Origin: a virus
Strand: one strand, 5' to 3'
Virus record (IMG/VR): IMGVR_UViG_3300020473_000011
Location: 217,558 to 281,557 of that record
Length of the DNA: 64,000 nt
The notes under the pieces were generated by a model. It worked only from the letters and a program-made list of their open reading frames with translations, did not search any database and was not told where the DNA came from. Numbering within the stretch: position 1 is the first letter of the stretch; every line of letters begins with the position of its first letter. The position numbers and the translations under genes are program-made. Of this stretch, positions 1 to 64,000 are shown one piece after another.

Positions 1-298
1 TACGACCGTTGACGTTTTCAAGTGTGACACGGTCTAGTTTTTTCCCTTTTTCCATAGCGCCATCAAGCGCTGTAATCGTGACCTCATCGTACATAAAATC
101 CCACTCAAGTAGGAATTTACCGTCGGCCGTGTAAACATCTTCCGTCGCGGTTCGCTCACCATTTTTAAGCTCAGCCACTTCGCTAAGCTTAGTATAGGGC
201 TTGATTAGAATTGTTGTGCTCTTCATCGGGTCGCGACGTGCTTCTGTTAACGCGTCATAATTACCCTGACATTCATGAAGTCTCTTAAATGCACTCAT
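1..298 (-). CDS. Tandem paralogue family, member 5 (partial, runs off window)
   Basis: The reading frame is open from an ATG at 298 to the window edge, so the C-terminal part is missing. The visible ~99 residues begin MSAFKRLHECQGNYDAL and contain VYTADGKFLLEWD followed by a segment ending AMEKGKK. The same blocks occur in the four genes to its right (for example YSADGKYMVKWD then AMQAGKS in the gene at 1022-1753). Its N-terminus is closest to the neighbour at 315-1013 (MTAFNELHECHARYEAM). Function unknown. It is the last visible gene of a five-member tandem array. Confidence 0.75.
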   Translation of the reverse strand, partial: MSAFKRLHECQGNYDALTEARRDPMKSTTILIKPYTKLSEVAELKNGERTATEDVYTADGKFLLEWDFMYDEVTITALDGAMEKGKKLDRVTLENVNGR

Positions 299-314
299 TG
301 ATTTGTTCCTTCTG

Positions 315-1013
315 TTATCTTAGGCCGAGGTCTACTTGCAGGCGGCGTGTGGTGTAGCGTAATAATCCCGCTGTGCGGCTAGACGCCTCAAACTTCATGC
401 GGTCGATAAAACGGCCTTTTTCAAACAGGCTCTCTAACTCACTTAACACATCGGAGATACGATCCTTTCTGAGATTTGCAAAGTAGCTGAACTGGCCATT
501 GGCAAGTATGCGCATGACGTCTCGATGGCTCCAAGTAGTCGGGATCTTTGTTAATCGTGGTAGATTGGCCATGGCCATAGGGCTGAACGTTTTTGATGCC
601 TCGACCTCGTAGACTCTGATTTCAAAGTCATCAAAGTTCTCGTCTTTCACGCGTTCAATAAAGTCATCGAGTGTTCCAAATTCTGCATCGAGGTCAGCGA
701 TAGCCGCTGCCATGTCGTCACCCTCATACTCCACTAAGATGTCCCGTAGCCTCTTATCAGCGTCAGGGTCATCGTACAGCTCTGTCACATAGAGTGATTC
801 TGAATGCCAGTTTACGCGGTAATTACCATCTTCGGAGTAGATGTCGACACCGTCGTCGTAGTCTTTAAGTGCCATAAGGTCAGTTAAGGTCTCGAATTTC
901 TCGAAACGTAGTGCCGTTGGCTGTTTTAGTAGGTCGAAGCGCTCATCTAGGCTTCTGTGTGCCATGGCTTCATAGCGCGCGTGGCATTCGTGTAATTCAT
1001 TAAATGCTGTCAT
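315..1013 (-). CDS. Tandem paralogue family, member 4 (unknown function)
   Basis: This 232-residue protein belongs to the five-gene tandem family. It has an N-terminal block ending in DERFDLLK, a central YSEDGNYRVNW block, and a C-terminal block with MANLPRLTKIPTTWSHRD followed by ILANGQF, which is the family hallmark. It lacks the YMGYDEPT insertion of the two rightmost members. It starts 8 nt after the stop of the next gene, so the two are probably co-transcribed. No signal peptide or membrane segment is visible. A virion-associated or internal protein is possible, but nothing in the sequence proves it. Confidence 0.75.
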   Translation of the reverse strand: MTAFNELHECHARYEAMAHRSLDERFDLLKQPTALRFEKFETLTDLMALKDYDDGVDIYSEDGNYRVNWHSESLYVTELYDDPDADKRLRDILVEYEGDDMAAAIADLDAEFGTLDDFIERVKDENFDDFEIRVYEVEASKTFSPMAMANLPRLTKIPTTWSHRDVMRILANGQFSYFANLRKDRISDVLSELESLFEKGRFIDRMKFEASSRTAGLLRYTTRRLQVDLGLR

Positions 1014-1021
1014 GACTACCC

Positions 1022-1753
1022 CTAACCTAGCCCTAGGTTTACTTCACAGATACGGCGTCTATTGTGCTGGTTATAGTACTCAACCATCGCGCGTGTGGTG
1101 TCTTTGTTGTCTGCCATGATGATAGAGCCATCACCTTGCACAAGACCCTGTACCTCTGCTAAGAAGTCGGTAACGCGCTTTTGATTGCCTGTCGCCAGTG
1201 ACTTAAATTGGCCGTTTGCAATCACGCGAGCAAGTATATCGACGCTCCAACGGTTAGGGAGCCGCGCCACGCGCTTTAGCTTTGAAGCAGTGACAGGGTT
1301 GAAGATGTTCTTACCTTTTTGGATGCGTACAGCAAGGTCAAAATCGTCAATACGCGCGTCATCCGTAAGCGAGTTCATGAACGCTTCAATAGTTCCATGT
1401 TCCTCGGCCATACGACCCAAATAGATGATAATAGAGTCAAGGCTCTCGTAGCCGTTTTGGTCAAGCTCAACGTACTTAACCGATTTACCTGCCTGCATTG
1501 CATCTGTAATGTCTGTGATTGCGAGACCCCATGGATCCCACTTCACCATGTACTTACCATCAGCACTGTAGACATTAAAGTTGTAATTTTTGAATTTAAG
1601 TAGGTCTTCAACACGCTTGAAGTCTTCAATGTGGATGTTTGTTTTGCTCTTCATTAAAGCGAGGCGACGTTCGTTAAGCTCTGCGCTTTCATCAAAGTCC
1701 AAGCCCGTGATGAAGTCTTCTGTGCTCTCTAGTAGGGTAGCAATTACGGTCAT
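1022..1753 (-). CDS. Tandem paralogue family, member 3 (unknown function)
   Basis: This is a 243-residue family member. It has the N-terminal MTVIATLLEST then ESAELNERRLALMK, the central VYSADGKYMVKWD block and the C-terminal ASKLKRVARLPNRW then VIANGQF block. It ends CEVNLGLG, close to VDLGLR in the member at 315-1013. An intrinsic terminator-like hairpin at 1783-1803 separates it from the upstream paralogue. Function unknown. Repeated ancestry with both neighbours is evident from the shared order of blocks. Confidence 0.75.
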   Translation of the reverse strand: MTVIATLLESTEDFITGLDFDESAELNERRLALMKSKTNIHIEDFKRVEDLLKFKNYNFNVYSADGKYMVKWDPWGLAITDITDAMQAGKSVKYVELDQNGYESLDSIIIYLGRMAEEHGTIEAFMNSLTDDARIDDFDLAVRIQKGKNIFNPVTASKLKRVARLPNRWSVDILARVIANGQFKSLATGNQKRVTDFLAEVQGLVQGDGSIIMADNKDTTRAMVEYYNQHNRRRICEVNLGLG

Positions 1754-1782
1754 TGTATTCTCACGCTCAAAAGGAAAGATTA

Positions 1783-1803
1783 GGGCTGCCTTATTTGCAG
1801 CCC
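1783..1803 (-). terminator. Terminator-like hairpin between tandem paralogues
   Basis: GGGCTGC (1783-1789) pairs perfectly with GCAGCCC (1797-1803) around a 7-nt loop. On the minus strand it follows the stop of the gene at 1821-2600 and is trailed by the imperfect T-rich TAATCTTT. It is likely a partial terminator or an mRNA 3' stabiliser. Confidence 0.55.
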
Positions 1804-1820
1804 TATACGGTTACTTGGTC

Positions 1821-2600
1821 TTAATTTTGTAGGTTAACGATACACGTGCGTGAGTCGTTTGAGTGTGCACGGTAACGTACACGAACTTCATGCGAGTCTT
1901 CGATTTCTTCGTGATAGCGGCTAACTTCAACATCTTTATTCACGATGTCTTTAAGCTCGCCTAGCGGGCTAAGACGCGCATTTCGAAGGTCTTCACGGTC
2001 TGTCGGCTCGTCGTAGCCCATGTAGAAGTTCTGCTTTAGAACCGAGAACTGGCCATTAGCGATGACCTTAGCTAACGCGTCTAACGTCCACTTATTAGGA
2101 AGCTTTGTAAGGCGCTTTAACTTAGCAGCTGCAAATGGGCTAAATGTACTTTTCGCCTTGTCTTCAACTACTGTAATAGTTACTTGGTCAACGTCAGCAC
2201 GCTCTGTTGTTGCGTCCATGAACTTCTCAATGGTGCCATGCTCTTCTTCGATGGCCACCAAGAAATTATGGATAGCTGCTGCACCACCTTGCCATGAGTC
2301 AAGCGTCACGGTCTTGCACGTCTTGCCTACGCGCATTGCGTTTTTAATTTCAGTGATGCTGATCTGCATACCTGAACCACGGTAAATTTTAATGCTGAAC
2401 TTCTCGTCTTTTGTGAAGTAGTCATAGCCCGATGTTTGGTTGATGAAATCCGTTGGCTTAGTCCAGTTTTCGAACTTCATGCTGTGCGGTAGGTTCTCTT
2501 TCAGTAGATTGAATCGACGCTCGTAAAGCTCTGCTGATTCGCAGAAATCGTCTGTCATTACTGTGTCTAGTGCTTCTAAAGCATTATTAATACGTGTCAT
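1821..2600 (-). CDS. Tandem paralogue family, member 2 (unknown function)
   Basis: This 259-residue paralogue begins MTRINNALEALD, then ESAELYERRFNLLK, and carries the C-terminal AAAKLKRLTKLPNKW then VIANGQFSVLKQ block. Like the member at 2660-3439 it has an inserted YMGYDEPT stretch and a C-terminal R(A)HSNDSR motif, so these two are the closest pair in the array. Hairpin terminators lie on both sides (1783-1803 and 2622-2640). Function unknown. The N-terminal TRxxxxLxxLD pattern recurs in several unrelated proteins of this window. Confidence 0.75.
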   Translation of the reverse strand: MTRINNALEALDTVMTDDFCESAELYERRFNLLKENLPHSMKFENWTKPTDFINQTSGYDYFTKDEKFSIKIYRGSGMQISITEIKNAMRVGKTCKTVTLDSWQGGAAAIHNFLVAIEEEHGTIEKFMDATTERADVDQVTITVVEDKAKSTFSPFAAAKLKRLTKLPNKWTLDALAKVIANGQFSVLKQNFYMGYDEPTDREDLRNARLSPLGELKDIVNKDVEVSRYHEEIEDSHEVRVRYRAHSNDSRTCIVNLQN

Positions 2601-2621
2601 TGCAATACCCTTAAAATGGAA

Positions 2622-2640
2622 AAGAGGGTTAGCCCCTCTT
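2622..2640 (-). terminator. Intrinsic terminator between tandem paralogues
   Basis: AAGAGGG (2622-2628) and CCCTCTT (2634-2640) form a 7-bp stem with a 5-nt loop. It lies just after the stop codon of the gene at 2660-3439 and is followed on the minus strand by TTCC. Confidence 0.6.
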
Positions 2641-2659
2641 ATAATTTTGAAAAAATGGA

Positions 2660-3439
2660 TTAACGGCCACCAGCCATGTTAAACACCATGCTACGTGAAT
2701 CGTTTGAGTGCGCGCCGTAGTTGATCACAACACGGCCATCATCAAGCTCTTTGGTGTAGTCGACTTTCAGGCGCTTCTCTGCAAACCCTTTGATTTCTTC
2801 CATCGGGTCAAGGCGCATGTCCGTCTTGTTCGGATCGTTCGTCGGCTCGTCGTAGCCCATGTAGTAATCTTGCTTTAGAACAGAGAACTGGCCGTTAGCA
2901 ATAGCCTTCATCATTGCATCTGCATTCCAACGCTTAGGAAGCTTAACAAGACGCTTTAGTTTTGCTGCGTTAAATGGGTTAAAGACTTCTTTAGACTTCT
3001 GCTCGTAGACATGAATATCAACGCGGCCGCTCTCGGTCTCGACGCTGCTTGTTTCAATGTGGTTTACGAAGTCTTCTAATGAACGGTATTCACCACTTGT
3101 CGCCAGCTTGTGAAGGTATTCTGATGTAGGCTCATAGCTGCGAGGAACCGCTGATAGTGAGATTTTCTTACAGGTTTTACCTGCTTTCATACCGTGTTCG
3201 ATGTCCATGATTTCGATTGAACCCATGTACGCGTGAATACGATGCTTACCGTCTTTTGTGTAGATAGTTTGACCGACGCTGATGTCATCAATCTCAGTCA
3301 ATTCTACGTCTTTGATAATAAGCTTTGAGCTTTGCTTTAGAAGGTCAAAACGGCGTTCATTTAGTTCTGCTGATTCGCAGAAATCATGAGCTTCTAACTG
3401 TTCGGTGACAGCTAGAACCTGTGCGATTCTTGTGGTCAT
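2660..3439 (-). CDS. Tandem paralogue family, member 1 (unknown function)
   Basis: This is the promoter-proximal member of the array, 259 residues. It begins MTTRIAQVLAVTEQ, followed by ESAELNERRFDLLK, a YTKDGKHRI block, then NAAKLKRLVKLPKRW and IANGQFSVLKQ with YMGYDEPT. The start ATG at 3439 is preceded by a GGGACTGAGAT leader of the type seen before many genes here. A TTGTACAA site at 3501-3508 lies between it and the divergent arfA gene. Function unknown. I cannot assign a protein family. Confidence 0.78.
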   Translation of the reverse strand: MTTRIAQVLAVTEQLEAHDFCESAELNERRFDLLKQSSKLIIKDVELTEIDDISVGQTIYTKDGKHRIHAYMGSIEIMDIEHGMKAGKTCKKISLSAVPRSYEPTSEYLHKLATSGEYRSLEDFVNHIETSSVETESGRVDIHVYEQKSKEVFNPFNAAKLKRLVKLPKRWNADAMMKAIANGQFSVLKQDYYMGYDEPTNDPNKTDMRLDPMEEIKGFAEKRLKVDYTKELDDGRVVINYGAHSNDSRSMVFNMAGGR

Positions 3440-3500
3440 ATCTCAGTCCCAATTGTTTAAGTTTATGACGGTAGGAGTCCCAGCCCGTCGGCTAAACTCA

Positions 3501-3546
3501 TTGTACAACGATGCACCTGTGACAGCAACGACCAATGGAGTATAAT
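3501..3546 (+). promoter_or_regulatory. arfA promoter with upstream TTGTACAA site
   Basis: GTGACA (3519-3524), a 16-bp spacer and a perfect TATAAT (3541-3546) form a sigma70-type promoter for the plus-strand arfA gene. TTGTACAA at 3501-3508 lies upstream of the -35 box and may act on arfA or on the divergent minus-strand paralogue array. Confidence 0.7.
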
Positions 3547-3581
3547 GGTGCATTATGTAACGAAAAATTGGAGTAATACAC

Positions 3582-3812
3582 ATGTCGAAAAGTAAGAAAA
3601 TGTCGGTCGATGCTGGCCGTGGGACTATTAATGACTGCGCCTTGGCAGCCCTTGTAACCAGTAAGGTTTTCCGTACTCAAGTTGTAAAAGCGAAGAAAGG
3701 GAAAGGCTCGTACAAGCGTAACGGAAAGCATAAGCTAAAAGCTTATCCAGTAGCTTCTTTAATTAAGAAGTTAGCGGATAGCCTTTTAGCGCGTATTTCA
3801 TTACTGCGATAA
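3582..3812 (+). CDS. arfA: ArfA-like alternative ribosome-rescue factor
   Basis: This 76-residue protein matches E. coli ArfA in its core: an NDCALAAL segment (NDNAIEAL in E. coli), FRTQVV, then KKGKGSYKRNGKHK, the basic stretch that enters the empty mRNA channel of stalled ribosomes. ArfA recruits RF2 to release nascent chains from non-stop complexes when trans-translation fails. Right after the conserved core the mRNA can form two hairpins (3730-3746 and 3752-3772). In E. coli, arfA mRNA carries a hairpin at this place that yields a truncated message controlled by tmRNA. The start follows a TTGGAG ribosome site and a clear sigma70 promoter. It is unusual cargo for a phage. I am confident in the family and infer the regulation. 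Confidence 0.88.
   Translation: MSKSKKMSVDAGRGTINDCALAALVTSKVFRTQVVKAKKGKGSYKRNGKHKLKAYPVASLIKKLADSLLARISLLR
3730..3772 (+). promoter_or_regulatory. Two coding-region hairpins in arfA mRNA
   Basis: ATAAGCT (3730-3736) pairs with AGCTTAT (3740-3746) around AAA. CTTCTT (3754-3759) pairs with AAGAAG (3765-3770), extendable by G-U pairs. Both lie just 3' of the codons for the conserved KGKGSYKRNGKHK block. This is the location where E. coli arfA has the RNase III or terminator hairpin that makes a non-stop mRNA. Confidence 0.55.
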
Positions 3813-3815
3813 CTG

Positions 3816-3844
3816 TTGTACAATGATTTTCGATTAATTGAGAC
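3816..3844 (+). promoter_or_regulatory. TTGTACAA and TTGAGAC signals before gene at 3862
   Basis: TTGTACAA (3816-3823) is followed 14 nt later by TTGAGAC (3838-3844), then a TTTTGAGG ribosome site and ATG at 3862. This is the cleanest example in the window of the site/leader arrangement found before many genes. Confidence 0.65.
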
Positions 3845-3861
3845 ACTTTTGAGGAAAACTA

Positions 3862-4398
3862 ATGACGACCCCTTCTCGCGCAAGCGCCGTACTAGCAAAG
3901 TACGAAGGCATGAAAGCCCCTAAGAAAATTGAAACAATCACGAACAAAAACGGCGACGAGGTTATTCTCGTTAAAGCGGGTGAGTGGGATTACCACCGCA
4001 AAGCTCCAAATGCTGACAACTCTCCAATTAAGCTTGTTTCTATGGTTGGTGGCCGTAACGGTGCAGACTATGAAATCGTTTACCGTGACCATTCGTCTCA
4101 GCTGTTCAAGTTTGAGGAAGGTCTTACCGTGGACGAAGCACTGTCAGACCGCGACTTTGCTATCCGTGAGGTGGCTATCGAGACACCGTCTAAGAGTTTC
4201 ATGGATATTCCTAACGGTGATGATGTTGCCGATGAGTTGCTTAAAATTGATGGCGTGAGCGACGTTCAGCACTATGCGTCGTTTGTTGTGACATGCAGCC
4301 CTGACGGTGTTAGTGACCGTAACGTTATTCGTGACTTGCAACGCATCCGCGCTGAAATCTTCCATGTACTAAAAGCACATGACGCGCTTGAGTCGTAA
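3862..4398 (+). CDS. Unknown 178-residue protein with shared N-terminal motif
   Basis: I do not recognise this protein. It begins MTTPSRASAVLAKYEGMK. The SRASAVLAKYEG part resembles the N-termini of proteins encoded at 29682-30338 (TRANTILERYEA) and 44866-45039 (TRIATVLADLDK), although the rest of these proteins differ. The remainder is mixed charged alpha/beta sequence without membrane segments. It has its own TTGTACAA/TTGAGAC leader and ends at a strong bidirectional terminator, so it is a single-gene unit. It could be an internal virion protein, by inference only. Confidence 0.7.
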   Translation: MTTPSRASAVLAKYEGMKAPKKIETITNKNGDEVILVKAGEWDYHRKAPNADNSPIKLVSMVGGRNGADYEIVYRDHSSQLFKFEEGLTVDEALSDRDFAIREVAIETPSKSFMDIPNGDDVADELLKIDGVSDVQHYASFVVTCSPDGVSDRNVIRDLQRIRAEIFHVLKAHDALES

Positions 4399-4415
4399 GA
4401 CCAACGCAGCTAAAG

Positions 4416-4441
4416 AAAAGGCGTCGTATGACGCCTTTTTT
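4416..4441. terminator. Bidirectional intrinsic terminator
   Basis: GGCGTC (4420-4425), loop GTAT, GACGCC (4430-4435), with an A-run before and TTTTTT after. It lies between the convergent genes ending at 4398 (plus) and 4462 (minus). Confidence 0.85.
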
Positions 4442-4461
4442 GTTGAGTCCAGTTTAGAGTG

Positions 4462-5028
4462 CTACTCGAAAAGCAGTGCGTTGTACCAACGCACAGTTAT
4501 CTTCTCTACGTAATCAATCGTCTCTTTGCTATGACGGCCTGTTACATCAGGTAAACACTTTATGATCTCGTCGTATAAGACGGCCATACCACACTTTTTC
4601 TGTGCTTTAGTGATATTGCCTGCGCCTGCATTATAGCTCGCGAGTGCAAGCTTGTAGCGGTCTTCTTGTGGCCTTTCCGACAACCAGTAGTTGTTAAGCT
4701 GGCGCATATAAAGCGCTCCCGCGTTAATCGACACGGCTGGTAACCAGAAGTCATCAAGATGGTCGTACTTGCTTTGCATATCCTTCGCTGTTGCAGGCAT
4801 GAACTGCATAACACCTCGTGCACCTACGGGAGACACTGCAAACGGGTCAAATCTTGACTCTTGCCATGCCTGAGCTTTCAAGTAGCGCCAGTCCGTGCCG
4901 AACGGCAGTAGCAGGGCGTACTCTTTAAACTCTTTGTCGTAAGTGCTTGGGATAATGCTAGCCGAGTGCGCAACCGATAATGACAGAAATTGCCAAAAAA
5001 CGACCAGCATAATAAATAGCCTTTGCAT
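4462..5028 (-). CDS. Exported lytic transglycosylase (SLT family)
   Basis: This soluble-lytic-transglycosylase domain protein cleaves peptidoglycan glycan strands. I start it at ATG 5028, where an N-terminal hydrophobic run (LFIMLVVFWQFLSLSVAHSA) forms a signal peptide. A longer frame to 5079 adds only an uncharged-poor leader. The catalytic Glu is in AWQESRFDPFAVSP (about residue 57), followed by the family signature GARGVMQFMP and ALASYNAGAGN. The first 71 bases overlap the small holin-like gene in another frame. It is likely the endolysin or lysis muralytic enzyme, or a virion-entry muramidase. The pairing with a holin-like gene favours lysis. Confidence 0.85.
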   Translation of the reverse strand: MQRLFIMLVVFWQFLSLSVAHSASIIPSTYDKEFKEYALLLPFGTDWRYLKAQAWQESRFDPFAVSPVGARGVMQFMPATAKDMQSKYDHLDDFWLPAVSINAGALYMRQLNNYWLSERPQEDRYKLALASYNAGAGNITKAQKKCGMAVLYDEIIKCLPDVTGRHSKETIDYVEKITVRWYNALLFE

Positions 5029-5179
5029 TGTCACCCGCCTGTTTAATCCAGTTTGAAAAAGTGGTTTCTCGCTTCTCAATCAGGTTGTCCATCCAAAACA
5101 GTGCCAGTCGGCCAAAGCCAATGCCAACGAGTGCCAGACAGATTTTAAACAGCCCTTGGGCAATTGCAGTCTCTAACAT
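4958..5179 (-). CDS. Small two-TM membrane protein, holin-like
   Basis: The 73-residue product from ATG 5179 follows an AGAGG ribosome site. It has two hydrophobic segments, about residues 9-30 (LFKICLALVGIGFGRLALFW) and 54-73 (YYAGRFLAISVIIGCALG), separated by a charged linker. Its 3' end overlaps the signal-peptide region of the transglycosylase gene by 71 bases in a different frame, so the two are translationally linked. Size, topology and partner suggest a holin or pinholin. No sequence-level family match is visible to me. A promoter with TATAAT at 5235-5240 precedes it. Confidence 0.65.
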   Translation of the reverse strand: MLETAIAQGLFKICLALVGIGFGRLALFWMDNLIEKRETTFSNWIKQAGDNAKAIYYAGRFLAISVIIGCALG

Positions 5180-5220
5180 AATAAAGCCTCTTAGATTCGT
5201 GTTAACGTATCGCGGCTCAA

Positions 5221-5264
5221 GTCTCAACGATTGGATTATATCACTAGAAGTATTCGGGTAGCAA
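5221..5264 (-). promoter_or_regulatory. Promoter of the lysis pair, with TTGAGAC at the predicted +1
   Basis: On the minus strand TTGCTA (5259-5264), an 18-bp spacer and TATAAT (5235-5240) are followed 7 nt later by TTGAGAC (5221-5227). TTGAGAC therefore falls at or just after the expected transcription start. Confidence 0.6.
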
Positions 5265-5287
5265 AAAGGCGTCACATGGACGCCTTT
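5265..5287 (-). terminator. Intrinsic terminator after gene 5307-5615
   Basis: AAAGGCGTC (5265-5273) pairs with GACGCCTTT (5279-5287) around ACATG. On the minus strand the stem runs into TTTTTG. It separates the upstream small gene from the lysis promoter. Confidence 0.85.
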
Positions 5288-5306
5288 GGCAGGATAGGGC
5301 ACAAGC

Positions 5307-5615
5307 CTAAATAAGGTTGCCCAAGTCGTCGACCATGTCGACAAAAGCTTCTAGCGGCTCTTCTGAGCGGTCTACAAAGGCTTTAAGATAAGCGTGATGC
5401 TTCTCTAGGCGCTCAACCTCATCTTTCGTCAGTTCTTGCTGGTTGTTTAGGTGATTACCTACACGGTCAAGCTCAGCTTTTACATCACGCATTAGGTTCG
5501 ACACCTCACGGTAATGCTTAAAGTGTTTGCGTTGGATGTCTTTTAGCTCATCCTTGCCAATGTTTGTTTGTACTGTGATTTTTGCTTCGTTTAATAGGCC
5601 AGCTGCGCGTGACAT
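5307..5615 (-). CDS. Unknown 102-residue helical protein
   Basis: I start it at ATG 5615 (MSRAAGLLNEAK), which follows a GAGGAAAA ribosome site; the longer frame to 5663 has none. The sequence is rich in Lys, Glu and Leu with long predicted helices (KDELKDIQRKHFKHYREVSNLM and later EVERLEKHHAYLKAFVDR), so a coiled coil is likely. TTGTACAA at 5666-5673 lies 51 bases upstream. Function unknown. Confidence 0.7.
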   Translation of the reverse strand: MSRAAGLLNEAKITVQTNIGKDELKDIQRKHFKHYREVSNLMRDVKAELDRVGNHLNNQQELTKDEVERLEKHHAYLKAFVDRSEEPLEAFVDMVDDLGNLI

Positions 5616-5665
5616 GACGTTTTCCTCAATAGTTCGATTAGTTAACAGCCTAAAGAATAGCATCG

Positions 5666-5673
5666 TTGTACAA
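5666..5673 (-). promoter_or_regulatory. TTGTACAA site upstream of 5307-5615
   Basis: On the minus strand the site reads TTGTACAACGATGC followed by TATTCT, a -10-like hexamer. It lies 51 nt before the start codon of the downstream gene. Confidence 0.5.
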
Positions 5674-5678
5674 TGATG

Positions 5679-5873
5679 TTAAGGCACAAAAGCAACGTCG
5701 GCAGTTTTATCTTCATCGTCGACCAGTGGGACATCGTCTTTCAGGCAAAAACCGTAGTTGCCGTGATTCATAGTCAGGTGATAATCACCTTTCCCCTCAG
5801 CGCTTATTTCCTGCAACATCGCGATAGCTTCGTCCACCGTCATTATTTCTTCGTTTTTGTGAAGATAGGGCAT
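5679..5873 (-). CDS. Unknown 64-residue acidic protein
   Basis: The short acidic protein begins MPYLHKNEEIMTVDEAIAML and starts after an AAAGGAAAC ribosome site. An internal Met (MTVDEAI) is an alternative start. The upstream TTGTACAA site at 5962-5969 probably serves it. No domain recognised. Confidence 0.6.
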   Translation of the reverse strand: MPYLHKNEEIMTVDEAIAMLQEISAEGKGDYHLTMNHGNYGFCLKDDVPLVDDEDKTADVAFVP

Positions 5874-5961
5874 TTGTTGTTTCCTTTAGGGTCTCGTCAT
5901 TATCACCGTTAGTGTTGCCCGCCAGTTTAGTTGGGATAAACCAGCTAGGCAACACTAATCG

Positions 5962-5969
5962 TTGTACAA
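5962..5969 (-). promoter_or_regulatory. TTGTACAA site upstream of 5679-5873
   Basis: On the minus strand it reads TTGTACAACGATTAGTG. It lies 89 nt before the start codon, between this gene and the att-like region of the gin module. Confidence 0.5.
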
Positions 5970-6001
5970 TGACTAGAGCGCGCCCCATCAGTGTTGACAG
6001 T

Positions 6002-6112
6002 TTTCTATGGGAATAAATATGGAAACCCTATTGTAATGGGCTTTATCGGGCGTTTTAGGCGTTTTCCATAGGTTTCCATAGAAATGTGTGGTTTTCGTCA
6101 GGATTTTCCATA
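6002..6112. other. Candidate attachment/recombinase-binding region of the gin module
   Basis: This non-coding stretch beyond the gin terminator holds five copies or near copies of TATGGAAA/TTTCCATA. They are TTTCTATGG (6002-6010), TATGGAAACC (6018-6027), TTTCCATAGG (6063-6072), GGTTTCCATAG (6071-6081) and TTTTCCATAAAA (6104-6115, overlapping the terminator). TATGGAAACC and GGTTTCCATA form a perfect 10-bp inverted repeat with a 43-bp spacer. The 11-mer TTCTATGGAAA is shared with the gin promoter region at 13040-13050. Such an arrangement suits an attP or arm-type binding site of the adjacent recombinases. The actual crossover point cannot be read from one sequence. Confidence 0.55.
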
Positions 6113-6137
6113 AAAAAGCCAGTCGTTGTGACTGGCT
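6112..6137 (-). terminator. Strong terminator of the gin operon
   Basis: AGCCAGTC (6117-6124), loop GTTGT, GACTGGCT (6130-6137). On the minus strand a T-run (6112-6117) follows directly. It closes the operon just after the small gene 6144-6317. Confidence 0.9.
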
Positions 6138-6143
6138 CGTTTA

Positions 6144-6317
6144 CTATTGCTTTTTGGGCTGAGCTAACTTAACGGCTCGTTGTACAATCAAATCGGCTCT
6201 CGATGGGGTCACACCATTGGCTTCCTTTGGCTCTACGCCTTTTATGTGTGAATGACTATCTACCTCCAAGCTGATACCTGTTAGACTGTCTGTCACGTCG
6301 TAAATGCCCTTACTCAT
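6144..6317 (-). CDS. Unknown 57-residue protein, last gene of the gin operon
   Basis: This short gene runs from ATG 6317 (product begins MSKGIYDVTDSLTGISLEVD) to a TAG at 6144-6146, and TTGAGG precedes the start. It begins 5 nt after the ginD stop and ends 7 nt before the operon terminator, so it belongs to the operon. The C-terminal part (SRADLIVQRAVKLAQPKKQ) is basic. A TTGTACAA copy lies inside the gene at 6180-6187. It could be a recombination directionality factor or regulator by size and place, but no HTH is evident. Confidence 0.65.
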   Translation of the reverse strand: MSKGIYDVTDSLTGISLEVDSHSHIKGVEPKEANGVTPSRADLIVQRAVKLAQPKKQ

Positions 6318-6322
6318 ACTCT

Positions 6323-6745
6323 CTACCTCAAGGCTACTACATTAGCATGTCTCATCTGTGACTCTAGGTCTGACACCTGACGGCGGCTTACCCATAGCTG
6401 ATAGACTAGGTTAGCCTCGCGTGTCACTGACTTATCCAGTTCGGCTTTGTACTCGTCGCGCTCTTCGCGGTAGCGTTCCTTAGCGCCTTCCTGTTCCTTA
6501 ATATTACTACGATACTTCTCCTTTTGGGTAGGTGTGGCTTGCCCTGCTTTTTGTTTCGCAGCGTTCTTCAAGTCTTTTATACGCTGAATGACGCTAGGGT
6601 AGTGGTAAGCTGTACTTAGGCCAACGCCTGCTTCCTCTTCCACTGCCTTAGCCGATAGCTTCCGTTTAGCTTCCACGCGAATAGGCGTACCGCTCTGTAT
6701 GCGCGTAATCGCGTCAAATAGTTCTCTTTCAGTAGATTCACTCAT
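6323..6745 (-). CDS. ginD: GinD-like small helix-turn-helix / coiled-coil protein
   Basis: The product has 140 residues from ATG 6745, with AGGTGG five bases upstream. A GTG nine bases earlier is less likely. An HTH-like segment (SAKAVEEEAGVGLSTAYHY, about residues 31-49) is followed by a long charged helix (EKYRSNIKEQEGAKERYREE onward). It directly follows three recombinase genes. In GInt islands the fourth gene of ginABCD encodes a small helix-loop-helix protein needed for integration and excision, and TnpC of Tn554-type elements has a similar size and role. The assignment rests on gene order, size and fold type. Confidence 0.75.
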   Translation of the reverse strand: MSESTERELFDAITRIQSGTPIRVEAKRKLSAKAVEEEAGVGLSTAYHYPSVIQRIKDLKNAAKQKAGQATPTQKEKYRSNIKEQEGAKERYREERDEYKAELDKSVTREANLVYQLWVSRRQVSDLESQMRHANVVALR

Positions 6746-6758
6746 CTTTACCACCTAA

Positions 6759-8834
6759 TTAGTTCGTGAAAGGTTCAAAAGCTACGTTGGCTTTCTGTAG
6801 CATGTGTTCAATCATTTTGATCTGCATCGTGCCTGAGTACATGATCAAGTTACCGCCTGCAAAGTCTTCGGCATTCTTTTGGTCGTCACATAGCTCTTTA
6901 TGAAGGTCTAGTAACAGTTCGAAGCTTTCGTCAGTATAAATCTGGCTGTCGCAATCCATACAAAGAGCAGGGTTGCTCTCATTGTCCATGTTGCACTTGT
7001 AGCCGCTTGAGCAGTAGCCTGCACCTGCCGCATGAATGCTTATCTCGCCTTTCTTGATAAGCTTTTTCAGACCTTCCACTGACTGGTACATTTTGGGCAT
7101 TTTATCACGTGAAGCTACGATGGACTCGCCTTTTTTGCCGTACAAGGGCTTGTCTGTATTATACAAGTTGTCTGCAATTTTAGCCTGCATGTTCAAGCGT
7201 TCATCTAGGATTTGACTAATAAGCTCTAACTGCGACTTACTATCCTTATTCGCGTCAAAGAAACCCGCGAAGGCTGCGTGGTTTGCATAGTGACGCGACA
7301 TGTCTGCACAAAGATGTTTGAACTGTTGCTTTATGGCAGACACCGACGCTAAGTCATGGCGAACTGCAAATACAGCTAAGCTACGGCGCAGTTGATGTAG
7401 CGATAATTGCCATACACTACCAACGAGAATTGGGTCTGATGCCAAAGTTGGATTCAAACGCTTGTACTCTTCTACGTCATCAGCTGTAACGCGGTAGCCG
7501 CACGCGTCGCTCACTGCTTGTGTATACTGGCTATTGTGCGCAGGCAACTCTGTAGGCGGCACACCTGCCCGTTGATTCGCTACCCATAAATGGTCGCGTA
7601 GCGTTTCAATCTCCGCAGCTTTAGGGTGACCTTCATCAATGAATTTTTGGCAACGGCCTTGAATGGGCTTTGCTAAGATAGCCGCAGTTTCTATGGCCTT
7701 TTTAGTGATAGGCGCTGTCACCCAAACATCAGGCGTACCCTGATGTGAGTTAGACATCTTATGTGTTACCGACTTAATCAAAGGGACGTTTGTGTTGTTG
7801 TAATTTGCGATGTAGTAGCTGTCTGGTTTAATCTCATAGGCGTCACTACTGCGCATACCCGTATACGCCACACAGGCCACAAAACAAGTTACTTGCGCTC
7901 TGTTGTAAAGTACTGTGTAAGCACGGAATAACGCATTAGGTGCATTTATCGGTGCTGCAATAGCTTTTAGCTCTTCGTAAAGCTTTGTGCCTTTTAGACC
8001 GTCCTCAATGATAGCGCGTGATTCACGGGGTGTACGACTGTTAATTGCACGCGCCTTAACCTCGACCCCTTTTTCAATACAAGCAGTTACGCCCGCATCA
8101 TAATTCTGGTACAGTTCCGCTTGAACACGTGCTAGCACTGAGGCTTCTGCCCAGTAGCGTTCGATTGAATCGTCTAAGTGATTCAAAAGACTTGCGTAAA
8201 CGTTCGTAGGCAAGGCAGGGTACTGCCTAATTAGCTGCTTATCGTCTGCGCCAATTGCCTTGGCGCTCAACGGGTTTACACCTAGTGTTGGAACGCGAAA
8301 CGGTAATAAGCTCTCTAGGTTCTCTAGGTGCGATAACAGTGCGTTATAGCCACTTATTGATTGGGCTGATAAGTTCTTACTGGCCAAGTGTACTGCTAGG
8401 TTATCAAACACCTGCGTATTGCAAAGGGCTGCAAACGACGAGTGCTGTTCCTTGTCTAAGAAGGATGCCATGCTTTTAGCGTTAGAAAGCAGCCCTGAGA
8501 TAGAACCCGCTTTAAGCAGGCGCGTCGATCCCGCTGGTGCTCGAAGAAACGTGTAGATGATTGACTTAACTTCGGCTCTAAGTGCTGGGTTCTTAATCTT
8601 CTCAAAGCGAAAGATCAGCTTATTTCCATTTTTCAGCGATTTCTGCTGATTCAAGTCCCATATATCATCTGCAAACGTAACTACTTCGCCATTGGGGAAA
8701 GCGGCTACGGTGATGCTCTTTTGCTTGTCGTCACTCAGTGGGCTTTTTAGCTCACCAAGGTTGATAAAATCAACCTTGCCCTCAAAGACTACATTTGCGT
8801 CATCTGTGACGTGAAGCTGTGTGGCTGCACCCAT
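6759..8834 (-). CDS. ginC: GinC-like large tyrosine recombinase
   Basis: This 691-residue protein has a C-terminal-half tyrosine recombinase domain. TGMRSSDAYEI gives the first catalytic Arg, LHQLRRSLAVFAVRHD gives the His-x-x-Arg box, and a terminal His-Tyr occurs in SRHYANH. It continues into a cysteine cluster (CSSGYKC, then CMDCD) that probably binds zinc. It is far longer than a typical integrase (about 300-450). It is third in a run of three recombinase genes, starts 1 nt after the stop of the second, and is followed by ginD. This matches the third integrase of GInt islands. It presumably acts in a joint synaptic complex with the other two. Confidence 0.82.
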   Translation of the reverse strand: MGAATQLHVTDDANVVFEGKVDFINLGELKSPLSDDKQKSITVAAFPNGEVVTFADDIWDLNQQKSLKNGNKLIFRFEKIKNPALRAEVKSIIYTFLRAPAGSTRLLKAGSISGLLSNAKSMASFLDKEQHSSFAALCNTQVFDNLAVHLASKNLSAQSISGYNALLSHLENLESLLPFRVPTLGVNPLSAKAIGADDKQLIRQYPALPTNVYASLLNHLDDSIERYWAEASVLARVQAELYQNYDAGVTACIEKGVEVKARAINSRTPRESRAIIEDGLKGTKLYEELKAIAAPINAPNALFRAYTVLYNRAQVTCFVACVAYTGMRSSDAYEIKPDSYYIANYNNTNVPLIKSVTHKMSNSHQGTPDVWVTAPITKKAIETAAILAKPIQGRCQKFIDEGHPKAAEIETLRDHLWVANQRAGVPPTELPAHNSQYTQAVSDACGYRVTADDVEEYKRLNPTLASDPILVGSVWQLSLHQLRRSLAVFAVRHDLASVSAIKQQFKHLCADMSRHYANHAAFAGFFDANKDSKSQLELISQILDERLNMQAKIADNLYNTDKPLYGKKGESIVASRDKMPKMYQSVEGLKKLIKKGEISIHAAGAGYCSSGYKCNMDNESNPALCMDCDSQIYTDESFELLLDLHKELCDDQKNAEDFAGGNLIMYSGTMQIKMIEHMLQKANVAFEPFTN

Positions 8835-8835
8835 C

Positions 8836-10584
8836 CTATACCTCCAAACTTAGTGTAGATTTCGCGTAGGAACGCCAAAATTTGTGGATTCCTTCGCTGA
8901 ACAGCTTAGATTCTGCGGCTTTTACGTTATCTTTAACGAACAAAGCAAGCAGGCTCTCAATTCTTGCCAACAACTTACCCTTTGATTTCTCGAAGTGGTC
9001 GGCATCCTTGTACTTACTTGAAGACGCAAGAACGACTTCTTTGTAAGACAACAATTGGTAGGCATCGTCGATAGTGTCAACTAGCGCATAGTTGCTGCAC
9101 GTTAGGCAGCTATCAAACATCGTACACGGCATTTCCTCAGCACTGGCTAGACCAAGCTTCTCAAGGATAGGCGCATGTTTGCGTTGTGATTTAGTTGGGT
9201 TTGCACCCTCATACGGGTTAGAACAACGACCGCCCGATGGTACAGCCTCATTCTTTTTGTACTTCTGGTTTATGGCATCCAGCGGTAGTAGCTCAATACC
9301 AAGCTCGTCAGCAAGTTCTTGCTTGGCCTCGTCGACCGTCAAACCCTTACCGAGTTTACTTAATACTGTGATGGCTGCGTGTGACTGCTCGTAGTTCTCC
9401 GCTTCGTTACCACTGCCGAGGTAGTGCTCAACTGCGACGCCTGTTGAGTGCCCAGCGTCTTTTGCAGCGGCTACGATACCTGCTGCTCTGGTAGCTGTTT
9501 GGAAACGGTTTTTACGGAAGCGCTCGGCACTAAGCATTAGCTTGGAACCATCGTCAGCCTGTACCTTAAAATGTCTGAATAACATATCAGACACAGCGGT
9601 GATGAAGTTCATCACAGGCTGAACAATCTTGCCGTTGACTTGTAAGAAACTAAATAACTTCCCATCAGCTGCGGGATTATGCTTTGTATTCTCTAACAGT
9701 AGCTCTACCAGTGCTATCTCACGAGGTGTAGACATTAAGCGCGAAACATCATGGTTCGCACGTGCTTTATGCGCATTGATCTCATAGACTGTGCTCGACT
9801 TAGATTTTTTGCGCGTGATACAGTCAATTGTTAGGCTCTGCAATACAGCCGTATTTAGACCTGTGTATAGCGATAAGCGGAACATGCCTAGGGTACTTAA
9901 TAGCCACCAAGCTGTCCCTTTAGCCTCTGGTACGTTATAAGAAAAATTGCGGTCATTAGCCCTCAAACTAAACGTGCTACCGTTAGGGTTGGCTTTCAAT
10001 TGCTTAGACAGCTGGTCGTGCAAGTCACAAACCGCTTTCTTTAGGCAGCGTTGCTCGGTCTGAGAGTAAGCGCGGCGTACCTCACGACCACCACGTTTAA
10101 CAAAAGGCGGCGTGGCTCCTATGATCGGCTTAGGGTCAATACCCGCGACCACCAGTAGCTTCTTGTAAGCTGACCAGTCCCCCCATGCGGTTGATTGCTT
10201 GTAGCGTACCCGAGGGTCACGTACTTTTTGAGTCCAGTACTCAATGACCGCGTTACCACCTTCTGGTGAATCTAGGCTTACTTCTAATTCGTCACTTAGG
10301 GCTGTGAGTTTGCACCAGCGCTTATACGTTGACTTAATAGTGCTTGCGCTATTTGTCGCTGTCGTAACCCATTCCCATAATGCGTTAACGATGTGCTGGC
10401 GTGCTGGCACAAGCTCAGCATGCACGTCGCAATTTAGATGGTAAAGATGTGATACAGCCACTTCGTAATTTTCCCCGCTTGGAAGCGTTACCTTACGCGA
10501 TTGTGCGTGCATTGGTAAAGCCAGCGCTGTAGGCTTACTCGGGGCTTTTAAACTTGATGCACGTGATCGACTAATTCTTCGCAT
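8836..10584 (-). CDS. ginB: GinB-like tyrosine recombinase with altered active site
   Basis: This 582-residue protein has tyrosine-recombinase-like C-terminal boxes. The TGL box, normally TGLR, reads YTGLNTAVLQSL, so the first catalytic Arg appears to be Asn. The second box reads RFRKNRFQTATRA, and the third reads AGHSTGVAVEHYL with the His and nucleophilic Tyr. A cysteine cluster (CSNPYEG, later CTMFDSCLTC) near the C-terminus may bind zinc. It overlaps the first recombinase gene by 14 bases. It is the second member of a three-recombinase operon as in GInts. The missing Arg suggests it may have a structural or regulatory role, or may cut poorly alone. Confidence 0.78.
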   Translation of the reverse strand: MRRISRSRASSLKAPSKPTALALPMHAQSRKVTLPSGENYEVAVSHLYHLNCDVHAELVPARQHIVNALWEWVTTATNSASTIKSTYKRWCKLTALSDELEVSLDSPEGGNAVIEYWTQKVRDPRVRYKQSTAWGDWSAYKKLLVVAGIDPKPIIGATPPFVKRGGREVRRAYSQTEQRCLKKAVCDLHDQLSKQLKANPNGSTFSLRANDRNFSYNVPEAKGTAWWLLSTLGMFRLSLYTGLNTAVLQSLTIDCITRKKSKSSTVYEINAHKARANHDVSRLMSTPREIALVELLLENTKHNPAADGKLFSFLQVNGKIVQPVMNFITAVSDMLFRHFKVQADDGSKLMLSAERFRKNRFQTATRAAGIVAAAKDAGHSTGVAVEHYLGSGNEAENYEQSHAAITVLSKLGKGLTVDEAKQELADELGIELLPLDAINQKYKKNEAVPSGGRCSNPYEGANPTKSQRKHAPILEKLGLASAEEMPCTMFDSCLTCSNYALVDTIDDAYQLLSYKEVVLASSSKYKDADHFEKSKGKLLARIESLLALFVKDNVKAAESKLFSEGIHKFWRSYAKSTLSLEV

Positions 10585-11842
10585 GACCTTCCCCTAGTAA
10601 AGCTATTTCAAGTTCACGGTCACGAGCCTCAGCGATGTATCGTGCTGCGTCGTTACCATTTACGAAGTCTAGGTAGTCCATTAAGGTTTTAACGTCCTCG
10701 TGACCCATCCAGCGCTGTAGAACACTAAGCGCACTGCCACTGTTCATTGTTTCCAATAGCTCAGATAGGCGGTGTGTTGCATACGTCGAGCGTAAATCGT
10801 GGAATGAATACTCGAATGGGTTTGAGGTTTCGGCGCGTATCAGGTCAACCACGCGACGAAAGCCTTTGTACGCAGCTGACTGACCGAAGCCTAGACCTTT
10901 CTGAGTAATGAATAATGGTATGTTACCGCCGTCAAACGCGTCGCTTGCTTCAAATAGCGCACGGCGCTTCTTGTGTTTCTCTGATGAGCGGTAATCTAAA
11001 AGTTTGTTGTTTAACCAGTCAGGCATTTCGATTGGGCGGTCTTTGTTGCCCTTAGTTTCGTTACCACCTGTACTTAAACCAATCCAGACTTCGTTACCAC
11101 CTGATAGCTTAGCGTCGACTAATTTCTCTGTGTACGTAGCAACTTCGGTAATACGCATGCCTGTAAACAACGACAGCTGAACCATCAATTGAGTTTCTTC
11201 GTTTGCACGTACTAGGTAATCCCCCAATAAGCGTAGGTCTGACAAGGTTAAAGGACGTAGCACACGACCCCCTTGTTTCTTACCACCGACAATACGTAGG
11301 TCAGTACTATCAACCACAATTTTCTTAGTGGCCATCGTATCGCTTTTAAGGTTGTGGGTGAGTGATTCACAGCGGAATGGGGCGCGGCGTTGGTCATATT
11401 CGAATACGCCCTCATACAGCGCCCATTTGTAAAAACTCACGACAACATTCATGTAGCTTTTAGCTGTAGACGCAGCTAACGTACCGCCATCAACGGCAGC
11501 TTGCAGCGTATCTCTGAAAACGTAAGTAGGGCGCGTAGACGGCGTCGTACCAAACGTAAACCAATCAAAGTTGTTAATCTCTAAGAATCGGCAGTAGAAG
11601 AGTAAAGCTGTAGCTGTACTAGATAAACTCTTTAGGTTCTTACGCAGCTTACGGTCGAAGAAGTACATCACCGCCTCTTGAACGATTTCACCTTCTCCAT
11701 TGAATAAAACTGGGAACCTATCAATCGTACGTGATACCTCATCGCTGAACACGGCCAACAGTTCGCCAGCGTCTTCTGTGATCTCAACCGATTTATGCAA
11801 CGGCATATCGGTAATCCAATGTAGGTAAGCTTCTTGTGTCAT
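10571..11842 (-). CDS. ginA: GinA-like tyrosine recombinase (integrase)
   Basis: This 423-residue protein has an N-terminal SAM-like DNA-binding region and a complete C-terminal catalytic set: Arg230 (FTGMRITEV), a Lys near 268, His348/Arg351 (FHDLRSTYATH), His381 (GHEDV) and the Tyr390 nucleophile (LMDYLDF). It catalyses DNA strand exchange through a 3'-phosphotyrosine. Its ATG overlaps the stop of the upstream 375-codon gene (ATGA), and its end overlaps the next recombinase, so all are made from one mRNA. It is the most canonical of the three recombinases and the likely main cleaving subunit. Confidence 0.9.
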   Translation of the reverse strand: MTQEAYLHWITDMPLHKSVEITEDAGELLAVFSDEVSRTIDRFPVLFNGEGEIVQEAVMYFFDRKLRKNLKSLSSTATALLFYCRFLEINNFDWFTFGTTPSTRPTYVFRDTLQAAVDGGTLAASTAKSYMNVVVSFYKWALYEGVFEYDQRRAPFRCESLTHNLKSDTMATKKIVVDSTDLRIVGGKKQGGRVLRPLTLSDLRLLGDYLVRANEETQLMVQLSLFTGMRITEVATYTEKLVDAKLSGGNEVWIGLSTGGNETKGNKDRPIEMPDWLNNKLLDYRSSEKHKKRRALFEASDAFDGGNIPLFITQKGLGFGQSAAYKGFRRVVDLIRAETSNPFEYSFHDLRSTYATHRLSELLETMNSGSALSVLQRWMGHEDVKTLMDYLDFVNGNDAARYIAEARDRELEIALLGEGHAKN

Positions 11843-12966
11843 ACTACTGCTGCCTTTTTAAAGTCGTCTAGTGTCCAAGTATCAAAGTAGCCTTCGTTAC
11901 CGTCACCCTCACAGGCCGCATAGGCCATCTGGCCGTAGCCATAACAGTTGAACTCACAATTAACGAGGTCGGCACTATCGGCAAGGTCAGTGTGTGTTTT
12001 ACGGTCGTATTCTTCCATGCCCATTGCTTGGATGGGGCACTCTTCGTCACAGCCTTCTGGCGTTATTAAATGGTTATCTTTTACGTAGGTTTCCATGACG
12101 CGTTGCGTGGCGTCGCCGAAGACTCCCGCTACGAACTCTTCGCGCGTTTCAGTACGCATACCGCTGCCTGATTCAAAGGTTGGAACGTCTAAGCCTGTGT
12201 TAGATTCGAAGAACTCAAGGTACGTCGTTATGTTGTCTTTTAGCGGCTCACCTGTACGCTTGGCGTAAGTCGATTTGTCGTAACCTGTGTCACGAAAGTC
12301 GCTCTCTACGTACTCAGCGCCTGACCATTCTTTAATAACGGCGAGTATAAATTTTTGACGGAAGCCGTCTTTGTTTTCGGGATCGACGTACTTAGTAAGG
12401 ATTGCGTGCAGCTCGTCGAAATGGTCTGCCGTGACTTCAATAGGCTGCTCACTTGCTGCTTGAAAGTCGTTGAATGTCCAGTCTTGAAAGTCAGCATTCT
12501 CAACAAAGCTATCCCGTAGGGCAGTGCCTAGTTGCGTGTAGCCCACAAAAATTGACTCTAACGCTAATTCTTCGGCATCTGTTTCAGCTTCGGCTCCCAT
12601 AATGTACTTGTGAGCTTCTTCGTGATTTAAAGGACGCTTTTTGTCGTATGACATGCCCAAAAAGTTTTTACGCACATAGTGCTGAACAAAGCTACTCGTT
12701 AGTGAATGTAGGAACTGGTAGACCGCCTCGTCGTAGCGTAGGTACTGACGGCATAGGTCTGTGAGATATACGTCGGGACGTACGTCACTTTCCATTAAGC
12801 ATAGTTCTTTGAATGTCGTAGCATCGTCGGCATCTGGCCATACTTCTGTAACGTAGCTAACAAACTTTTGGAATGCGAAGCCTTTCTTACCTGTTTCGTA
12901 AAACTTAGCTAGTCCAGCTTCTATCTTTTCTAAATCTTCTAACGTAACGACTCTTAACGTGGTCAT
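11839..12966 (-). CDS. Unknown 375-residue protein heading the gin operon
   Basis: This is the first gene of the operon. It is very acidic and aromatic (for example YVTEVWPDADDATTF and EYVESDFRDTGYDKSTY), with a C-terminal cysteine group (CDEECPIQA, later CEFNCYGYGQMAYAACEGD). It overlaps ginA by four bases (ATGA), which implies coupled translation and a role connected with recombination, such as an accessory factor or DNA mimic. The sequence itself shows no domain I know. It is transcribed from a sigma70-type promoter whose spacer contains the TATGGAAA repeats also found at the far end of the operon. Confidence 0.75.
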   Translation of the reverse strand: MTTLRVVTLEDLEKIEAGLAKFYETGKKGFAFQKFVSYVTEVWPDADDATTFKELCLMESDVRPDVYLTDLCRQYLRYDEAVYQFLHSLTSSFVQHYVRKNFLGMSYDKKRPLNHEEAHKYIMGAEAETDAEELALESIFVGYTQLGTALRDSFVENADFQDWTFNDFQAASEQPIEVTADHFDELHAILTKYVDPENKDGFRQKFILAVIKEWSGAEYVESDFRDTGYDKSTYAKRTGEPLKDNITTYLEFFESNTGLDVPTFESGSGMRTETREEFVAGVFGDATQRVMETYVKDNHLITPEGCDEECPIQAMGMEEYDRKTHTDLADSADLVNCEFNCYGYGQMAYAACEGDGNEGYFDTWTLDDFKKAAVV

Positions 12967-12997
12967 AGGAATACTCTAAAGCTACATCAATAACTTT

Positions 12998-13050
12998 ATT
13001 ATATTCCATACTTTCCATAATTACAATAAGGCTACATTACTTTCCATAGA
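12998..13050 (-). promoter_or_regulatory. Promoter of the gin operon with TATGGAAA operator repeats
   Basis: On the minus strand TTGTAA (13021-13026), a 17-bp spacer and perfect TATAAT (12998-13003) form a near-consensus sigma70 promoter. Two direct repeats of TATGGAA fill the spacer (13004-13010 and 13013-13019), and a third, in TTCTATGGAAA, lies upstream (13040-13050). The same motif recurs beyond the operon terminator, suggesting autoregulation by a gin product. Confidence 0.75.
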
Positions 13051-13051
13051 A

Positions 13052-16000
13052 TTAGGCTAGGTTACCCCATATAACGTACCCGTATTCGGTATCTCCCAGC
13101 GTATAACGGCGATATAGCCAGCTACCGTCATCAGGGTCTCTGTACAGGATAGGCTCAACCACACCGTTTCGTATTGCCTCGATCATAGCTGCACGTGGTG
13201 AGTAAGTTCCTCGTGCTGTTCCGTTTTGCACTTTCTCGATCAACTCTTCACGGTACTTAGTACGCAAGTCACGTAACCACTGCATCAGGTCAATCTGAAC
13301 GATACCTGCCTTATAGCGTCGGAAGTCCTCACTTCGGAACTTAATAGGCAAGTTAACATCAACCCTGTCATGGAACGGCAATGGCTTCATAAGTGAGTAG
13401 TCGATGCTATCAAGCACAGTGGCCATATCAACAGCATACTCTACAAACAGGTCATCAGACTTAGCCACGGCCGCTTGCTTATAGCGGTCAATAATATCGA
13501 ACGTTGGAAGAATATTACCGACTAGCTTCGCGTAGTCAGCCGTGTCCATCGGCTTCATCATACGGTAGTGCATGTTCGCAACAGGGTCACTGAGCAGGTA
13601 CTGCTCGTAAGCTTGGCCAACGGCATTCACCATATCTTGGTAACTCGCGTACTTAGAGTGCAGCACGCCACCTGCTTCGGCACCTGTTGCCTGTGCGTAC
13701 GCTTCATCAATACGCGCGTCACTCAAGCCCATTGCCTTCAATGAACTGTAGAGCGAAGCAAGACCTTGCTCGTACTGCTCGTACAGACGGTCTAAGCGTT
13801 TTGCACTCACAGACTCTTGGTCATACTCGTCGTACAACGCAGTGTCACCTAGGTTAGACTGATCGAACTTATTGTAGCTCTCCGTGTCGCCTAGCCCTGC
13901 TTGTGCTACATCGGCGAATAGCTCGCCTTGCCCTAGCTGATACTGTTTCAGGCGCATGTAGTGTGCCTTTGACACCTCTTTTGCTTGTGCAAAGAACATA
14001 TCAGCTTGTGTAACGCTTAACCCAGCTTGCAGTAGTGCATTGTAGATTTCAGGCGCAACCAAGTCAGACTGTACTAGCTTGTTGTAAATAGCGCTGTCGC
14101 TTTCCAGTGATTGCTTGTAGCTCTGGTATGAGTCTGTTGTCTCTGCCAGCGCTTGACGCATAGCATGGTAGAACTCCGTCATACTCTCAGGCTTTTGTGC
14201 ATACCACTGATTACCAAACCAGTTCTCGCGCATGACCTTAACGACCTCGTCGTGCTCTTTCTCAGACAAGGCGACCTTTTGTTGTTTGAAGTCCCAGTGG
14301 TCGATAGCCACTTCGGTCAAGTTTGCGACCCACTTCTGGTATAGCTGACTTTCGCTCGGCGCAGCAAGTCTCTCAAAATCAAGACTATCAGCCAGCTTTG
14401 TGATCGTCTTGCGTAGCACAATCTCAATCTTCTTCGCGATACTCGACACATTCTGTGGATTAATACGCTTCATATCTGTAATGCGTATATCCGACGATGA
14501 TACCTTGTCCCGCAACCCGATTGGTCGGTCGTTCAACAGACTGTAGCCACGGCCATCACGTCGCATCGCTATCCAAAAGTCGGTCGACACTATATCGCGT
14601 ATTGGTACATACGCCTTGTTGGCTGCATGACCCAGTGGCACACCCACTGGGAGTGATAAGCTATAGGCCGTTGACGTTGGACGTACATGCGGTGTAAAGC
14701 GCTTTTTAATGTCCGTCTTTGTCGCCATTTCTGACGTCAGTGTTTGATAGAACTTAGTGTGTGTTGCGTAACGGCTTTCACTTAGCTGGTGGTAGCCCGT
14801 ACCACTAAATACTTCGCTGTAGTTGTCCAGCTGTTCAAAATGGATCGCGTTAGAGAATACGTCGAACGGTGACCACTTCGTGTAGGTCACATCAGCATTA
14901 ACATACTCTGACTCTATGCGGATAAAATCTTTATTCACGTAGTCATGCGCTTGTGCATTACGCAAGCGTATTACATCGGTAATTTTCACGTCTGGACGCG
15001 TCCGTACATCTTGGTCATACCGACGGTTCACGTCGACAGCTGAGACCTCAAGCTGCACCGAGTGGATAATACGACTTAACGTATGTTGGTCGTAGCGCTG
15101 TGTCCATTTTGGTAAACGGTAGTTCTCCACAAATGTTCGGGTAGGGATGACCCAGCGGTCAGTCTCAACCGTAACAGGTATACGTTGACCCATCGCACTT
15201 TGTTTGTACAGTACGGATGAACCCACGCCTTTTATTTGGTCGAGCATCTTAACCCACGCACTACCTACAATGCTGATTGATGGCGCTGTCGGCATCATAA
15301 CTTGATGGTAGCGTGCGCCCTGCATCATTGGTGCCGCATGCTGCTGAGGTTTGACCCATTGCTCACCCGTCATACGCACAGCTGTGCTGGTGGTCGGATT
15401 AACCTGCTTAGTCAGAATATCTTGTGACAAACTCAATGAGTCCGTTTTCTTCTTGATAAGCTCAAGCTCTTGGGTTCCCATTATCTGGTCTGTACTTGCA
15501 CGGTACGGCGACTGTATATGACTGCGCCCTAAGCTCTGCGAGATATGACCGTAGTCTTGCAACCAGTTCGGCAGCCCATAAGGGAACGTATGGCGGAATT
15601 TAGGGAACCAGTACTCAGCCTTTTGAGACAGCGTACTTCTAAAGCCCGTCAGTGAATCGAACTTAACTTCTTGTAGGTTAAGACTCGCCTTAGCAACTTT
15701 CATTTCAATACTTTTCAGACGCATAGAGTCTGCTTGCGACCACGGGGTCAGCTCTATTCGCTGAGTTACATAGCGCGTCAGTGCCTTTCGGCCATTGATG
15801 AGCTGTAGTGACCCCGATACATGGAAATCACTCTTAGTCATCGTCAGTGCAAACGGCTGGAACTTCGACATGTATGTCGTGCTCATGAATTTACCGTCAC
15901 GTGGCTTATAACCCTTCACGGTCTTAACGCGCATGTGTCGCCCAAGTGCATCAGTCACACTCGGGATCTTCATGTGCTTGTAATGCTCCGTCGTTGCTTT

Positions 16001-19000
16001 CTCCATCTGAGCACCTGCCATCGCTAAGTGGAAGTCCGTTGCTTTTGCAAGGTCAACCGCTGCAAACTTTGGATTAAACCCACGCAGTACTTCAAGTGCT
16101 ACATCAGTCAGGACAGGATTCTCGGCATAGCCTTCCTTCACGGCCATCGTTTCGTGCAAGTTGATCAGGGGCTGCATTACTTTTGAGTGTGCGTCGGCTA
16201 AGCGTATCGTCGTTCCAAACACTTCACTTGTCGTGTCAATTTTTGGCACGTTGTCCATCGTGATCTTAATCAATTCGACGGCAGTCTCCATCGTGTTGAT
16301 TTGCAGCTTAGTGCCCGTAACATCAGCTAAATACTTAGCCCAGCGCATAACAACCGACTCGACATGCTTCATTGCAAGGCTGTGCGGTTCCATCACAAGC
16401 ATAGCAACGTCGTTCATGATGGCATTGTATGAGGTTTCCGATTGCATTAGCACATCATTCATCGCCTTGATTTGACTACCTGCAATATTAAAGTTAGCCA
16501 CTTCTGGTAACTGCTCTACAAAGTTGTCCATCAGCCTCATGTGAGTTGTTTGAAGTCCTGCTATCTCCATTGAAGACTCTTTACTCAGCGTCACCTTATT
16601 TTGCAGCGCACGTTGTGCAAGTCTATTTAGTAATACAGCCTGTTCAAGTATAGTAAGAGCATCTTGGTTTTGGTAGTTAACGCCAATTTCTTTCGTGAGC
16701 TGACGGTCGCGAACAAGCAGCAAGCGCTCGCCTAAGTGTGCTGCATAGCTCGTTAGGCTCGCCAGCGACACATTGTTTAGCTCTGTACGAATGTGACCAC
16801 CACGCGTTAGTTTTGCACTGCCCTGTAGCTCAGTTGTTTTGACTGTGCTTAACGGCAAACCATCCTCATAATGCGTCTGGCCACCTGCAACGCGTGTGTA
16901 CAACAAGCCATCGGCCGTCGTGTCTTGTGACATTACGACGGTAGACGCGACGCCGTGCTCAATCGCTTGTCGTAGCGTCTGGTACTCGACAGTTGTCTCG
17001 ACTAAATTTGACGCATAGTCAGTGCCTGCCACGACTGAGGCATCGCTACTTAGGCGCGACGTACGCTGAACGGCCGAAGTTTCAATACGGTCTACCCAAT
17101 AGCGCACCGATGGCTCTGACGTTAGTGTGACCGCCTTAACGTGTTTACGGTTAAGGTCATGACCTTGACGGTGATAGATGTCCTGCTGTGTGCTACTAAG
17201 TTTAGACGTAACCAGCTGTGTACCAACTTGCACATTAGTCCATGATGCTTTCGTAAATGGCAGCTCTTCGCGGTGTGCTGATATTGAATCGGCCGTAACC
17301 AGCTTAATTAGCTCATCAATCGTAATACCGACTTTATCTAGCTTGAAGTTAACTAAGTCAGAGAGCACGCGGCTATTCTTGTCGACCTTAGTGAAGACAC
17401 CTTTTGGTATGGCTTTCAGTTGGCTAAACGCCCAATCGACTAGATTAGACTTTACAGCTTTAAGCCAGTCATTCGTATTGTAGGCGACTGCCTCAGCCTC
17501 AATATTGCTAACAGCATCGCGGCCAATCAGCACCGCATTTATCTGTGTTGAGGTATTTGATTTAGTCTCAAAATCAACACCATTCAATACACGCGTAATC
17601 CCTGAGTCTATGGCTAGTTGGGCACTGTCCATTAAAGTTGTGGATGCGTGCAGGGCAGTGTCTAGTGTCTGTGTGTTCTTTGGCGAAATTGCTTGCGAGC
17701 GTATCAGTTTCACAAGGTCTTGGTAGTACGTTGACCCCGAAATCACGTCCATACCCACAGGTTGTGGGAACATCGGCACGCCAGCTCTTTGAACATCAAA
17801 GTTACTTGCTGTTAGTGAATAGTTCTCGACCTCTATGATACGCAGGTCTACCTTGTTCTCTACGCGGGTGAATGGCTGTAGCGTGAACGCCTGACCCTTA
17901 ACAAGTTCAGCACCTGTCTTAGCGCCACGCGCCACAAGCGTTGACGACTTACTCGTGCCTAGGAAGCCCTGCACGCGCAGTGGTACCGTGCTAAAGCGGT
18001 TAATGGAAGTCTGCGCCATGTAGTATTCTAGAACGCTCTCAGCCTCACTACGGGCTTCGGTAAGGCGCAGAGGAACCACATTAAGTGACACCTTCGTTTC
18101 ACCCATAGCAAAAGGTACTGCGTCCATAAAGCCACTACGGCTCTTTTCAACAGTGAACGTTAAGCGGTCAGTCCTTGTGCTCATACCACTGACTTTATGC
18201 AGTTGCAGCGTATTCTCTTTGGTTGACGCTTTGTGCTTCCCGAATGGGATCAGGCGTGCTTCACTTGAGAACAGATAGCCCATCTTATTTAGGTCTATCG
18301 TTGTGGCGAACTTCTTAATCGTGTGGTTAACGTAACCTAGCCCTTTTGCTTGCGCTAAGGTTGAGCGGTGTACACGGCTGGGTATTTTTAACCCATCGCT
18401 ATAATTCCACGCCGATCCTGATTGCATTTCAAAGGGTACAACCTGTGCTTGTGCTACACGATTGCCCGTGCCCACATCAAACGCTGCGCGCTGCCACTTG
18501 TAGGCTGCATCACGGAAAAGTCGCAGGGCGACTGTCGAGATAAAACCGCTTTGACTGTTCAGTGTAAAGGTGACATCGTCGTCAGCGACTGACGACCGAG
18601 CTAACGCATTGTATAACAGCTCAATTGTGCTTGAGAATGCGTTACTCTCGCGTGCATCATAGCTTACCGTTTCAGGTAGACTGCTTGTAAGGTACGCTGC
18701 CGTTAAAAACTTGACTAGTTCCGCCGCAGGGACATCCTGATCGTCTCTAACGAGATTGATTATGTCTGTCCCAGCGGTGCTCAAGCGTGACATTAAGTAG
18801 CTCACGTCCTCGGCACTATCAGACGACAACAATGCCCGTGTGAAGCGTACTTTATCGACCCCCGAGTCAATTGACCAATTGCTCAGTACTTCGTAAAAAA
18901 GCTCAGCTACGTCACTTGTTCCTTTTGCTTGAGAAAAGACCAGCTTTTGTGCAGCTGGCATATTGCCGCCATTATCCAGACGGGTATTAATCCCCACCAC

Positions 19001-22000
19001 ATCATTTGAGGTGCCCACAGGCTTAGGCACTAGCGGATCAGTCGGTGCTGATGTTCGTGGTGCATTACGGCCATTCATAGGGTCGGCCGCCGCAGAGGTC
19101 GGAAACCCTCTGTTAGCCAGTATCGCATCGGCCATCGACGCTGTTGTGCTGCCTACTAAGTTGAAATTGAAGGATAGCGGGGCTTCCATCATGATGCGGT
19201 CAAGCGCATAACGTATAGCATACTTTAGCTCTTGTAATGCGTTTTGATTCGTCACTATATAGCGTAGTGTGTCGGCTATATGCGATTTAGTAGCACTTAC
19301 CTTGAAGAGCTGAACCAAGTGGTTTGACGCATGAAGCGACAAGGCACTTGTTGGCGCATAGCCAAGTGCGTCGGGTGCCGTGAAAGTATAGAGCTGCACA
19401 GGGTACGCCAGCATAGGCTCCGCGTATTGCATGCCACGACCTGTCACCGTCATGTTAACGTGCTTAGCGTCTCTCATGCGGTTAGCCGTCACTTGTAGGG
19501 CACTCATCGGCGCGCCTACCTTTGAGGTTAGGTGGCTTAGCTCTGCCATGGTCAGCTTTGTCGAGGCAAATGCGCGGTTGCTTTCTACGTACGAAGCTAA
19601 CCAGCGGTCTATTTTATCTTTCCCAGACCAGACACTACGTGTGGCATACGTACTATCAAAACCAGCTAGCGGTGCTTTAACACGCCATGATTTAATAACT
19701 TGTGAAAGTCCCAGTCTGTTCGTCTTAGTGAATGCCGAGCGTAGAGCCTCTAGCACGGTTTCCCCATGCGAAGAGGCTGACGAGGTGCCCTTTGTATCAC
19801 CTTGAAAGTCTGAACTACGGTGGAGTGATGCAAGCACTGTGTCATACCCCATCGCGATATGACGGCGAGCATGCGTGTAGTACTGCTGGTCGTAACCTAA
19901 TACCTCTTTTCGCTGGTATTGGCCAGCCACAAAAAGGCCATCAAAGGCTTGAAAGGGTACCTGATAGCGAATACCCCTCATATCTTCGTCAGCAATAGAG
20001 ATTGCACGCTTATCGCCTGTGAATAAAGCTGCTTGAGTCATGCTCTTTCGTGACGGGTAGGCCGCGCCGTATGACGCATTAGCACCCTCGTGGATAGACC
20101 TCGATACAAACGTAAAAGTCCATGTCTTGTAGGCAAGTCTACCCGCCAGCGTATTCAGTCCAATAAAGTACTGAACATCCGAATACGTCATCACGTTATG
20201 ATAAGTACGTGATGCAATTGTTCGATTGGTTTCACCGTTAGACAGTGCGCGACTGTAGTCAATATCTTGTGAAAAGCTGGTGCCTCGTTGCATTCCCTCA
20301 GAGTTAAGTAACTGGCGCTGAGCCGAGCGACTGTAGAGCATCATCATGCGCATGAACGGATCAGCCGTTGCTGCTTGCGTACCATGTATACCTGTTTTTG
20401 TGCTGTAACCCGAACGTGAAGTAAATTGACGCGCTAGGTAGGCGTGAGCCGTGTTTGCCCAGTTCCGAATGCTTGTCTGCTGGATCTCAAACTTAAAGTT
20501 ACCCACGGACAAGTCAACGTTCGACCTTAATAGCTTGTAGGACGCATCCATCGTGCGCACTGTTACGGTACTACCCAAGGCGTAGTTATGTTTGTTCGCA
20601 TGGTGTGCTGAACTACTTTGCATTACACGTGCTGAGTTATCATTTGTTTCATGGGATGTCTGGTAAAGGCCAACCATTGCATTTGTGTTCGTACTCGCAC
20701 GCGTAGACGGGGCGGAGATACCCACACGTTGAGGCTTAGCCTTGTAGTTGTCCCAAAAACCAGTCGTTAGCCTGACGTGGCGAACTTGGTCAACAGCGAA
20801 GCTTGGGATCTCAGGCGTCTTGTTCAAATCAGACGTCGACAGGTAGCATCGTATTTGATAACCCGTAAGTGTTCCATCTGCTGGTAACTGCTGTGGCTCG
20901 TTAGAGTATTCGGTGTACTTAGTTGTTAAAGACGATTGGTCACGATACTGTAGGCGGAACTCCGTAAGTACCGAGGTGCCCGTCGGTATGACTGAATACA
21001 ACGACGGTTCAACGCTCTGAATAACACGAAGAGACTCTACCTTAATGACATCAGATTCAAAGCTACCCACCCAGAAGCCACTCGCTTCCACAGGGTCTGA
21101 TAGAAATAGGCGCTTTTGGCCATCGCTATCATACTGGAAGTCTGTGCCTTTCATTTCACCGTGAATGTCATCATGTAACGCTACTTCATCAACAGGCTCG
21201 TAGACTTCGACTCGGCTCCTGAAATGAAGGCCATCCATCACGTTGTACTGACGCTCAAGTCGCAATTCTTCATCAGTTACCCATGCAACCTGCGTGCTTG
21301 ACTCCGTACCTTCGCTATCGGTAACAACCAATGTGCTGCCGTCACTAACAACCAATAATGGGTCACCGTCATGCCCTAGTGAAAAAGATTGGCTCTCGTA
21401 GTGCTCGCCCACAAGGCAATCACTAACACTCGGTAGATTAAAATAATCCGCCTTTTCTTCAAATAATATAACGGTCTCTGGTTGCTCACTATTAACTGCA
21501 CCGTTAGTCTTCTCAATAGACTGGATGACCGTTGAGACCTCTGCACCATCAGGCTCGCTGATGGCGACCATCGTCACGACATAATTACCATGCCATGTGC
21601 TGTAGTAACCTTTGCGCTGCACGACGATTGGGTCTTCGTTTAGGGTCTCTGATTCTACGCTGTATAAATCAACAAGTAGCGAGCTGGCAAGGTCTAAGCA
21701 GTAAACTTCACCCGTAACCCGTGCCGAGAAAACAACTAAAGAATTGTGAGCGTAAGCATGACCCACCTCGAAAGGAAGGGGCACCTCTTCAACGGTAAAC
21801 TCGTCAAATGAAATAAAGTAAACAGCCGTCGTTGATACCGCAACAATGCTACGAGAATAACCAAGCCACATTACGTGGTTTATATCGGCAACACCCTCTA
21901 CGTAACGAAATGGCGCAAAGACAAGGCAGCCATCAGGATCTTGCTGTACATAGAATACATCAATATGATTGCGAGTATTTCCTACCACCCACAACAGGTC

Positions 22001-22378
22001 TTCTGCCCACACGACATCGGTTGCAGGGTCGGAGAGGGTGATCGTTTGTTGATGCTCAAGGGTTGGAGAGAAGACCTCAATGGTTCCTCGGTCGGTCAGG
22101 ACTAAGACAACCTCTTTGCCTTCAATTGTACCGCTTATGGCACGCTTAGGGGCGTCGACCTCGACCACATAAACAATGTCATGGCCAAGCGGTGTTACGG
22201 CAACCACGTAGTTCTCAGCATGGTTATGCAGATACACGAGTCCTCTGTTATCGGGTATAACAGGCGCAACAAGCTGGTCTTTTTTATTAGACCACCATGA
22301 CCACTTACGGTCTAAATCGTCTACAAACGCTCTTAATTGAAGCGCGTCAATGCTTTCTCTTACACTCAAACTCGTCAC
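13052..22378 (-). CDS. Giant 3108-residue protein, probable virion/tail component
   Basis: One open frame covers 9.3 kb without an internal break. The first ~450 residues read as repeated short beta strands (VVYVVEVDAP, VVLVLTDRGTIEVF, LLWVVGNTRNHIDVFYV), like a beta-propeller or other beta-repeat domain. The very long middle has many Ser/Thr-rich alternating segments. The last ~400 residues are helical with loosely repeated units (AIYNKLVQSDLV, EIYNALLQAGLS, ESYNKFDQSNLG, ALYDEYDQESVS). There is no signal peptide and no recognisable enzymatic motif. It lies downstream of the virion-like paralogue cluster, with its own TTGTACAA pair upstream. A long tail fibre, tail-tip or adhesin-like virion protein is the most economical reading, by inference. 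Confidence 0.75.
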   Translation of the reverse strand: MTSLSVRESIDALQLRAFVDDLDRKWSWWSNKKDQLVAPVIPDNRGLVYLHNHAENYVVAVTPLGHDIVYVVEVDAPKRAISGTIEGKEVVLVLTDRGTIEVFSPTLEHQQTITLSDPATDVVWAEDLLWVVGNTRNHIDVFYVQQDPDGCLVFAPFRYVEGVADINHVMWLGYSRSIVAVSTTAVYFISFDEFTVEEVPLPFEVGHAYAHNSLVVFSARVTGEVYCLDLASSLLVDLYSVESETLNEDPIVVQRKGYYSTWHGNYVVTMVAISEPDGAEVSTVIQSIEKTNGAVNSEQPETVILFEEKADYFNLPSVSDCLVGEHYESQSFSLGHDGDPLLVVSDGSTLVVTDSEGTESSTQVAWVTDEELRLERQYNVMDGLHFRSRVEVYEPVDEVALHDDIHGEMKGTDFQYDSDGQKRLFLSDPVEASGFWVGSFESDVIKVESLRVIQSVEPSLYSVIPTGTSVLTEFRLQYRDQSSLTTKYTEYSNEPQQLPADGTLTGYQIRCYLSTSDLNKTPEIPSFAVDQVRHVRLTTGFWDNYKAKPQRVGISAPSTRASTNTNAMVGLYQTSHETNDNSARVMQSSSAHHANKHNYALGSTVTVRTMDASYKLLRSNVDLSVGNFKFEIQQTSIRNWANTAHAYLARQFTSRSGYSTKTGIHGTQAATADPFMRMMMLYSRSAQRQLLNSEGMQRGTSFSQDIDYSRALSNGETNRTIASRTYHNVMTYSDVQYFIGLNTLAGRLAYKTWTFTFVSRSIHEGANASYGAAYPSRKSMTQAALFTGDKRAISIADEDMRGIRYQVPFQAFDGLFVAGQYQRKEVLGYDQQYYTHARRHIAMGYDTVLASLHRSSDFQGDTKGTSSASSHGETVLEALRSAFTKTNRLGLSQVIKSWRVKAPLAGFDSTYATRSVWSGKDKIDRWLASYVESNRAFASTKLTMAELSHLTSKVGAPMSALQVTANRMRDAKHVNMTVTGRGMQYAEPMLAYPVQLYTFTAPDALGYAPTSALSLHASNHLVQLFKVSATKSHIADTLRYIVTNQNALQELKYAIRYALDRIMMEAPLSFNFNLVGSTTASMADAILANRGFPTSAAADPMNGRNAPRTSAPTDPLVPKPVGTSNDVVGINTRLDNGGNMPAAQKLVFSQAKGTSDVAELFYEVLSNWSIDSGVDKVRFTRALLSSDSAEDVSYLMSRLSTAGTDIINLVRDDQDVPAAELVKFLTAAYLTSSLPETVSYDARESNAFSSTIELLYNALARSSVADDDVTFTLNSQSGFISTVALRLFRDAAYKWQRAAFDVGTGNRVAQAQVVPFEMQSGSAWNYSDGLKIPSRVHRSTLAQAKGLGYVNHTIKKFATTIDLNKMGYLFSSEARLIPFGKHKASTKENTLQLHKVSGMSTRTDRLTFTVEKSRSGFMDAVPFAMGETKVSLNVVPLRLTEARSEAESVLEYYMAQTSINRFSTVPLRVQGFLGTSKSSTLVARGAKTGAELVKGQAFTLQPFTRVENKVDLRIIEVENYSLTASNFDVQRAGVPMFPQPVGMDVISGSTYYQDLVKLIRSQAISPKNTQTLDTALHASTTLMDSAQLAIDSGITRVLNGVDFETKSNTSTQINAVLIGRDAVSNIEAEAVAYNTNDWLKAVKSNLVDWAFSQLKAIPKGVFTKVDKNSRVLSDLVNFKLDKVGITIDELIKLVTADSISAHREELPFTKASWTNVQVGTQLVTSKLSSTQQDIYHRQGHDLNRKHVKAVTLTSEPSVRYWVDRIETSAVQRTSRLSSDASVVAGTDYASNLVETTVEYQTLRQAIEHGVASTVVMSQDTTADGLLYTRVAGGQTHYEDGLPLSTVKTTELQGSAKLTRGGHIRTELNNVSLASLTSYAAHLGERLLLVRDRQLTKEIGVNYQNQDALTILEQAVLLNRLAQRALQNKVTLSKESSMEIAGLQTTHMRLMDNFVEQLPEVANFNIAGSQIKAMNDVLMQSETSYNAIMNDVAMLVMEPHSLAMKHVESVVMRWAKYLADVTGTKLQINTMETAVELIKITMDNVPKIDTTSEVFGTTIRLADAHSKVMQPLINLHETMAVKEGYAENPVLTDVALEVLRGFNPKFAAVDLAKATDFHLAMAGAQMEKATTEHYKHMKIPSVTDALGRHMRVKTVKGYKPRDGKFMSTTYMSKFQPFALTMTKSDFHVSGSLQLINGRKALTRYVTQRIELTPWSQADSMRLKSIEMKVAKASLNLQEVKFDSLTGFRSTLSQKAEYWFPKFRHTFPYGLPNWLQDYGHISQSLGRSHIQSPYRASTDQIMGTQELELIKKKTDSLSLSQDILTKQVNPTTSTAVRMTGEQWVKPQQHAAPMMQGARYHQVMMPTAPSISIVGSAWVKMLDQIKGVGSSVLYKQSAMGQRIPVTVETDRWVIPTRTFVENYRLPKWTQRYDQHTLSRIIHSVQLEVSAVDVNRRYDQDVRTRPDVKITDVIRLRNAQAHDYVNKDFIRIESEYVNADVTYTKWSPFDVFSNAIHFEQLDNYSEVFSGTGYHQLSESRYATHTKFYQTLTSEMATKTDIKKRFTPHVRPTSTAYSLSLPVGVPLGHAANKAYVPIRDIVSTDFWIAMRRDGRGYSLLNDRPIGLRDKVSSSDIRITDMKRINPQNVSSIAKKIEIVLRKTITKLADSLDFERLAAPSESQLYQKWVANLTEVAIDHWDFKQQKVALSEKEHDEVVKVMRENWFGNQWYAQKPESMTEFYHAMRQALAETTDSYQSYKQSLESDSAIYNKLVQSDLVAPEIYNALLQAGLSVTQADMFFAQAKEVSKAHYMRLKQYQLGQGELFADVAQAGLGDTESYNKFDQSNLGDTALYDEYDQESVSAKRLDRLYEQYEQGLASLYSSLKAMGLSDARIDEAYAQATGAEAGGVLHSKYASYQDMVNAVGQAYEQYLLSDPVANMHYRMMKPMDTADYAKLVGNILPTFDIIDRYKQAAVAKSDDLFVEYAVDMATVLDSIDYSLMKPLPFHDRVDVNLPIKFRSEDFRRYKAGIVQIDLMQWLRDLRTKYREELIEKVQNGTARGTYSPRAAMIEAIRNGVVEPILYRDPDDGSWLYRRYTLGDTEYGYVIWGNLA

Positions 22379-22448
22379 CGTCTCAATAGAACCTGCTTAG
22401 TTAGCTTGCAGGCTGTCAGCTCAAATCTTGTCTCACATATATTCACTA

Positions 22449-22487
22449 TTGTACAGTGCATCGCCAGTTGTAGCCAGTATTGTACAA
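22449..22487 (-). promoter_or_regulatory. TTGTACAA site pair upstream of the giant gene
   Basis: TTGTACAA at 22480-22487 and the one-base variant TTGTACAG at 22449-22456 start 31 bp apart. They lie upstream of the start at 22378, with a GTGAGAC leader element between them and the ATG. Confidence 0.55.
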
Positions 22488-22555
22488 TGATTTGAAGGTC
22501 TGAGGGCTTCGCAGGTAGCGTGGGGCAGGCTAGACGATGGGCAGGTAATGCTGCA

Positions 22556-22585
22556 CAAAAAAGCCCGCGCGGGGCGGGCTTTTTA
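22556..22585. terminator. Strong bidirectional terminator
   Basis: AAGCCCGC (22561-22568) and GCGGGCTT (22574-22581) form a GC-rich stem, with A-runs and T-runs on either side. It lies just after the minus-strand stop at 22597 and ends the virion-like cluster operon before the giant gene. Confidence 0.9.
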
Positions 22586-22596
22586 ACGAGCTGCGT

Positions 22597-23817
22597 CTAC
22601 TTCTTCTTTTTAACTTCTGACTCTGGAATACCAGCGTCAACAAGATGAAGCATAATCAACTGCGTGTTGTATGGACCTGTCGGTTGGATGGCCACATAAC
22701 GACGGTACAGCTTCTCGCCAGAATCTGGGTCAGTCTCACCATACACGTGTACGTTAACTGGTAAGCCTGAGCTGATCACGTCTGCTGAGGTGAACGCAAC
22801 CATATCCATTTCTGATTTGAAGCGGAAACGTGCCGTGTTCAAGCGTGATGGGAATAAGATGGCGTAACGAGAACCCGCTTTTTCCACACTTGCAACACCG
22901 ATGTCACGCATTTCGATACGTGCTTGTTGTTGACGTAAGTTAACCACGGCGTTCGAGTCGCGGCTATTACGCCATGCGTCAGCTTGACGTGAAGGTGCAT
23001 TTACATCCTTCTCGCGTACAACAAAGCGCTTAACACAGATCGCACCGTTCTTAGTTGCGCCACTAATAGGCACATTATGCTGCTCAGCATACTCTTCGAA
23101 GAATTGCTGGTGGGCAGGCGTACGCTGGTTAGCCTCGTTAGAGATACCATACAACGCAAAGATCGGGTTACGACTACCAACAGGGTCAGCATCGCGAAGA
23201 GGCTCACCTGATGACTGGTCAACAGGGCGCTGAATAACGAACCAGCTTTGTGTCGGTGGATCACGCTGCTCGTCACCTTCTAACCACATACATAAGAAGA
23301 TACCGTAGTCTGTCACCGAGCCACGCCATGAAACAGGGTGTGCACGAAGGCGGCCTTTAACCACTGACGTATCGAAAAACGCACCTTGGCCGTTTTCAGA
23401 ACGCTTAGTTTCAACGGTATCAATATATGAGTACTCGTCGGCATGGCCTAGGTTACCCGATGGAATACCACGTGCATCCTGAATTACACCACCGTTACCT
23501 AAATCGCACTGTAGTAAGGTCGTTACCTGTGTCGAAATAGTTTGGTAGTTAAAGCTTGAATCAGCATGACCAGACTGGAACTGATTATTGCTGCTCATCT
23601 TGAGTGCAATCGGCTCATCTTCAAATAGATTTGTGCTATCACCAAGCGGCATGGCTAGGAAAGAGTAATCACTGTTATCAGTGAACTTCTCAAGCGAGTT
23701 CGGGAACTCATGTTTAATTTCCCAGCCCACAGTTTCCAACCAGCGCGCGATGTCGAATAACATCACGCGTAGGTCGCTGTAGCCGTATTTTACTGTACTG
23801 TCTACAGAAATTGACAT
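22597..23817 (-). CDS. Virion-like paralogue, type A copy 1
   Basis: This 406-residue protein belongs to a family of six in this region. Family blocks are: an N-terminal YGYSDLRVMLFDIARWL; DYGIFLCMW; a PTQSWFVIQRPVDQSSGEP block; RNPIFALYGI; FVVREKDV; and near the end TARFRFKSEMDMVAFTSADVI. It is most like the gene at 25937-27283 (shared PTQSW and RFR/RY..DMVA/IAY blocks). It follows type B copy 1 by 14 nt, so the A/B pair is duplicated in tandem. The protein ends in a KKKK tail. I infer a structural role (tail, baseplate or fibre-associated) from multiplicity and location. Confidence 0.78.
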   Translation of the reverse strand: MSISVDSTVKYGYSDLRVMLFDIARWLETVGWEIKHEFPNSLEKFTDNSDYSFLAMPLGDSTNLFEDEPIALKMSSNNQFQSGHADSSFNYQTISTQVTTLLQCDLGNGGVIQDARGIPSGNLGHADEYSYIDTVETKRSENGQGAFFDTSVVKGRLRAHPVSWRGSVTDYGIFLCMWLEGDEQRDPPTQSWFVIQRPVDQSSGEPLRDADPVGSRNPIFALYGISNEANQRTPAHQQFFEEYAEQHNVPISGATKNGAICVKRFVVREKDVNAPSRQADAWRNSRDSNAVVNLRQQQARIEMRDIGVASVEKAGSRYAILFPSRLNTARFRFKSEMDMVAFTSADVISSGLPVNVHVYGETDPDSGEKLYRRYVAIQPTGPYNTQLIMLHLVDAGIPESEVKKKK

Positions 23818-23831
23818 TGTCTCACCTCAAC

Positions 23832-25748
23832 TTAAATTTGGTTATCTTTAATGGTACCTAGACGACCACCGTACCAACGCATTAGCATACGCATGCCTGT
23901 GTTGTACTTACCCGTCGAAGGTAGACCTTTATAAAGACGCGTCGTGCTTTCCCACTCACCGCCGTTTGCTTCACACGAAGCTTGGTCGGCATGGCCTGTC
24001 ACTGAACACACGCCTTCGTCGTACATAGCAAACTCAGAAAGTGCACCATTACTGATAACGTCCGCTGAGGTGTAGCCAATTAAGTCGGCTTCTTCTAGGT
24101 ACAGGTAGCGCTGCGTTGTTAAGCCTGACGGTACCGTGATTACGTACTCGTAATCTTCTGATACAGCAACTTGCTCAAACGTATTCAGCACCGCATTTGA
24201 ATCTGGCGCGTCTTCACCTGCGTTCAGCTCTTCACTTGGACGGTGGATGTCCGATTCACGTACCACGAAGTACATCGACTTCTGGAATTTCTCGTGATAA
24301 ACACCATACATACAGAAAAGTGGGCAGAATGACTTATTCTGGTCAACGAGTGGTGCACCTGTGTCCTTATCAACTAGACGTTGGATATTCAGCCAGCTAA
24401 AGCGGTGACCTTCATTCGTTTCGTATTGGTCAACAGCCTGATCCCATACTGCTAGAACAATACCGTGGTCAGACACAGTTAATGCGTAAGACATCGGAAC
24501 GTTTAGCGCGCCTTCCCGTGGATCACGTGCTTCACCATCGGTATCAAATGAGTTTTGCGCCATAGGGATCAACTCATAACGGCTGTTGTCATAAACTTCA
24601 ACACCGATGTTAGCTGTATCATCAATCGTCGTTAGATCCGTGATGGCGTGCTCTGTTAGCGTCCATACAGCATCACGCGCAGAGTCGTTAGCGAATTTAA
24701 CGCGCCAATCGAAGCTAAAGGCTGTGCCCGCATTCTTAACATCAATGCGCCAACCTTTTAGCTCTGAGTAGCTACCCTTCACAGTGAAGGCCACCTGCTG
24801 TGCTAGACCGTTTTCGTCACGTTCAGTACCTACTATAGCATCGGCGTCGATTGACGGTGGTAGGTCGCCCACTACTTTATAAGTAATGTAGCGCTGACCA
24901 TCTAGGTCTGCTAGGGTCTGGCTACCGTACTCTTTAAAGTAAAGCGTACACTTTCTTGGCTCGTATACAGGTTTCTTTAAGAGGTGGCCATAATCCGCGT
25001 CAGAAGGTGGCGTACGTTGTGAGTAACGACCTGATTCAGGGAAAGTCGCATTTAAGTCAACTTCCGATGCGTTCGTCATTTCGAACCATTCGATGTCAAG
25101 CTCGTACGTCACGCGACCCGATGTATCAAGACCCGCGACAGGTTCGATACGACGGCTGCCCCATACTTCTTGTGGTAGGCCACCACCTGATAACGGCTTT
25201 AAGTACCATTTAAGATTACCGTATGGGTCAGTTGATTGAACTTGAGTAACACGCGTATGATAAACCGCACGGTTAATAAAGCCATTTTCTTTATAGGCTT
25301 CATCAGTCATACGTAGACCGACAAAACCTAGCGTGCCCATCGTTGAGACTTGGTCAGCAAGATATTCTGTGTTCGGTGGAATATACGGAATTGCTGGTGC
25401 TTTTTTCTTGCCCCAGTCAATTTGCAGTGGTGTGGTTACGTTAATGTGACCCATACCATGGCCAATGCTATGTTGTGTATCAAAGCGGATAACCCAAGGT
25501 TGCTTCGCTTCAACACCATCCACACAAGCGTCGATATGCGGTGTAGCCTGAATAATGATCACGTCATTCGCAGGGCTGTTTGGATTTGTAAAGTCTAAGT
25601 CACTAATATCGGTAGGATAAGTGATCTCAAATGCGTTGTTATCTGCGCCATCGTAGAACTCTGTCAGGTCTTTTACAACAGACGTGAATAGCTCTCTTGG
25701 CGTCGCAAAACCGCCACGTGTGACGGAATACGGCTCAAATGCTGCCAT
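23832..25748 (-). CDS. Virion-like paralogue, type B copy 1 (enlarged)
   Basis: This 638-residue protein begins MAAFEPYSVTRGGFATPREL and shares with the gene at 27298-28638 the order ALTVSDHGIVLAVWDQA, FSWLNIQRLVDKDTGAPL, YFVVRESDIHRPSE, YLYLEEADLIGYTSADVIS and MRMLMRWY. Copy 1 carries about 190 extra residues in the middle (roughly 170-420), including an Ig-like or beta-rich stretch. A cysteine pair (CSVTGHADQASC) lies near the end and is absent from copy 2. TTGTACAA sites at 25822 and 25844 precede it. Probably structural, by inference. Confidence 0.78.
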   Translation of the reverse strand: MAAFEPYSVTRGGFATPRELFTSVVKDLTEFYDGADNNAFEITYPTDISDLDFTNPNSPANDVIIIQATPHIDACVDGVEAKQPWVIRFDTQHSIGHGMGHINVTTPLQIDWGKKKAPAIPYIPPNTEYLADQVSTMGTLGFVGLRMTDEAYKENGFINRAVYHTRVTQVQSTDPYGNLKWYLKPLSGGGLPQEVWGSRRIEPVAGLDTSGRVTYELDIEWFEMTNASEVDLNATFPESGRYSQRTPPSDADYGHLLKKPVYEPRKCTLYFKEYGSQTLADLDGQRYITYKVVGDLPPSIDADAIVGTERDENGLAQQVAFTVKGSYSELKGWRIDVKNAGTAFSFDWRVKFANDSARDAVWTLTEHAITDLTTIDDTANIGVEVYDNSRYELIPMAQNSFDTDGEARDPREGALNVPMSYALTVSDHGIVLAVWDQAVDQYETNEGHRFSWLNIQRLVDKDTGAPLVDQNKSFCPLFCMYGVYHEKFQKSMYFVVRESDIHRPSEELNAGEDAPDSNAVLNTFEQVAVSEDYEYVITVPSGLTTQRYLYLEEADLIGYTSADVISNGALSEFAMYDEGVCSVTGHADQASCEANGGEWESTTRLYKGLPSTGKYNTGMRMLMRWYGGRLGTIKDNQI

Positions 25749-25821
25749 TGCTCATTTCCTCGTTACTTTAGTCTCAGCACCATTGATACGGCGATACTGC
25801 AATCTCAGGTGTAGTTATGAT

Positions 25822-25851
25822 TGTACAACGGATGTGCAGGCGTTGTACAAC
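25822..25851 (-). promoter_or_regulatory. TTGTACAA pair (22 bp apart) upstream of 23832-25748
   Basis: Perfect copies lie at 25822-25829 and 25844-25851. On the minus strand the sequence TATAGT ends 5 nt before the second copy. GCACCATTG at 25777-25785 lies between the pair and the ATG, fused to a TGAGAC leader. Confidence 0.6.
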
Positions 25852-25936
25852 GGAGACTATAAAAAACTTACAAGAAGCAACCTAGGGAAAAACTGCACAC
25901 TAGGCCACTTCGTCAATTAATACCTTAAAACGTTCT

Positions 25937-27283
25937 TTAGTTTTGAGGCGGTGCGTCAGCGTCGATCTCAGTCAGCATTAGAACCGTCATATTCGTGTTG
26001 TACGAGTTATTCGGTGTTAACGCTGTGTACTTACGATAGCGCGCTTGGTTCTCAAGTACCTTACCGTCGGCATCTTTCGCACCTTCGTTGTAAACATTTA
26101 CACGAATAGTAAGCTGTGGCGCGATAACGTCACTACTTGTATACGCGATCATGTCAAGGTCATGCTGATAGCGGAAGCGCTTAGTGTTTAAGCGGTTAGG
26201 GTACAAGATAACGTACTTTGCACCCGCCAAAATAAAGCTACCTTGGTTGGTGGTCTCTGAGCTAGCTCGGAACTCAACACGCGTCTGCTGTTGCACTTCG
26301 TTTAACCACGCATTCGAGTCACGCGTATTACGAGTGGCATCTTCTGGGTAAGTTGGTTTAAGTACGTCTTTTTCGCGCACAGTAAATTTCTGTACGATAC
26401 CCGATAGCGGACGTAACGACACAGGTGTTGCCATACCGATTGGCACTTGGCCATTCATATCGTAGGTGTACGTCGTGCGGTCGTCAGTAAAGCCATACGT
26501 ATCATAGATGTGTTTGTTGTAGATACCGTACATACAGAACACAGGGTTACGACTGCCTAGTGGATCAGGGTCTTGTAGGGCGTTACCTGTCTTTTGGTCA
26601 ACAGGACGCTGCACACAAACCCAAGATTGCGTAGGTGAGTCACCCGCTGATTGGTCGTCAGACTCAATCCAATAAGCGAACACAAAGCCACGGTTTGATA
26701 CTGATAAACGGAAGCTCATTGGGTAAGCTCGTAGCATTCCGTTGAACTCACGCACGTCGATGAAGTTCAACGTTTGGATATTGAAGCCATGCGCAGGGAT
26801 CGGGTCGTTCTTGATTGAGTTCACTGCTGATGACGCGCCCATCACAACCACATCGCGGTAGTTGTGTGGTACTGTATGCGGTGATTCACCTACGTGGCCA
26901 CACACATAGCCGCGAAGGTTAGGGATAGCCTCATCATAGTCATCACCTAATTGAAGTGGGGTTGCCACTTGGATCTGACAGGTGTACTGGCTATCGGCCG
27001 TCACACGAATACGCCAAGGTTCTTCATCGTGAAGCATGTTAACTGCATCAGTCGTTTCAAGCACGGCTTCGATGTTTTGTGGATTAGCTGGATCGAATGT
27101 GATTGGCGTACGTGTGATTAACGTAAAGCCATTCGCAATCATGAGTTGCAGCCAATCCGAGACCATTTCACGTACGTCGGTAAAACCGTCACGCGTCACA
27201 GTCGTTACAAATTGCGTATCACCACTTGTTAGTGGTGCTGCTAGGGTTGACGTGTAAACGTCACCGTTGATGTTTAGTGCCAT
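25937..27283 (-). CDS. Virion-like paralogue, type A copy 2
   Basis: This 448-residue homologue of the gene at 22597-23817 has RDGFTDVREMVSDWLQLM near the N-terminus, SNRGFVFAYWIE, PTQSWVCVQRPVDQKTGNAL, RNPVFCMYGIYN, FTVREKDVLKPT, and RFRYQHDLDMIAYTSSDVI near the end. It lies 14 nt downstream of type B copy 2, the same spacing as in the other A/B pair. This supports duplication of a whole two-gene block. Confidence 0.78.
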   Translation of the reverse strand: MALNINGDVYTSTLAAPLTSGDTQFVTTVTRDGFTDVREMVSDWLQLMIANGFTLITRTPITFDPANPQNIEAVLETTDAVNMLHDEEPWRIRVTADSQYTCQIQVATPLQLGDDYDEAIPNLRGYVCGHVGESPHTVPHNYRDVVVMGASSAVNSIKNDPIPAHGFNIQTLNFIDVREFNGMLRAYPMSFRLSVSNRGFVFAYWIESDDQSAGDSPTQSWVCVQRPVDQKTGNALQDPDPLGSRNPVFCMYGIYNKHIYDTYGFTDDRTTYTYDMNGQVPIGMATPVSLRPLSGIVQKFTVREKDVLKPTYPEDATRNTRDSNAWLNEVQQQTRVEFRASSETTNQGSFILAGAKYVILYPNRLNTKRFRYQHDLDMIAYTSSDVIAPQLTIRVNVYNEGAKDADGKVLENQARYRKYTALTPNNSYNTNMTVLMLTEIDADAPPQN

Positions 27284-27297
27284 TAGTCAGCCCCTTC

Positions 27298-28638
27298 TTA
27301 ATTTCCGCCCGCAGGAATGATGCCCGACACGCCAATGTTGTCTTGCGTCATAATCGCGTTGTTATACCAGCGCATTAAGATGCGTAAGCCCGTATTGTAC
27401 TCACCCGTTGCACGTAAGCCTTTGTAGCGCTTCTTCGTACCGTCTTCGTACATAGATAGCTCGGCGATGCCGTCTTGTGAAATGATGTCTGCTGAGCAGT
27501 AGCCCATCAAATCCATTTCCTCTAAGTACATGTAACGTTGCGTGTTCAAACCAGACGGGATAGTTACAACGTACTCGTAGTTCTCCGTCACGCTGATCTG
27601 TTCAAGCGGGTTGATTAGGGCAACACTATCTCGCGTGTTGATTGTCGCGTCTAAGTCTTCACTTGGACGATGCACGTCTGATTCACGCACTACGAAGTAG
27701 CGTGTCTCATTCAGTGTTTGGTTTTGAATGCCGTACATACAAACAAGCGGCGCGTGGCTCTCTGCTTGGTTGATTAGTGGTGCACCTGAGTCTTTGTCGA
27801 CTAGACGTTGTGCTGCGAACCAGCTGTGACGACAACCTGTATGGTCGTACTGGTCGGTTGCTTCTTCCCAGATAGCTAACATAATACCGTGGTCTGATAC
27901 AGTTAATGCGTAAGACATTGGAATGTTAGGCGTACCCGCAACGGCAACCTGTGCTGTATCAGGGAACTTGTCTTCGAACTCACGCTTTGCATCATATAGT
28001 GGACGACGGCAGAAAAAGCCTTTGTCTTCAATTTCTAGACGTAGCTGGTCGTTAGGGTCACACCACGAAACTTGCTTGTCGATAACGGGAATACGTCGAC
28101 CTAAGAAACCCAGTGTACCTTCAACAACAGGGTCGTCATTCTTGCCGCCTTTGTTCGGTGGCGTGTAGTCATAGAGCTGCCAGTCACCTTGTGCAGGTTT
28201 AAATAACTGTAACGGCGTCGATACGTTAATGTGAAGGTTACCAATCTCTGGTGCCTTATCATTACGGTCTTCACGACGGTTATTATGACTCGGGTGACAT
28301 TGCTTACCTACACCTGAATCAAAGCGAATGATCCATGGTTGCGGTACGACTGATACACCGTGAGTCGCGCGCTCAGGGTCTGCACCTGCTAGGTGGTCTA
28401 CGAAGCCAGTAGCTTCGATAACGAACACCGATGAATCAAACGACAATGGGTCGCTCAGATCAGGGTTGTCCGATGGGTATAAAAGTTTGAAAGCATTCTC
28501 TGATGCCGTAGGGTCATCAGGGTGCTCATAATAATCTGTTAAATCACGGACAACCGACGTAACCAGCGCTTTAAGCGTAGTGAAACCACCACGTTCAATG
28601 CTGTACGGTTGGAAATCCGCTCTCATTTCAAATGCCAT
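27298..28638 (-). CDS. Virion-like paralogue, type B copy 2
   Basis: This 446-residue homologue of the gene at 23832-25748 lacks that copy's central insertion. It begins with FQPYSIERGGFTTLKALV and has ALTVSDHGIMLAIWEEA, SWFAAQRLVDKDSGAPL, YFVVRESDVHRPSE, YMYLEEMDLMGYCSADIIS and LRILMRWY. It is the first gene of the A/B duplication block and follows two TTGTACAA sites at 28724 and 28758. Confidence 0.78.
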   Translation of the reverse strand: MAFEMRADFQPYSIERGGFTTLKALVTSVVRDLTDYYEHPDDPTASENAFKLLYPSDNPDLSDPLSFDSSVFVIEATGFVDHLAGADPERATHGVSVVPQPWIIRFDSGVGKQCHPSHNNRREDRNDKAPEIGNLHINVSTPLQLFKPAQGDWQLYDYTPPNKGGKNDDPVVEGTLGFLGRRIPVIDKQVSWCDPNDQLRLEIEDKGFFCRRPLYDAKREFEDKFPDTAQVAVAGTPNIPMSYALTVSDHGIMLAIWEEATDQYDHTGCRHSWFAAQRLVDKDSGAPLINQAESHAPLVCMYGIQNQTLNETRYFVVRESDVHRPSEDLDATINTRDSVALINPLEQISVTENYEYVVTIPSGLNTQRYMYLEEMDLMGYCSADIISQDGIAELSMYEDGTKKRYKGLRATGEYNTGLRILMRWYNNAIMTQDNIGVSGIIPAGGN

Positions 28639-28717
28639 AAGTTGTTAACTCCGTCACATCGGCAGCCATTGCTGCGATTAAAAGCCCAGTTACATGTCCG
28701 CGACGAGCGCGGTCTAG

Positions 28718-28765
28718 CACCATTGTACAATGAATGTGCAGAGTATTACAGTTTCATTGTACAAC
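28718..28765 (-). promoter_or_regulatory. TTGTACAA pair (34 bp apart) with GCACCATTG
   Basis: The copies lie at 28724-28731 and 28758-28765. GCACCATTG (28718-28726) overlaps the first copy, giving GCACCATTGTACAATG. They lie upstream of the start codon at 28638. Confidence 0.6.
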
Positions 28766-28776
28766 CATTGATGCCG

Positions 28777-29673
28777 TTATGCTGTGCGAAACATCACACT
28801 GATCCCCGCGTTGTCTGCCTCAGTACTAACCATACTGTGGTAGATGCGCTGGGAGTTGAAAACTTCCATGTTCAAATTGGCGTTAGCCGATACGAGGTCA
28901 GTATTAGCAAAGCCAATAATGTCGAATACACCCTCGTAGCTAAAGCGCTCCGTAGAGAAATTGTTCGGAAACTGGATTATGTAATCACGGTTCTCCGCAA
29001 TCTCCTTCAACTTAACAGTGTGCATGACACTGTTTCGGTTGTAGACGTAATCAATTGCGGTAGTGGCTGGGGCAGGGACGGGTATATCACTCTCCCGAAC
29101 CAGCAATTGCTTTATGTCAGCTGTAAAACGGTTAAACGTACCACTCAATGCCAGTACAGGGTTGTGTACCGTTGGGATAACAATACCTGTTTCCCAATCG
29201 ACAGGTTTTTGTACGCAAAGCCAACTCAGCTGACGTTCGGGGCTATCCACCACGGCATGCTCCCATATCGCGATAGCAAACCCATGGCTGTCAGCCGTGA
29301 ATAGAAGAGAGAAGGGGCGGTTATACTTGCCGTGGGTACCGAGTCGGTCTCGACGGAACCAGTACCCCAACTCATTCGGCGTGTCTGAGGTATTTAGACT
29401 TCCGACAACCCGTGCGTATAAGTCACCCGTCGTGCTTTCTACCTGCATTGGCGTCGCAATGTTCAAGCGTAAGCGCTGTTCGTCACTCGATAGCTCGAAG
29501 CGAACTACCCACTCTTGGTCGTACGAGTTTACGTCCAAGGCGATTCGAGGCTTCATAAGCAAGACACGACCGTCTTGCTTCTCTATGATCTCAAAATGGT
29601 AGTTGGCCTTCTCTTTGAGAGCTTCAAAAACTTCCCTCAAGTCGACAAGGCCATGTCGGAAAAAGCTAAACAT
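28777..29673 (-). CDS. Virion-like paralogue, short form
   Basis: This 298-residue relative of the A/B family contains FRHGLVDLREVFEALKEKA, ADSHGFAIAIWEHA, QLSWLCVQKPVDWETG, NPVLALSGTFN, LLVRESDIPVP, RFSYEGVFDIIGFANTDLVS and a C-terminal GISVMFRTA. It is the shortest member but keeps all the family blocks in order. It ends just before the TTGTACAA pair that serves the gene at 27298-28638, so it closes the preceding transcription unit. Confidence 0.75.
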   Translation of the reverse strand: MFSFFRHGLVDLREVFEALKEKANYHFEIIEKQDGRVLLMKPRIALDVNSYDQEWVVRFELSSDEQRLRLNIATPMQVESTTGDLYARVVGSLNTSDTPNELGYWFRRDRLGTHGKYNRPFSLLFTADSHGFAIAIWEHAVVDSPERQLSWLCVQKPVDWETGIVIPTVHNPVLALSGTFNRFTADIKQLLVRESDIPVPAPATTAIDYVYNRNSVMHTVKLKEIAENRDYIIQFPNNFSTERFSYEGVFDIIGFANTDLVSANANLNMEVFNSQRIYHSMVSTEADNAGISVMFRTA

Positions 29674-29681
29674 GCTCTGCC

Positions 29682-30338
29682 TTACACGCCTGTGAAACCG
29701 TTACCGATTGCGTTCATATCTAGGTTACTCGTGTCGTCTAACGAAAAGGTACTTGAGACTGTTTCCATGCCATCACTGACCATACCAACTGATTCACTTT
29801 CTAGGCCATCAGTGCCACTTGCTTTCTTACCTAGCGACTCAGTCTGCTTCACGGTTGTGAAACCTGCGTCTTTAAGCCCGCTAAGTTGTACTGTAGCCGT
29901 CGCGAAGTCGATGTCGCCTTCACCGTCTTCTTGTGGGAATGACTTGCGCTCAAGCTCGGCGGTAACGCTAAAAGCATCGCTTTCGAACTCAGCGTCAACA
30001 GCTGGGATCAACGTTTCTTCTGCCCACGTTACAAACTCACCTACGAACTCGTCACCGTTAGACTCGCTATTTACTGTCACTTCCCACTCAAGGTCGTCAC
30101 TGTTTAATTGACGTAGTGACGGTGTCAGTGTTGGCCAGTCCCACTTCATCATCGCGTTAAAGCCTTTGATAGTATCAGTTAGAAAGCCCTGAACACGCGA
30201 TACGGTCTCTGTGCCTGCGTCGGTCAGTGTTAGGTTTTCGAGTTCTTCGCCAATATTCGATGAACCGCCACCAATACTTGATGAACCACCACCTACAAGG
30301 GCTTCATAACGTTCTAGGATTGTATTTGCTCGTGTCAT
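29682..30338 (-). CDS. Unknown acidic protein with shared N-terminal motif
   Basis: The product has 218 residues from ATG 30338, preceded by GAGACTGTGATA; a GTG at 30344 is less likely. It begins MTRANTILERYEALVGGGS with two GGGSS(S/N)IG repeats. The TRANTILERYEA part resembles the N-termini at 3862 and 45039. The rest is acidic and Ser/Thr-rich. It sits inside the cluster of virion-like paralogues, and a virion or internal head protein is plausible. No domain recognised. Confidence 0.7.
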   Translation of the reverse strand: MTRANTILERYEALVGGGSSSIGGGSSNIGEELENLTLTDAGTETVSRVQGFLTDTIKGFNAMMKWDWPTLTPSLRQLNSDDLEWEVTVNSESNGDEFVGEFVTWAEETLIPAVDAEFESDAFSVTAELERKSFPQEDGEGDIDFATATVQLSGLKDAGFTTVKQTESLGKKASGTDGLESESVGMVSDGMETVSSTFSLDDTSNLDMNAIGNGFTGV

Positions 30339-30370
30339 TATCACAGTCTCACTTTAGTTGTTGTTTAAGG

Positions 30371-31450
30371 CTACGACATCATTGCCGTTAGCCAGTTACT
30401 TGATTCGTCTTGTACACTACGAACGTGTTCGCGTATCTCTGAACCGTTGATCATGATAAACATGATCGTCCCTGATGTTTCTTGTGCATGGTTGATAACC
30501 GATTTGTACTTACGGGCTATCTGCTCACGAAACACCTTAGAAAATTCTATGTTTTGCATGCTGCCAAACAGACGGGCTTCACTGAATGCGACTAAGTCCA
30601 TTACATGCCTGTAACGGTATCGCCGAGTGTTGAGGTTGTGCGGGAAAAAGACCTTGGCCGTGTTTTCTTCGGTGTAGTAATTCACCTCTGCATCCCAGTG
30701 CGGCATGATGGCATTTTCCATGCGCTTAAACTGCCACGCGGGTTGTGACTTAGTCGGCACCACCACGTCAGATTCACGAACAACAAACTTATTGCGCTTA
30801 TGGCCAAAACCATTTTTTATCTCATAGGCTGCAAAGACAGGTGACATTTCGCTAACTAGTGGCTCACCTGATTCGGGGTCAACTGGGCGCTGTACGCACA
30901 GCCAGCTAAACCATGAACCATCATGCCACACGCTGGCATCATCGAACGTCTCTTCATACGTAAAGAACACAAAGCCTCTGTCGGTAAGCGTTAATACGTA
31001 GCCCATCGGATAAGCAGGCGCTGCTTTGCTTAGGTACGTTCGGTCAATAAATGGAATACCCACATTACCAATGTCACTGCCAATAACACCAACATGATCC
31101 CAGCCGAGCAGCTGTTCGTATTCCCCAAGCACTTCTGTTAAGAACCCCGTATCAGGTAGCTGTAAGTCAGGTGCGACATAGACGCGCGCCTGATCCCATT
31201 CAACCTTAAACATGATACGGTACGAGTACTGCTTACCTGCCAGCATTGCGTTACCCTCGGGCAACACTTCGAGCAGACAAGAGAAGGGGATGTCATCTTC
31301 GAGCAGCTTCGGATGTAGTAGGAAGTCGTTCTCGCCTTGTTGAATAGTTACCGACGTAAATGAGCCAGCCTCGACCATGTCGATGACTAGTTCTTTCATC
31401 ATTGTAACGTGGCTTTTAAAACCGCTACGGTGGAACGAGTAACCTGCCAT
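30371..31450 (-). CDS. Virion-like paralogue, divergent
   Basis: This 359-residue member of the A/B family begins MAGYSFHRSGFKSHVTMMKE. It has TDRGFVFFTYEE, WFSWLCVQRPVDPESGEPL, MSPVFAAYEI, FVVRESDVVVPT, RYRYRHVMDLVAFSEARLF and a C-terminal GTIMFIMI. The N-terminal RxGF..h..mm.elv block is also family-like. It follows a GGAG ribosome site and lies 6 nt downstream of the small gene 31457-31696. Confidence 0.75.
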   Translation of the reverse strand: MAGYSFHRSGFKSHVTMMKELVIDMVEAGSFTSVTIQQGENDFLLHPKLLEDDIPFSCLLEVLPEGNAMLAGKQYSYRIMFKVEWDQARVYVAPDLQLPDTGFLTEVLGEYEQLLGWDHVGVIGSDIGNVGIPFIDRTYLSKAAPAYPMGYVLTLTDRGFVFFTYEETFDDASVWHDGSWFSWLCVQRPVDPESGEPLVSEMSPVFAAYEIKNGFGHKRNKFVVRESDVVVPTKSQPAWQFKRMENAIMPHWDAEVNYYTEENTAKVFFPHNLNTRRYRYRHVMDLVAFSEARLFGSMQNIEFSKVFREQIARKYKSVINHAQETSGTIMFIMINGSEIREHVRSVQDESSNWLTAMMS

Positions 31451-31456
31451 TGGTGC

Positions 31457-31696
31457 CTACTCCTGCTCAAGACTGAGCGGGGATTCAAAGTCTATTCTGG
31501 CTGCACGTGAGTTAACCCACTTGATAGTCGTCAAACGTAGAGCTTCATGACCAATGTTACTCGCAGCCGCAAGTGCACTCATGAATAACAGTGATTGTTC
31601 GGCGGGTGTTAGCGTGCTTCGTCCATTCGTTGCGCGTGTGGCCATGCTTTTTACATAGCGCGCAAGCGTAGAGTCAGCTGCAAATGTTAATGCCAT
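31457..31696 (-). CDS. Unknown 79-residue protein
   Basis: This small helical protein (begins MALTFAADSTLARYVKSM; central TPAEQSLLFMSALAAASNIG) leads the virion-like operon. A GGGAGG ribosome site, TTGAGAC (31719-31725) and TTGTACAA (31755-31762) precede it, the full leader arrangement. No family recognised. Confidence 0.65.
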   Translation of the reverse strand: MALTFAADSTLARYVKSMATRATNGRSTLTPAEQSLLFMSALAAASNIGHEALRLTTIKWVNSRAARIDFESPLSLEQE

Positions 31697-31718
31697 TTAA
31701 TTGCCTCCCAGTCAGGCG

Positions 31719-31762
31719 GTCTCAACTCAGTATCAATGCTACAATTATAAACCATTGTACAA
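31719..31762 (-). promoter_or_regulatory. TTGTACAA / TATAAT / TTGAGAC promoter region
   Basis: On the minus strand TTGTACAATGGTT is followed by a perfect TATAAT. TTGAGAC lies further downstream (31719-31725), before the gene at 31457-31696. No good -35 hexamer is seen at 17 bp from the TATAAT. Confidence 0.6.
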
Positions 31763-31804
31763 GAGTTTCATACTACCCGAAAGTGAGGCTAATTGGCACC
31801 TAAT

Positions 31805-32014
31805 TTAACGTTGGGGGTCTTGTTTGTTTTGTCGCTTAAAGCGCTGCATTTTGTTCCACAGGCGATACGAGTCACCGTCATTCACCTTGGCCATTCGTAT
31901 ACAGGCGTCATTCATCGCATCAAGGTCTTTGCTTTCCAGCGCTTTGTTAAAGTCGCGCTCTATGTAGCGTTTTAAGTCGCTCCCTTTCATAACAACGACG
32001 TCGGTTTGTCTCAT
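31805..32014 (-). CDS. Unknown 69-residue basic protein
   Basis: The short helical protein begins MRQTDVVVMKGSDLKRYIE and ends in a basic tail (RFKRQNKQDPQR). AGGTAGAAC precedes the ATG. It lies 15 nt downstream of the SLOG gene and probably belongs to the same mRNA (32652 to 31805). No domain recognised. Confidence 0.6.
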   Translation of the reverse strand: MRQTDVVVMKGSDLKRYIERDFNKALESKDLDAMNDACIRMAKVNDGDSYRLWNKMQRFKRQNKQDPQR

Positions 32015-32029
32015 AGTTCTACCTATTTT

Positions 32030-32476
32030 TTAGCGTGCAGCTATACGACCACCCGTATAGGCGACGTATACTTCTAAGTTGTGGTGCTTGGCACGTGCAA
32101 TCATGTCCCGCGTTCCAGCGGAGTGTCCGTCCCAAAGGGCGATTAAGCCACCTCGTGACTGCGCCGCATAGCAAGCCATGTCTTCGTTTCGTAAGAAGCC
32201 CGCTTCTAAGTTCGGGTCTTCTGAGTCACCCCAGTCAGGCTCAAAGTCTTCCACATGGATGCCGTGTGCTTTGGCATATTTAACACCGAGTGCATCGCCC
32301 CCTAAAGCCGTTCCGTTTACGACCTCCGTGATGTCCCAGCCGAACTTGGTAACAGCCTTAGCGACTGCGCGTTCAAGCAGCGGGTAGTCCCGCATCGTTA
32401 GATGACGTGAGCCTGCTATTATCAAACGAGTAGTCTTTATCTTTCGTGTAGGGGGAGTCTTAGTGAAAAGCGCCAT
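32030..32476 (-). CDS. DUF2493/SLOG-family (YspA-like) protein
   Basis: This 148-residue Rossmann-like protein contains TRLIIAGSRHLTMRDYPLLE, then EVVNGTALGGDALGVKYAK and later GGLIALWDGHSAGTRDMI. These are the GSR, GG-D-x-x-a and WDG-S-GT-M-i motifs of the DUF2493/YAcAr branch of the SLOG superfamily, which binds nucleotides or nucleotide-derived ligands. Phages often carry such proteins; their exact job is not established. Its start codon overlaps the stop of the small upstream gene (TAATG). Confidence 0.85.
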   Translation of the reverse strand: MALFTKTPPTRKIKTTRLIIAGSRHLTMRDYPLLERAVAKAVTKFGWDITEVVNGTALGGDALGVKYAKAHGIHVEDFEPDWGDSEDPNLEAGFLRNEDMACYAAQSRGGLIALWDGHSAGTRDMIARAKHHNLEVYVAYTGGRIAAR

Positions 32477-32652
32477 TAGCCCTCAGTGAGAACTCTAATG
32501 TTCTGGATAAGTTCACGGTCTTGGTTCTTACGGGCAGTGTGCTGCATACAGACACTGACAGGCTCATAGCGAAACATGTAGCAGTGGCCTTCTTCTTGGC
32601 CAGCGTGCATCTGCTTGTGATCACAGGTTTCGCAACGGTTAGGGTTGCTCAT
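32476..32652 (-). CDS. 58-residue cysteine-rich miniprotein
   Basis: A short frame from ATG 32652 (MSNPNRCETCDHKQMHAGQE) to the TAA shared with the next start codon. Cys-x-x-Cys followed by spaced His and Cys residues suggests a small zinc-binding protein. TTGTACAA at 32673-32680 lies 21 nt upstream and ACCGAGACCC is in the leader. Confidence 0.65.
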   Translation of the reverse strand: MSNPNRCETCDHKQMHAGQEEGHCYMFRYEPVSVCMQHTARKNQDRELIQNIRVLTEG

Positions 32653-32672
32653 AACGGGTCTCGGTTATCTTG

Positions 32673-32680
32673 TTGTACAA
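32673..32680 (-). promoter_or_regulatory. TTGTACAA site upstream of the SLOG operon
   Basis: On the minus strand TTGTACAACAAGATAACCGAGACC leads into the ATG at 32652. The intergenic space is only about 90 bp. Confidence 0.5.
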
Positions 32681-32742
32681 TGTTCGCCGAGCATGGTACC
32701 AGCATAGCCTGTACGAAACAAGCTATGCTGTAGGGGGATTCG

Positions 32743-33240
32743 TTAGCGGCGGACTACACCTGAGTCCCGTAATCTTTCTGTTAGGGCGATAAGGTGTTTG
32801 CACATACCTGCCTGATGCGCTTTGTTACGCTCGGGCATGTCTTTTGTCTTGCGTTCGTAAGGCGGGAACTTCTTGCCAAATAAAGCATCGCTCTTATTAT
32901 TGAACCACGCCCATGTATGCGTGTAGTCAGTGCATCCACACCGTACACGAACGTCATGGCCTGATGCTTTCGGCTTTTCTACGTATACGGTTCGGCCACC
33001 TACGTTAAAGGGGAGTGTGTACCGCCCCTGCTTCTTGTCGGATGATTCGATGCCTTGGAAGACTACCACAGCACTGTAGCGCGCATTAGCCTTAGACTCA
33101 CTATCAATCGTGGCGCTGACCATGAGCGTCTTGGTACCCGCAGCATAGCGCGAGTTCTCTATATTAACGTAGCCGTTAGCTGCCTCAGCACGGTCTCTTA
33201 CGGCCTCTGTGCCGCGAACTAATTGAACAAGTGTCGTCAT
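32743..33240 (-). CDS. SWIM-type zinc-finger protein
   Basis: The product has 165 residues from ATG 33240 (MTTLVQLVRGTEAVRDRAE), preceded by GAGACTGAGATA. A longer frame to 33300 runs through a terminator hairpin and is unlikely. The C-terminal part has VRCGCTDY, a spacer, then GMCKHLIAL, the CxC...CxH pattern of SWIM zinc fingers, which bind DNA or protein. The beta-rich middle reads VYVEKPKASGHDVRV. Function is unknown. Virion or DNA-binding roles are both possible. Confidence 0.72.
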   Translation of the reverse strand: MTTLVQLVRGTEAVRDRAEAANGYVNIENSRYAAGTKTLMVSATIDSESKANARYSAVVVFQGIESSDKKQGRYTLPFNVGGRTVYVEKPKASGHDVRVRCGCTDYTHTWAWFNNKSDALFGKKFPPYERKTKDMPERNKAHQAGMCKHLIALTERLRDSGVVRR

Positions 33241-33265
33241 GTCTATCTCAGTCTCGTTTATAAAT

Positions 33266-33291
33266 AAAAAGTGAGGGCACGTAACCCTCAC
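33266..33291 (-). terminator. Intrinsic terminator after 33300-33998
   Basis: GTGAGGG (33271-33277), a 7-nt loop and CCCTCAC (33285-33291) form a perfect 7-bp stem. On the minus strand TTTTTATT follows. Confidence 0.88.
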
Positions 33292-33299
33292 AGTAAACA

Positions 33300-33998
33300 T
33301 TACTCGCCAAGCGCTAGGTACCAGCTTGATTGCTCGGTCAAACGTTCTTTGGCTTCGTTAACTTTCGTTTCCCCTTCACTAACTAAATCACTTGCGTCCA
33401 TGGTGACGGGCAGGTCGTTTAGTGTGAATGCTCGGCGTGATCGGCCAAGAGACATTAGGAAAAATCCGACAAGGATGTCGAAGAAGATGTCGTCCGAGTA
33501 GTCGATACTTGGGATCTCTGCTGAGGTCACAAGATTGCTCGCGTCTTTCTCTACATCTTCAAGCGTATGGTGTCTGTGCATGGTGATGTCATACATACCG
33601 CTTGAACCCGCCACTGATAGCGTTGGTTTGTTGTACTCCCATGGGATCTGACGCGGTCGACCAGTCGCATAGTATGGGTCAGAAAGACCACCTGCATTAC
33701 CATAGATAAACGCGGCTGCGCCTTGGCCTGAGCCACCGTTACTACTTGAATCGCTGACAGGGATTACTCGGGAAATCCAAGCTGGTGTTGAACCACCACT
33801 AATATCTGTCAGGTCAATTGAAGCGTCTACAGCTAACGTCTGTCGGTCAGTTAGCGGTCGGTATTTGCTGTAAATAGCAAGAGCACGCTTTACAATCAAA
33901 TGGAAACGGTGTCGATTGATCTGCGTGGTTTCTAGTTCACCGACTATGAACTCACCGCTTTCGGTCATTACGTAGTCGATTAATTCGTCTAATGTCAT
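33300..33998 (-). CDS. Unknown 232-residue protein, possible head-tail/neck component
   Basis: It begins MTLDELIDYVMTESGEF, has a Ser/Gly-rich low-complexity loop (SDSSSNGGSGQGAA) and ends with helices (VNEAKERLTEQSSW). The arrangement (N-terminal helical, central beta with flexible loop, C-terminal helix; ~230 residues) recalls phage neck or tail-completion proteins, but I see no diagnostic motif. It has a CGGAGCC ribosome site and is flanked by terminators on both sides (34016-34037 and 33266-33291), so it is a separate unit. Confidence 0.65.
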   Translation of the reverse strand: MTLDELIDYVMTESGEFIVGELETTQINRHRFHLIVKRALAIYSKYRPLTDRQTLAVDASIDLTDISGGSTPAWISRVIPVSDSSSNGGSGQGAAAFIYGNAGGLSDPYYATGRPRQIPWEYNKPTLSVAGSSGMYDITMHRHHTLEDVEKDASNLVTSAEIPSIDYSDDIFFDILVGFFLMSLGRSRRAFTLNDLPVTMDASDLVSEGETKVNEAKERLTEQSSWYLALGE

Positions 33999-34015
33999 CT
34001 GTTAGGCTCCGTACG

Positions 34016-34037
34016 AAAAGGGACGCTCTAGCGCCCC
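34016..34037 (-). terminator. Terminator after 34071-34634
   Basis: GGGACGCT (34020-34027) pairs with AGCGCCCC (34030-34037) with one mismatch. On the minus strand TTTTCG follows. Confidence 0.75.
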
Positions 34038-34070
34038 TTATCAACATATTTACCCGAAGCTCTTTAGGGG

Positions 34071-34634
34071 TTACTTGCTGCTTGTTTTACGACCTAGCGT
34101 AGAACGGCGGCGTTTGTTACCTGTTTGAGACTTCGGTGTTGAAGTTGCTTTAGTCTCAGTCTCAGGTTTAGTCGCAGTCTTCTTAGCTGGTGCGCTTTTC
34201 GCAGGTGCGGCCTTCGCAGGTGCACTCTTAGCAGCTTCCTTTGGAGCGTCTTCCGCTACCGTGGCAGCTTCCGCCTTCTTAGCTGCGGCTGCGTCTTGCA
34301 CTGCTTTATTTTTAGCTGCTGCGTCTTTCACGGCTTGAGCTTTTGCAGCTGCGTCAGCGTTTGCTTTCTCTTCGCGTGCTTTTGCCTTAGCTGCACCCGA
34401 GTTTGCTTTAGGGTCTGAAACAACAGTGTTTTCGCTGTGCTTACGTACAACTGAACCATGCTGAGCCACAAAGCCTTTGGTTGATAGCCCAAATGCGCGG
34501 ATGAATGGTACAAGCTCATTATGTAGCTTGTCGCTGATCTCTTCTGAGGTTTCACCCTTCGCTAAAGTAATTGTGCGATTTTGGCTTTTTACAGGGATTG
34601 TTACCTGTGCATTTGTATTGTTAATTAGGTACAT
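34071..34634 (-). CDS. Protein with histone-H1-like Ala/Lys-rich tail
   Basis: The 187-residue protein has a folded N-terminal ~60 residues (MYLINNTNAQVTIPVKSQNR, with KGETSEEISDKLHNEL) and then a long low-complexity tail of Ala, Lys, Pro and Glu (AAAKAQAVKDAAAKNKAVQ, APAKAAPAKSAPAKK) ending in RRRSTLGRKTSSK. Such a tail could bind nucleic acid or act as a flexible tether. It may be a virion DNA-condensing protein or a fibre/hub linker. It has a double TTGTACAA site and a TTGAGAC leader. Confidence 0.7.
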   Translation of the reverse strand: MYLINNTNAQVTIPVKSQNRTITLAKGETSEEISDKLHNELVPFIRAFGLSTKGFVAQHGSVVRKHSENTVVSDPKANSGAAKAKAREEKANADAAAKAQAVKDAAAKNKAVQDAAAAKKAEAATVAEDAPKEAAKSAPAKAAPAKSAPAKKTATKPETETKATSTPKSQTGNKRRRSTLGRKTSSK

Positions 34635-34647
34635 ACTTTCTCATCTC

Positions 34648-34730
34648 GTCTCAATTAAAATTGTACTACCCACAGCGGGTAGTACGCACCATTGTACAAC
34701 ACTTTTTTGCGGCGTGATAGTGTTGTACAA
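34648..34730 (-). promoter_or_regulatory. TTGTACAA pair (31 bp apart), GCACCATTG and TTGAGAC
   Basis: TTGTACAA lies at 34692-34699 and 34723-34730. GCACCATTG (34686-34694) overlaps the first copy. TTGAGAC (34648-34654) lies 14 nt before the ATG at 34634. GTAGTACAAT, a -10-like TACAAT, precedes TTGAGAC. Confidence 0.65.
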
Positions 34731-34744
34731 AATCTAGCAACGGC

Positions 34745-36367
34745 TTAGTTTTTGGCTAAGCCCTTGTCATACAGGCGTGCCGAACGGAACTGCACTGCAA
34801 GGTCATCCAGCGCTCGCCCTAACGCTAAACTTAGATTCATTAACAGTTCTTGCATCTGGTCTCGTTGAGGCTCTTCAAGCGCTGCTAGAAGCTTACGCGC
34901 CTTAATGTCATCGACAGCGTTAGCCAGCGCTAGTACAACTTTGCTGAAACAATCTATAAAGCCTTTACCACCTTCTTTCGCTAGCGCTGCCATTAGGTTG
35001 TCTAACGCATCGTCAAAATCAATATCCGCCAGAATGTCTCTTGTTTTAGATGGCACTGAGCGTGACACGACACCTGCTGGTGGAGCATCCCAAAGTCCCA
35101 TATCACCTAAAGGGTCTTTTGTGGAGCTAAGTAAAATACCTTCAATGTCGCGTGATGCCTTTGCCATCTTACCCGCAAGTCCGCGTAGCAGCTTAGAGCT
35201 TACGTTCTCTTTGAAGTTGTGGTCGTCACTGTTAATAAGCTGGTCGGATGCGTAATCCAATAGACCAAAGTAGGTTAGCAGTGCGCTTCCCCAGATCATT
35301 CCACTTTCATTAGTAAGCAACCAATTTACGGCAGCATCAACATCACCCTGTGGTGTGTCCATACCAATAGCCCCGTTCGCAGACTCGGTCACCTTAATTA
35401 GGTCAGCTATACTTACACCATCTTGGTCTTTAATTAGGGTTGCCCAGTTCATAAGCGAATCTAAGACCGAGCCTTCCTTACTTGACTCAAATTTTAGCGT
35501 GAGGTCTTGGCTCGCTGGTTTTTCAAGGTTAGATTCTTTCGCGCTATAGGCTGCACTAAAACTCATTTCGAAGTCGAGGCTTGAAGCCTCTGGGATGGTG
35601 ATTGACTCACCGCTTATATTTGGATGCAATACGCCGCCAAGTGCGACGGGTTCTTCAAACGTTACATTCGCAGATAGGTCTGTAGCTTCTAACGATTCGG
35701 CCACGGTACCCTCTGTGGTATCTATAGGCGTCTGTGTTACTTCGATTGTGTTGTCAATGGTTGGCTTTGCTACGACTACTTCGGGGACACTCTTAGTTAG
35801 AGCACGCAGAACAGAGGTGGCCGTCACAACCTCATCAAAGTAGAGACGTAACGCCTTATCTACATCACTCGTCAAAGCATCGTCTATGGCAGACTGCACA
35901 CTGGCTGCCCATAGCGTCAGTAAATCTAGAAGTTTATTCAGGTAGCTACGACCTTTTACTGATTGTTGGAAAGCACTGTGTAGGCTCGCAGCTGCTACAC
36001 TGCTTGGGTGTAGCGTTTCGTCTTCTTTAAGGTCGAGTAAGCTAATACCCGACATGCTTAGTGATGTTGAAAGCTTGTCTTGCGCCTGTGACAAAGCGCG
36101 GTGTAGTGCAATGAAGCCATCTTGGTTTGCTGCATCAACAGGGTAGTCTCGGCGTCTTAGTACATAAGCAGCGGCGGTTGTCATTAGCTGTGCGATAGCC
36201 ATAACACGCAGGACGTTACCCTGATAGTAGGCATGTGTGCCAATCGTACGCATAAGCGATGGGTCTTTATGGAAAGTCATGTCTAGCAGTGGCGCTTGGA
36301 TAAAACCCCCGCCTAATTGCTTAGTCAGTCCCTCAAACAAGGTACCGACGTGGTCTGGTGTGCGCAT
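34745..36367 (-). CDS. Unknown 540-residue protein, possible virion component
   Basis: It starts at ATG 36367 (MRTPDHVGTLFEGLTKQLGG) after ACGGAG; an in-frame TTG upstream is not needed. The N- and C-terminal thirds are helical (LALANAVDDIKARKLLAAL; MQELLMNLSLALGRALDDL). The middle third is Thr/Glu/Ser-rich and probably disordered or beta (PTIDNTIEVTQTPIDTTEGT). No known domain. It is a single-gene unit with TTGTACAA at 36416 and TTGAGAC at 36385, beside other probable virion genes. Confidence 0.7.
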   Translation of the reverse strand: MRTPDHVGTLFEGLTKQLGGGFIQAPLLDMTFHKDPSLMRTIGTHAYYQGNVLRVMAIAQLMTTAAAYVLRRRDYPVDAANQDGFIALHRALSQAQDKLSTSLSMSGISLLDLKEDETLHPSSVAAASLHSAFQQSVKGRSYLNKLLDLLTLWAASVQSAIDDALTSDVDKALRLYFDEVVTATSVLRALTKSVPEVVVAKPTIDNTIEVTQTPIDTTEGTVAESLEATDLSANVTFEEPVALGGVLHPNISGESITIPEASSLDFEMSFSAAYSAKESNLEKPASQDLTLKFESSKEGSVLDSLMNWATLIKDQDGVSIADLIKVTESANGAIGMDTPQGDVDAAVNWLLTNESGMIWGSALLTYFGLLDYASDQLINSDDHNFKENVSSKLLRGLAGKMAKASRDIEGILLSSTKDPLGDMGLWDAPPAGVVSRSVPSKTRDILADIDFDDALDNLMAALAKEGGKGFIDCFSKVVLALANAVDDIKARKLLAALEEPQRDQMQELLMNLSLALGRALDDLAVQFRSARLYDKGLAKN

Positions 36368-36384
36368 ACTGGCTCCGTATCTCT

Positions 36385-36423
36385 GTCTCAATTAAATGTG
36401 ATTATTCGATAATCATTGTACAA
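36385..36423 (-). promoter_or_regulatory. TATAAT-TTGTACAA-TTGAGAC leader
   Basis: On the minus strand GGCTATAAT, ATCC, TTGTACAA (36416-36423) and later TTGAGAC (36385-36391) precede the ATG at 36367. Here TTGTACAA lies downstream of the -10 box, over the expected transcription start, as an operator would. Confidence 0.6.
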
Positions 36424-36487
36424 GGATATTATAGCCATAATCACTATTACTTTTCAGCAAAACAATCTAATTAATTTAGCTAGCGAC

Positions 36488-36531
36488 GCACCATTGGAAG
36501 GTGCTATTATGCAGCCGAGTCCAACGGACTC
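36488..36531 (+). promoter_or_regulatory. GCACCATTG element, TATTAT and leader hairpin before the kinase
   Basis: GCACCATTG (36488-36496) begins a small hairpin (GCACC...GGTGC) followed by TATTAT. Further on GAGTCC (36517-36522), loop AAC and GGACTC (36526-36531) form a perfect leader hairpin about 45 nt before the start at 36577. Confidence 0.45.
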
Positions 36532-36576
36532 ATTAACTGATACTTATGAAAAATTGAATAACGAGGGAAGAACCCT

Positions 36577-37506
36577 ATGAACCATATTGCAGGTGGTATG
36601 GCCGAGAAGATGACAGACACGTTATTGACTGGTCTAACCAAGCATGTACGAATTGGACTATCAGGCGCTCAGCGCACAGGTAAGTCAACGTTGGCCGAGC
36701 ACTACAGTAATCTGACTGGATTACCTTTTGTCGTATCGTCAGTCTCATCCATTATGGCTGAAATTGGCTTTGACTCGACGGCCTCGTACGATAAAGACTT
36801 TAAAACGCGCCTTAAAGCTCAGTTCCACTTACTAAAACGCCTTGATGAGGAATGGAGTAAACACGAGGGTGGTTTTATCACCGACCGCACACCGATGTGC
36901 ATGGCCATGTACACACTAGCCGATATTGTGGGTACGACAGAACTTGATGATGACGATGTTTCAGCGTTATATGACTACATTGACCAGTGCAAGCTGCTTA
37001 CTTTGAAGCACTTTAATGTGCTCGTTAATGTAGCCTACAATCCGCGCATTGAACTTATTAATAAGGCTGGGTCAGCTCCCGCTAAAAAACACCACATCTT
37101 ACATTTGGAGACGTTGCTTAAAAGCCTGATCTTTGAAATCAAGGTACCTACAGGGTCAGACCCTAGAACATTACATGACCTCTGTGGTGAAGACGACGAG
37201 CGCTCACTGTTACGTCGCTTTGACAAACCGAAGAGTGCGCCTACTGCTACCTGCTTGGGTCGTATCGAGAATCTAGTACGCCTGAGCTTAGCTGACATTC
37301 AACAATCAAAGCTAATCGTCGCGGATTTACCTTTTGAAGCTGGTAGCGTTGAAGAGCGCGTACAGTGGTTACACAGCATCGTCATTAGAGAGGCGTTTGA
37401 TTGGGTTTCTTGTGGTCTAGCAGAACTTGGTGATAGTCCGCTCATTAACGATGAGACAGCCAAGTTGTATAAAACGATTGATATTGAGCACATAAAGTAC
37501 GCTTAA
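36577..37506 (+). CDS. P-loop NTPase, NadR/nucleoside-kinase-like
   Basis: This 309-residue protein has a Walker A motif GAQRTGKST (residues 30-38) and TDRTPMCMAMYTLAD (about 101-115), resembling the DR(T/S) lid or substrate motif of NadR/AAA_28-type kinases. It probably phosphorylates a nucleoside, nucleotide or related small molecule. The start follows GAGGGAAG with good spacing. It is followed by a hairpin (37529-37548) and stands as a single plus-strand gene. The substrate cannot be told from sequence. Confidence 0.72.
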   Translation: MNHIAGGMAEKMTDTLLTGLTKHVRIGLSGAQRTGKSTLAEHYSNLTGLPFVVSSVSSIMAEIGFDSTASYDKDFKTRLKAQFHLLKRLDEEWSKHEGGFITDRTPMCMAMYTLADIVGTTELDDDDVSALYDYIDQCKLLTLKHFNVLVNVAYNPRIELINKAGSAPAKKHHILHLETLLKSLIFEIKVPTGSDPRTLHDLCGEDDERSLLRRFDKPKSAPTATCLGRIENLVRLSLADIQQSKLIVADLPFEAGSVEERVQWLHSIVIREAFDWVSCGLAELGDSPLINDETAKLYKTIDIEHIKYA

Positions 37507-37791
37507 AGTACTACCCCTCTAAATAGCGCTTTTGATGTAAGTCAAAAGTACCATTTAAAAGTATTAGGATGCTCATTCGTTGGGCATCTTCATAAAACCG
37601 CAATTAAACTGCATAATAACCTGCAAATATTATTTTAAACTGATTACTTATTCATTGTATACTACTGTAGCACAGGGGTTTATAAGACTTTTGTTCGTCA
37701 TTTTTCTTGATAAGATTATTTACTTAGACTAAAGTGATCTTACTTATTTCATATCGCGTAAACTCTCTTATAGCGTGTAGTGGAGTAGCCT
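37507..37791 (+). other. AT-rich 285-bp intergenic region
   Basis: No gene fits here. It begins with a hairpin CTTTTGA (37529-37535)/TCAAAAG (37542-37548) after the kinase gene, without a T-run. The rest is AT-rich and probably holds the promoter of the gene at 37792, but I find no convincing -35/-10 pair. TTGTACAA and TTGAGAC are absent. Confidence 0.5.
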
Positions 37792-38634
37792 ATGAATAAT
37801 GAGAGAAGAACCCTACCTGCTGTTGGTGATACGCACTTTAAAGCTGACCCCAATAACAAAAACCTAGTACTTGTCACGGCTCGTGGCCGCTTTGACGTCA
37901 GTTCCGTTGAGTCATTGCGACAGAACCTTACGCGTAGCCCGCTGTTCCTTAATCCTGAACGGCGAGTGCTTGTCGAGATACTAGAAAATTGTGAAGGCAC
38001 AAATGCCTACTATGAAGCGTTAAGCTGTCAGCTGCATCGCATGCAGTCTATGGGTTTCTCTGCTGAAAAGGTTGCCTTTGCCATTGATCCAAACGTCGTA
38101 GGGCGCGACGAGGGTATCAAAAATTATCGGTTCATTTACACCGCTAATAAGTTTATGGTTGAGTTCTTCGAAAATGCTGACGACGCGAAAGCGTGGCTTT
38201 TAGGCAACTCTACTAAACCAAACAGATCAACGGAGCGCCTACCTTCTACATTTAGGACTGATAGTGTGTACGAACACCTTGTAAGGATTGACTGTCACTC
38301 GCCATTTGACGCTGAATTTTGTGCGAGTTCTATTGCGACACAGGCGTCGAATATACAATTTTTAAACCCGCACCGCGTAGAGCTTATTAGCTTTATTGGC
38401 GACTGCTCAACAGCTACAGACGACTTTTATGAAATGTTTGGAGAACATATCGCACGTGAGGTCAAGATGGGCTTTGCACCAGTCAGCACGGCTATTATGA
38501 TCCCAAATGGGTCTGATGGACGCGAGTTGCTAGTGGAGCGACTAACAGCCGTATTCGCCAAACATGCTACGTACGACGTTAGATGCTTTTCTGATGAGAA
38601 AGATGCAGAAGCTTGGTTATTGCGTGATAGCTGA
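37792..38634 (+). CDS. Tandem SpoIIAA/STAS-like protein
   Basis: This 280-residue protein is made of two related halves (about 20-135 and 160-278). Each runs from a beta-strand opening (LVLVTARGRFD; LVRIDCHSPFD) through RVLVEILENCEG or RVELISFIGDCS, then a helix before a GF segment (MGFSAEKVAFAI; MGFAPVSTAIMI), and ends with F-N-A-DDAKAWLL or SDEKDAEAWLL. The terminal F(x)-A-AWL signature and STAS-like order match the SpoIIAA-like (PF11964 type) fold. Single-domain versions occur in bacteria with unclear, perhaps lipid-binding or regulatory roles. A duplicated phage copy is unusual. Confidence 0.7.
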   Translation: MNNERRTLPAVGDTHFKADPNNKNLVLVTARGRFDVSSVESLRQNLTRSPLFLNPERRVLVEILENCEGTNAYYEALSCQLHRMQSMGFSAEKVAFAIDPNVVGRDEGIKNYRFIYTANKFMVEFFENADDAKAWLLGNSTKPNRSTERLPSTFRTDSVYEHLVRIDCHSPFDAEFCASSIATQASNIQFLNPHRVELISFIGDCSTATDDFYEMFGEHIAREVKMGFAPVSTAIMIPNGSDGRELLVERLTAVFAKHATYDVRCFSDEKDAEAWLLRDS

Positions 38635-38646
38635 GCCTGACTAAGA

Positions 38647-38671
38647 AGTACCTAGGCGATAGCTAGGTACT
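38647..38671. terminator. Hairpin between convergent genes
   Basis: AGTACCTAG (38647-38655) and CTAGGTACT (38663-38671) form a 9-bp perfect stem with a 7-nt loop. The T-run is weak on both strands. Confidence 0.6.
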
Positions 38672-38691
38672 CATACGCAAACCTTTATTCG

Positions 38692-39336
38692 TTACGCGCC
38701 ATCATCAACCGTTTCTAACTGTAGGCGGCCTAGTGTCGCAAGCTTATCAGCAATATCATTACCAATGGCCGTGAAGCGATCCCAGCTACGTGCAGGGAAG
38801 TCGTTCTTATTACGGTGACCTCGACAGTGATGCCACGTAGGGCGCAAGCCCTTTGATGCCATCAAGAATTGTTGCCAGTACGGTACATTCTTAACGTCTT
38901 CAAAGTTTCGCGCTTTCCAGCCTGCCATCCACTCCGTAGCGCCTTTAACTACATACTGTGAATCAGAGATTATATGTGCACGTGTCTGGTTAGTACGTAT
39001 ATCCTCGATGTCGTTAATTTCAAGTAGTGATGAAATAACCGCTTGTAGCTCCATCTTGTTATTGGTTGTTAAAGGGTGCCCTCCTGACATATAGGTCAGC
39101 ATCGGTGGCTCTCCCTCTTCAATAAGCAATAAGGCGACACCCCAACCACCTTTACCCTCAGACTGTGTTTTCTTTGTTGCTTTACAGCGGCTATAAACCA
39201 CGCCGCCGTCACAGAAAAGGTAAAGCGCTGGTACTGAATAGGCACGAGGAAGTGCATAGGCCAGCTCGTCGGCCAATGCTTGGTTATTCTTTAAAAACGC
39301 CTTGAGTGAACTAAGCGTAGGCTTTTTACCTGCCAT
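38692..39336 (-). CDS. rnhA: Ribonuclease HI
   Basis: RNase HI cleaves RNA in RNA:DNA hybrids, removing replication primers. The DDEDD-type catalytic residues are visible: Asp43 in YLFCDGG, Glu in NNKMELQAV, Asp in ISDSQYVVKG, then the HHCRGH loop and Asp in GNDIADKLA. At 214 residues it is longer than E. coli RNase HI (155), with a ~38-residue N-terminal helical extension and an insertion near TKKTQSEGKGGWG. It starts 2 nt after the stop of the gene at 39339-40217 and is the last gene of that operon. Confidence 0.92.
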   Translation of the reverse strand: MAGKKPTLSSLKAFLKNNQALADELAYALPRAYSVPALYLFCDGGVVYSRCKATKKTQSEGKGGWGVALLLIEEGEPPMLTYMSGGHPLTTNNKMELQAVISSLLEINDIEDIRTNQTRAHIISDSQYVVKGATEWMAGWKARNFEDVKNVPYWQQFLMASKGLRPTWHHCRGHRNKNDFPARSWDRFTAIGNDIADKLATLGRLQLETVDDGA

Positions 39337-39338
39337 GC

Positions 39339-40217
39339 TTACTTCCTCTTACGGGCTTTACTAGCTGCTTTTTTATTTGCGCGTTGTGCTGGCGTACGCT
39401 TCTTTCGGGTTAACCCTGACATTTGGCGTGCATTTTTGGCGGCTTGCATTGAACGGCGGTATTCACCCACGCGTTGGCTTAGCTCGGTCGGTGCCACATC
39501 TTGGAAAGGCTCTGATAAGTGGTACTTTGTCTTGTACTCGCCATCTGAGATAACACCTACGCCCTTTGAAAGTTCAGTGTCATTTTCGGCTGTCGCGACA
39601 AACATAGAGTAGTACTTAAACGCTACAACAAAGCCACCGTCAATGCCATCTAGTGCTGCGTGGCAGTACTCTGCGTCAATACGTTCGTCGTAAGGTACTG
39701 GGTCTGTTCCACTGAAATCAATCCATGAACGCAAGCCGTCGGCATGCCTGATGTACGCATAGAATGAAAAACGACTTGTGCTCTGCGATAGGTCATCCAG
39801 TGCACCCGTCACGATGTCTTCATCGGGCAACATCGCTTCACCCGCGTGATTAAGGCGCTGAAATGCTAGGTACACGCGCTGGTCTTTAGTGTTGACACTG
39901 ATACCAACGCAAAACTGGTCAAAGAAAGCACTCGCACGCGCTAGGTGATGTAAATGCTTAGCTTGATCATCGGATGCCTGCCCAGTCATTAATAGATGTG
40001 ACATGCCCATGTGCCATGATTCAATTTCGCTGTTTAAGACGTCGTGAACCTTACTTAGGTGCATCGCCGTAACTAACTGCGCATTTGTGACAACGGGTTG
40101 TTGTGGTTGACTTGTTGGGATGATCTTGTTCATCGGTGCTTTTTTCACAAAGCGGCCGATAGGTTTACTTGCCATTGCACGCTGTACAACAGCTACCTGT
40201 GCGGAAGAAAGTGCCAT
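39339..40217 (-). CDS. Unknown 292-residue protein with basic tail
   Basis: It begins MALSSAQVAVVQRAMASKP. The middle carries histidine-rich helices (HLSKVHDVLNSEIESWHMGM; KHLHHLARASAFF), and the C-terminus is a strongly basic stretch (LTRKKRTPAQRANKKAASKA) that may bind nucleic acid. TTGAGAC lies 22 nt upstream, after a TACAAT hexamer. It is co-transcribed with RNase HI. No domain recognised. Confidence 0.68.
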   Translation of the reverse strand: MALSSAQVAVVQRAMASKPIGRFVKKAPMNKIIPTSQPQQPVVTNAQLVTAMHLSKVHDVLNSEIESWHMGMSHLLMTGQASDDQAKHLHHLARASAFFDQFCVGISVNTKDQRVYLAFQRLNHAGEAMLPDEDIVTGALDDLSQSTSRFSFYAYIRHADGLRSWIDFSGTDPVPYDERIDAEYCHAALDGIDGGFVVAFKYYSMFVATAENDTELSKGVGVISDGEYKTKYHLSEPFQDVAPTELSQRVGEYRRSMQAAKNARQMSGLTRKKRTPAQRANKKAASKARKRK

Positions 40218-40238
40218 AATGCTCTCTTAAATTTATCA

Positions 40239-40252
40239 GTCTCAATTATTGT
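40239..40252 (-). promoter_or_regulatory. TACAAT-TTGAGAC leader of the RNase HI operon
   Basis: On the minus strand TACAAT, AA, TTGAGAC (40239-40245), then AAGAGAGC and ATG at 40217. No TTGTACAA is present. The layout suggests TTGAGAC marks the mRNA 5' end. Confidence 0.5.
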
Positions 40253-40288
40253 AATTAAATCCCATTAGGATTGCAGGCACTATATTGC

Positions 40289-40313
40289 AAAAAGGGCTGC
40301 AACGCAACCCTTT
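40289..40313 (-). terminator. Intrinsic terminator after 40319-40642
   Basis: AAAGGGCTGC (40291-40300) and GCAACCCTTT (40304-40313) form a 10-bp stem with one G-U pair and a 3-nt loop. On the minus strand the stem runs into TTTTTGC. Confidence 0.85.
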
Positions 40314-40318
40314 AGACT

Positions 40319-40642
40319 CTAAATCTCAGTGATGATCTTAGGCGTGTTATCTGCTTCGGCCTTTGCTACGCCTTCTAAAACGCCTTGTACCATAGCGTTG
40401 AAGTCGTACTCTTCACCATCGGCAGGCCGCCTTAATTTCACCATACTATCACGTAACCTACCGTGATTAATCATCATGAGTATGGCATGACGGGCAACTT
40501 CGATATAAGTGTCGTCATTAGGGACGAAGACAATACAGCTTAGCCCTTGCTTTACGTAGTCTGTAGGGTAAGGCAGCTTGTCGCAGAAGATGACGTCACC
40601 TACCCGCTCAGCCTTTGGTGCACTTGGTACGTTTATCGTCAT
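40319..40642 (-). CDS. Unknown 107-residue protein
   Basis: This small protein begins MTINVPSAPKAERVGDVIFC and has an alternating beta/alpha pattern. It is transcribed directly after the gene at 40648-41028 (5-nt gap) and precedes a terminator. No domain recognised. Confidence 0.65.
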   Translation of the reverse strand: MTINVPSAPKAERVGDVIFCDKLPYPTDYVKQGLSCIVFVPNDDTYIEVARHAILMMINHGRLRDSMVKLRRPADGEEYDFNAMVQGVLEGVAKAEADNTPKIITEI

Positions 40643-40647
40643 AAAGC

Positions 40648-41028
40648 TTACCCTATTACACTGTCTAGCGCGTCGACTAATGAATCCACAAAGATGTCAT
40701 TTACTTCGGCTTTTGTTTTAACGTTAACCCCACGGATTGTAAGCAGCTTGATGTCATATAGGTCGCGTCCATTTAGTGTGATTTGAACCATACCACCCAC
40801 CTTGACCTTAGTACCACGTACGCGGAACTGAATACCGCTATCAATCGCGATAAAGTCACGAGCTGCCCAGCTTCCGAGCGCCCACTTATCAAGGGTTCTT
40901 AGCTGCTTTAGGATGGTCTCAGCAATGGCCTTATTACGGCTACTGTCCAGTTCATTCAAGGCTGACTCTCTGATAGAAAACAGGGAGCCGTCCAGCGCGT
41001 GCAATGCACGACTTACGGCGTTGTTCAT
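40648..41028 (-). CDS. Unknown 126-residue protein with start codon inside a TTGTACAATG box
   Basis: The likely start ATG at 41028 is part of TTGTACAATG, with TTGAGAC just upstream (41037-41043) as the only ribosome-site-like element. The product begins MNNAVSRALHALDGSL, again close to the xxxxALxALD N-terminal pattern of other genes here. The rest is a beta-rich domain (GIQFRVRGTKVKVGGMVQI). Function unknown. Placement of the operator over the start codon suggests tight control. Confidence 0.65.
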   Translation of the reverse strand: MNNAVSRALHALDGSLFSIRESALNELDSSRNKAIAETILKQLRTLDKWALGSWAARDFIAIDSGIQFRVRGTKVKVGGMVQITLNGRDLYDIKLLTIRGVNVKTKAEVNDIFVDSLVDALDSVIG

Positions 41029-41069
41029 TGTACAATGTCTCAATCGTTACTGAAAAATTCATTGTACAA
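41028..41069. promoter_or_regulatory. Divergent control region with two TTGTACAA sites
   Basis: A 62-bp gap separates divergent starts at 41028 (minus) and 41091 (plus). It contains TTGTACAA at 41028-41035 and 41062-41069 (34 bp apart) and TTGAGAC for the minus gene at 41037-41043. Confidence 0.7.
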
Positions 41070-41090
41070 CATATTGAGGGGAATTTAACT

Positions 41091-41699
41091 ATGTCTAGTG
41101 GGGAAACCACCGTATACCACGAAATGGCCAAGTTACTCGGCGACGAGCTTGCCGCAGACCCGACACTCGTTGCGAGTGTTACGCTGAGCGCCGAAAAGCT
41201 AGGTGATACGGCGACGATTGAGCGCCTGCGACTTCTCAGTGACCTACGTGAACCACTGGGAGCCACTACACAGGCTTATGCTGTTGGTCTCTTGATGCAG
41301 CTACCTAAGTGTGATGGAAACTGGCGAGAGACCCTTGAGGAACGCGAACTCAGTACGCTAATAAAAGACCTTGAGTACGTGAAACCTGCTGTCGTTGAAG
41401 AAAAGTCATTTCGACCCGCGAAAGACCTGTGGAAAGAAGAAGTTGACCGACTCGCGCTCGCGCCTGACTATGTTAAGCTAATCTACATGGCCAGCCTTGT
41501 AACGCGTATCTTAAAGCGTGACTGGCATAACTTCTTGCAACAGCAACAGCTCATAGACCGTGCGAAGCTGGCGGCTGTCGTACTGGGTGAATACTCCGAC
41601 GAGATCGCGCCATGGGTGAGGTTGTTAGACTCTGCCAGTAAGGGGAGTTATAAGGGGAAGGTGCCTAAACAGGGGGCGCTCTCGTATAGCCTCAGTTAG
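41091..41699 (+). CDS. Unknown 202-residue helical protein
   Basis: It starts at ATG 41091 after TTGAGGGG; upstream in-frame Met codons lie in the divergent gene's control region. The sequence is rich in Leu, Glu and Lys helices (VTLSAEKLGDTATIERLRL; YVKLIYMASLVTRILKRDW). No known motif. It is a single-gene unit ending at a strong terminator. Confidence 0.68.
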   Translation: MSSGETTVYHEMAKLLGDELAADPTLVASVTLSAEKLGDTATIERLRLLSDLREPLGATTQAYAVGLLMQLPKCDGNWRETLEERELSTLIKDLEYVKPAVVEEKSFRPAKDLWKEEVDRLALAPDYVKLIYMASLVTRILKRDWHNFLQQQQLIDRAKLAAVVLGEYSDEIAPWVRLLDSASKGSYKGKVPKQGALSYSLS

Positions 41700-41710
41700 C
41701 TTCTATCAAT

Positions 41711-41739
41711 AAAAAAGCCGAGTGTTATCTCGGCTTTTT
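41711..41739. terminator. Bidirectional intrinsic terminator
   Basis: GCCGAG (41717-41722), loop TGTTAT, CTCGGC (41729-41734), with an A-run before and TTTTT after. It lies between convergent genes. Confidence 0.9.
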
Positions 41740-41755
41740 CTTATAAATAAATTGC

Positions 41756-43084
41756 TTACGCTGAGCGTTGGTTGAAATCGACAAAGAATCTTTCGAACGC
41801 TGCATGACCTACATACGTTAAGCGTGTCTTGCCCGTACTCACGCCATTATCGTCTAAGTCATCCGATACGTAGAAGACACCCTCCGCGAACTTAATGAAG
41901 GATGGTACGTTATAGCCTCGAATATTTGATGGTGACGTCACCATGTAATACACGCGCTTTTGGTCATCCGTCGTTAGATCAATCGTGATATACAGACCTT
42001 TACCGCGCTCCTGTAAAGCGGCTGCTTCATAGAGTGCCGTGCGCAGTTTGAGACGTAGTGCATCACACTCGGACTCTAGGCTTTTGACATTATCAAGAGC
42101 TGCCTGCTTTAACAGGTTGGAGTAAACCGTACCGATGTCTTGAATGTCGCCATCAGACATTTGCTCTAGGATCTCTTCGCGCTCCGCAGGTGTTAGTTGA
42201 GCAACTTTGGCTGCGGCATCTTCTAAGATTTGCTGGTCAATACCGCCGCCTTTCAGGATCACCTGATCAACGAAGTTGTGTAACCACGGGATTTGAACGC
42301 CTGTCGCAAGCTTGGTTGGTGCTGAAACACCTACGGGGTTGCCATCACCTGTTTTATACAGGTAGCGTACTTGAATGTCATAGTAAACATAACGGTCAAA
42401 AATACCGCCTGCAACGTCGGCTACTTCAAAGTAGCTCGGTGTCGTAGGGTCGTACACATCGCGGTCAACAATAACCTCACGAGCTGACGCCTGTGTAAGA
42501 AGCTTATTCACCACCTCAAAGCGTGGCACTAGCTTATCTGAGACACCCGCCATATCATGCGTAAGGATATTGTACTTGAGCATGTAATGGTCTGTCGGCT
42601 CAACGATTGTCATGTTTGCTAGGTCGGGGGCTGGCACAGCTGAACCGCCTGTCGTGAACGCACCCTCAGTGAAACCAAGTTGCTCGATACCATCTACAAA
42701 CAGTTTTACACCGTAGTAATAGTCCTTACCTGATAGAAGACCATCTACGTACAACGTTTTGTAGTTGTACTTGTCTCCTTCGTCAAACGTGGCCTTATGT
42801 ACGAGCACATTACCCGCAAACTTGTACGGTTGAAGTGTCTTAGCATAGGTTTCATCAAACGAGGTGCCCGCTGCATCCAGCTCATCTTTTGGCGCTACAT
42901 AGATTGCCAAGTATGTTTCAGGTAGTAGGGCTTGGTCTTTTAGGACTTCTCGCAGGGCTTGCTGGCCTTCAAAGCCGATCAGCGTAACACCATGGCGCAT
43001 TAGACCATCGTGCTGAGGCTGTGGGTCAGCCACGGTGGCAACAGGGTTAGATGCGTTTAAGAACGCATTTAAGTCAAAAATCAT
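41756..43084 (-). CDS. FN3-like virion-type protein, paralogue 1
   Basis: This 442-residue protein pairs with the gene at 43150-44463. Both have a beta-rich first half ending in FN3-like strands (GLLSGKDYYYGVKLFVDGIE here) and then PWLHNFVDQVILKGGGIDQQ followed by a helical region (EEILEQMSDGDIQDIGTVYS; LRLKLRTALYEAAAL), and a beta C-terminus. The sister gene has PWLADFVNQTVIQGRQVED at the same place. These are probably structural (tail or decoration) proteins, by architecture only. Confidence 0.72.
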   Translation of the reverse strand: MIFDLNAFLNASNPVATVADPQPQHDGLMRHGVTLIGFEGQQALREVLKDQALLPETYLAIYVAPKDELDAAGTSFDETYAKTLQPYKFAGNVLVHKATFDEGDKYNYKTLYVDGLLSGKDYYYGVKLFVDGIEQLGFTEGAFTTGGSAVPAPDLANMTIVEPTDHYMLKYNILTHDMAGVSDKLVPRFEVVNKLLTQASAREVIVDRDVYDPTTPSYFEVADVAGGIFDRYVYYDIQVRYLYKTGDGNPVGVSAPTKLATGVQIPWLHNFVDQVILKGGGIDQQILEDAAAKVAQLTPAEREEILEQMSDGDIQDIGTVYSNLLKQAALDNVKSLESECDALRLKLRTALYEAAALQERGKGLYITIDLTTDDQKRVYYMVTSPSNIRGYNVPSFIKFAEGVFYVSDDLDDNGVSTGKTRLTYVGHAAFERFFVDFNQRSA

Positions 43085-43149
43085 TATCCTGTCCTTATCA
43101 AAAAGGGCTGAGCACTATTACCCAGCCACTTAGCAGAATGAGCGTGCGA

Positions 43150-44463
43150 TTACGAGAATACGATTTCCGCACGGTCACGGTACACAGAACCACGCACAGT
43201 TACGTAGAACTTGTCATCCGCGATTTCACTACCTTCAACGACCGCGCCAAGGTGGAACGCTTTGTCTAACCACGAGTAGTAGCTAGTCGGAACGTCTTCG
43301 CGGTAGCCTTGTTTAGTTACAAACGTGAAAGCTTCTTTCAGCTCTGCGTCAGTTAAGTCCAGTAGCTCACCGTAGGTACTATCGATCTCGTTATACAACG
43401 CGATACGACGAAGCTGCTCACGTACTTGCGAGAACTTAATCGCCATTGTCTGGAACTCTTCAACGGCGACATCACGGGTCATGTCGTACATCAGTGTGGC
43501 TACTGATGAGAACGAGCCTGAGTTAAGCGCTTTACGAAGCTCTTCACGAACATCTGCGTCGTCCAGCAAGTTTTGGGCGATGTCGCTTACAAGCGTATCT
43601 TCAACCTGTCGGCCTTGAATAACCGTTTGGTTTACGAAGTCTGCCAACCATGGAAGCATGAACGGTTGAGCGGTTGCCACTACGAAGTCACTTGCTGCGT
43701 CAGGCTTACCAGCTTCTACCTTACGTGCACGGATGCGAATATCGTAGTTCACATACTTACGCATGCCTTCTGTCGTCGGAGAGAACGTGAAAACAGGCTT
43801 ATTCTCTGCGTCAAAGGTAAAGTTTGATGTGATAATAACGGATTCATCGTACGTGTACTCAGGCATTGCTACCTTCGTTGCATCCACAACTTCTAAGACA
43901 AAAGCACTCGTTGAGCTGGTGTCCGCAGTGTCGATAGTAACTTTCATCGAGCTGCCAACTTCTTCCATCTTTAGTGTCACTGTTGGTGGTGCTTCTGTTG
44001 TACCTTCTAACGTGATCGTGTTTGAGGTAGCTAACCAATCAGGTTGAGCTACCTTGTTAAGCACTAGCTCAAAAGCGGCCTTGTATTGATAGCCTGCTGG
44101 TAAGCCCGCTACACTGAACGAGTTATACAAGGCACTGCCGTCTTGTGATTGGATTAAGTCAGTAAGTGGTACGCGGCGATAGACTGCGTTGTCGCTATTG
44201 GTTGCTGTCGTTTTATCGAGGGCACCTACGCCCACCTCTAATGCAGGTACTAGGTACACGCTTAAATACGAGTTGTGAAGGTCTTCTTTAAGCTTCAAGC
44301 CTTCGGTGGCCGCGTACTTGCGGACAGCTTGTAAAAGGAAGTCGCCTGTTGTCGTTGCATTCTCTAGCGTAAACGTAAGGGTGTGCATACCGTGAGCGTT
44401 GACTGACGATGTTGTTGCGTTTACGAAAGTTTCCGCGAAAATTGGGGTCATGGAAAATGCCAT
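43150..44463 (-). CDS. FN3-like virion-type protein, paralogue 2
   Basis: This 437-residue paralogue of the downstream gene has a beta-rich N-terminal half (MHTLTFTLENATTTGDFLLQ; SVAGLPAGYQYKAAFELVL), a second Ig/FN3-like stretch (PPTVTLKMEEVGSSMKVTI), PWLADFVNQTVIQGRQVED, and a helical segment (MAIKFSQVREQLRRIALYN). It starts after TAGGAG. Its leader of about 150 nt contains a hairpin (GAGAAG...CTTCTC) and a TTGTACAA/TATAAT promoter at 44615-44627. Confidence 0.72.
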   Translation of the reverse strand: MAFSMTPIFAETFVNATTSSVNAHGMHTLTFTLENATTTGDFLLQAVRKYAATEGLKLKEDLHNSYLSVYLVPALEVGVGALDKTTATNSDNAVYRRVPLTDLIQSQDGSALYNSFSVAGLPAGYQYKAAFELVLNKVAQPDWLATSNTITLEGTTEAPPTVTLKMEEVGSSMKVTIDTADTSSTSAFVLEVVDATKVAMPEYTYDESVIITSNFTFDAENKPVFTFSPTTEGMRKYVNYDIRIRARKVEAGKPDAASDFVVATAQPFMLPWLADFVNQTVIQGRQVEDTLVSDIAQNLLDDADVREELRKALNSGSFSSVATLMYDMTRDVAVEEFQTMAIKFSQVREQLRRIALYNEIDSTYGELLDLTDAELKEAFTFVTKQGYREDVPTSYYSWLDKAFHLGAVVEGSEIADDKFYVTVRGSVYRDRAEIVFS

Positions 44464-44611
44464 GCTAATAACTCCTAGGATTAAGTTAGGTTATTCGCTG
44501 TCTCATAGCCTTTCACACGACTGGCCTATAGAACCTGCCGTGGGCATTCTCATGTCTCGTTTGAGAAGGTGGGACTTCTCGGGATCGTCTAAAGTTTAAT
44601 TCTACAACGAA

Positions 44612-44627
44612 TTATAACGTTGTACAA
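44612..44627 (-). promoter_or_regulatory. TTGTACAA adjacent to TATAAT
   Basis: On the minus strand TTGTACAA (44620-44627), CGT, then a perfect TATAAT. It drives the FN3-like gene pair. The site lies inside the -35/-10 spacer, where a bound protein would block polymerase. Confidence 0.65.
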
Positions 44628-44630
44628 AGC

Positions 44631-44876
44631 TTAGCTGTGGCTCAACGATGTTAAAGGCTGTACCACAGACACACGACCCGATGCACTACGCCTGCGAAGT
44701 ATCACAGGCATTGAAGGACGCTTAGGGGTGCCTTTCTTAGCAGTTAACGCTAAGGTTGCTGCCAGTGGCGTTGCCGTGGCAACACTCACAGGCATGAAGC
44801 TAACGAAGGTACCTATTAGGCCAAACAGTAAGCTTGTCACTGCGGCCTTAATGCGTGATATGCGATTAATCGTCAT
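44631..44876 (-). CDS. Small membrane protein with basic tail
   Basis: The 81-residue frame from ATG 44876 overlaps the end of the upstream gene by 11 bases, suggesting coupled translation. It has hydrophobic segments (AAVTSLLFGLIGTFVSFMPV, then ATPLAATLAL) and a basic C-terminus (KKGTPKRPSMPVILRRRSAS). No clear ribosome site. An opposing plus-strand frame exists, so the call is moderate. Function unknown. Confidence 0.5.
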   Translation of the reverse strand: MTINRISRIKAAVTSLLFGLIGTFVSFMPVSVATATPLAATLALTAKKGTPKRPSMPVILRRRSASGRVSVVQPLTSLSHS

Positions 44877-45039
44877 CAGCACAACCACATGTATTGTTGC
44901 AAACACACACGTCGCCACATGGCTCGACATCTGGCTTAGTGGCGGTTTTACGTTGACGACTAGCTAGTACCTTATCATCAATTACTTTGTCTAAGTCAGC
45001 TAGTACTGTTGCAATACGTGTCATCGCTGGTTGATTCAT
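44866..45039 (-). CDS. 57-residue cysteine-rich miniprotein with shared N-terminal motif
   Basis: From ATG 45039 (GAGGA upstream) it reads MNQPAMTRIATVLADLDKV and ends in a Cys cluster (CGDVCVCNNTCGCADDD). MTRIATVLADLDKVIDD closely resembles the start of the tandem-array protein at 2600 (MTRINNALEALDTVMTDD). The Cys tail looks metal-binding. Function unknown. Confidence 0.65.
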   Translation of the reverse strand: MNQPAMTRIATVLADLDKVIDDKVLASRQRKTATKPDVEPCGDVCVCNNTCGCADDD

Positions 45040-45061
45040 CGCGCAATCCTCGTTAAATTGG

Positions 45062-45075
45062 TTGTACAATGATTA
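45062..45075 (-). promoter_or_regulatory. TATAAT followed by TTGTACAA
   Basis: On the minus strand TATAAT, CA, TTGTACAA (45062-45069), then GAGGA and ATG at 45039. TTGTACAA covers the expected transcription start, an operator-like position. Confidence 0.6.
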
Positions 45076-45093
45076 TAACTTAATCACTTGCTA

Positions 45094-45408
45094 TTACGCT
45101 AGACCTTCGTACACTTCCAAATTAAATGTCACGTCGGTTACATGCTTAGCATCTTTCCAAGCTGACACTGTTGCCAACTGCGCCTTAACATCGTCGCTAG
45201 CTGCATCGGCTAACATTAGCAGCTCTTTATCGCCCATGATCAAGTCATGTGCGCGTCCTGTTACATCACGGTTAGTTAGACCTGAAATCAAGCTTAGTAC
45301 TTCATTTAGGTGTTCTTCTGGTGGGTAGGTTTTATCAATTACTGATGTAATAGCTGGTACACTAAACGGTACGATCACTTTATTCTCAGGGAATATTGAT
45401 GCTGTCAT
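45094..45408 (-). CDS. Unknown 104-residue protein
   Basis: This small protein begins MTASIFPENKVIVPFSVPA and is helical in the middle (EEHLNEVLSLISGLTNRDV). TTGAGAC lies 21 nt upstream (45429-45435). No domain recognised. Confidence 0.65.
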   Translation of the reverse strand: MTASIFPENKVIVPFSVPAITSVIDKTYPPEEHLNEVLSLISGLTNRDVTGRAHDLIMGDKELLMLADAASDDVKAQLATVSAWKDAKHVTDVTFNLEVYEGLA

Positions 45409-45428
45409 TATTATCTCACTTTTTCATT

Positions 45429-45435
45429 GTCTCAA
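45429..45435 (-). promoter_or_regulatory. TTGAGAC leader element
   Basis: TTGAGAC in sense orientation, 21 nt before the ATG at 45408. It directly follows the terminator hairpin of the upstream gene. Confidence 0.45.
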
Positions 45436-45450
45436 TTAAGGGCGCTGCCA

Positions 45451-45501
45451 ATAAAAAAGAGGCAGCCCGCACCATTGAGTATACAATGGTTAGGGCTGCC
45501 T
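45451..45501 (-). terminator. Long terminator hairpin containing GCACCATTG
   Basis: AGGCAGCCC (45460-45468) and GGGCTGCCT (45493-45501) form a 9-bp stem. Inside it GCACCATTG (45469-45477) pairs with CAATGGT (45484-45490). On the minus strand CTTTTTTATT follows. It ends the unit of the gene at 45529-46068. Confidence 0.85.
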
Positions 45502-45528
45502 AGACAGTCTAAAGATACGATTAATCGC

Positions 45529-46068
45529 CTAGCACAGTAAGTTTATTAAAGCTGACCGTTCGTGCTCTGAAAGCACGGTGCTAGGTGTATCTCGCAGAGG
45601 CAAGCTCTCGAAAAGAGCTGTACTCTCGTCATCAATGAACCAGCAAAAGTTGCCGACCTCAGATTCGACGATGACCGCAAAGTCCCCCATGTACTCACAA
45701 CGATACGCCTTGTCTTCAAAGCGTTTAATAAACTCTAACAGTAAACTGTCTCGGTCACGTACAAGCAAGGTGACGGCTTGTCGTAACTGTAGGATCGTGT
45801 GATTAGCACGGGTGCGTAACTCTTCACTCCGCTGTAGCGAGGCTTCTACCTCGGGCAAACTAGCGGCTTCTAATACGCGTTGCATGATTGAATAATCGCG
45901 ACTAGCGGGTGACCAGTCGAAACCCAGCTTATCCAATGCGGCCTTTAGTGCTTCTTTCGCATAACTCGCCTCATCCCGTAACATTCCATTTGTGTATTCA
46001 AGACGTTTAACCTCATTAAAGAGATTGGCTGCGTTGGACAGTCCGACGTTTGAAGGATGTTGAGCCAT
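45529..46068 (-). CDS. Unknown coiled-coil protein
   Basis: This 179-residue protein begins MAQHPSNVGLSNAANLFNEV and has heptad-like helices (VEASLQRSEELRTRANHTIL; QLRQAVTLLVRDRDSLLLEF). It starts after ACGGAGGTCAC. A leader hairpin (ATGTGAA...TTCACAT, about 46082-46104) lies just upstream of that ribosome site and could modulate translation. Function unknown. Confidence 0.68.
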   Translation of the reverse strand: MAQHPSNVGLSNAANLFNEVKRLEYTNGMLRDEASYAKEALKAALDKLGFDWSPASRDYSIMQRVLEAASLPEVEASLQRSEELRTRANHTILQLRQAVTLLVRDRDSLLLEFIKRFEDKAYRCEYMGDFAVIVESEVGNFCWFIDDESTALFESLPLRDTPSTVLSEHERSALINLLC

Positions 46069-46224
46069 GTGACCTCCGTTATATGTGAACTTCTCGCATT
46101 CACATCACGCAGTAACGCACTGTCTCAGTCAGTTAGTAAGTCGTATGGCGACAGCCTGCGCACTCGTTAACAAAGACTGATTCCCTTTGTTTTTCGCAAT
46201 TTCACACAGACTCAAATTCGTAAG

Positions 46225-46255
46225 AAAAGTATGCCGACTCAGAAACAGTCGGCAT
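46225..46255 (-). terminator. Intrinsic terminator of the Hfq-like/SNase operon
   Basis: ATGCCGACT (46231-46239), a 7-nt loop and AGTCGGCAT (46247-46255) form a 9-bp stem. On the minus strand ACTTTTCTT follows. Confidence 0.82.
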
Positions 46256-46277
46256 ATAACATTGAAAGTGTAACATA

Positions 46278-46664
46278 CTATTCCAATGCCAAGATAGCTA
46301 TTAAGTTAGACGGGTCAGTTTTATTGGCATCAAGGATTGCATTGCGCTCACGTGACCACGGCATGCAGCACCCTTTGCTAATTTGACAGGCAGCCTTTGT
46401 GGCCTCTTGGTGGGCGATCTCACAGCTATAAAGTTGGTGACCACTCTGGATTTTTGTATGTTCAGCTAAATGACGGCACTGGGTGCCCTCATCATTTAAC
46501 TCGCCCACTGGGCATAAGTTTGATCGACAACACCCGCCACTTCGGATGCACTTGAAGTAGTAAGTGTCGCCGACGACATTAAGCAGACCATGGTTGGCCT
46601 GCCAGTCTAGTTCGTCCTTCGAGGGTGACCACAGCTCTGAGGTAATGTTACCTGACTGTGTCAT
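46278..46664 (-). CDS. Cysteine-rich protein, possible metal-cluster binder
   Basis: This 128-residue protein has spaced cysteines (CIRSGGCCRSNLCPVGEL, CRHLAEH, CEIAHQE, CQISKGCCMPW). The CxxxxCCxxxxC plus distal CxxxxCC layout resembles YkgJ-type zinc- or iron-sulphur-chelating proteins. It overlaps the end of the Hfq-like gene by 17 bases, so the two are translated together, and is the last gene of the operon. Its function is not known. Confidence 0.65.
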   Translation of the reverse strand: MTQSGNITSELWSPSKDELDWQANHGLLNVVGDTYYFKCIRSGGCCRSNLCPVGELNDEGTQCRHLAEHTKIQSGHQLYSCEIAHQEATKAACQISKGCCMPWSRERNAILDANKTDPSNLIAILALE

Positions 46665-46893
46665 TTGTTTTACCTAGGTATGCTTCACTGCAAATACTTA
46701 GGATCTTATTGCGGTCGATTAGTGTACACGCGTTATTCTGGCCATGTAAGTCTAACATTAGTGATTGGTCATCAAACTCATTGATGTAGCCCGTAAGGCT
46801 AATGTTATTGTCTAGATACACGCGCAGTAGCTTACGTGAATCTTTCCAGTCTTTTAAAGCACGCTTTCTTAAATTTGAATTGTCGGTAAACAT
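46648..46893 (-). CDS. Hfq-like Sm-fold protein
   Basis: This 81-residue protein has an Sm1-like block: KLLRVYLDNNISLTGYINEF followed by DDQSLMLDL. Compare E. coli Hfq [21 protein letters not shown]. An Sm2-like end (CTLIDRNKILSI, in place of YKHAISTV) follows, and the N-terminus has an Hfq-like Arg/Lys-rich helix (NLRKRALKDWKDSR). Hfq hexamers bind sRNA and U-rich 3' ends and steer RNA pairing and decay. The divergent Sm2 suggests altered RNA specificity or a dedicated phage partner. The start follows GAAGAG. It sits between a winged-helix-like gene and a Cys-rich gene. Confidence 0.75.
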   Translation of the reverse strand: MFTDNSNLRKRALKDWKDSRKLLRVYLDNNISLTGYINEFDDQSLMLDLHGQNNACTLIDRNKILSICSEAYLGKTNDTVR

Positions 46894-46903
46894 TACTCTT
46901 CAC

Positions 46904-47425
46904 TCATTGGATTTTATTAAATACATTTTTAACCGCAGCTTTCAGCCCACTGAATAGCCCTAGGTTTTCTGGATGTTCGTTTATGGCCAGCCCTGACTCA
47001 CCGTTCCACACAAGCTTGCTATCACTCTCTGATAGCACATCATTCTCGTACATGACTATGTGCGTAGGCACTTCTAGCTCACCTGCCAAAAAGTGAATGG
47101 CACGCTCCGTTAGCTGGTAATGGCCAATGCCCTTATCTGAGCGCTTGATCAAACCCCAAAAACGCAACTTGGTTGCATCGCCACGGATCGCCGAATTACA
47201 GTCGGCTAGCTTGAGCACATTTTCAAGATGAAATGCTGTGTGAACTGACCCACTCGTATACTCGTGTAACAAGCGTAAAGCTTGGATCATCGACGGGTTC
47301 AGTGCACGCTTATAGGCGCGCTTCGTTGTGTAACAACAAGGACAGGTCGTTTTTAAATCAGCATCAAACTCTGAATACATTTTCGATTGAGCATCAGCTA
47401 CTGTCATTTCAGTTTCGGTGGTCAT
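46904..47425 (-). CDS. Unknown protein with Cys motif and winged-helix-like region
   Basis: I start it at ATG 47425 (MTTETEMTVADAQSKMYSEF) after TAGGAGC; the longer frame to 47485 overlaps the SNase gene. It has an early TTCPCCYTTKRAYKR motif, then a region resembling a winged helix (MIQALRLLHEYTSGSVHTAF; LRFWGLIKRSDKGIGHYQLT). It may be a DNA-binding regulator. It lies 10 nt upstream of the Hfq-like gene in the same operon. Confidence 0.65.
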   Translation of the reverse strand: MTTETEMTVADAQSKMYSEFDADLKTTCPCCYTTKRAYKRALNPSMIQALRLLHEYTSGSVHTAFHLENVLKLADCNSAIRGDATKLRFWGLIKRSDKGIGHYQLTERAIHFLAGELEVPTHIVMYENDVLSESDSKLVWNGESGLAINEHPENLGLFSGLKAAVKNVFNKIQ

Positions 47426-47435
47426 CAATACGCTC

Positions 47436-47888
47436 CTAAATCTCGCCGCTACACCACGACTTTTTCTTTCCGCCGTAGTACTCATAGGCTAACCCTGCGT
47501 CAATTAACGCATTTGATAGCAGCACACCATCGACTTTTACGTCCGCTAAAATACGGAAATACTTATCGCGTTGAAGGTTGTGAAGGGTGATCTGGCCACG
47601 CTGTACGAACTGCTGAGTAAACGCTTTAGCTTCATCGCCTAGCGTATCTTCTCTCGCACACTCGTAGCCACGGATCTCAGGGGTATCAACACCGTTAACA
47701 CGGATATTAATTTCATGACCGATAATAGCTGGCCAGCCCTTGATATTTAGTTTGATGGTGTCCCCGTCGTAAACGGAAACTAGCTCAATCACACCAACCG
47801 ATTGCTCGTAGGTTTTTGCGTGCGCCGCAGGGGCTAGGCTAATTGATGCCGTTGCAAATAGGGCAGTCGCTAGGTGGCGTAAACTCAT
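47436..47888 (-). CDS. Exported staphylococcal-type nuclease (SNase)
   Basis: This 150-residue protein starts with a signal peptide (LATALFATASISLAPAAHA, then KTYEQ). It carries the SNase fold with VYDGDTIKLN, an Arg and Glu in INIRVNGVDTPEIRG, and a third catalytic Arg in RDKYFRILADVKVDG. SNases are calcium-dependent nucleases for DNA and RNA. Export would place it in the periplasm, where it could degrade incoming foreign DNA (superinfection exclusion) or recover nucleotides. It heads the operon that includes the Hfq-like protein, with TTGAGAC and TTGTACAA in its leader. Confidence 0.86.
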   Translation of the reverse strand: MSLRHLATALFATASISLAPAAHAKTYEQSVGVIELVSVYDGDTIKLNIKGWPAIIGHEINIRVNGVDTPEIRGYECAREDTLGDEAKAFTQQFVQRGQITLHNLQRDKYFRILADVKVDGVLLSNALIDAGLAYEYYGGKKKSWCSGEI

Positions 47889-47911
47889 CGTCTCTATCTC
47901 ACTATCTCACA

Positions 47912-47972
47912 GTCTCAAACGCGCAATGGTGCGCACTCAGCATTGTACAATACATTTTAGTGCCTTGTACAA
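47912..47972. promoter_or_regulatory. Divergent control region: two TTGTACAA, GCACCATTG and TTGAGAC
   Basis: TTGTACAA lies at 47943-47950 and 47965-47972 (22 bp apart). GCACCATTG is at 47924-47932 and TTGAGAC at 47912-47918, both reading toward the SNase gene. On the plus strand TATACT lies shortly after the second site for the gene at 48024. Confidence 0.65.
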
Positions 47973-48023
47973 TGTTTTGTACTATACTGCGGTTCTGAGA
48001 TTTTGAGAATTTTAGGGGCAAAT

Positions 48024-48566
48024 ATGTACGCTGTCATACATGACACCTACTACCGTGACACACCTGAGCGTATACAGCTAAGTGGCATGGTTTCACTTAA
48101 AGATGATTGCAGATTCATGATCACAGCTGATTACAAAGCTGGGCATGCGCCTGATGAAGCTGGCGATTCACGCAGGCCGCCAATGAGTGCCACTATTGTA
48201 TTTAGTGGTGAAGAACTTAAAGACCTGTTGTTAAATAAGCGCTATACGGAAGCTGTGCCATTAAAACCCGATGATATTCGCGAAACCCTATTGAAGTGTG
48301 CCCACGTATCAACCACGGGCAAGCGATGGGATAACCTGCACCTTACAATTGGCGAAATAACGCGTAGTAGCGTTATGCTGGTGTTGCGCGCAAATGTGTT
48401 GTCTAACGAAGTTATGACACTCGCGCTACCACTAGGTGTGCTCGATGAGCTACTTAGCTCAACTATCTACTTAGAGAAAAATCAGCGTGTTCGTGAACTG
48501 GTACTCACGTGGCCAACGGTTAACTACCGTAACTTACTCAAGGCAACGGCTACGACTCTCGGCTAA
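48024..48566 (+). CDS. Unknown 180-residue protein
   Basis: It starts at ATG 48024 after TTTTAGGGG (an in-frame TTG at 48003 is less likely). It begins MYAVIHDTYYRDTPERIQLS and shows alternating beta strands and helices (MSATIVFSGEELKDLLLNKR; LVLRANVLSNEVMTLALPL). Single-gene unit, convergent and overlapping by 17 bases with the DUF4326 gene. No domain recognised. Confidence 0.68.
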   Translation: MYAVIHDTYYRDTPERIQLSGMVSLKDDCRFMITADYKAGHAPDEAGDSRRPPMSATIVFSGEELKDLLLNKRYTEAVPLKPDDIRETLLKCAHVSTTGKRWDNLHLTIGEITRSSVMLVLRANVLSNEVMTLALPLGVLDELLSSTIYLEKNQRVRELVLTWPTVNYRNLLKATATTLG

Positions 48567-48864
48567 ACAATCCACCTCGCTTTAGCTTTCGTCCGCGTTC
48601 GACAATTAGTTCGATAAGCTCGATCAAGACGTCAACATGACAAGCCTGATGCTTCTTACAAAAGCAGCCTAGTCGTTTACCTTGCAGGCGATGCAGCTGC
48701 TTTACTAGGTGTGGTTGGCTGAGTATGTGGTCGCGATAGAGTTTTAGTACCTGCTGTCGCGTCAGGCCATTCTTTATTCGAAAGGGATTGCCCCATTTAC
48801 TGGGGCGGTGAACAGGTATGTCACACTGCTCTGTGAGTACGTTAACGCGTGTGGTTTTATTCAT
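48550..48864 (-). CDS. DUF4326 protein
   Basis: This 104-residue protein has the DUF4326 signature: HRPSKWGNPFRI, a Tyr-containing helix (VLKLYRDHIL), LQGKRLGCFCKKHQACHVDVL. The conserved Cys-x-Cys and Cys-His may bind metal. This domain is frequent in phages and its function is unknown. It overlaps the upstream gene by one base (TAATG), so translation is coupled. Confidence 0.85.
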   Translation of the reverse strand: MNKTTRVNVLTEQCDIPVHRPSKWGNPFRIKNGLTRQQVLKLYRDHILSQPHLVKQLHRLQGKRLGCFCKKHQACHVDVLIELIELIVERGRKLKRGGLFSRES

Positions 48865-49247
48865 TACCTTAGTTTTAGTATCTCAGGATTTGCAAGCTTG
48901 TCACGCGCTATCGTTAGGTCGTTCCCACCGTCTGCATTTGATGACGTTGGCAAGTCCCAGTAACAAAGCCCTTTGCGTACCAGTGCATTCGCTGTATTAA
49001 TGGTTGCGCGGCGTGACCAGCCCATAGAAAACGAAAGATGGTCGCTGTTTTCGCTATCTTTTTGCAGTATAACAAAGAGCAACATTAGTTGGTTTTCATT
49101 CAGTGATGAAAAGGTTTCCATTGTGTAAGCCGTAGGGAACGCATCAAGATAGCGGGCACTCCGCTCATCGAGGTTTTCTTTCTTGTCCCCGAAACATAGT
49201 TTCTCAAGGATTATTTCTTCTATGCGCTCAGCGCTATTAATTTTCAT
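48864..49247 (-). CDS. Unknown 127-residue protein, possible winged helix
   Basis: It starts at ATG 49247 (MKINSAERIEEIILEKLCFG), preceded by TGGAGATAATC. A central segment (LSFSMGWSRRATINTANALVRKGL) reads like a winged helix. It overlaps the zinc-ribbon gene by 11 bases. Function unknown. Confidence 0.62.
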   Translation of the reverse strand: MKINSAERIEEIILEKLCFGDKKENLDERSARYLDAFPTAYTMETFSSLNENQLMLLFVILQKDSENSDHLSFSMGWSRRATINTANALVRKGLCYWDLPTSSNADGGNDLTIARDKLANPEILKLR

Positions 49248-49422
49248 GATTATCTCCATCTAGACTTTCGTCCCAAATCATAACGTCGCTGCCGCAACAG
49301 GACGTCTCCCAACCTTCGTCAGTACCGACGGGCTGCGTTTTACCGCAACCGCCGACACATTGAAAGTTTTGCCCCTTGGCTAAAAGGGGCAGTGGCGCTA
49401 GCTCTGCCAGTTCTGATGACAT
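49237..49422 (-). CDS. Small zinc-ribbon-like protein
   Basis: This product of about 61 residues (ATG 49422; 49434 is an alternative) contains FQCVGGCGKTQPVG and later ETSCCGSDVMIW, two Cys pairs that would form a zinc ribbon. It overlaps the nucleotidyltransferase gene by 25 bases and the next gene by 11, so it belongs to one coupled operon. Confidence 0.62.
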   Translation of the reverse strand: MSSELAELAPLPLLAKGQNFQCVGGCGKTQPVGTDEGWETSCCGSDVMIWDESLDGDNHEN

Positions 49423-50462
49423 GTTAGTACCCATTCTTTTACTTGGTCGTCAGACAACGACGCGACATATTCGCTCACTGGCATACCTACGGTGCTTTGT
49501 GCGACTTCGCGCATATAACCCATAAACACGCCAAGGCTTTTGCCTGCTGTGCCAGTCCACTCCCTTACCTTCTCAGCACTGTAGCGAGCTTTAACGCGCT
49601 TACGTTCGGCATCACGTACTTCCCGCATAGCGGCATGATCTGCCAGTAGGCGCTTATAGCGCTCGCCAAACTCAGGGAACACCTTAAAAGCACGTGTTAA
49701 CTGTTCTTGTGGTGTCGGAAGTGAATCGACATCAACTTGGACGCCTTTCTCTACCAATGTCTTCCACATCTGCTTGTAACTATCACGCTTGTTATCGCGA
49801 GACCGTGCACGATGGTTACGATTCTCTGTGTTAAAGAAGTTAGGCTGTAAATACGGTGTAGACATCGCATAGTCGATAACTTCTTCAAGCGTGTCGAAGC
49901 CTTTTGCAAAGCGCTCGTAGTCAAAGCCCAAAAACTCTAGCACTGCCTTTGTGTCTGAGCTGACAACCATCTTTTCGATACGCACGGCACTGTTATCAGG
50001 ATCCATCAAGGTATACGTTAAGCCTTTATGGCCATAAGCAAAGCCCATGCTATCCGCAGTACGACCAACGAAGTTACCAAGGTCGTTATAGCTGTAGTAG
50101 CTCAGTGCTGAATCAAAGTGCTCAGACGGCATGAAGATCAAGTCAACTTGAAGTTCACCGAAACCACCTAGTGACCACGTCTGTGTCTCTGGGTTGAAGT
50201 TCTCAGACTTTGACTTAGGGCGAACTAACTCGGTGACACCTAACTGGTCAAGGTTATTTAATACGCGCTCTAGGGCGTTGTTATCTTCTACAAGCAAGTC
50301 TAAGTCGCCAAAGCTTTCCTTGTTACGGTAGTATGGTACGACCTCGATACGGCAATCAGGAAGCACCTGTGCTAATTTGCTCTTAACGTCAGCTGCTAAT
50401 GCCACAAACTCAGCTGCAAGATAGCGACGTGTCTTTGTTTCTAATAATGCCTTACCACCCAT
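49398..50462 (-). CDS. Nucleotidyltransferase-fold protein
   Basis: This 354-residue protein has a pol-beta-type nucleotidyltransferase pattern: SFGDLDLLVED (Gly followed by paired Asp) and a third acidic residue in LQVDLIFMP. Long helical regions follow (HAAMREVRDAERKRVKARYS). Related predicted nucleotidyltransferases occur in large phages; the substrate is unknown. It lies 13 nt downstream of the Cca gene, has a strong AGGAG site, and probably works in the same RNA-end or nucleotide pathway, by inference. Confidence 0.75.
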   Translation of the reverse strand: MGGKALLETKTRRYLAAEFVALAADVKSKLAQVLPDCRIEVVPYYRNKESFGDLDLLVEDNNALERVLNNLDQLGVTELVRPKSKSENFNPETQTWSLGGFGELQVDLIFMPSEHFDSALSYYSYNDLGNFVGRTADSMGFAYGHKGLTYTLMDPDNSAVRIEKMVVSSDTKAVLEFLGFDYERFAKGFDTLEEVIDYAMSTPYLQPNFFNTENRNHRARSRDNKRDSYKQMWKTLVEKGVQVDVDSLPTPQEQLTRAFKVFPEFGERYKRLLADHAAMREVRDAERKRVKARYSAEKVREWTGTAGKSLGVFMGYMREVAQSTVGMPVSEYVASLSDDQVKEWVLTCHQNWQS

Positions 50463-50475
50463 TACGGACTCCTAT

Positions 50476-51819
50476 TTATCGGGTAAAGTTTTGGTCTAAA
50501 AGCGTTGTTTTTAGTAGTGCGCAACGCCAGTTCTTTTGTGCCCTTTTGATAGCCACTCGACGTCGTTTCTTGATTTCTAGGCCAACTTCGATCCCTTTAA
50601 GACCGAGAGAACCTACGTCATCAATCACTGTGTAAGTGGCTGCCTCATGCACCGCCGCCATTATGTCAGCCTGATAGTAGTACACGCGCTCAAAGGTCGG
50701 GCGACCCTGTGCGTCGGCCTCACAGACTAGTAACATTTGTTTGAAGCGCTTTGGTTTCGCTAGCGCCTTGGTTTCTTCCAATAGTTTCAATAGCGCTTTG
50801 TCATTCATCGCGCTGCAAGTGTGAATTTGCGTGTGATGCTTAGCTGTCATCATCGCAAGGTCACGGTATTCATTCGGTATACGTAGTCGTGCTGCCATAT
50901 CTTTAATGATATAGGCACCACGTGGCTCATGCTTTGTATGTCCCTGCATCGGGTTTGTATAAACCGTCGGGACTCTCAAGCGCTGAGCAAGCTCCTGTAA
51001 GTGCTCAGGTAACTCATAGAGGTAAGGGCGTGTTCTGGCCTTACCTAGGTCATGGCAAAGTGCTGCAAAGCGTACGACAGGGTCTGACGTTAATTCACAG
51101 CATCTTTCAAGTACCAAAAGTGTGTGTATGCCCGAGTCAATCTCAGGGTGAAAGTCTGCACGCTGTGGCATACCAAAGAGTGCATCAATCTCAGGCAGTA
51201 CGATAGCTAAGGCTCCGCACTGGCGTAAGACTTCAAAGTAGACCGTTGGCGTCTCTGTCGCAAGGGCTTTCTGTGTCTCTTTCCATACGCGTTCTGGTGT
51301 TAAATGTTCGAGGTCACCGTTCTCGGCCATAAGCGTCATGACGTTCATTGTCTCGTCAGCAACGGTAAAGCCTAGGTGTGCAAAGCGTGCTGCAAAGCGT
51401 GCCGTGCGTAATACCCGTAGAGGATCGTCAAAGTATGCCGAAGATGTGTGACGAAGCACCTTATCTCTGATGTCGCGCATAGCATCTAGCGGGTCAATAA
51501 CTTCATCGTTGACTGCATCGTAAGCCATCGCGTTGATGGTTAGGTCACGTCTACATAAGTCTGACTCTAAACCTACATCAGGGGAGAAGTCGACTTTAAA
51601 GCCCTTATGGCCTGCGGCCACCTTGTATTCAGTACGCGCGAGGGCAAACTCTTCGCCATTTTCGGGATGAAGAAAGACAGGGAAATCTTTGCCGACTTGC
51701 TTAAAGCCATGTTCAAGCATTTGCTCTGGTGTAGCACCGACGACAACCCAATCTCTATCAGAGACAGGTAATCCCAGTAATTTGTCACGGACAGCACCGC
51801 CGACTAAATAGGCTTCCAT
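50476..51819 (-). CDS. cca: CCA-adding tRNA nucleotidyltransferase with HD domain
   Basis: This 447-residue protein from ATG 51819 begins MEAYLVGGAVRDKLLG, with the catalytic DRDWVVVG motif, CRRDLTINAMA, the DDPLRVLRTARFAARF ridge and an HD-domain HDLGK in FAALCHDLGKA. This architecture matches gammaproteobacterial Cca, which adds or repairs 3'-CCA on tRNAs; the HD domain there has phosphohydrolase activity. Length is slightly above E. coli Cca (412) because of a C-terminal basic extension (IKKRRRVAIKRAQKNW). It is uncommon in phages and suggests tRNA maintenance during infection or phage tRNAs elsewhere. Confidence 0.93.
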   Translation of the reverse strand: MEAYLVGGAVRDKLLGLPVSDRDWVVVGATPEQMLEHGFKQVGKDFPVFLHPENGEEFALARTEYKVAAGHKGFKVDFSPDVGLESDLCRRDLTINAMAYDAVNDEVIDPLDAMRDIRDKVLRHTSSAYFDDPLRVLRTARFAARFAHLGFTVADETMNVMTLMAENGDLEHLTPERVWKETQKALATETPTVYFEVLRQCGALAIVLPEIDALFGMPQRADFHPEIDSGIHTLLVLERCCELTSDPVVRFAALCHDLGKARTRPYLYELPEHLQELAQRLRVPTVYTNPMQGHTKHEPRGAYIIKDMAARLRIPNEYRDLAMMTAKHHTQIHTCSAMNDKALLKLLEETKALAKPKRFKQMLLVCEADAQGRPTFERVYYYQADIMAAVHEAATYTVIDDVGSLGLKGIEVGLEIKKRRRVAIKRAQKNWRCALLKTTLLDQNFTR

Positions 51820-51843
51820 TGTACTCACTTCTCAATCTCTCAG

Positions 51844-51877
51844 GTCTCAAACAAAAAACCACTGCAATGCAGCGGTT
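51844..51877 (-). terminator. Terminator overlapping the TTGAGAC leader of cca
   Basis: AACCACTGC (51857-51865) pairs with GCAGCGGTT (51869-51877), with one mismatch, around AAT. On the minus strand TTTTTTG follows and merges directly into TTGAGAC (51844-51850). It lies after the 51932-52339 gene and before cca, so it may attenuate cca expression. Confidence 0.7.
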
Positions 51878-51920
51878 TTCCCATTATGCCTAAGTAAATA
51901 AGCTTGTCAACAAATAATCG

Positions 51921-51928
51921 TTGTACAA
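51921..51928 (-). promoter_or_regulatory. TTGTACAA in a 28-bp palindrome
   Basis: CAAATAATC, GTTGTACAAT, GATTATTTG reads as an extended imperfect palindrome around TTGTACAA. It lies at the very end of the holin-like gene, upstream of cca. Confidence 0.6.
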
Positions 51929-51931
51929 TGA

Positions 51932-52339
51932 TTATTTGTCATCTTTTTTACTTTCGGGGGCATCATCTTGTTTTTCAATGACAACAGGTCGATTACTTCG
52001 ACGGTGCATTGTGAACTTCTCAAAGCCTCGGTAACCAAAACTTGCGCCAATCGACAGCATGAGCATGTTCTGGTACCAGTCGGGCATACTCGCTAGGGCA
52101 GCAAAGCCCGCCTTAATATGTACAACCATGCTGGGGAAGAAGCATAGGATCATAGGGATGGATAAGATTATCGTCCAGTACTCGTCTTTCCAAGATGACA
52201 TAGACCCTTCGGCCATACGGTCTTCCCATCGTTGAATACGTTCGATTTTACCTTCGACTTTCTTTTGTGTGATTTTCTGGCGGCCTTGGAAGTACGTGGC
52301 AACCCAGCCACCAATGGCTGTAAGGGCAGTAAGTGACAT
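51932..52339 (-). CDS. Holin-like membrane protein (3-TM type)
   Basis: The product has 135 residues from ATG 52339 (MSLTALTAIGGWVATYFQGR), 8 nt after TTGGAG. It has one N-terminal hydrophobic segment, a charged coiled linker (KKVEGKIERIQRWEDRM), SWKDEYWTIILSIPMILCFF as a second segment and MLMLSIGASFGYRGFEKF as a third, then a charged tail. The SWKDEY entry to TM2 and the P-W-Y before TM3 resemble the 'holin of 3TMs' family. This would give the phage a second candidate holin besides 4958-5179. Confidence 0.72.
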   Translation of the reverse strand: MSLTALTAIGGWVATYFQGRQKITQKKVEGKIERIQRWEDRMAEGSMSSWKDEYWTIILSIPMILCFFPSMVVHIKAGFAALASMPDWYQNMLMLSIGASFGYRGFEKFTMHRRSNRPVVIEKQDDAPESKKDDK

Positions 52340-52428
52340 AAACATGCTCCAATAAAAACTTAAAGTCACATATCTCAATTGCTCACTCACTGCACAATTA
52401 TACAACGATTTGGTGGTGGTAAACAGAA

Positions 52429-53049
52429 TTAGTTTGTTAGCATTTCAGCTATCTTAGGGTCGCCCGCAAAGAGGTCAGTTGCTTTTGAAACGGCTTTCTC
52501 CCAGTTCCAACCCATACGAAATAGGGTAGGCAAGTGGTAGACAAAGTAGGCTGCGGCTTCTACAACATTAGCGGGCATTTGAGAGCCTGTTCGTATCTTG
52601 TGCACGACTTCGGGCGTGCCCTCAATACGGAACAGTGGGATGTCATTCGCTTCGGCTTTGCCCCCAAGTGGTATCACTTGGTAGAGTCCATGGGTCACAC
52701 CCCGTGTCACGGTGCAGTAGCTGTAGTGGCCGAGTGACTGGCCATGTGTGCGTGCTAGATTAATGGCAGCTTGTTGGCAGCAATGTTCGAAATCACGGCC
52801 TGCAAGTTCTGTATTGCCCACGACCTGCACAGCTTGACTACCAAGTTGTATTCTGGGGTCGTTTAGGCTCAGTGCTTGACGGTCGGCCTCAATTTTATTG
52901 GTCGCTTTTAAAAACTTCTCTTCGAGGCTTACCTTACGTGCCTCATAGACGAGTCTTAGCTCTTCGAGCTTTTTCTCAAAGCTTTCGTCCAGTTTAGTGC
53001 GCTGTTCGCTAACGTCTTCTTGGGTTACAAGGGCTTCATTAAACTTCAT
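52429..53049 (-). CDS. Unknown 206-residue protein with N-terminal coiled coil
   Basis: It begins MKFNEALVTQEDVSEQRTKL, continues as a charged coiled coil to about residue 58, then a globular part (HCCQQAAINLARTHGQSLGH; RIEGTPEVVHKIRTGSQMP). No known motif. It starts 4 nt after the stop of the gene at 53054-53623 and is co-transcribed with it. Confidence 0.68.
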   Translation of the reverse strand: MKFNEALVTQEDVSEQRTKLDESFEKKLEELRLVYEARKVSLEEKFLKATNKIEADRQALSLNDPRIQLGSQAVQVVGNTELAGRDFEHCCQQAAINLARTHGQSLGHYSYCTVTRGVTHGLYQVIPLGGKAEANDIPLFRIEGTPEVVHKIRTGSQMPANVVEAAAYFVYHLPTLFRMGWNWEKAVSKATDLFAGDPKIAEMLTN

Positions 53050-53053
53050 CAGG

Positions 53054-53623
53054 TCACCATGCTGTGACTAGGCAGCTGTTAAGGTTTGCACCTGCGGTGA
53101 CTTCAACTATTTCGCGAGCTTCACGGTTATCGTAGCGACCAAACATCGTAGCGCGTAGGTATTTAAGGGTCTTTGCAATAACTTGGCTTTCGGAGAGTTC
53201 TGGGTTGTTGACGATCAGGTCATCAATGTAGGCTGTTATGATCCCTTCAAGCTTTTCAGCGCCAATTTTTATGGGAAGTACAATGGTCATCACGGCAAGT
53301 TCGTCTTCAAGACGTGCTAGGCGTTGCCCCTTTGATTCACCTTGGCCACGGCCTTGATGATTGTTCAGTGCAATGACACGACCACTTTTAATTTCGTTCT
53401 CAACCATGAGGCCGAATCGGAGCTGGTCACGGTGGGAAGCAGTTGAAGGGTCAGCATATTGTGGCTCCCCGTCATCCGAGAATCCCTTGAGGGTAATTTT
53501 TCCGCGCTGTAGTGCGCCTTCAAGTCGCTTTAATATACTCTTAACTGGTGCTTCGTATACGGTGTTCTTATCACGTAGAGCTTCCAACTGTTCTATTAAA
53601 GAGACCGAGTCATCTGTGCTCAT
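53054..53623 (-). CDS. Unknown 189-residue protein
   Basis: It starts at ATG 53623 (MSTDDSVSLIEQLEALRDKN), directly after TTGTACAACG; TGAGAC 10 nt upstream is the only ribosome-site-like element. It has acidic and basic helices (QRLARLEDELAVMTIVLPIK; EKLEGIITAYIDDLIV). Size and composition are compatible with a small terminase subunit or regulator, but no diagnostic motif supports that. Confidence 0.65.
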   Translation of the reverse strand: MSTDDSVSLIEQLEALRDKNTVYEAPVKSILKRLEGALQRGKITLKGFSDDGEPQYADPSTASHRDQLRFGLMVENEIKSGRVIALNNHQGRGQGESKGQRLARLEDELAVMTIVLPIKIGAEKLEGIITAYIDDLIVNNPELSESQVIAKTLKYLRATMFGRYDNREAREIVEVTAGANLNSCLVTAW

Positions 53624-53625
53624 CG

Positions 53626-53709
53626 TTGTACAAGTCTCATTCTTTGAAAGTCGTACTATGAACGATAATTGATGATAGTGCAATGGTGTGTCACCAAAAT
53701 GTTGTACAA
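53626..53709. promoter_or_regulatory. Divergent control region with two TTGTACAA sites
   Basis: TTGTACAA at 53626-53633 abuts the ATG of the minus-strand gene. A second copy at 53702-53709 (76 bp apart) precedes the plus-strand thymidylate synthase operon. Confidence 0.55.
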
Positions 53710-53852
53710 TGATATTCGCACCGTATGACGGTAACCTCTTAAAAGTAAACCTCTTCTATTGCAACAGAGGGGATTTCAACGTAACATCCACGGCGGCAGG
53801 CTTGTACTAAGAAACTTACACTATCTGCCGCATGATACTAGGGAGACACTAC

Positions 53853-54161
53853 ATGACTTCAAAATGGCCATCGAATAGCTTTGTTGCCACCGAAGAAACT
53901 ACAACTTTCCTTCATGAGGGAAAGGACATGTATGAACTTTGGACGGTACTCGCTACAGAGACAGGCAACATCATGCCTGACCTGCTGGGTAATCAGCTTG
54001 GTTCTTCATTTGAGGATGCCGTTGAAAACTGGGTTGATCTGATGGGTGAACTTCATCTATTCGACCCGCTTGCAATGACATACAACGGTTTACCCGTTGT
54101 TGCATCAAGAATGGAAGCCATGGCAATTGGTCAGCAATACACACAGGGCGCGCTCTTATAG
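53853..54161 (+). CDS. Unknown 102-residue acidic protein
   Basis: It starts at ATG 53853 (MTSKWPSNSFVATEETTTFL) after AGGGAGA. The sequence is acidic and helical (SFEDAVENWVDLMGELHLFD). It precedes thymidylate synthase by 39 nt and probably shares its transcript. No domain recognised. Confidence 0.62.
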   Translation: MTSKWPSNSFVATEETTTFLHEGKDMYELWTVLATETGNIMPDLLGNQLGSSFEDAVENWVDLMGELHLFDPLAMTYNGLPVVASRMEAMAIGQQYTQGALL

Positions 54162-54186
54162 GTTTGCGCCTTTTATTAATAATTAA

Positions 54187-54193
54187 TTGAGAC
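54187..54193 (+). promoter_or_regulatory. TTGAGAC leader of thymidylate synthase
   Basis: TTATTAATAATTAA precedes TTGAGAC, which lies only 7 nt before the ATG at 54201. It likely doubles as ribosome-site region and leader signal. No TTGTACAA is nearby. Confidence 0.5.
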
Positions 54194-54200
54194 TTGAGAT

Positions 54201-55040
54201 ATGACACAGTTTGAGAAGCTGAACCACCGTATTTTAACGGAAGGTGTATGGCAACATATTGAGCGCACGGGCAATGCGTGCCTAACCGTCATTGGTGAGA
54301 CATTCGTGTACGATTGTTCAACTGATGAGCACGAAATGGTAACGACGCGTAAAGCGCCTTTTAAGCTAGGTATTGCTGAATTATTAGCGTACTTACGTGG
54401 GGCAACGTCAGCGGCGACTTTCCGTGAGCTAGGTACTAAGTCGTGGGACGCTAATGCCAATGAAAACAAAGCATGGCTAGCCAACCCGAACCGTAAAGGC
54501 GAAGACGACCTCGGTAAAATCTACGGCGCGGTTGCACGTGACTTTGGTGGCTTAGACCTTATCCAAAAGACGTACGATAACTTGAAGTCGGGTAAAGACG
54601 ACCGTGGTGAGGTCATCACGTTTTGGAAGCCTGATGATTTCAAAAAAGGCTGCTTACGTCCATGTATGCACACCCATAACTTTGCACTCCTAGACGGTAC
54701 CCTACACCTTGAAAGCTACCAGCGCAGCTGCGATGTAGCATTAGGACTTGCAGGTGCCAATATGACACAGGTGCAAGTACTGCTTCGCTTAATGGCTCAA
54801 ATCACGGGTCACAAAGCTGGCCGTGCTCGTCACCATATTACGAATGCGCACCTGTACGATGACCAAGTTGAGCTAATGCGTGACGTGCAGCTTACGCGTG
54901 AGCCAATGGCGAATCCTAAAATCTGGATCAACCCAGAAATCAAAACACTTGAAGACGTTCAAACGTGGGTTACTACTGATGACTTTAAGTTGATTGACTA
55001 CAAGTCTCACGACTCAATTTCATATCCATTTTCGGTGTAA
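54201..55040 (+). CDS. thyA: Thymidylate synthase
   Basis: This 279-residue ThyA-family enzyme methylates dUMP to dTMP with methylenetetrahydrofolate. The catalytic Cys155 is in LRPCMHTHNF, the phosphate-binding block is YQRSCDVALGL, and the HxY pair is in NAHLYDDQVEL. The usual LGLPFNIAS segment reads LGLAGANMTQ, so Pro-Phe is replaced and one residue is inserted. The Asn that selects dUMP over dCMP appears kept, which argues against a dCMP hydroxymethylase. The gene is closely followed by two more plus-strand genes (3-nt and 30-nt gaps). Confidence 0.88.
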   Translation: MTQFEKLNHRILTEGVWQHIERTGNACLTVIGETFVYDCSTDEHEMVTTRKAPFKLGIAELLAYLRGATSAATFRELGTKSWDANANENKAWLANPNRKGEDDLGKIYGAVARDFGGLDLIQKTYDNLKSGKDDRGEVITFWKPDDFKKGCLRPCMHTHNFALLDGTLHLESYQRSCDVALGLAGANMTQVQVLLRLMAQITGHKAGRARHHITNAHLYDDQVELMRDVQLTREPMANPKIWINPEIKTLEDVQTWVTTDDFKLIDYKSHDSISYPFSV

Positions 55041-55042
55041 CT

Positions 55043-55516
55043 ATGAGCTTTCTTGTCATTGATACCGACAAGTACTCTGCTGAGGCCATTGACCGCATTC
55101 GTGCGGCAATGGCTGCTGAGGACATTGTCGAAGAACCCAAAGCCCTTGTTGTGCCTGAGCAAAATACGCTCTACGCGAGCATATTTCGTGCACTTAACCC
55201 TAAATCTGACTGTATTGACCCAAATAGTGAGTCAGCCCGCACACTTGATGATATGATGCCCGTCGGCAAGCGTATCAGTTTGAGTGTCGAGATTGTGAAC
55301 ACTGACCGTGCGCAAATGCTCTTCGGTACTATGTACGATAAGTACTCAGAGTTGTTCGGCATTCGCGTTCACAGCTGGGGCGCTTACGACATCTTAAAAG
55401 CCCAAGAAGAGCGCCTAAAAACGATGTCGAGTCTTCACGATGAGTTTTATGCAAAACTGCAAGACCTTCGTCATACCGATGACCGCGTCCTGTTGGAAAC
55501 TGAAAAGATAAACTAA
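55043..55516 (+). CDS. Unknown 157-residue protein
   Basis: It begins MSFLVIDTDKYSAEAIDRIR, 2 nt after the thymidylate synthase stop, so it is translationally coupled. It is alpha/beta with a C-terminal helix (KLQDLRHTDDRVLLETEKIN). No family recognised. Confidence 0.68.
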   Translation: MSFLVIDTDKYSAEAIDRIRAAMAAEDIVEEPKALVVPEQNTLYASIFRALNPKSDCIDPNSESARTLDDMMPVGKRISLSVEIVNTDRAQMLFGTMYDKYSELFGIRVHSWGAYDILKAQEERLKTMSSLHDEFYAKLQDLRHTDDRVLLETEKIN

Positions 55517-55545
55517 GCTATATGAAAAAACTGGAAGGGGATTTG

Positions 55546-56799
55546 ATGGCAACACATGTAAACTTACTCAACGGCCTGAGCTTTACAGACGCTGAGCTTA
55601 CACGATTCCAAAGTGTAACCGACCTCGTCGACCAGCGCTTTAACCGTTGGCTCGTCAGTCAAAGTATCGTGAACCCCATTAATGACTCCTTCCTTTCTCA
55701 TTTGAGCGCAGCTGAATATGAGGTTGAGCGCCGCATCCGCAATGAGAATAATACCAACCGTGAACTACTCGACGTCGAGATCGAAGGGCAAAAGCGTCGC
55801 CTTGCGAAACTCGAAGAACAAAAAGACTTACAAGAGCGTGCTAAGAAGCTCTTAAACGGTCGACTCGCTAAGACCCTAAGAGAAACACTCTCTGATACCG
55901 ATAAGCTTGCTAGAACAGGGTTGAGCCTACGTGGTCGTGATGCTGACGATATTACGCACGTACTGCGTACGCTTTATTCACCCAGCGTGACCTTTAATCG
56001 GATCTGGAACGCGATTGCTGTCATCCCCAAACTTCCCGAACAATTGGCAAAACTCGTTAATACGGCTGAGTTCTGTAAGTCCATTGGACGTGACATGCCT
56101 CAACGTAAGGTGCAGGGCAGAGAAGCCATAGGCTTTTTGGGTATTGAGGGCTGCAAGGTTGTCATACCCCTCATCATTGCAAAGAACAGGCTACGCGGTT
56201 CGTCGCGTAACTTTCCATTAAGTGGGGCTAAGCTCTGGTCATATTGCGTGACCATGGGGAATACAGCAACCCACCTTTTAAAAGAGTCAGGACACCGTGA
56301 CCCCGCCGAGGGCTTTATGCTGGCCGTTACTATGCTGTTGGCACATATTGCCGTCTATAACGTGTATGACCATTGCTATGACATGGCGCGAGAAGAGTTG
56401 ATGGGATTACTGCGTAATCGTAATGCGATGGACTTATACTTTGTCGTACCTCATGTTAACGCAAGCCCTACGATACTGGCTGACACGCTAACAGAGTTCG
56501 CGCCCGCGACGGCACTTGAGTTGCTTGAGCTGTTCGACTGGGAGAACCTAAAGCGTATTAAAAAGGGCGTTACCGAAGAGCTTACCCGTGTTCCTACGCA
56601 TAAGCGCTCAATGCACGGTCAAGCGCTAAAACAGGCCAAACACTACGCAAAATTCATAATGCTTCGTGAAAGTAAGACCTTTGTGAAAGACCATTTACGT
56701 CCGTTCCTTGCCTGCGCGTTTCTGAGCGATGAGCAGATCCGTAACCTAATACGTGCCAACCTCAAACACCTTGACCTAAAGGGCTTCATCGAAGCCTGA
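55546..56799 (+). CDS. Unknown 417-residue protein with central coiled coil
   Basis: It starts at ATG 55546 after GGAAGGGG, the best ribosome site; an ATG at 55522 has none. A coiled-coil stretch lies at about 60-105 (RRLAKLEEQKDLQERAKKLL). The later part is helical with many His and Met (MAREELMGLLRNRNAMDLYF). It ends the thymidylate synthase operon before a terminator. Function unknown. Confidence 0.7.
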   Translation: MATHVNLLNGLSFTDAELTRFQSVTDLVDQRFNRWLVSQSIVNPINDSFLSHLSAAEYEVERRIRNENNTNRELLDVEIEGQKRRLAKLEEQKDLQERAKKLLNGRLAKTLRETLSDTDKLARTGLSLRGRDADDITHVLRTLYSPSVTFNRIWNAIAVIPKLPEQLAKLVNTAEFCKSIGRDMPQRKVQGREAIGFLGIEGCKVVIPLIIAKNRLRGSSRNFPLSGAKLWSYCVTMGNTATHLLKESGHRDPAEGFMLAVTMLLAHIAVYNVYDHCYDMAREELMGLLRNRNAMDLYFVVPHVNASPTILADTLTEFAPATALELLELFDWENLKRIKKGVTEELTRVPTHKRSMHGQALKQAKHYAKFIMLRESKTFVKDHLRPFLACAFLSDEQIRNLIRANLKHLDLKGFIEA

Positions 56800-56826
56800 T
56801 ACAGTATGCACCATTCGCACTAGGCA

Positions 56827-56854
56827 CAAAAAAGGCTTTCACTTGGAAAGCCTT
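56827..56854. terminator. Bidirectional terminator between convergent operons
   Basis: AAGGCTTTC (56832-56840), loop ACTTG, GAAAGCCTT (56846-56854). On the minus strand TTTTTTG follows; the plus-strand tail is weak. Confidence 0.82.
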
Positions 56855-56858
56855 ATCG

Positions 56859-57371
56859 TTAATCCTGTTTTTCTTTGGCGACAAACAGTCGCTTAGCACA
56901 GTATCGGTAGTTATGATCCTCATGGTTAACACGCGTGTCATTGACAGCGATACTGTAGTAGTTCGGGTCGAGTTCTGTCATAAAGGTTTGGCGCTCAATG
57001 ATAACAGGTAGCAAGTCGTCAAACGGCATGACTTGGCCAAGCGAGACTAGACCGCTATACGCGAACTTACCCGACGGCTTAAAAACATCAACGTCGACCT
57101 GCCAGCCCGCATTCATGAGGCTTTTTAATTCAAGTACTTCTGGCTCAACGATATTGCCCACATGCTCAAGCTGACGCATCATTGTGACAGACTGTAACTC
57201 GTCGCCCAATCCATACTCTGACAGGGTGCCTGCATCTTCGGCCTTGTCGATAGCGTCGAATAGGGTGCTTATCGCTATGTGGTCAACGCCGTGTTTTTCA
57301 CAGTACTTTGTCGCGGTTTCGATCACAGAAAAAGGGATCAAGCCTTTCTCTAATGCTTCATGTAATGTCAC
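56859..57371 (-). CDS. Unknown 170-residue protein (GTG start)
   Basis: A GTG at 57371 follows AAGGAATAGAC with good spacing (product MTLHEALEKGLIPFSVIETA). It is acidic and alpha/beta. Last gene of an operon running from 61966. No domain recognised. Confidence 0.65.
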   Translation of the reverse strand: MTLHEALEKGLIPFSVIETATKYCEKHGVDHIAISTLFDAIDKAEDAGTLSEYGLGDELQSVTMMRQLEHVGNIVEPEVLELKSLMNAGWQVDVDVFKPSGKFAYSGLVSLGQVMPFDDLLPVIIERQTFMTELDPNYYSIAVNDTRVNHEDHNYRYCAKRLFVAKEKQD

Positions 57372-57373
57372 GT

Positions 57374-57652
57374 CTATTCCTTAATATTTGTCCAACTGTA
57401 ACCATTAATCGTAGTGTTAAAAAGCTTCACATGTCGCAATAACTCTTGTGCTTTTGGTCTCAGCTCATCAGGTACCACGTTTAAGAAAATCTGCACATCT
57501 ACGATGAACTTTCGGAATTTAGCCTTGTTCTTGACCTTCGGCACACGGAGTTTGTGAGAGTGAGCAAAGGTACTGTGATTCGTTTGGCACCCCGTACAAA
57601 AATCACGTGACAAATTGCCTTGATAACAGTTTAAGCAGAAGTACTTCGACAT
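57374..57652 (-). CDS. Small zinc-ribbon protein
   Basis: This 92-residue protein has an N-terminal zinc ribbon (YFCLNCYQGNLSRDFCTGCQ), two CxxC pairs, then a basic helix region (VPKVKNKAKFRKFIVDVQIF). The start follows GGGAGGGG and overlaps the upstream stop. It may bind nucleic acid; role unknown. Confidence 0.7.
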   Translation of the reverse strand: MSKYFCLNCYQGNLSRDFCTGCQTNHSTFAHSHKLRVPKVKNKAKFRKFIVDVQIFLNVVPDELRPKAQELLRHVKLFNTTINGYSWTNIKE

Positions 57653-58053
57653 TAGCCCCTCCCTGTAACATGGTCTACGTAATCTATTGTGGCCACCCCT
57701 AAGAAATTGGCCAGCTCTTTCTTGTGAAGAGCCTTACCTTCTTCCTCTGACACATCGGCACAGTAAGCACAAATGTTCAAGAACTGTTCGGCATCATCAC
57801 GGTTTTTGATGAACTCAGGGAGTTCCCATAGGTCGCCGTCTTCGTCCATCAAGAAGCTGCGCTCAACTTTGTTTTGGTCGGCTACGCGGGCAAAAGTGTA
57901 GTACTCATCCCGTGCATAGGGTGACCCACGCTTTGGCCTGACTTGGTCGTCGACACGTTCTTTGTTTCGGCCTTGCTGATTGTCGTCAATGGCCTCATAA
58001 ATTCGCTGAGACAGTTTGCTTGCGCCCATGCCTCTTAGTTTTGTCATTCTCAT
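57652..58053 (-). CDS. Unknown 133-residue protein
   Basis: It begins MRMTKLRGMGASKLSQRIYE and has a charged middle (DDNQQGRNKERVDDQVRPKR). A hairpin (TTGGTAAGC/GCTTACCAA, about 58068-58090) overlaps the stop of the gene before it and could lower read-through or protect the mRNA. No domain recognised. Confidence 0.65.
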   Translation of the reverse strand: MRMTKLRGMGASKLSQRIYEAIDDNQQGRNKERVDDQVRPKRGSPYARDEYYTFARVADQNKVERSFLMDEDGDLWELPEFIKNRDDAEQFLNICAYCADVSEEEGKALHKKELANFLGVATIDYVDHVTGRG

Positions 58054-58078
58054 TCAGTCGTCCTTAGTTGGTAAGCCG

Positions 58079-59242
58079 TTAGCTTACCAATCGTCCAAAA
58101 AATGCGTCATCTAGACTATCAAAAGCCGTTTCTGGCTCGTGCCCGATAATACGGTCGACGCCGTGTAGCTTTTGTGCGGTCATCACTAATTCGTTTGCAA
58201 ATACTTGCAAGGTGTTTGTGCTCGCGCCTTTAACTGATGGTAAATGTGCGTCGGTTTCCAGCACGCAGCCCCAAAGGTCAAAAAGCGTCAAGTGGCTTTG
58301 TAGTGCCCCCTTCATGCGAGCCTCTTGGAACACATGTGGCATATAGTAGGCTCCCAAGTGGAACTTACAGTCTAATGCGGCCATTAGTTCTTTTGCGCGT
58401 TGGTATGCTGGGTCACGAAGGCTCATTGACTTTGTGCGCTTTACAATATGGTCATGTGCACGGTTCACTAGTTCAACTGAGGCACGTGTGTCTTGCATGA
58501 TGGCAAAGCGTTTTTGTAAGTGCTTGTGCACATCATCACGGAAGCGCTGACTCGCAATGTCGAGGTGATGTTCCCATTCATTCACAATTTGAAAGCGCTG
58601 TACTAAGCCCTCTGTCGTTCCGATCATACCGCTTTTTGAAGCCTTACGAACAAGTCCTATCGTGAACTCGACATGCGCTTTGAACGGTGACCACACTTGA
58701 CCCACTACCGTCATAAACTCACCGTCTTCGCCAAGTGCTGGCAGGTGTAAGTCTGTTGCGTCTCTGAATGAGCTAAAGCTCACATTGGCATCAAGTAGGT
58801 GCTCGCGGATCCCTGTTTTCTTGGTTACTGCTTTAAGCAGCGGGAACTCATCGGGTTGTAGCGATTTTCGCCCCCACTGTGTAACCATATTCAGGTTTTC
58901 GCCTGAAAAGCGTACGCCAACCTCTTCAAGCATGGTTGTTATCGCCTCGTCGGTGTGCACAAACTGCTTCTTTTTCGTAACACCGCGAAAGTCTACGATC
59001 TGGCCGTTTGCTATAAAGAAATCACCCCCGTTAACGCGGTCACTTACACGCGTTTCACTTTGCAGTGATAAAGCCTTACTTAGCGAGTGCGCCGACGGCA
59101 TTAAATGACTGTAGGTCTGGCCGTCGTCATCCTCAACTATAAGCATCGCTTGTACAAGCTCATTAAAGCCATGGTAACCTACAACACAGCGCTCAACGCG
59201 GGCGGTACCCTTTCTAATCATTTTCCAATCAAAAGTAGCCAT
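58079..59242 (-). CDS. Unknown 387-residue protein
   Basis: It starts at ATG 59242 after AAGGATAA (product begins MATFDWKMIRKGTARVERCV). It has an alpha/beta N-terminal half and a helical C-terminal half with many His and Arg (DDVHKHLQKRFAIMQDTRAS). It superficially resembles phage DUF932-type proteins in size and layout, but I see no decisive motif. Part of the 61966-56859 operon. Confidence 0.65.
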   Translation of the reverse strand: MATFDWKMIRKGTARVERCVVGYHGFNELVQAMLIVEDDDGQTYSHLMPSAHSLSKALSLQSETRVSDRVNGGDFFIANGQIVDFRGVTKKKQFVHTDEAITTMLEEVGVRFSGENLNMVTQWGRKSLQPDEFPLLKAVTKKTGIREHLLDANVSFSSFRDATDLHLPALGEDGEFMTVVGQVWSPFKAHVEFTIGLVRKASKSGMIGTTEGLVQRFQIVNEWEHHLDIASQRFRDDVHKHLQKRFAIMQDTRASVELVNRAHDHIVKRTKSMSLRDPAYQRAKELMAALDCKFHLGAYYMPHVFQEARMKGALQSHLTLFDLWGCVLETDAHLPSVKGASTNTLQVFANELVMTAQKLHGVDRIIGHEPETAFDSLDDAFFGRLVS

Positions 59243-59245
59243 TGT

Positions 59246-59470
59246 TTATTTATCCTTCCCGCTTGGTAGCCATGACGTCGGCATACGTCCTTCATCGACT
59301 GCCACCGTGTCTTCAAGTGTGTGCAGTGTGCCACAGTTATTACAGCGTATTACGACAGCGGGTAGTAATTCGCCGTCTATATCGTTTAGTTCTTCGTCCA
59401 CGTGGTGGGACATATCAGAGGCGGGTGCCCCACAGTTACCACAAATTACATGAAGCCTTGCCATAACCAT
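59246..59470 (-). CDS. Small zinc-ribbon protein
   Basis: This 74-residue protein has CGNCGAPASDMSHH and later RCNNCGTLHTLED, two CxxC knuckles separated by an acidic loop, a typical zinc ribbon. It starts after GAGGGGGCAG and overlaps the upstream stop. Possibly an adaptor of the replication or helicase genes beside it, by inference. Confidence 0.7.
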   Translation of the reverse strand: MVMARLHVICGNCGAPASDMSHHVDEELNDIDGELLPAVVIRCNNCGTLHTLEDTVAVDEGRMPTSWLPSGKDK

Positions 59471-60810
59471 TATGCTGCCCCCTCATAACTACGGTTAACC
59501 GTGTTACGTCGACCGCGTCGCTTACGACGGCTGCTTGATTGTGCTTCTAGGCGCTCTTTATGCGCTTTTTCAGCGGCTTCCTGTTGCTTCTTGCGCTTCT
59601 CATTGTAGGCACTTCTACGTTGATTTCGGCCTGTCTCTCGACGGCTAATATGCTTTAATGCTGAGTCACGCGCGCTCTTAACGCTCAGTAGTGGTATTTC
59701 TTCATTCTGCGTATTCTTCTTACGCACTTGTACACGGTTTACGCTTACGCATGATCGGCGCATAAACAGGTCTGTATACAAGGTTCTAAAGTCCAAGCAT
59801 TGCATTGTTGTCTCACAGACTTTAGAGCGCCCCATCAGCCACGCAAGGGCACAAGAAAATGTCATTGAAATAGGCGTTAAGTCGCGCTCAGCTGGGTGCA
59901 AGTTGCTCAGGTTTACCGTCTGTAGTGCCAGCATAATCTTAGGTAGTTCTAGTGCATCTACGGCACCTGCACCACACCACCGACCAACAATCCGTGCGGC
60001 ATCCAATGCAAAATTAAGCGTCAGTGTCAGCTCTTTATCAATTTTGTCTATACCGTCTCGGCCAGTTGTCAGCTCAAGTGTGTTATCTAGGCTCATCGCA
60101 GAGATAGCGGGCGTGTGCCACCACAGGCTAGGGTTTGACTTTGGTACGTAGATAAACACCGTGCAATTATGCTTAGGCACAAGGCCAACCCAGTCAGCTG
60201 CTGCTGTCATGGGCACGGCGGCAACCTTTAAGCTCCAAACTGTTCCCTCTTCATTCACAGGACGTGCATTCGCACCCAGTAGAGTGTCTGTATTTAATGC
60301 GGCGTCACGTGGCCAAGGTAATCGGTAAAGGGAGCGCCCATCAAAGTAGATTTGTTCTTCCCGTTCGTCATAGCAGTTTTCAATGCCTAGGGCAGTCTCG
60401 ACTTCACCGTTTTGTAGCTTTTCCATCATTATCGTCTGGTCACCGACCCACAACACGTGCAGCTTTTGCACGGGGTCATGGAACGTACGGCATGGTTCAA
60501 CGTCAATGACCATTTCTTGGTCAATAAATTGCGTACCAAGACGGCCTTGCCTCGTGTCTTTTACAGGTGTCGTAAATGTCATGTAACTACAACGGATCGG
60601 GTCTGTAAGGTCAGGTGAATCGTACGCCTGTTTAATTCGACGTGCCTCTGACGCATGCACAGAGTGCCACTGCCAAGAACTTGAGTCCTCCGCAGGTGCG
60701 CTAAGCTTATTCGCGCTTTGTGAGAGCTGAAAACCAAGGGCAGGCTTTATCGCGGCTAACCAACCATCAAAGGCTGTGAATTGTTCTAGGCTGTGAACTG
60801 GTATTGTCAT
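59470..60810 (-). CDS. Unknown 446-residue protein with highly basic C-terminus
   Basis: It starts after GAGGTGG at 60810 (MTIPVHSLEQFTAFDGWLAA). The first ~370 residues are a mixed globular domain with many Trp and Cys. The last ~75 are strongly basic and Gln-rich (RRETGRNQRRSAYNEKRKKQ; SSRRKRRGRRN), a nucleic-acid-binding type tail. It begins 1 nt after the helicase stop, so it may work with the helicase on DNA or RNA. Confidence 0.68.
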   Translation of the reverse strand: MTIPVHSLEQFTAFDGWLAAIKPALGFQLSQSANKLSAPAEDSSSWQWHSVHASEARRIKQAYDSPDLTDPIRCSYMTFTTPVKDTRQGRLGTQFIDQEMVIDVEPCRTFHDPVQKLHVLWVGDQTIMMEKLQNGEVETALGIENCYDEREEQIYFDGRSLYRLPWPRDAALNTDTLLGANARPVNEEGTVWSLKVAAVPMTAAADWVGLVPKHNCTVFIYVPKSNPSLWWHTPAISAMSLDNTLELTTGRDGIDKIDKELTLTLNFALDAARIVGRWCGAGAVDALELPKIMLALQTVNLSNLHPAERDLTPISMTFSCALAWLMGRSKVCETTMQCLDFRTLYTDLFMRRSCVSVNRVQVRKKNTQNEEIPLLSVKSARDSALKHISRRETGRNQRRSAYNEKRKKQQEAAEKAHKERLEAQSSSRRKRRGRRNTVNRSYEGAA

Positions 60811-60811
60811 G

Positions 60812-61966
60812 CTAGGCCACCTCGCTATTCATTGATTTTGCACTCGACATTTTGTCGACTTGCCACTTGCCCGCACGGATGTAGTACAGGTAGTGATCGA
60901 CATCTTTACCAACAACTGAGCACGCATCGAGGTTATCTTTAAGCGGGTCGACGAATTGCCAAATATTACAATCCATGATGTCTATACGCGCGCTACGGCC
61001 GATGATCTGGTTCAGTAAGCCTTCAACGCCGACACCACGTGCGATCATGACACCGCGAACGCCCTTAATATCGGCACCCTCATCAAGCATTTGGCAATTG
61101 ACTATAAAATCAAGCTCACCCTGTTTAAATTGGGCGCTTACGTCATCAACGTACTCTTTCGGGCAGTCAACGAGGGCAACAGAGTTATAACCTTTTAGCT
61201 GTAGCATTTTGTTCACTTCGTAAACCTGCTCTTTGGTTTTCATGTAAACGATAGTACCGCTCATCAAGTGTCCATATTCGCTAACAAGATCCTCAACAAG
61301 TGTCGTTTTATTGAGCATGCCCATATCAACAACCGAGTGAACCGTCGCAGGTGCTATAAAGCCACGTCTTACGGCTTCTTCGCGGGTAATCGCTGTGATC
61401 ACCTTATCGAACTTCAAGCTAAATTTATCGCCACGTGATGGGGTTGCTGTTAAGCCAAGCATCGGTCTATCGGTGATAAATTCAAGCTTCTTTTGGAAGC
61501 TCATCATCGGTTCGTGGTGTGCCTCATCATGCACAGAGAAGTGCCAGCCTTGTTCTAGAACCTCTGGCGGGATTTCTGAGAAGATAGACTGAGTAATTAA
61601 TTCAACGCCATCAAGACACCCGATCTCGACTGCACCCTGAGTTAGCAAGTTATGCTTATGTGCAAAGTACATCACACGCATGTTTTCGCCCTCTGGTACG
61701 CCTAAGTACTCACGTAGTCTTTTATTAGACAATATGAGGGCAGTCATGTGGTTTTTACCTGTGCCCGTCGGTGAGATAAGTAAGGTACGTCGAAAGCCCC
61801 CAATAATGGCATCCACCACATTGATTTCGGCTTTATCTTGATAGTCGCGGTGTTGGTATACGCGACCGTCTTCGGTTTTTACTCGATCATCAGCGGTGCC
61901 TTCAACATAACCATGTATATCGGTGGTTTGATCTTGTGGCTCAGCTAAGATTAAATCATCAGTCAT
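60812..61966 (-). CDS. SF2 DEAH-box helicase (UvsW/RecQ-like)
   Basis: This 384-residue superfamily 2 helicase has motif I SPTGTGKNH (about 46-54), motif II HDEAHHEP, motif III GLTATPSRGD, and motif VI NQIIGRSAR. It lacks extra accessory domains, so it is compact compared with bacterial RecG or PriA. In phages such helicases (UvsW type) unwind recombination intermediates or R-loops. It is the first gene of a six-gene operon, with TTGTACAA at 62091 upstream. Confidence 0.9.
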   Translation of the reverse strand: MTDDLILAEPQDQTTDIHGYVEGTADDRVKTEDGRVYQHRDYQDKAEINVVDAIIGGFRRTLLISPTGTGKNHMTALILSNKRLREYLGVPEGENMRVMYFAHKHNLLTQGAVEIGCLDGVELITQSIFSEIPPEVLEQGWHFSVHDEAHHEPMMSFQKKLEFITDRPMLGLTATPSRGDKFSLKFDKVITAITREEAVRRGFIAPATVHSVVDMGMLNKTTLVEDLVSEYGHLMSGTIVYMKTKEQVYEVNKMLQLKGYNSVALVDCPKEYVDDVSAQFKQGELDFIVNCQMLDEGADIKGVRGVMIARGVGVEGLLNQIIGRSARIDIMDCNIWQFVDPLKDNLDACSVVGKDVDHYLYYIRAGKWQVDKMSSAKSMNSEVA

Positions 61967-62090
61967 TCTTAAACCTTAGTTATCGGTGTATCGTTGCGCC
62001 TGCACTGTCCAATGCGGCGTGGCCTGTATTCTGGCCTTAATTTATAAGCCAACTTTAGCGCGAAAACCCCTGCGGCGCAACTGTTTTTTA

Positions 62091-62151
62091 TTGTACAACG
62101 TTATTTATCTTTCAAAGTATTCGCTGTTCACACATGACAAGCATTGTACAA
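62091..62151. promoter_or_regulatory. Divergent control region with two TTGTACAA sites
   Basis: TTGTACAA lies at 62091-62098 (toward the helicase operon) and 62144-62151 (toward the gene at 62246), 53 bp apart. Confidence 0.6.
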
Positions 62152-62192
62152 TGAGGCACAATAACGCCCGTAAGCCTGAGACGCCGTTAAGC

Positions 62193-62226
62193 CAATGGTG
62201 CGTAGTGGCTAACAGCTATTTGAGAC
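62193..62226 (+). promoter_or_regulatory. GCACCATTG (inverted) and TTGAGAC leader
   Basis: CAATGGTGC (62193-62201) and TTGAGAC (62220-62226) lie in the leader before ATG 62246. TTGAGACTGAGATAAAGTGAG includes the ribosome-site region. Confidence 0.5.
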
Positions 62227-62245
62227 TGAGATAAAGTGAGACAAA

Positions 62246-62764
62246 ATGAGTCATAAAAATAAAGTTGAAATGATCGCGGTTGTAACACGCACAACCAAGA
62301 AAAAAGAGTTAGAAATCGTAGCGTTTGCCGACGGTAAGTACCCTGCGGGCACGCGTAAAATCACCTTGGTGAAGCTTGAAGACACTATCTGCTTTAGCCG
62401 TACTATGAAGATGATGGAAAACATCATGCTTGCTGCGTGGTTTAATCAGTATGACCCTAAGATCCCATTAGGTCAGCAAGCCCTTGTTGTTCTGATCTCG
62501 GCAGATTCTTTAAGCCTTAAAGGGCACTTCGAAGTAGAGCCTCTGGGTCATGCACAGATGACGAACCTTGAAGGCAAACCGCTTCACTTACCGACAGCCA
62601 CACTCTCTACGCGTAAAAAGCTCTTTGCGATGCACTGGGATCAAATGCGTGGTCTTGTTCGTCAGTGGGAAGATTTTCATGCTGACAAGCAGGCCGACAG
62701 CTCTGAACTGGTTGACGGTGCCGTAGAGGTAATGCCAGCAACAGCCGAGCAGGGCGAAAGCTAA
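62246..62764 (+). CDS. Unknown 172-residue protein
   Basis: It begins MSHKNKVEMIAVVTRTTKKK, with a beta-rich basic start and an acidic tail (GAVEVMPATAEQGES). It overlaps the next gene by one base (TAATG). No domain recognised. Confidence 0.68.
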   Translation: MSHKNKVEMIAVVTRTTKKKELEIVAFADGKYPAGTRKITLVKLEDTICFSRTMKMMENIMLAAWFNQYDPKIPLGQQALVVLISADSLSLKGHFEVEPLGHAQMTNLEGKPLHLPTATLSTRKKLFAMHWDQMRGLVRQWEDFHADKQADSSELVDGAVEVMPATAEQGES

Positions 62765-62973
62765 TGCCTGTCATCGCCCAGTACATTCTTCTAGGCTTGT
62801 GGGCGACATCCTTCGGGGTCTACGCATGGACTGAGGGAAAAGACCACAGTACGATGATTGAGGCGTGTCTCGTGGCGCTTGTTTCACCGATAGTGTACGT
62901 GTGGCGCTTCGTGTGTGCCTGCTTCCAGATCCTCGGCGAAATACTTGTTGGTATCGCGAGTTCACTGGACTAG
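62764..62973 (+). CDS. Small membrane protein with two hydrophobic segments
   Basis: This 69-residue protein has an N-terminal segment (IAQYILLGLWATSFGVYAW) and a second at about 35-60 (EACLVALVSPIVYVWRFVC). It is translationally coupled to the gene before it and followed by a terminator. The role is unknown; a lysis or superinfection protein is possible. Confidence 0.65.
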   Translation: MPVIAQYILLGLWATSFGVYAWTEGKDHSTMIEACLVALVSPIVYVWRFVCACFQILGEILVGIASSLD

Positions 62974-62990
62974 AAAAGCCCCCTTAAACA

Positions 62991-63016
62991 AAAGCCAGCA
63001 TGACGCTGGCTTTTTT
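62991..63016. terminator. Bidirectional intrinsic terminator
   Basis: GCCAGC (62994-62999), loop ATGAC, GCTGGC (63005-63010), with A's before and TTTTTT after. It lies between convergent genes. Confidence 0.88.
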
Positions 63017-63023
63017 GTGTCTG

Positions 63024-63395
63024 TTAAGCAACAGAGACAACCTTTCTATCTTTCACAATGGCTTTGACCCCGTTACCTATCGGGTACTTACCATTGCCCA
63101 AGGTTTCAACCAGTGCCCGTGTTTCCTCGTTTAGAATGAGTTCTTGAAGTTGTTCAAGGTCAACACCTTGAGCACGTTCTAAAAACCGCAGCATGGCGTG
63201 TTCAGTTACGATAATCTCAGACTTTTTCTTACTCATTTCTGCGATTTGGTCGTTTACGCTCTTGAGTTGCTTCTGCACGAGGGACTGCTTTTGCTGCGCC
63301 TCACGCACAGCCTCAGTCGCTGCCTTTGCATCAGCCTCAAGCTTGTACTTTCTGCTTTGGAGTTGTTTAAGCTCGTGTGCTTTCTGGACGCTCAT
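63024..63395 (-). CDS. Coiled-coil protein with DUF4258-like C-terminus
   Basis: I start it at ATG 63395 (MSVQKAHELKQLQSRKYKLE) after AGGGGAACT. About 60 residues of coiled coil (EAQQKQSLVQKQLKSVNDQ) are followed by VTEHAMLRFLERAQGVDLEQ and then VKAIVKDRKVVSV. The H-x-x-x-R-F-x-E-R pattern is typical of DUF4258/RelE-like small domains. It overlaps the gene before it by four bases. It could be an RNA-binding or toxin-like domain; not proven. Confidence 0.68.
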   Translation of the reverse strand: MSVQKAHELKQLQSRKYKLEADAKAATEAVREAQQKQSLVQKQLKSVNDQIAEMSKKKSEIIVTEHAMLRFLERAQGVDLEQLQELILNEETRALVETLGNGKYPIGNGVKAIVKDRKVVSVA

Positions 63396-63598
63396 AGTTC
63401 CCCTTGCTTTTTGTCGACCCAATTAACGCTGCCATAAGGGCATACGTACGCTTGTTGGTCTTTAAACGTCAGTGCGACGTGACCCTGCTTAACCTCTAAT
63501 GACTCAAAGTCATCGCGTTGTACAAGTTCAGTTAATTTTCTCTTGGCTACGCGGATATACGCACCCAATCCGTTAATTATTTCTGTGTATCTAGTCAT
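63392..63598 (-). CDS. Unknown 68-residue protein
   Basis: From ATG 63598 (MTRYTEIINGLGAYIRVAKR) to a stop overlapping the next start. Its start overlaps the stop of the upstream gene by one base. It contains a TTGTACAA copy inside the coding sequence (63518-63525). No domain recognised. Confidence 0.62.
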   Translation of the reverse strand: MTRYTEIINGLGAYIRVAKRKLTELVQRDDFESLEVKQGHVALTFKDQQAYVCPYGSVNWVDKKQGEL

Positions 63599-63939
63599 CA
63601 AGTTTCCAGTAGGTTTGAGGCAATACTAATGCCTGTCCTGCGCGCACGTTTCTCGGCCGCTTCAATTATCGGTCGTAGCTTACGTTCTGCGCCATTCAGC
63701 GTCAACTGAATACCGTACTGTTTGGGTTTTACTTGGCGCTCAACGTGTGTAATAGCGCGTAACGACGTATCATTGTACAACTCATCACGGATGTAGTTGG
63801 CTGTCTGCTCAACAGCCTGCCAGCGTGCTTTTTGTTGGTCGATAGGAAGTACTTTCGGGGAGTCACCGAGCGGCACGACTGAAATCAACGCAAAGTGTTG
63901 ATTGGTCTCTAGGGTTGTGTTGCTGTTCATTGGTTGCAT
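63598..63939 (-). CDS. Unknown 113-residue protein
   Basis: It begins MQPMNSNTTLETNQHFALIS after GAGGTACCCC and is helical and charged in the second half (RKLRPIIEAAEKRARRTGIS). A TTGTACAA copy lies inside it (63773-63780). It is first in a three-gene overlapping operon. The 61 bases to the window end hold no recognisable gene. Confidence 0.65.
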   Translation of the reverse strand: MQPMNSNTTLETNQHFALISVVPLGDSPKVLPIDQQKARWQAVEQTANYIRDELYNDTSLRAITHVERQVKPKQYGIQLTLNGAERKLRPIIEAAEKRARRTGISIASNLLET

Positions 63940-64000
63940 TGGGGTACCTCAGTTCTCATACTCAAGTTAAAAGCCATGGTGTTACTGGCTCGGGGACCAG

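Follow-up and report, generated by a model that had tools for sequence, protein, structure and literature searches.

A tandem pair of putative SpoIIAA/STAS-like domains in a protein of a large tailed phage

SpoIIAA-like proteins and the phage gene

The closest described systems are the SpoIIAA-like proteins of family PF11964 (DUF3478; 'STAS/SEC14 domain-containing protein'). Two bacterial structures of this type have been solved, 2q3l and 2ook from Shewanella, for which ligand and function are left open in the 2009 structure paper (PMC2954212). According to this paper, the family comprises 119 single-domain proteins and one fusion with UspA, and its elements follow the order b1-b2-a1-b3-a2-b4-a3-b5-a4. 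Both solved proteins are dimeric by size exclusion; in one of them, two chains lie side by side and share an extended intermolecular sheet, and the other shows weak crystal contacts only (PMC2954212). Two conserved clusters are named in the Shewanella proteins, with the core cluster consisting of A88, G91, F114, A120, W123, and L124 (PMC2954212). The switch/ligand cluster is treated herein as 13 positions, including H31, Y34, W71, D72, and D73.

The gene described in this article is located in a 64-kb window—meaning the whole stretch of DNA that was analyzed—of a virus record of 281,557 bases, which belongs to a large tailed phage. Its product shares with 2q3l and 2ook the strand/helix order, as modeled for residues 1-141 (half 1), and both halves carry equivalents of A88, F114, A120, W123, and L124, together with the terminal A..WL motif. 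In contrast to these proteins, it is phage-encoded, replaces H31, Y34, and W71, and contains two domains per chain, as opposed to the single domain described for the family in 2009 (PMC2954212). The STAS proteins of PF01740 (SpoIIAA, RsbS, SLC26 transporters) have the overall fold in common with half 1 (Z ~7 to 9.8); they differ in that the phage protein has no match to the sequence profile of this family and the phage record none to a partner kinase or phosphatase.

The open reading frame is considered a real gene because only frame 1 has a positive codon log-likelihood, with +0.121 per codon compared with -0.066 to -0.201 in the five other frames. This score is below that of two neighboring genes (0.223 and 0.276). 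The GC content of the gene is ordinary, 46.1% versus 47.4% for the window. The features of the locus are compiled in Table 1.

Table 1 Features of the phage locus and of the paralogous gene. Unprefixed positions are those of the 64-kb window.
Feature	Coordinates	Strand	Evidence or remarks
P-loop/nucleotide-kinase-like gene, upstream, co-directional (context)	36577..37506	+	PF13521 AAA_28, E 4.2e-4 (under cut-off); phrog_2107 thymidylate kinase, E 1.1e-6
AT-rich intergenic leader, 285 bp, 32.6% GC, no exact TTGTACAA	37507..37791	+	imperfect dyad 37520-37557
Ribosome-binding-site-like GGAG, 6 nt 5' of ATG	37782..37785	+	sequence
Gene of the protein with two putative tandem SpoIIAA/STAS-like domains, 280 aa, ATG start	37792..38634	+	ORF, Pfam, repeat alignment, codon statistics
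Domain 1, residues ~12-137, ending FFENADDAKAWLL	37825..38202	+	AlphaFold2 model, 2q3l match, PF11964 stretch 28-136
Domain 2, residues ~150-279, CFSDEKDAEAWLL near end	38239..38628	+	alignment to domain 1; PF11964 alone 12.7 bits
Single-domain paralogue, 174-aa frame	G000:37764-38288 = L016 1456-1980		~218 kb from the 280-aa gene

Internal repeat, family assignment, and predicted fold

Half 1 and residues 142-280 (half 2) align over their length with a local BLOSUM62 score of 119, whereas 2000 shuffles yield a mean of 26.7 and a maximum of 52, with none reaching the observed score. The identity between the halves amounts to 27% (MAFFT). Herein, MGFS of half 1 is aligned opposite MGFA of half 2, FLNP is repeated too, and AWLL closes both halves. 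The first-pass annotation had proposed duplicated STAS-like domains with a repeated MGF(S/A) segment and a terminal AWLL; both motifs are present in the two halves, and the duplication is confirmed as a tandem repeat by the shuffle control, with PF11964 found on both sides. The same annotation regarded two-domain versions as rare, which is plausible in view of the single-domain family of the 2009 paper (PMC2954212) and of 10 of 11 plasmid-encoded relatives with a single domain.

PF11964 is the only Pfam family assigned to the 280-aa protein, with an E value of 5.9e-5 and two stretches that together score 24.2 bits—0.8 bits short of the curated cut-off of 25 bits. Searched separately, half 1 reaches 15.3 bits (E 0.033) and half 2 the score given in Table 1 (E 0.21). 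The profile search suggested by the first-pass annotation, thus, detects the family in both halves and stays under the curated threshold. A six-frame PF11964 search of the phage record does not recover the gene and lists nothing at E 10. Neither PHROGs (best E 0.054 over 17 residues) nor NCBIfam (best E 0.035) contains a convincing match, and STAS PF01740 gives none up to E 10, in a search where the HMMER filters drop most weak matches.

Further evidence on the family comes from 11 plasmid proteins, 10 of which were taken from the best 40 of 64 matches and one from another search. Nine of the 11 are annotated as 'STAS/SEC14 domain-containing protein', one is a 'hypothetical protein', and one lies in an unannotated record; the 10 annotated genes have 118-130 codons and encode a single domain each. 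In a profile-profile comparison, the two phage halves alone match these proteins with E 3.3e-4 and a probability of 38%; with all three phage domains, i.e., including the paralogue described below, the values are E 8e-5, a probability of 61%, and a score of 32.2 over 110 columns. These HHalign probabilities are middling. As controls for the score, 300 column shuffles give at most 21.8 and the reversed profile 10.4. The Pfam check covered one of the 11 proteins, namely, WP_138510515.1 from Pseudoalteromonas sp. THAF3 (plasmid pTHAF3_a), a STAS/SEC14 domain-containing protein that lies over the PF11964 cut-off with 28.7 bits. It is a single-domain protein of 130 aa, as opposed to the two-domain phage protein, and the only one of the 11 that has the Phe for L29, the Val for Y34, and the Tyr for W71 of half 1. 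Its pairwise similarity to the two halves is weak, with 17/2000 and 1/2000 shuffles reaching the score.

When the phage record is searched with a profile of the two halves, G000:37809-38195 is recognized as a third domain (E 1.5e-11), which belongs to the single-domain paralogue. The paralogue scores 96 against half 1, to which it is 24% identical, and 77 against half 2; 0/2000 shuffles reach either score. At the 3' end, its frame runs into a tRNA-Cys gene that is encoded on the opposite strand and belongs to a cluster of six tRNA genes. Searched by itself, the paralogue has no PF11964 match, and a repeated search of the record with all three domains finds no further copy. Because the halves score higher against each other (119) than against the paralogue, the internal duplication may have taken place after the two genes parted; with three sequences, this order of events is only suggestive.

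The structure of the full 280-aa protein is predicted poorly by AlphaFold2 from the single sequence (pLDDT 51.8), and Foldseek finds no match for this low-confidence model at E 0.001. Half 1 by itself is modeled with a pLDDT of 76.5 and a pTM of 0.71, in a job that contained half 2 as the sole other alignment row and no bacterial sequence; half 2 is modeled only within the poor full-length model. The elements of the half 1 model follow each other as b-b-b-a-b-a-b-a-b-a. This agrees with the SpoIIAA-like order, with a short N-terminal strand (residues 8-11) and a short helix (residues 50-53) as extras. Foldseek gives no PDB match for half 1 at E 0.001; the best entry is SLC26A11 with 1.5e-3, and its residues 470-583, to which the model is aligned by VIA-align, are what we take to be the STAS region. 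When Foldseek's list is realigned with VIA-align, 2q3l comes first with a Z score of 10.6 (2.9 Å, 117 residues, model residues 12-137), followed by 4xs5 (9.8), SLC26A11 (9.6), RsbS (9.5), SpoIIAA (9.4), and 2ook (9.1). By the rule of this tool, a Z difference of <1 is a tie, which applies to 2q3l and the STAS protein 4xs5; other-family proteins enter the list from Z ~8, and the tool warns that Z <8 may merely reflect a common arrangement. Since 2q3l and 4xs5 are tied, the half 1 model supports the fold and not PF11964 over STAS. Structure prediction had been named by the first-pass annotation as the test that could overturn its reading; for half 1 with its alignment, it did not do so. A SpoIIAA/STAS-like fold of the phage protein is, hence, considered highly probable.

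In the viral structure library BFVD, half 1 is matched by A0A076FFQ2, A0A0N9QJ22, and A0A481YWR6 with E values of 1.5e-4, 4.5e-3, and 0.049. The first is an uncharacterized protein of an Aureococcus anophagefferens virus, and the last, weak one a marseillevirus DUF7793 protein. All three entries are small proteins, encoded by large algal viruses and by a marseillevirus, and STAS-like proteins may, as judged from models, occur in giant viruses too.

To compare the two conserved clusters, the phage domains were aligned with 2ook, 2q3l, and the plasmid proteins; this alignment is uncertain at ~11-18% identity to half 1. The core cluster is kept at 6/6 positions in half 1, 6/6 in half 2, and 5/6 in the paralogue. 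The G91 column comes after an insertion and is possibly an alignment accident; when this gap-dependent position is left out, the counts are 5/5, 5/5, and 4/5. In the switch cluster, 3/13 positions of half 1, 0/13 of half 2, and 3/13 of the paralogue are identical to 2q3l. None of the three domains retains H31, Y34, or W71, the lid Trp residues are absent, D73 is acidic in the paralogue only, and D72 is Glu in both halves. At the lid of half 1, the equivalents of L74, L78, V102, and F106 are L, L, I, and Y. The glycine equivalent to G27 is missing from half 2. Both halves have a Ser/Thr near the start of helix 2 (with the helix of half 1 taken from the model), and the paralogue has none. The accepted PF11964 member of THAF3 is itself identical to 2q3l at 4/13 switch positions. 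Because Phe29, Val34, and Tyr71 are common to half 1 and THAF3, the phage domains resemble a THAF3-type rather than a Shewanella-type member.

Genomic setting and searches for relatives

Together with the P-loop/kinase-like gene that precedes it, the gene makes up a + strand pair, which has minus-strand genes on both sides. A run of tail-sheath-like genes occupies 22597-31450 on the minus strand; the proteins tested herein, at 22.6-27.3 kb, match phrog_12249 in 3/3 cases. The ORFs 27298-28638, 28777-29673, and 30371-31450 of this run look alike by eye. A thymidylate synthase is also encoded in the window. On the minus strand at 6323-12966, three adjacent integrase-like ORFs are accompanied by a small ORF; only 10571-11842 matches PF00589, and the other two match nothing in Pfam or NCBIfam. 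This arrangement resembles the recombinase trios of mobile elements.

From the sequence, the first-pass annotation had described an AT-rich setting without TTGTACAA and had taken this to suggest that the gene was acquired and is controlled separately. The AT-rich character applies to the leader, where it is stronger than described, and not to the gene itself. The AT-richest 285-bp window of the whole 64 kb is found at 37465-37749 (30.2% GC), and 37424-37877 is the only stretch that contains a 285-bp window of <=34% GC. The inner part of the dyad in the leader has no second exact copy in the record, and the leader folds somewhat better than shuffled sequences (z -1.99, 3/100 as good). No RNA family reaches its gathering score within 36300-39400. 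As to a separate control of the gene, which may or may not exist, the number of promoter-like matches between 36300 and 38800 does not exceed the chance level (six found versus 4.2 expected).

TTGTACAA is a palindrome that is strongly enriched in the 281.6-kb record, with 149 copies versus 4 for a reversed control pattern. With a list of 60 ORFs as the reference, 25 of 29 sites in the window lie either outside gene bodies or at their edges, and the palindrome is possibly an operator, promoter, or processing signal. One copy is situated in a tRNA spacer (L025:10309). As described earlier from the sequence, no exact copy occurs near the gene, i.e., between 36416 and 41028, where one copy with 1 mismatch is located at 37465. 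This absence is unremarkable since two of the 28 gaps are larger than the resulting one of 4.6 kb, with a maximum of 16.3 kb. Upstream of the paralogue, the closest copy is ~3.0 kb away. A recent separate acquisition is not indicated because GC and third-position GC of the gene are like those of its neighbors, and the presence of the paralogue in the same record does not support the claim either.

No relatives of the protein outside the phage record were found with the searches used. In tblastn searches of viral contigs with six queries (the protein, the two-half alignment, half 1, THAF3, the paralogue, and the three-domain alignment) none was confirmed, and none was found in the viral contigs for the neighboring genes 39339-40217 and 36577-37506. 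Such scans can overlook distant relatives because they depend on a short peptide pattern common to query and target. Megablast of 28000-48000 of the window gives no match among named phages, and searches of the genome contigs found no relative of the 280-aa protein and none of the integrase. Among 50,697 phage records, the SpoIIAA-like family is not detected at E up to 1 by a non-exhaustive tblastn with two approximate probe sequences. Among the papers listed by our literature searches, no report of such a phage SpoIIAA/STAS-like protein was seen.

Several candidates were rejected. Two Enterococcus phage matches to the 280-aa protein (E 9) and, for the paralogue, portal-protein matches in four Pseudomonas phage records (E 0.2) are attributed to chance. 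Two Burkholderia plasmid matches (E 0.3 and 1) were discarded, the first being located inside a frame of 1389 aa, the product of which looks like a putative Hsp70-type protein, in a record with no PF11964 match. The PDB sequence matches, one each for the protein (E 0.79) and the two-half profile (E 1.4), are weak and concern unrelated molecules.

Possible roles of the domain pair

The explanation that we tentatively favor is a protein of duplicated, divergent SpoIIAA-like (STAS/SEC14-type) domains that forms a built-in pseudo-dimer and serves as a binding or adaptor module. It would have originated from the internal duplication of a domain that the phage also carries as a single-domain gene. 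The covalently fused pair would most likely act as a pseudo-dimer because the solved relatives were dimers, one of them side by side with a shared sheet. Such a module might hold a host or phage protein during infection, and its role would perhaps be neither that of a lipid carrier nor that of a phosphorylated anti-anti-sigma switch. The adaptor role is suggested by the conserved packing core together with the loss of most of the proposed ligand and conformational-switch residues. This loss, as read from the alignment, argues weakly against a simple carrier function; by itself it is compatible with the family function since the accepted member THAF3 also lacks most of these residues.

A SEC14/CRAL-TRIO-like carrier, in which each domain opens a hydrophobic cavity between helices 2 and 3 and docks on the membrane, would move or sense a lipid, a quinone, or a flavin-like molecule. 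The top-listed structural match 2q3l (tied with 4xs5) is an open, cavity-bearing member for which this role was proposed (PMC2954212), and half 1 has hydrophobic residues at some lid positions. However, the ligand-site Y34 and the lid Trp residues, W71 included, are gone from every phage domain, and the acidic pair D72/D73 persists only in the divided form noted above, which leaves the carrier an unlikely candidate.

We also have considerable doubt that the protein is a STAS partner-switch mimic, which would compete with an anti-sigma antagonist or a stressosome protein (SpoIIAA/RsbS type) of the host; that host sigma factors or a diguanylate-cyclase switch would be redirected as the outcome is doubtful to the same degree. 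The best structural neighbors include STAS anti-sigma antagonists and RsbS (Z ~8 to 9.8), and the Ser/Thr that each half has close to where helix 2 begins would fit, yet the paralogue lacks it, and PF01740 matches neither the protein nor, at E 10, anything else in the phage record, which is possibly incomplete. In the same possibly incomplete record, neither PF13581 (HATPase_c_2 kinase) nor PF07228 (SpoIIE-type phosphatase) is matched at E 1. As controls, the searches with PF13581, PF07228, and PF01740 match 12, 9, and 11 of 14 genomes, with 10, 5, and 10 over the cut-off. Since these three families have no match in the record, a phage-encoded phospho-switch is disfavored, and any partner of a STAS mimic would be the host's because a kinase or phosphatase encoded by the phage was not found. 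A host partner for the phage domain protein is possible.

A structural or virion-associated spacer, with the two domains as an inert folded linker of the phage particle or of an organelle, is very improbable. In its favor, the phage is tailed and has sheath genes in the same window; against it, the gene stands apart from those at 22.6-27.3 kb, in a + strand pair between minus-strand genes.

The favored module of duplicated SpoIIAA-like domains is a moderate addition to what is known, in that a familiar fold occurs at a new place and in a new arrangement. A phage with a single and a doubled copy provides a compact case for asking what the SpoIIAA-like fold binds. There is, in addition, a small chance that the doubled and the single gene represent a phage-specific STAS/SEC14 branch, the products of which pair either mutually or with a STAS or anti-sigma protein of the host. 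If this were true, the branch would be a phage-encoded partner-switch mimic that reprograms host regulation during infection.
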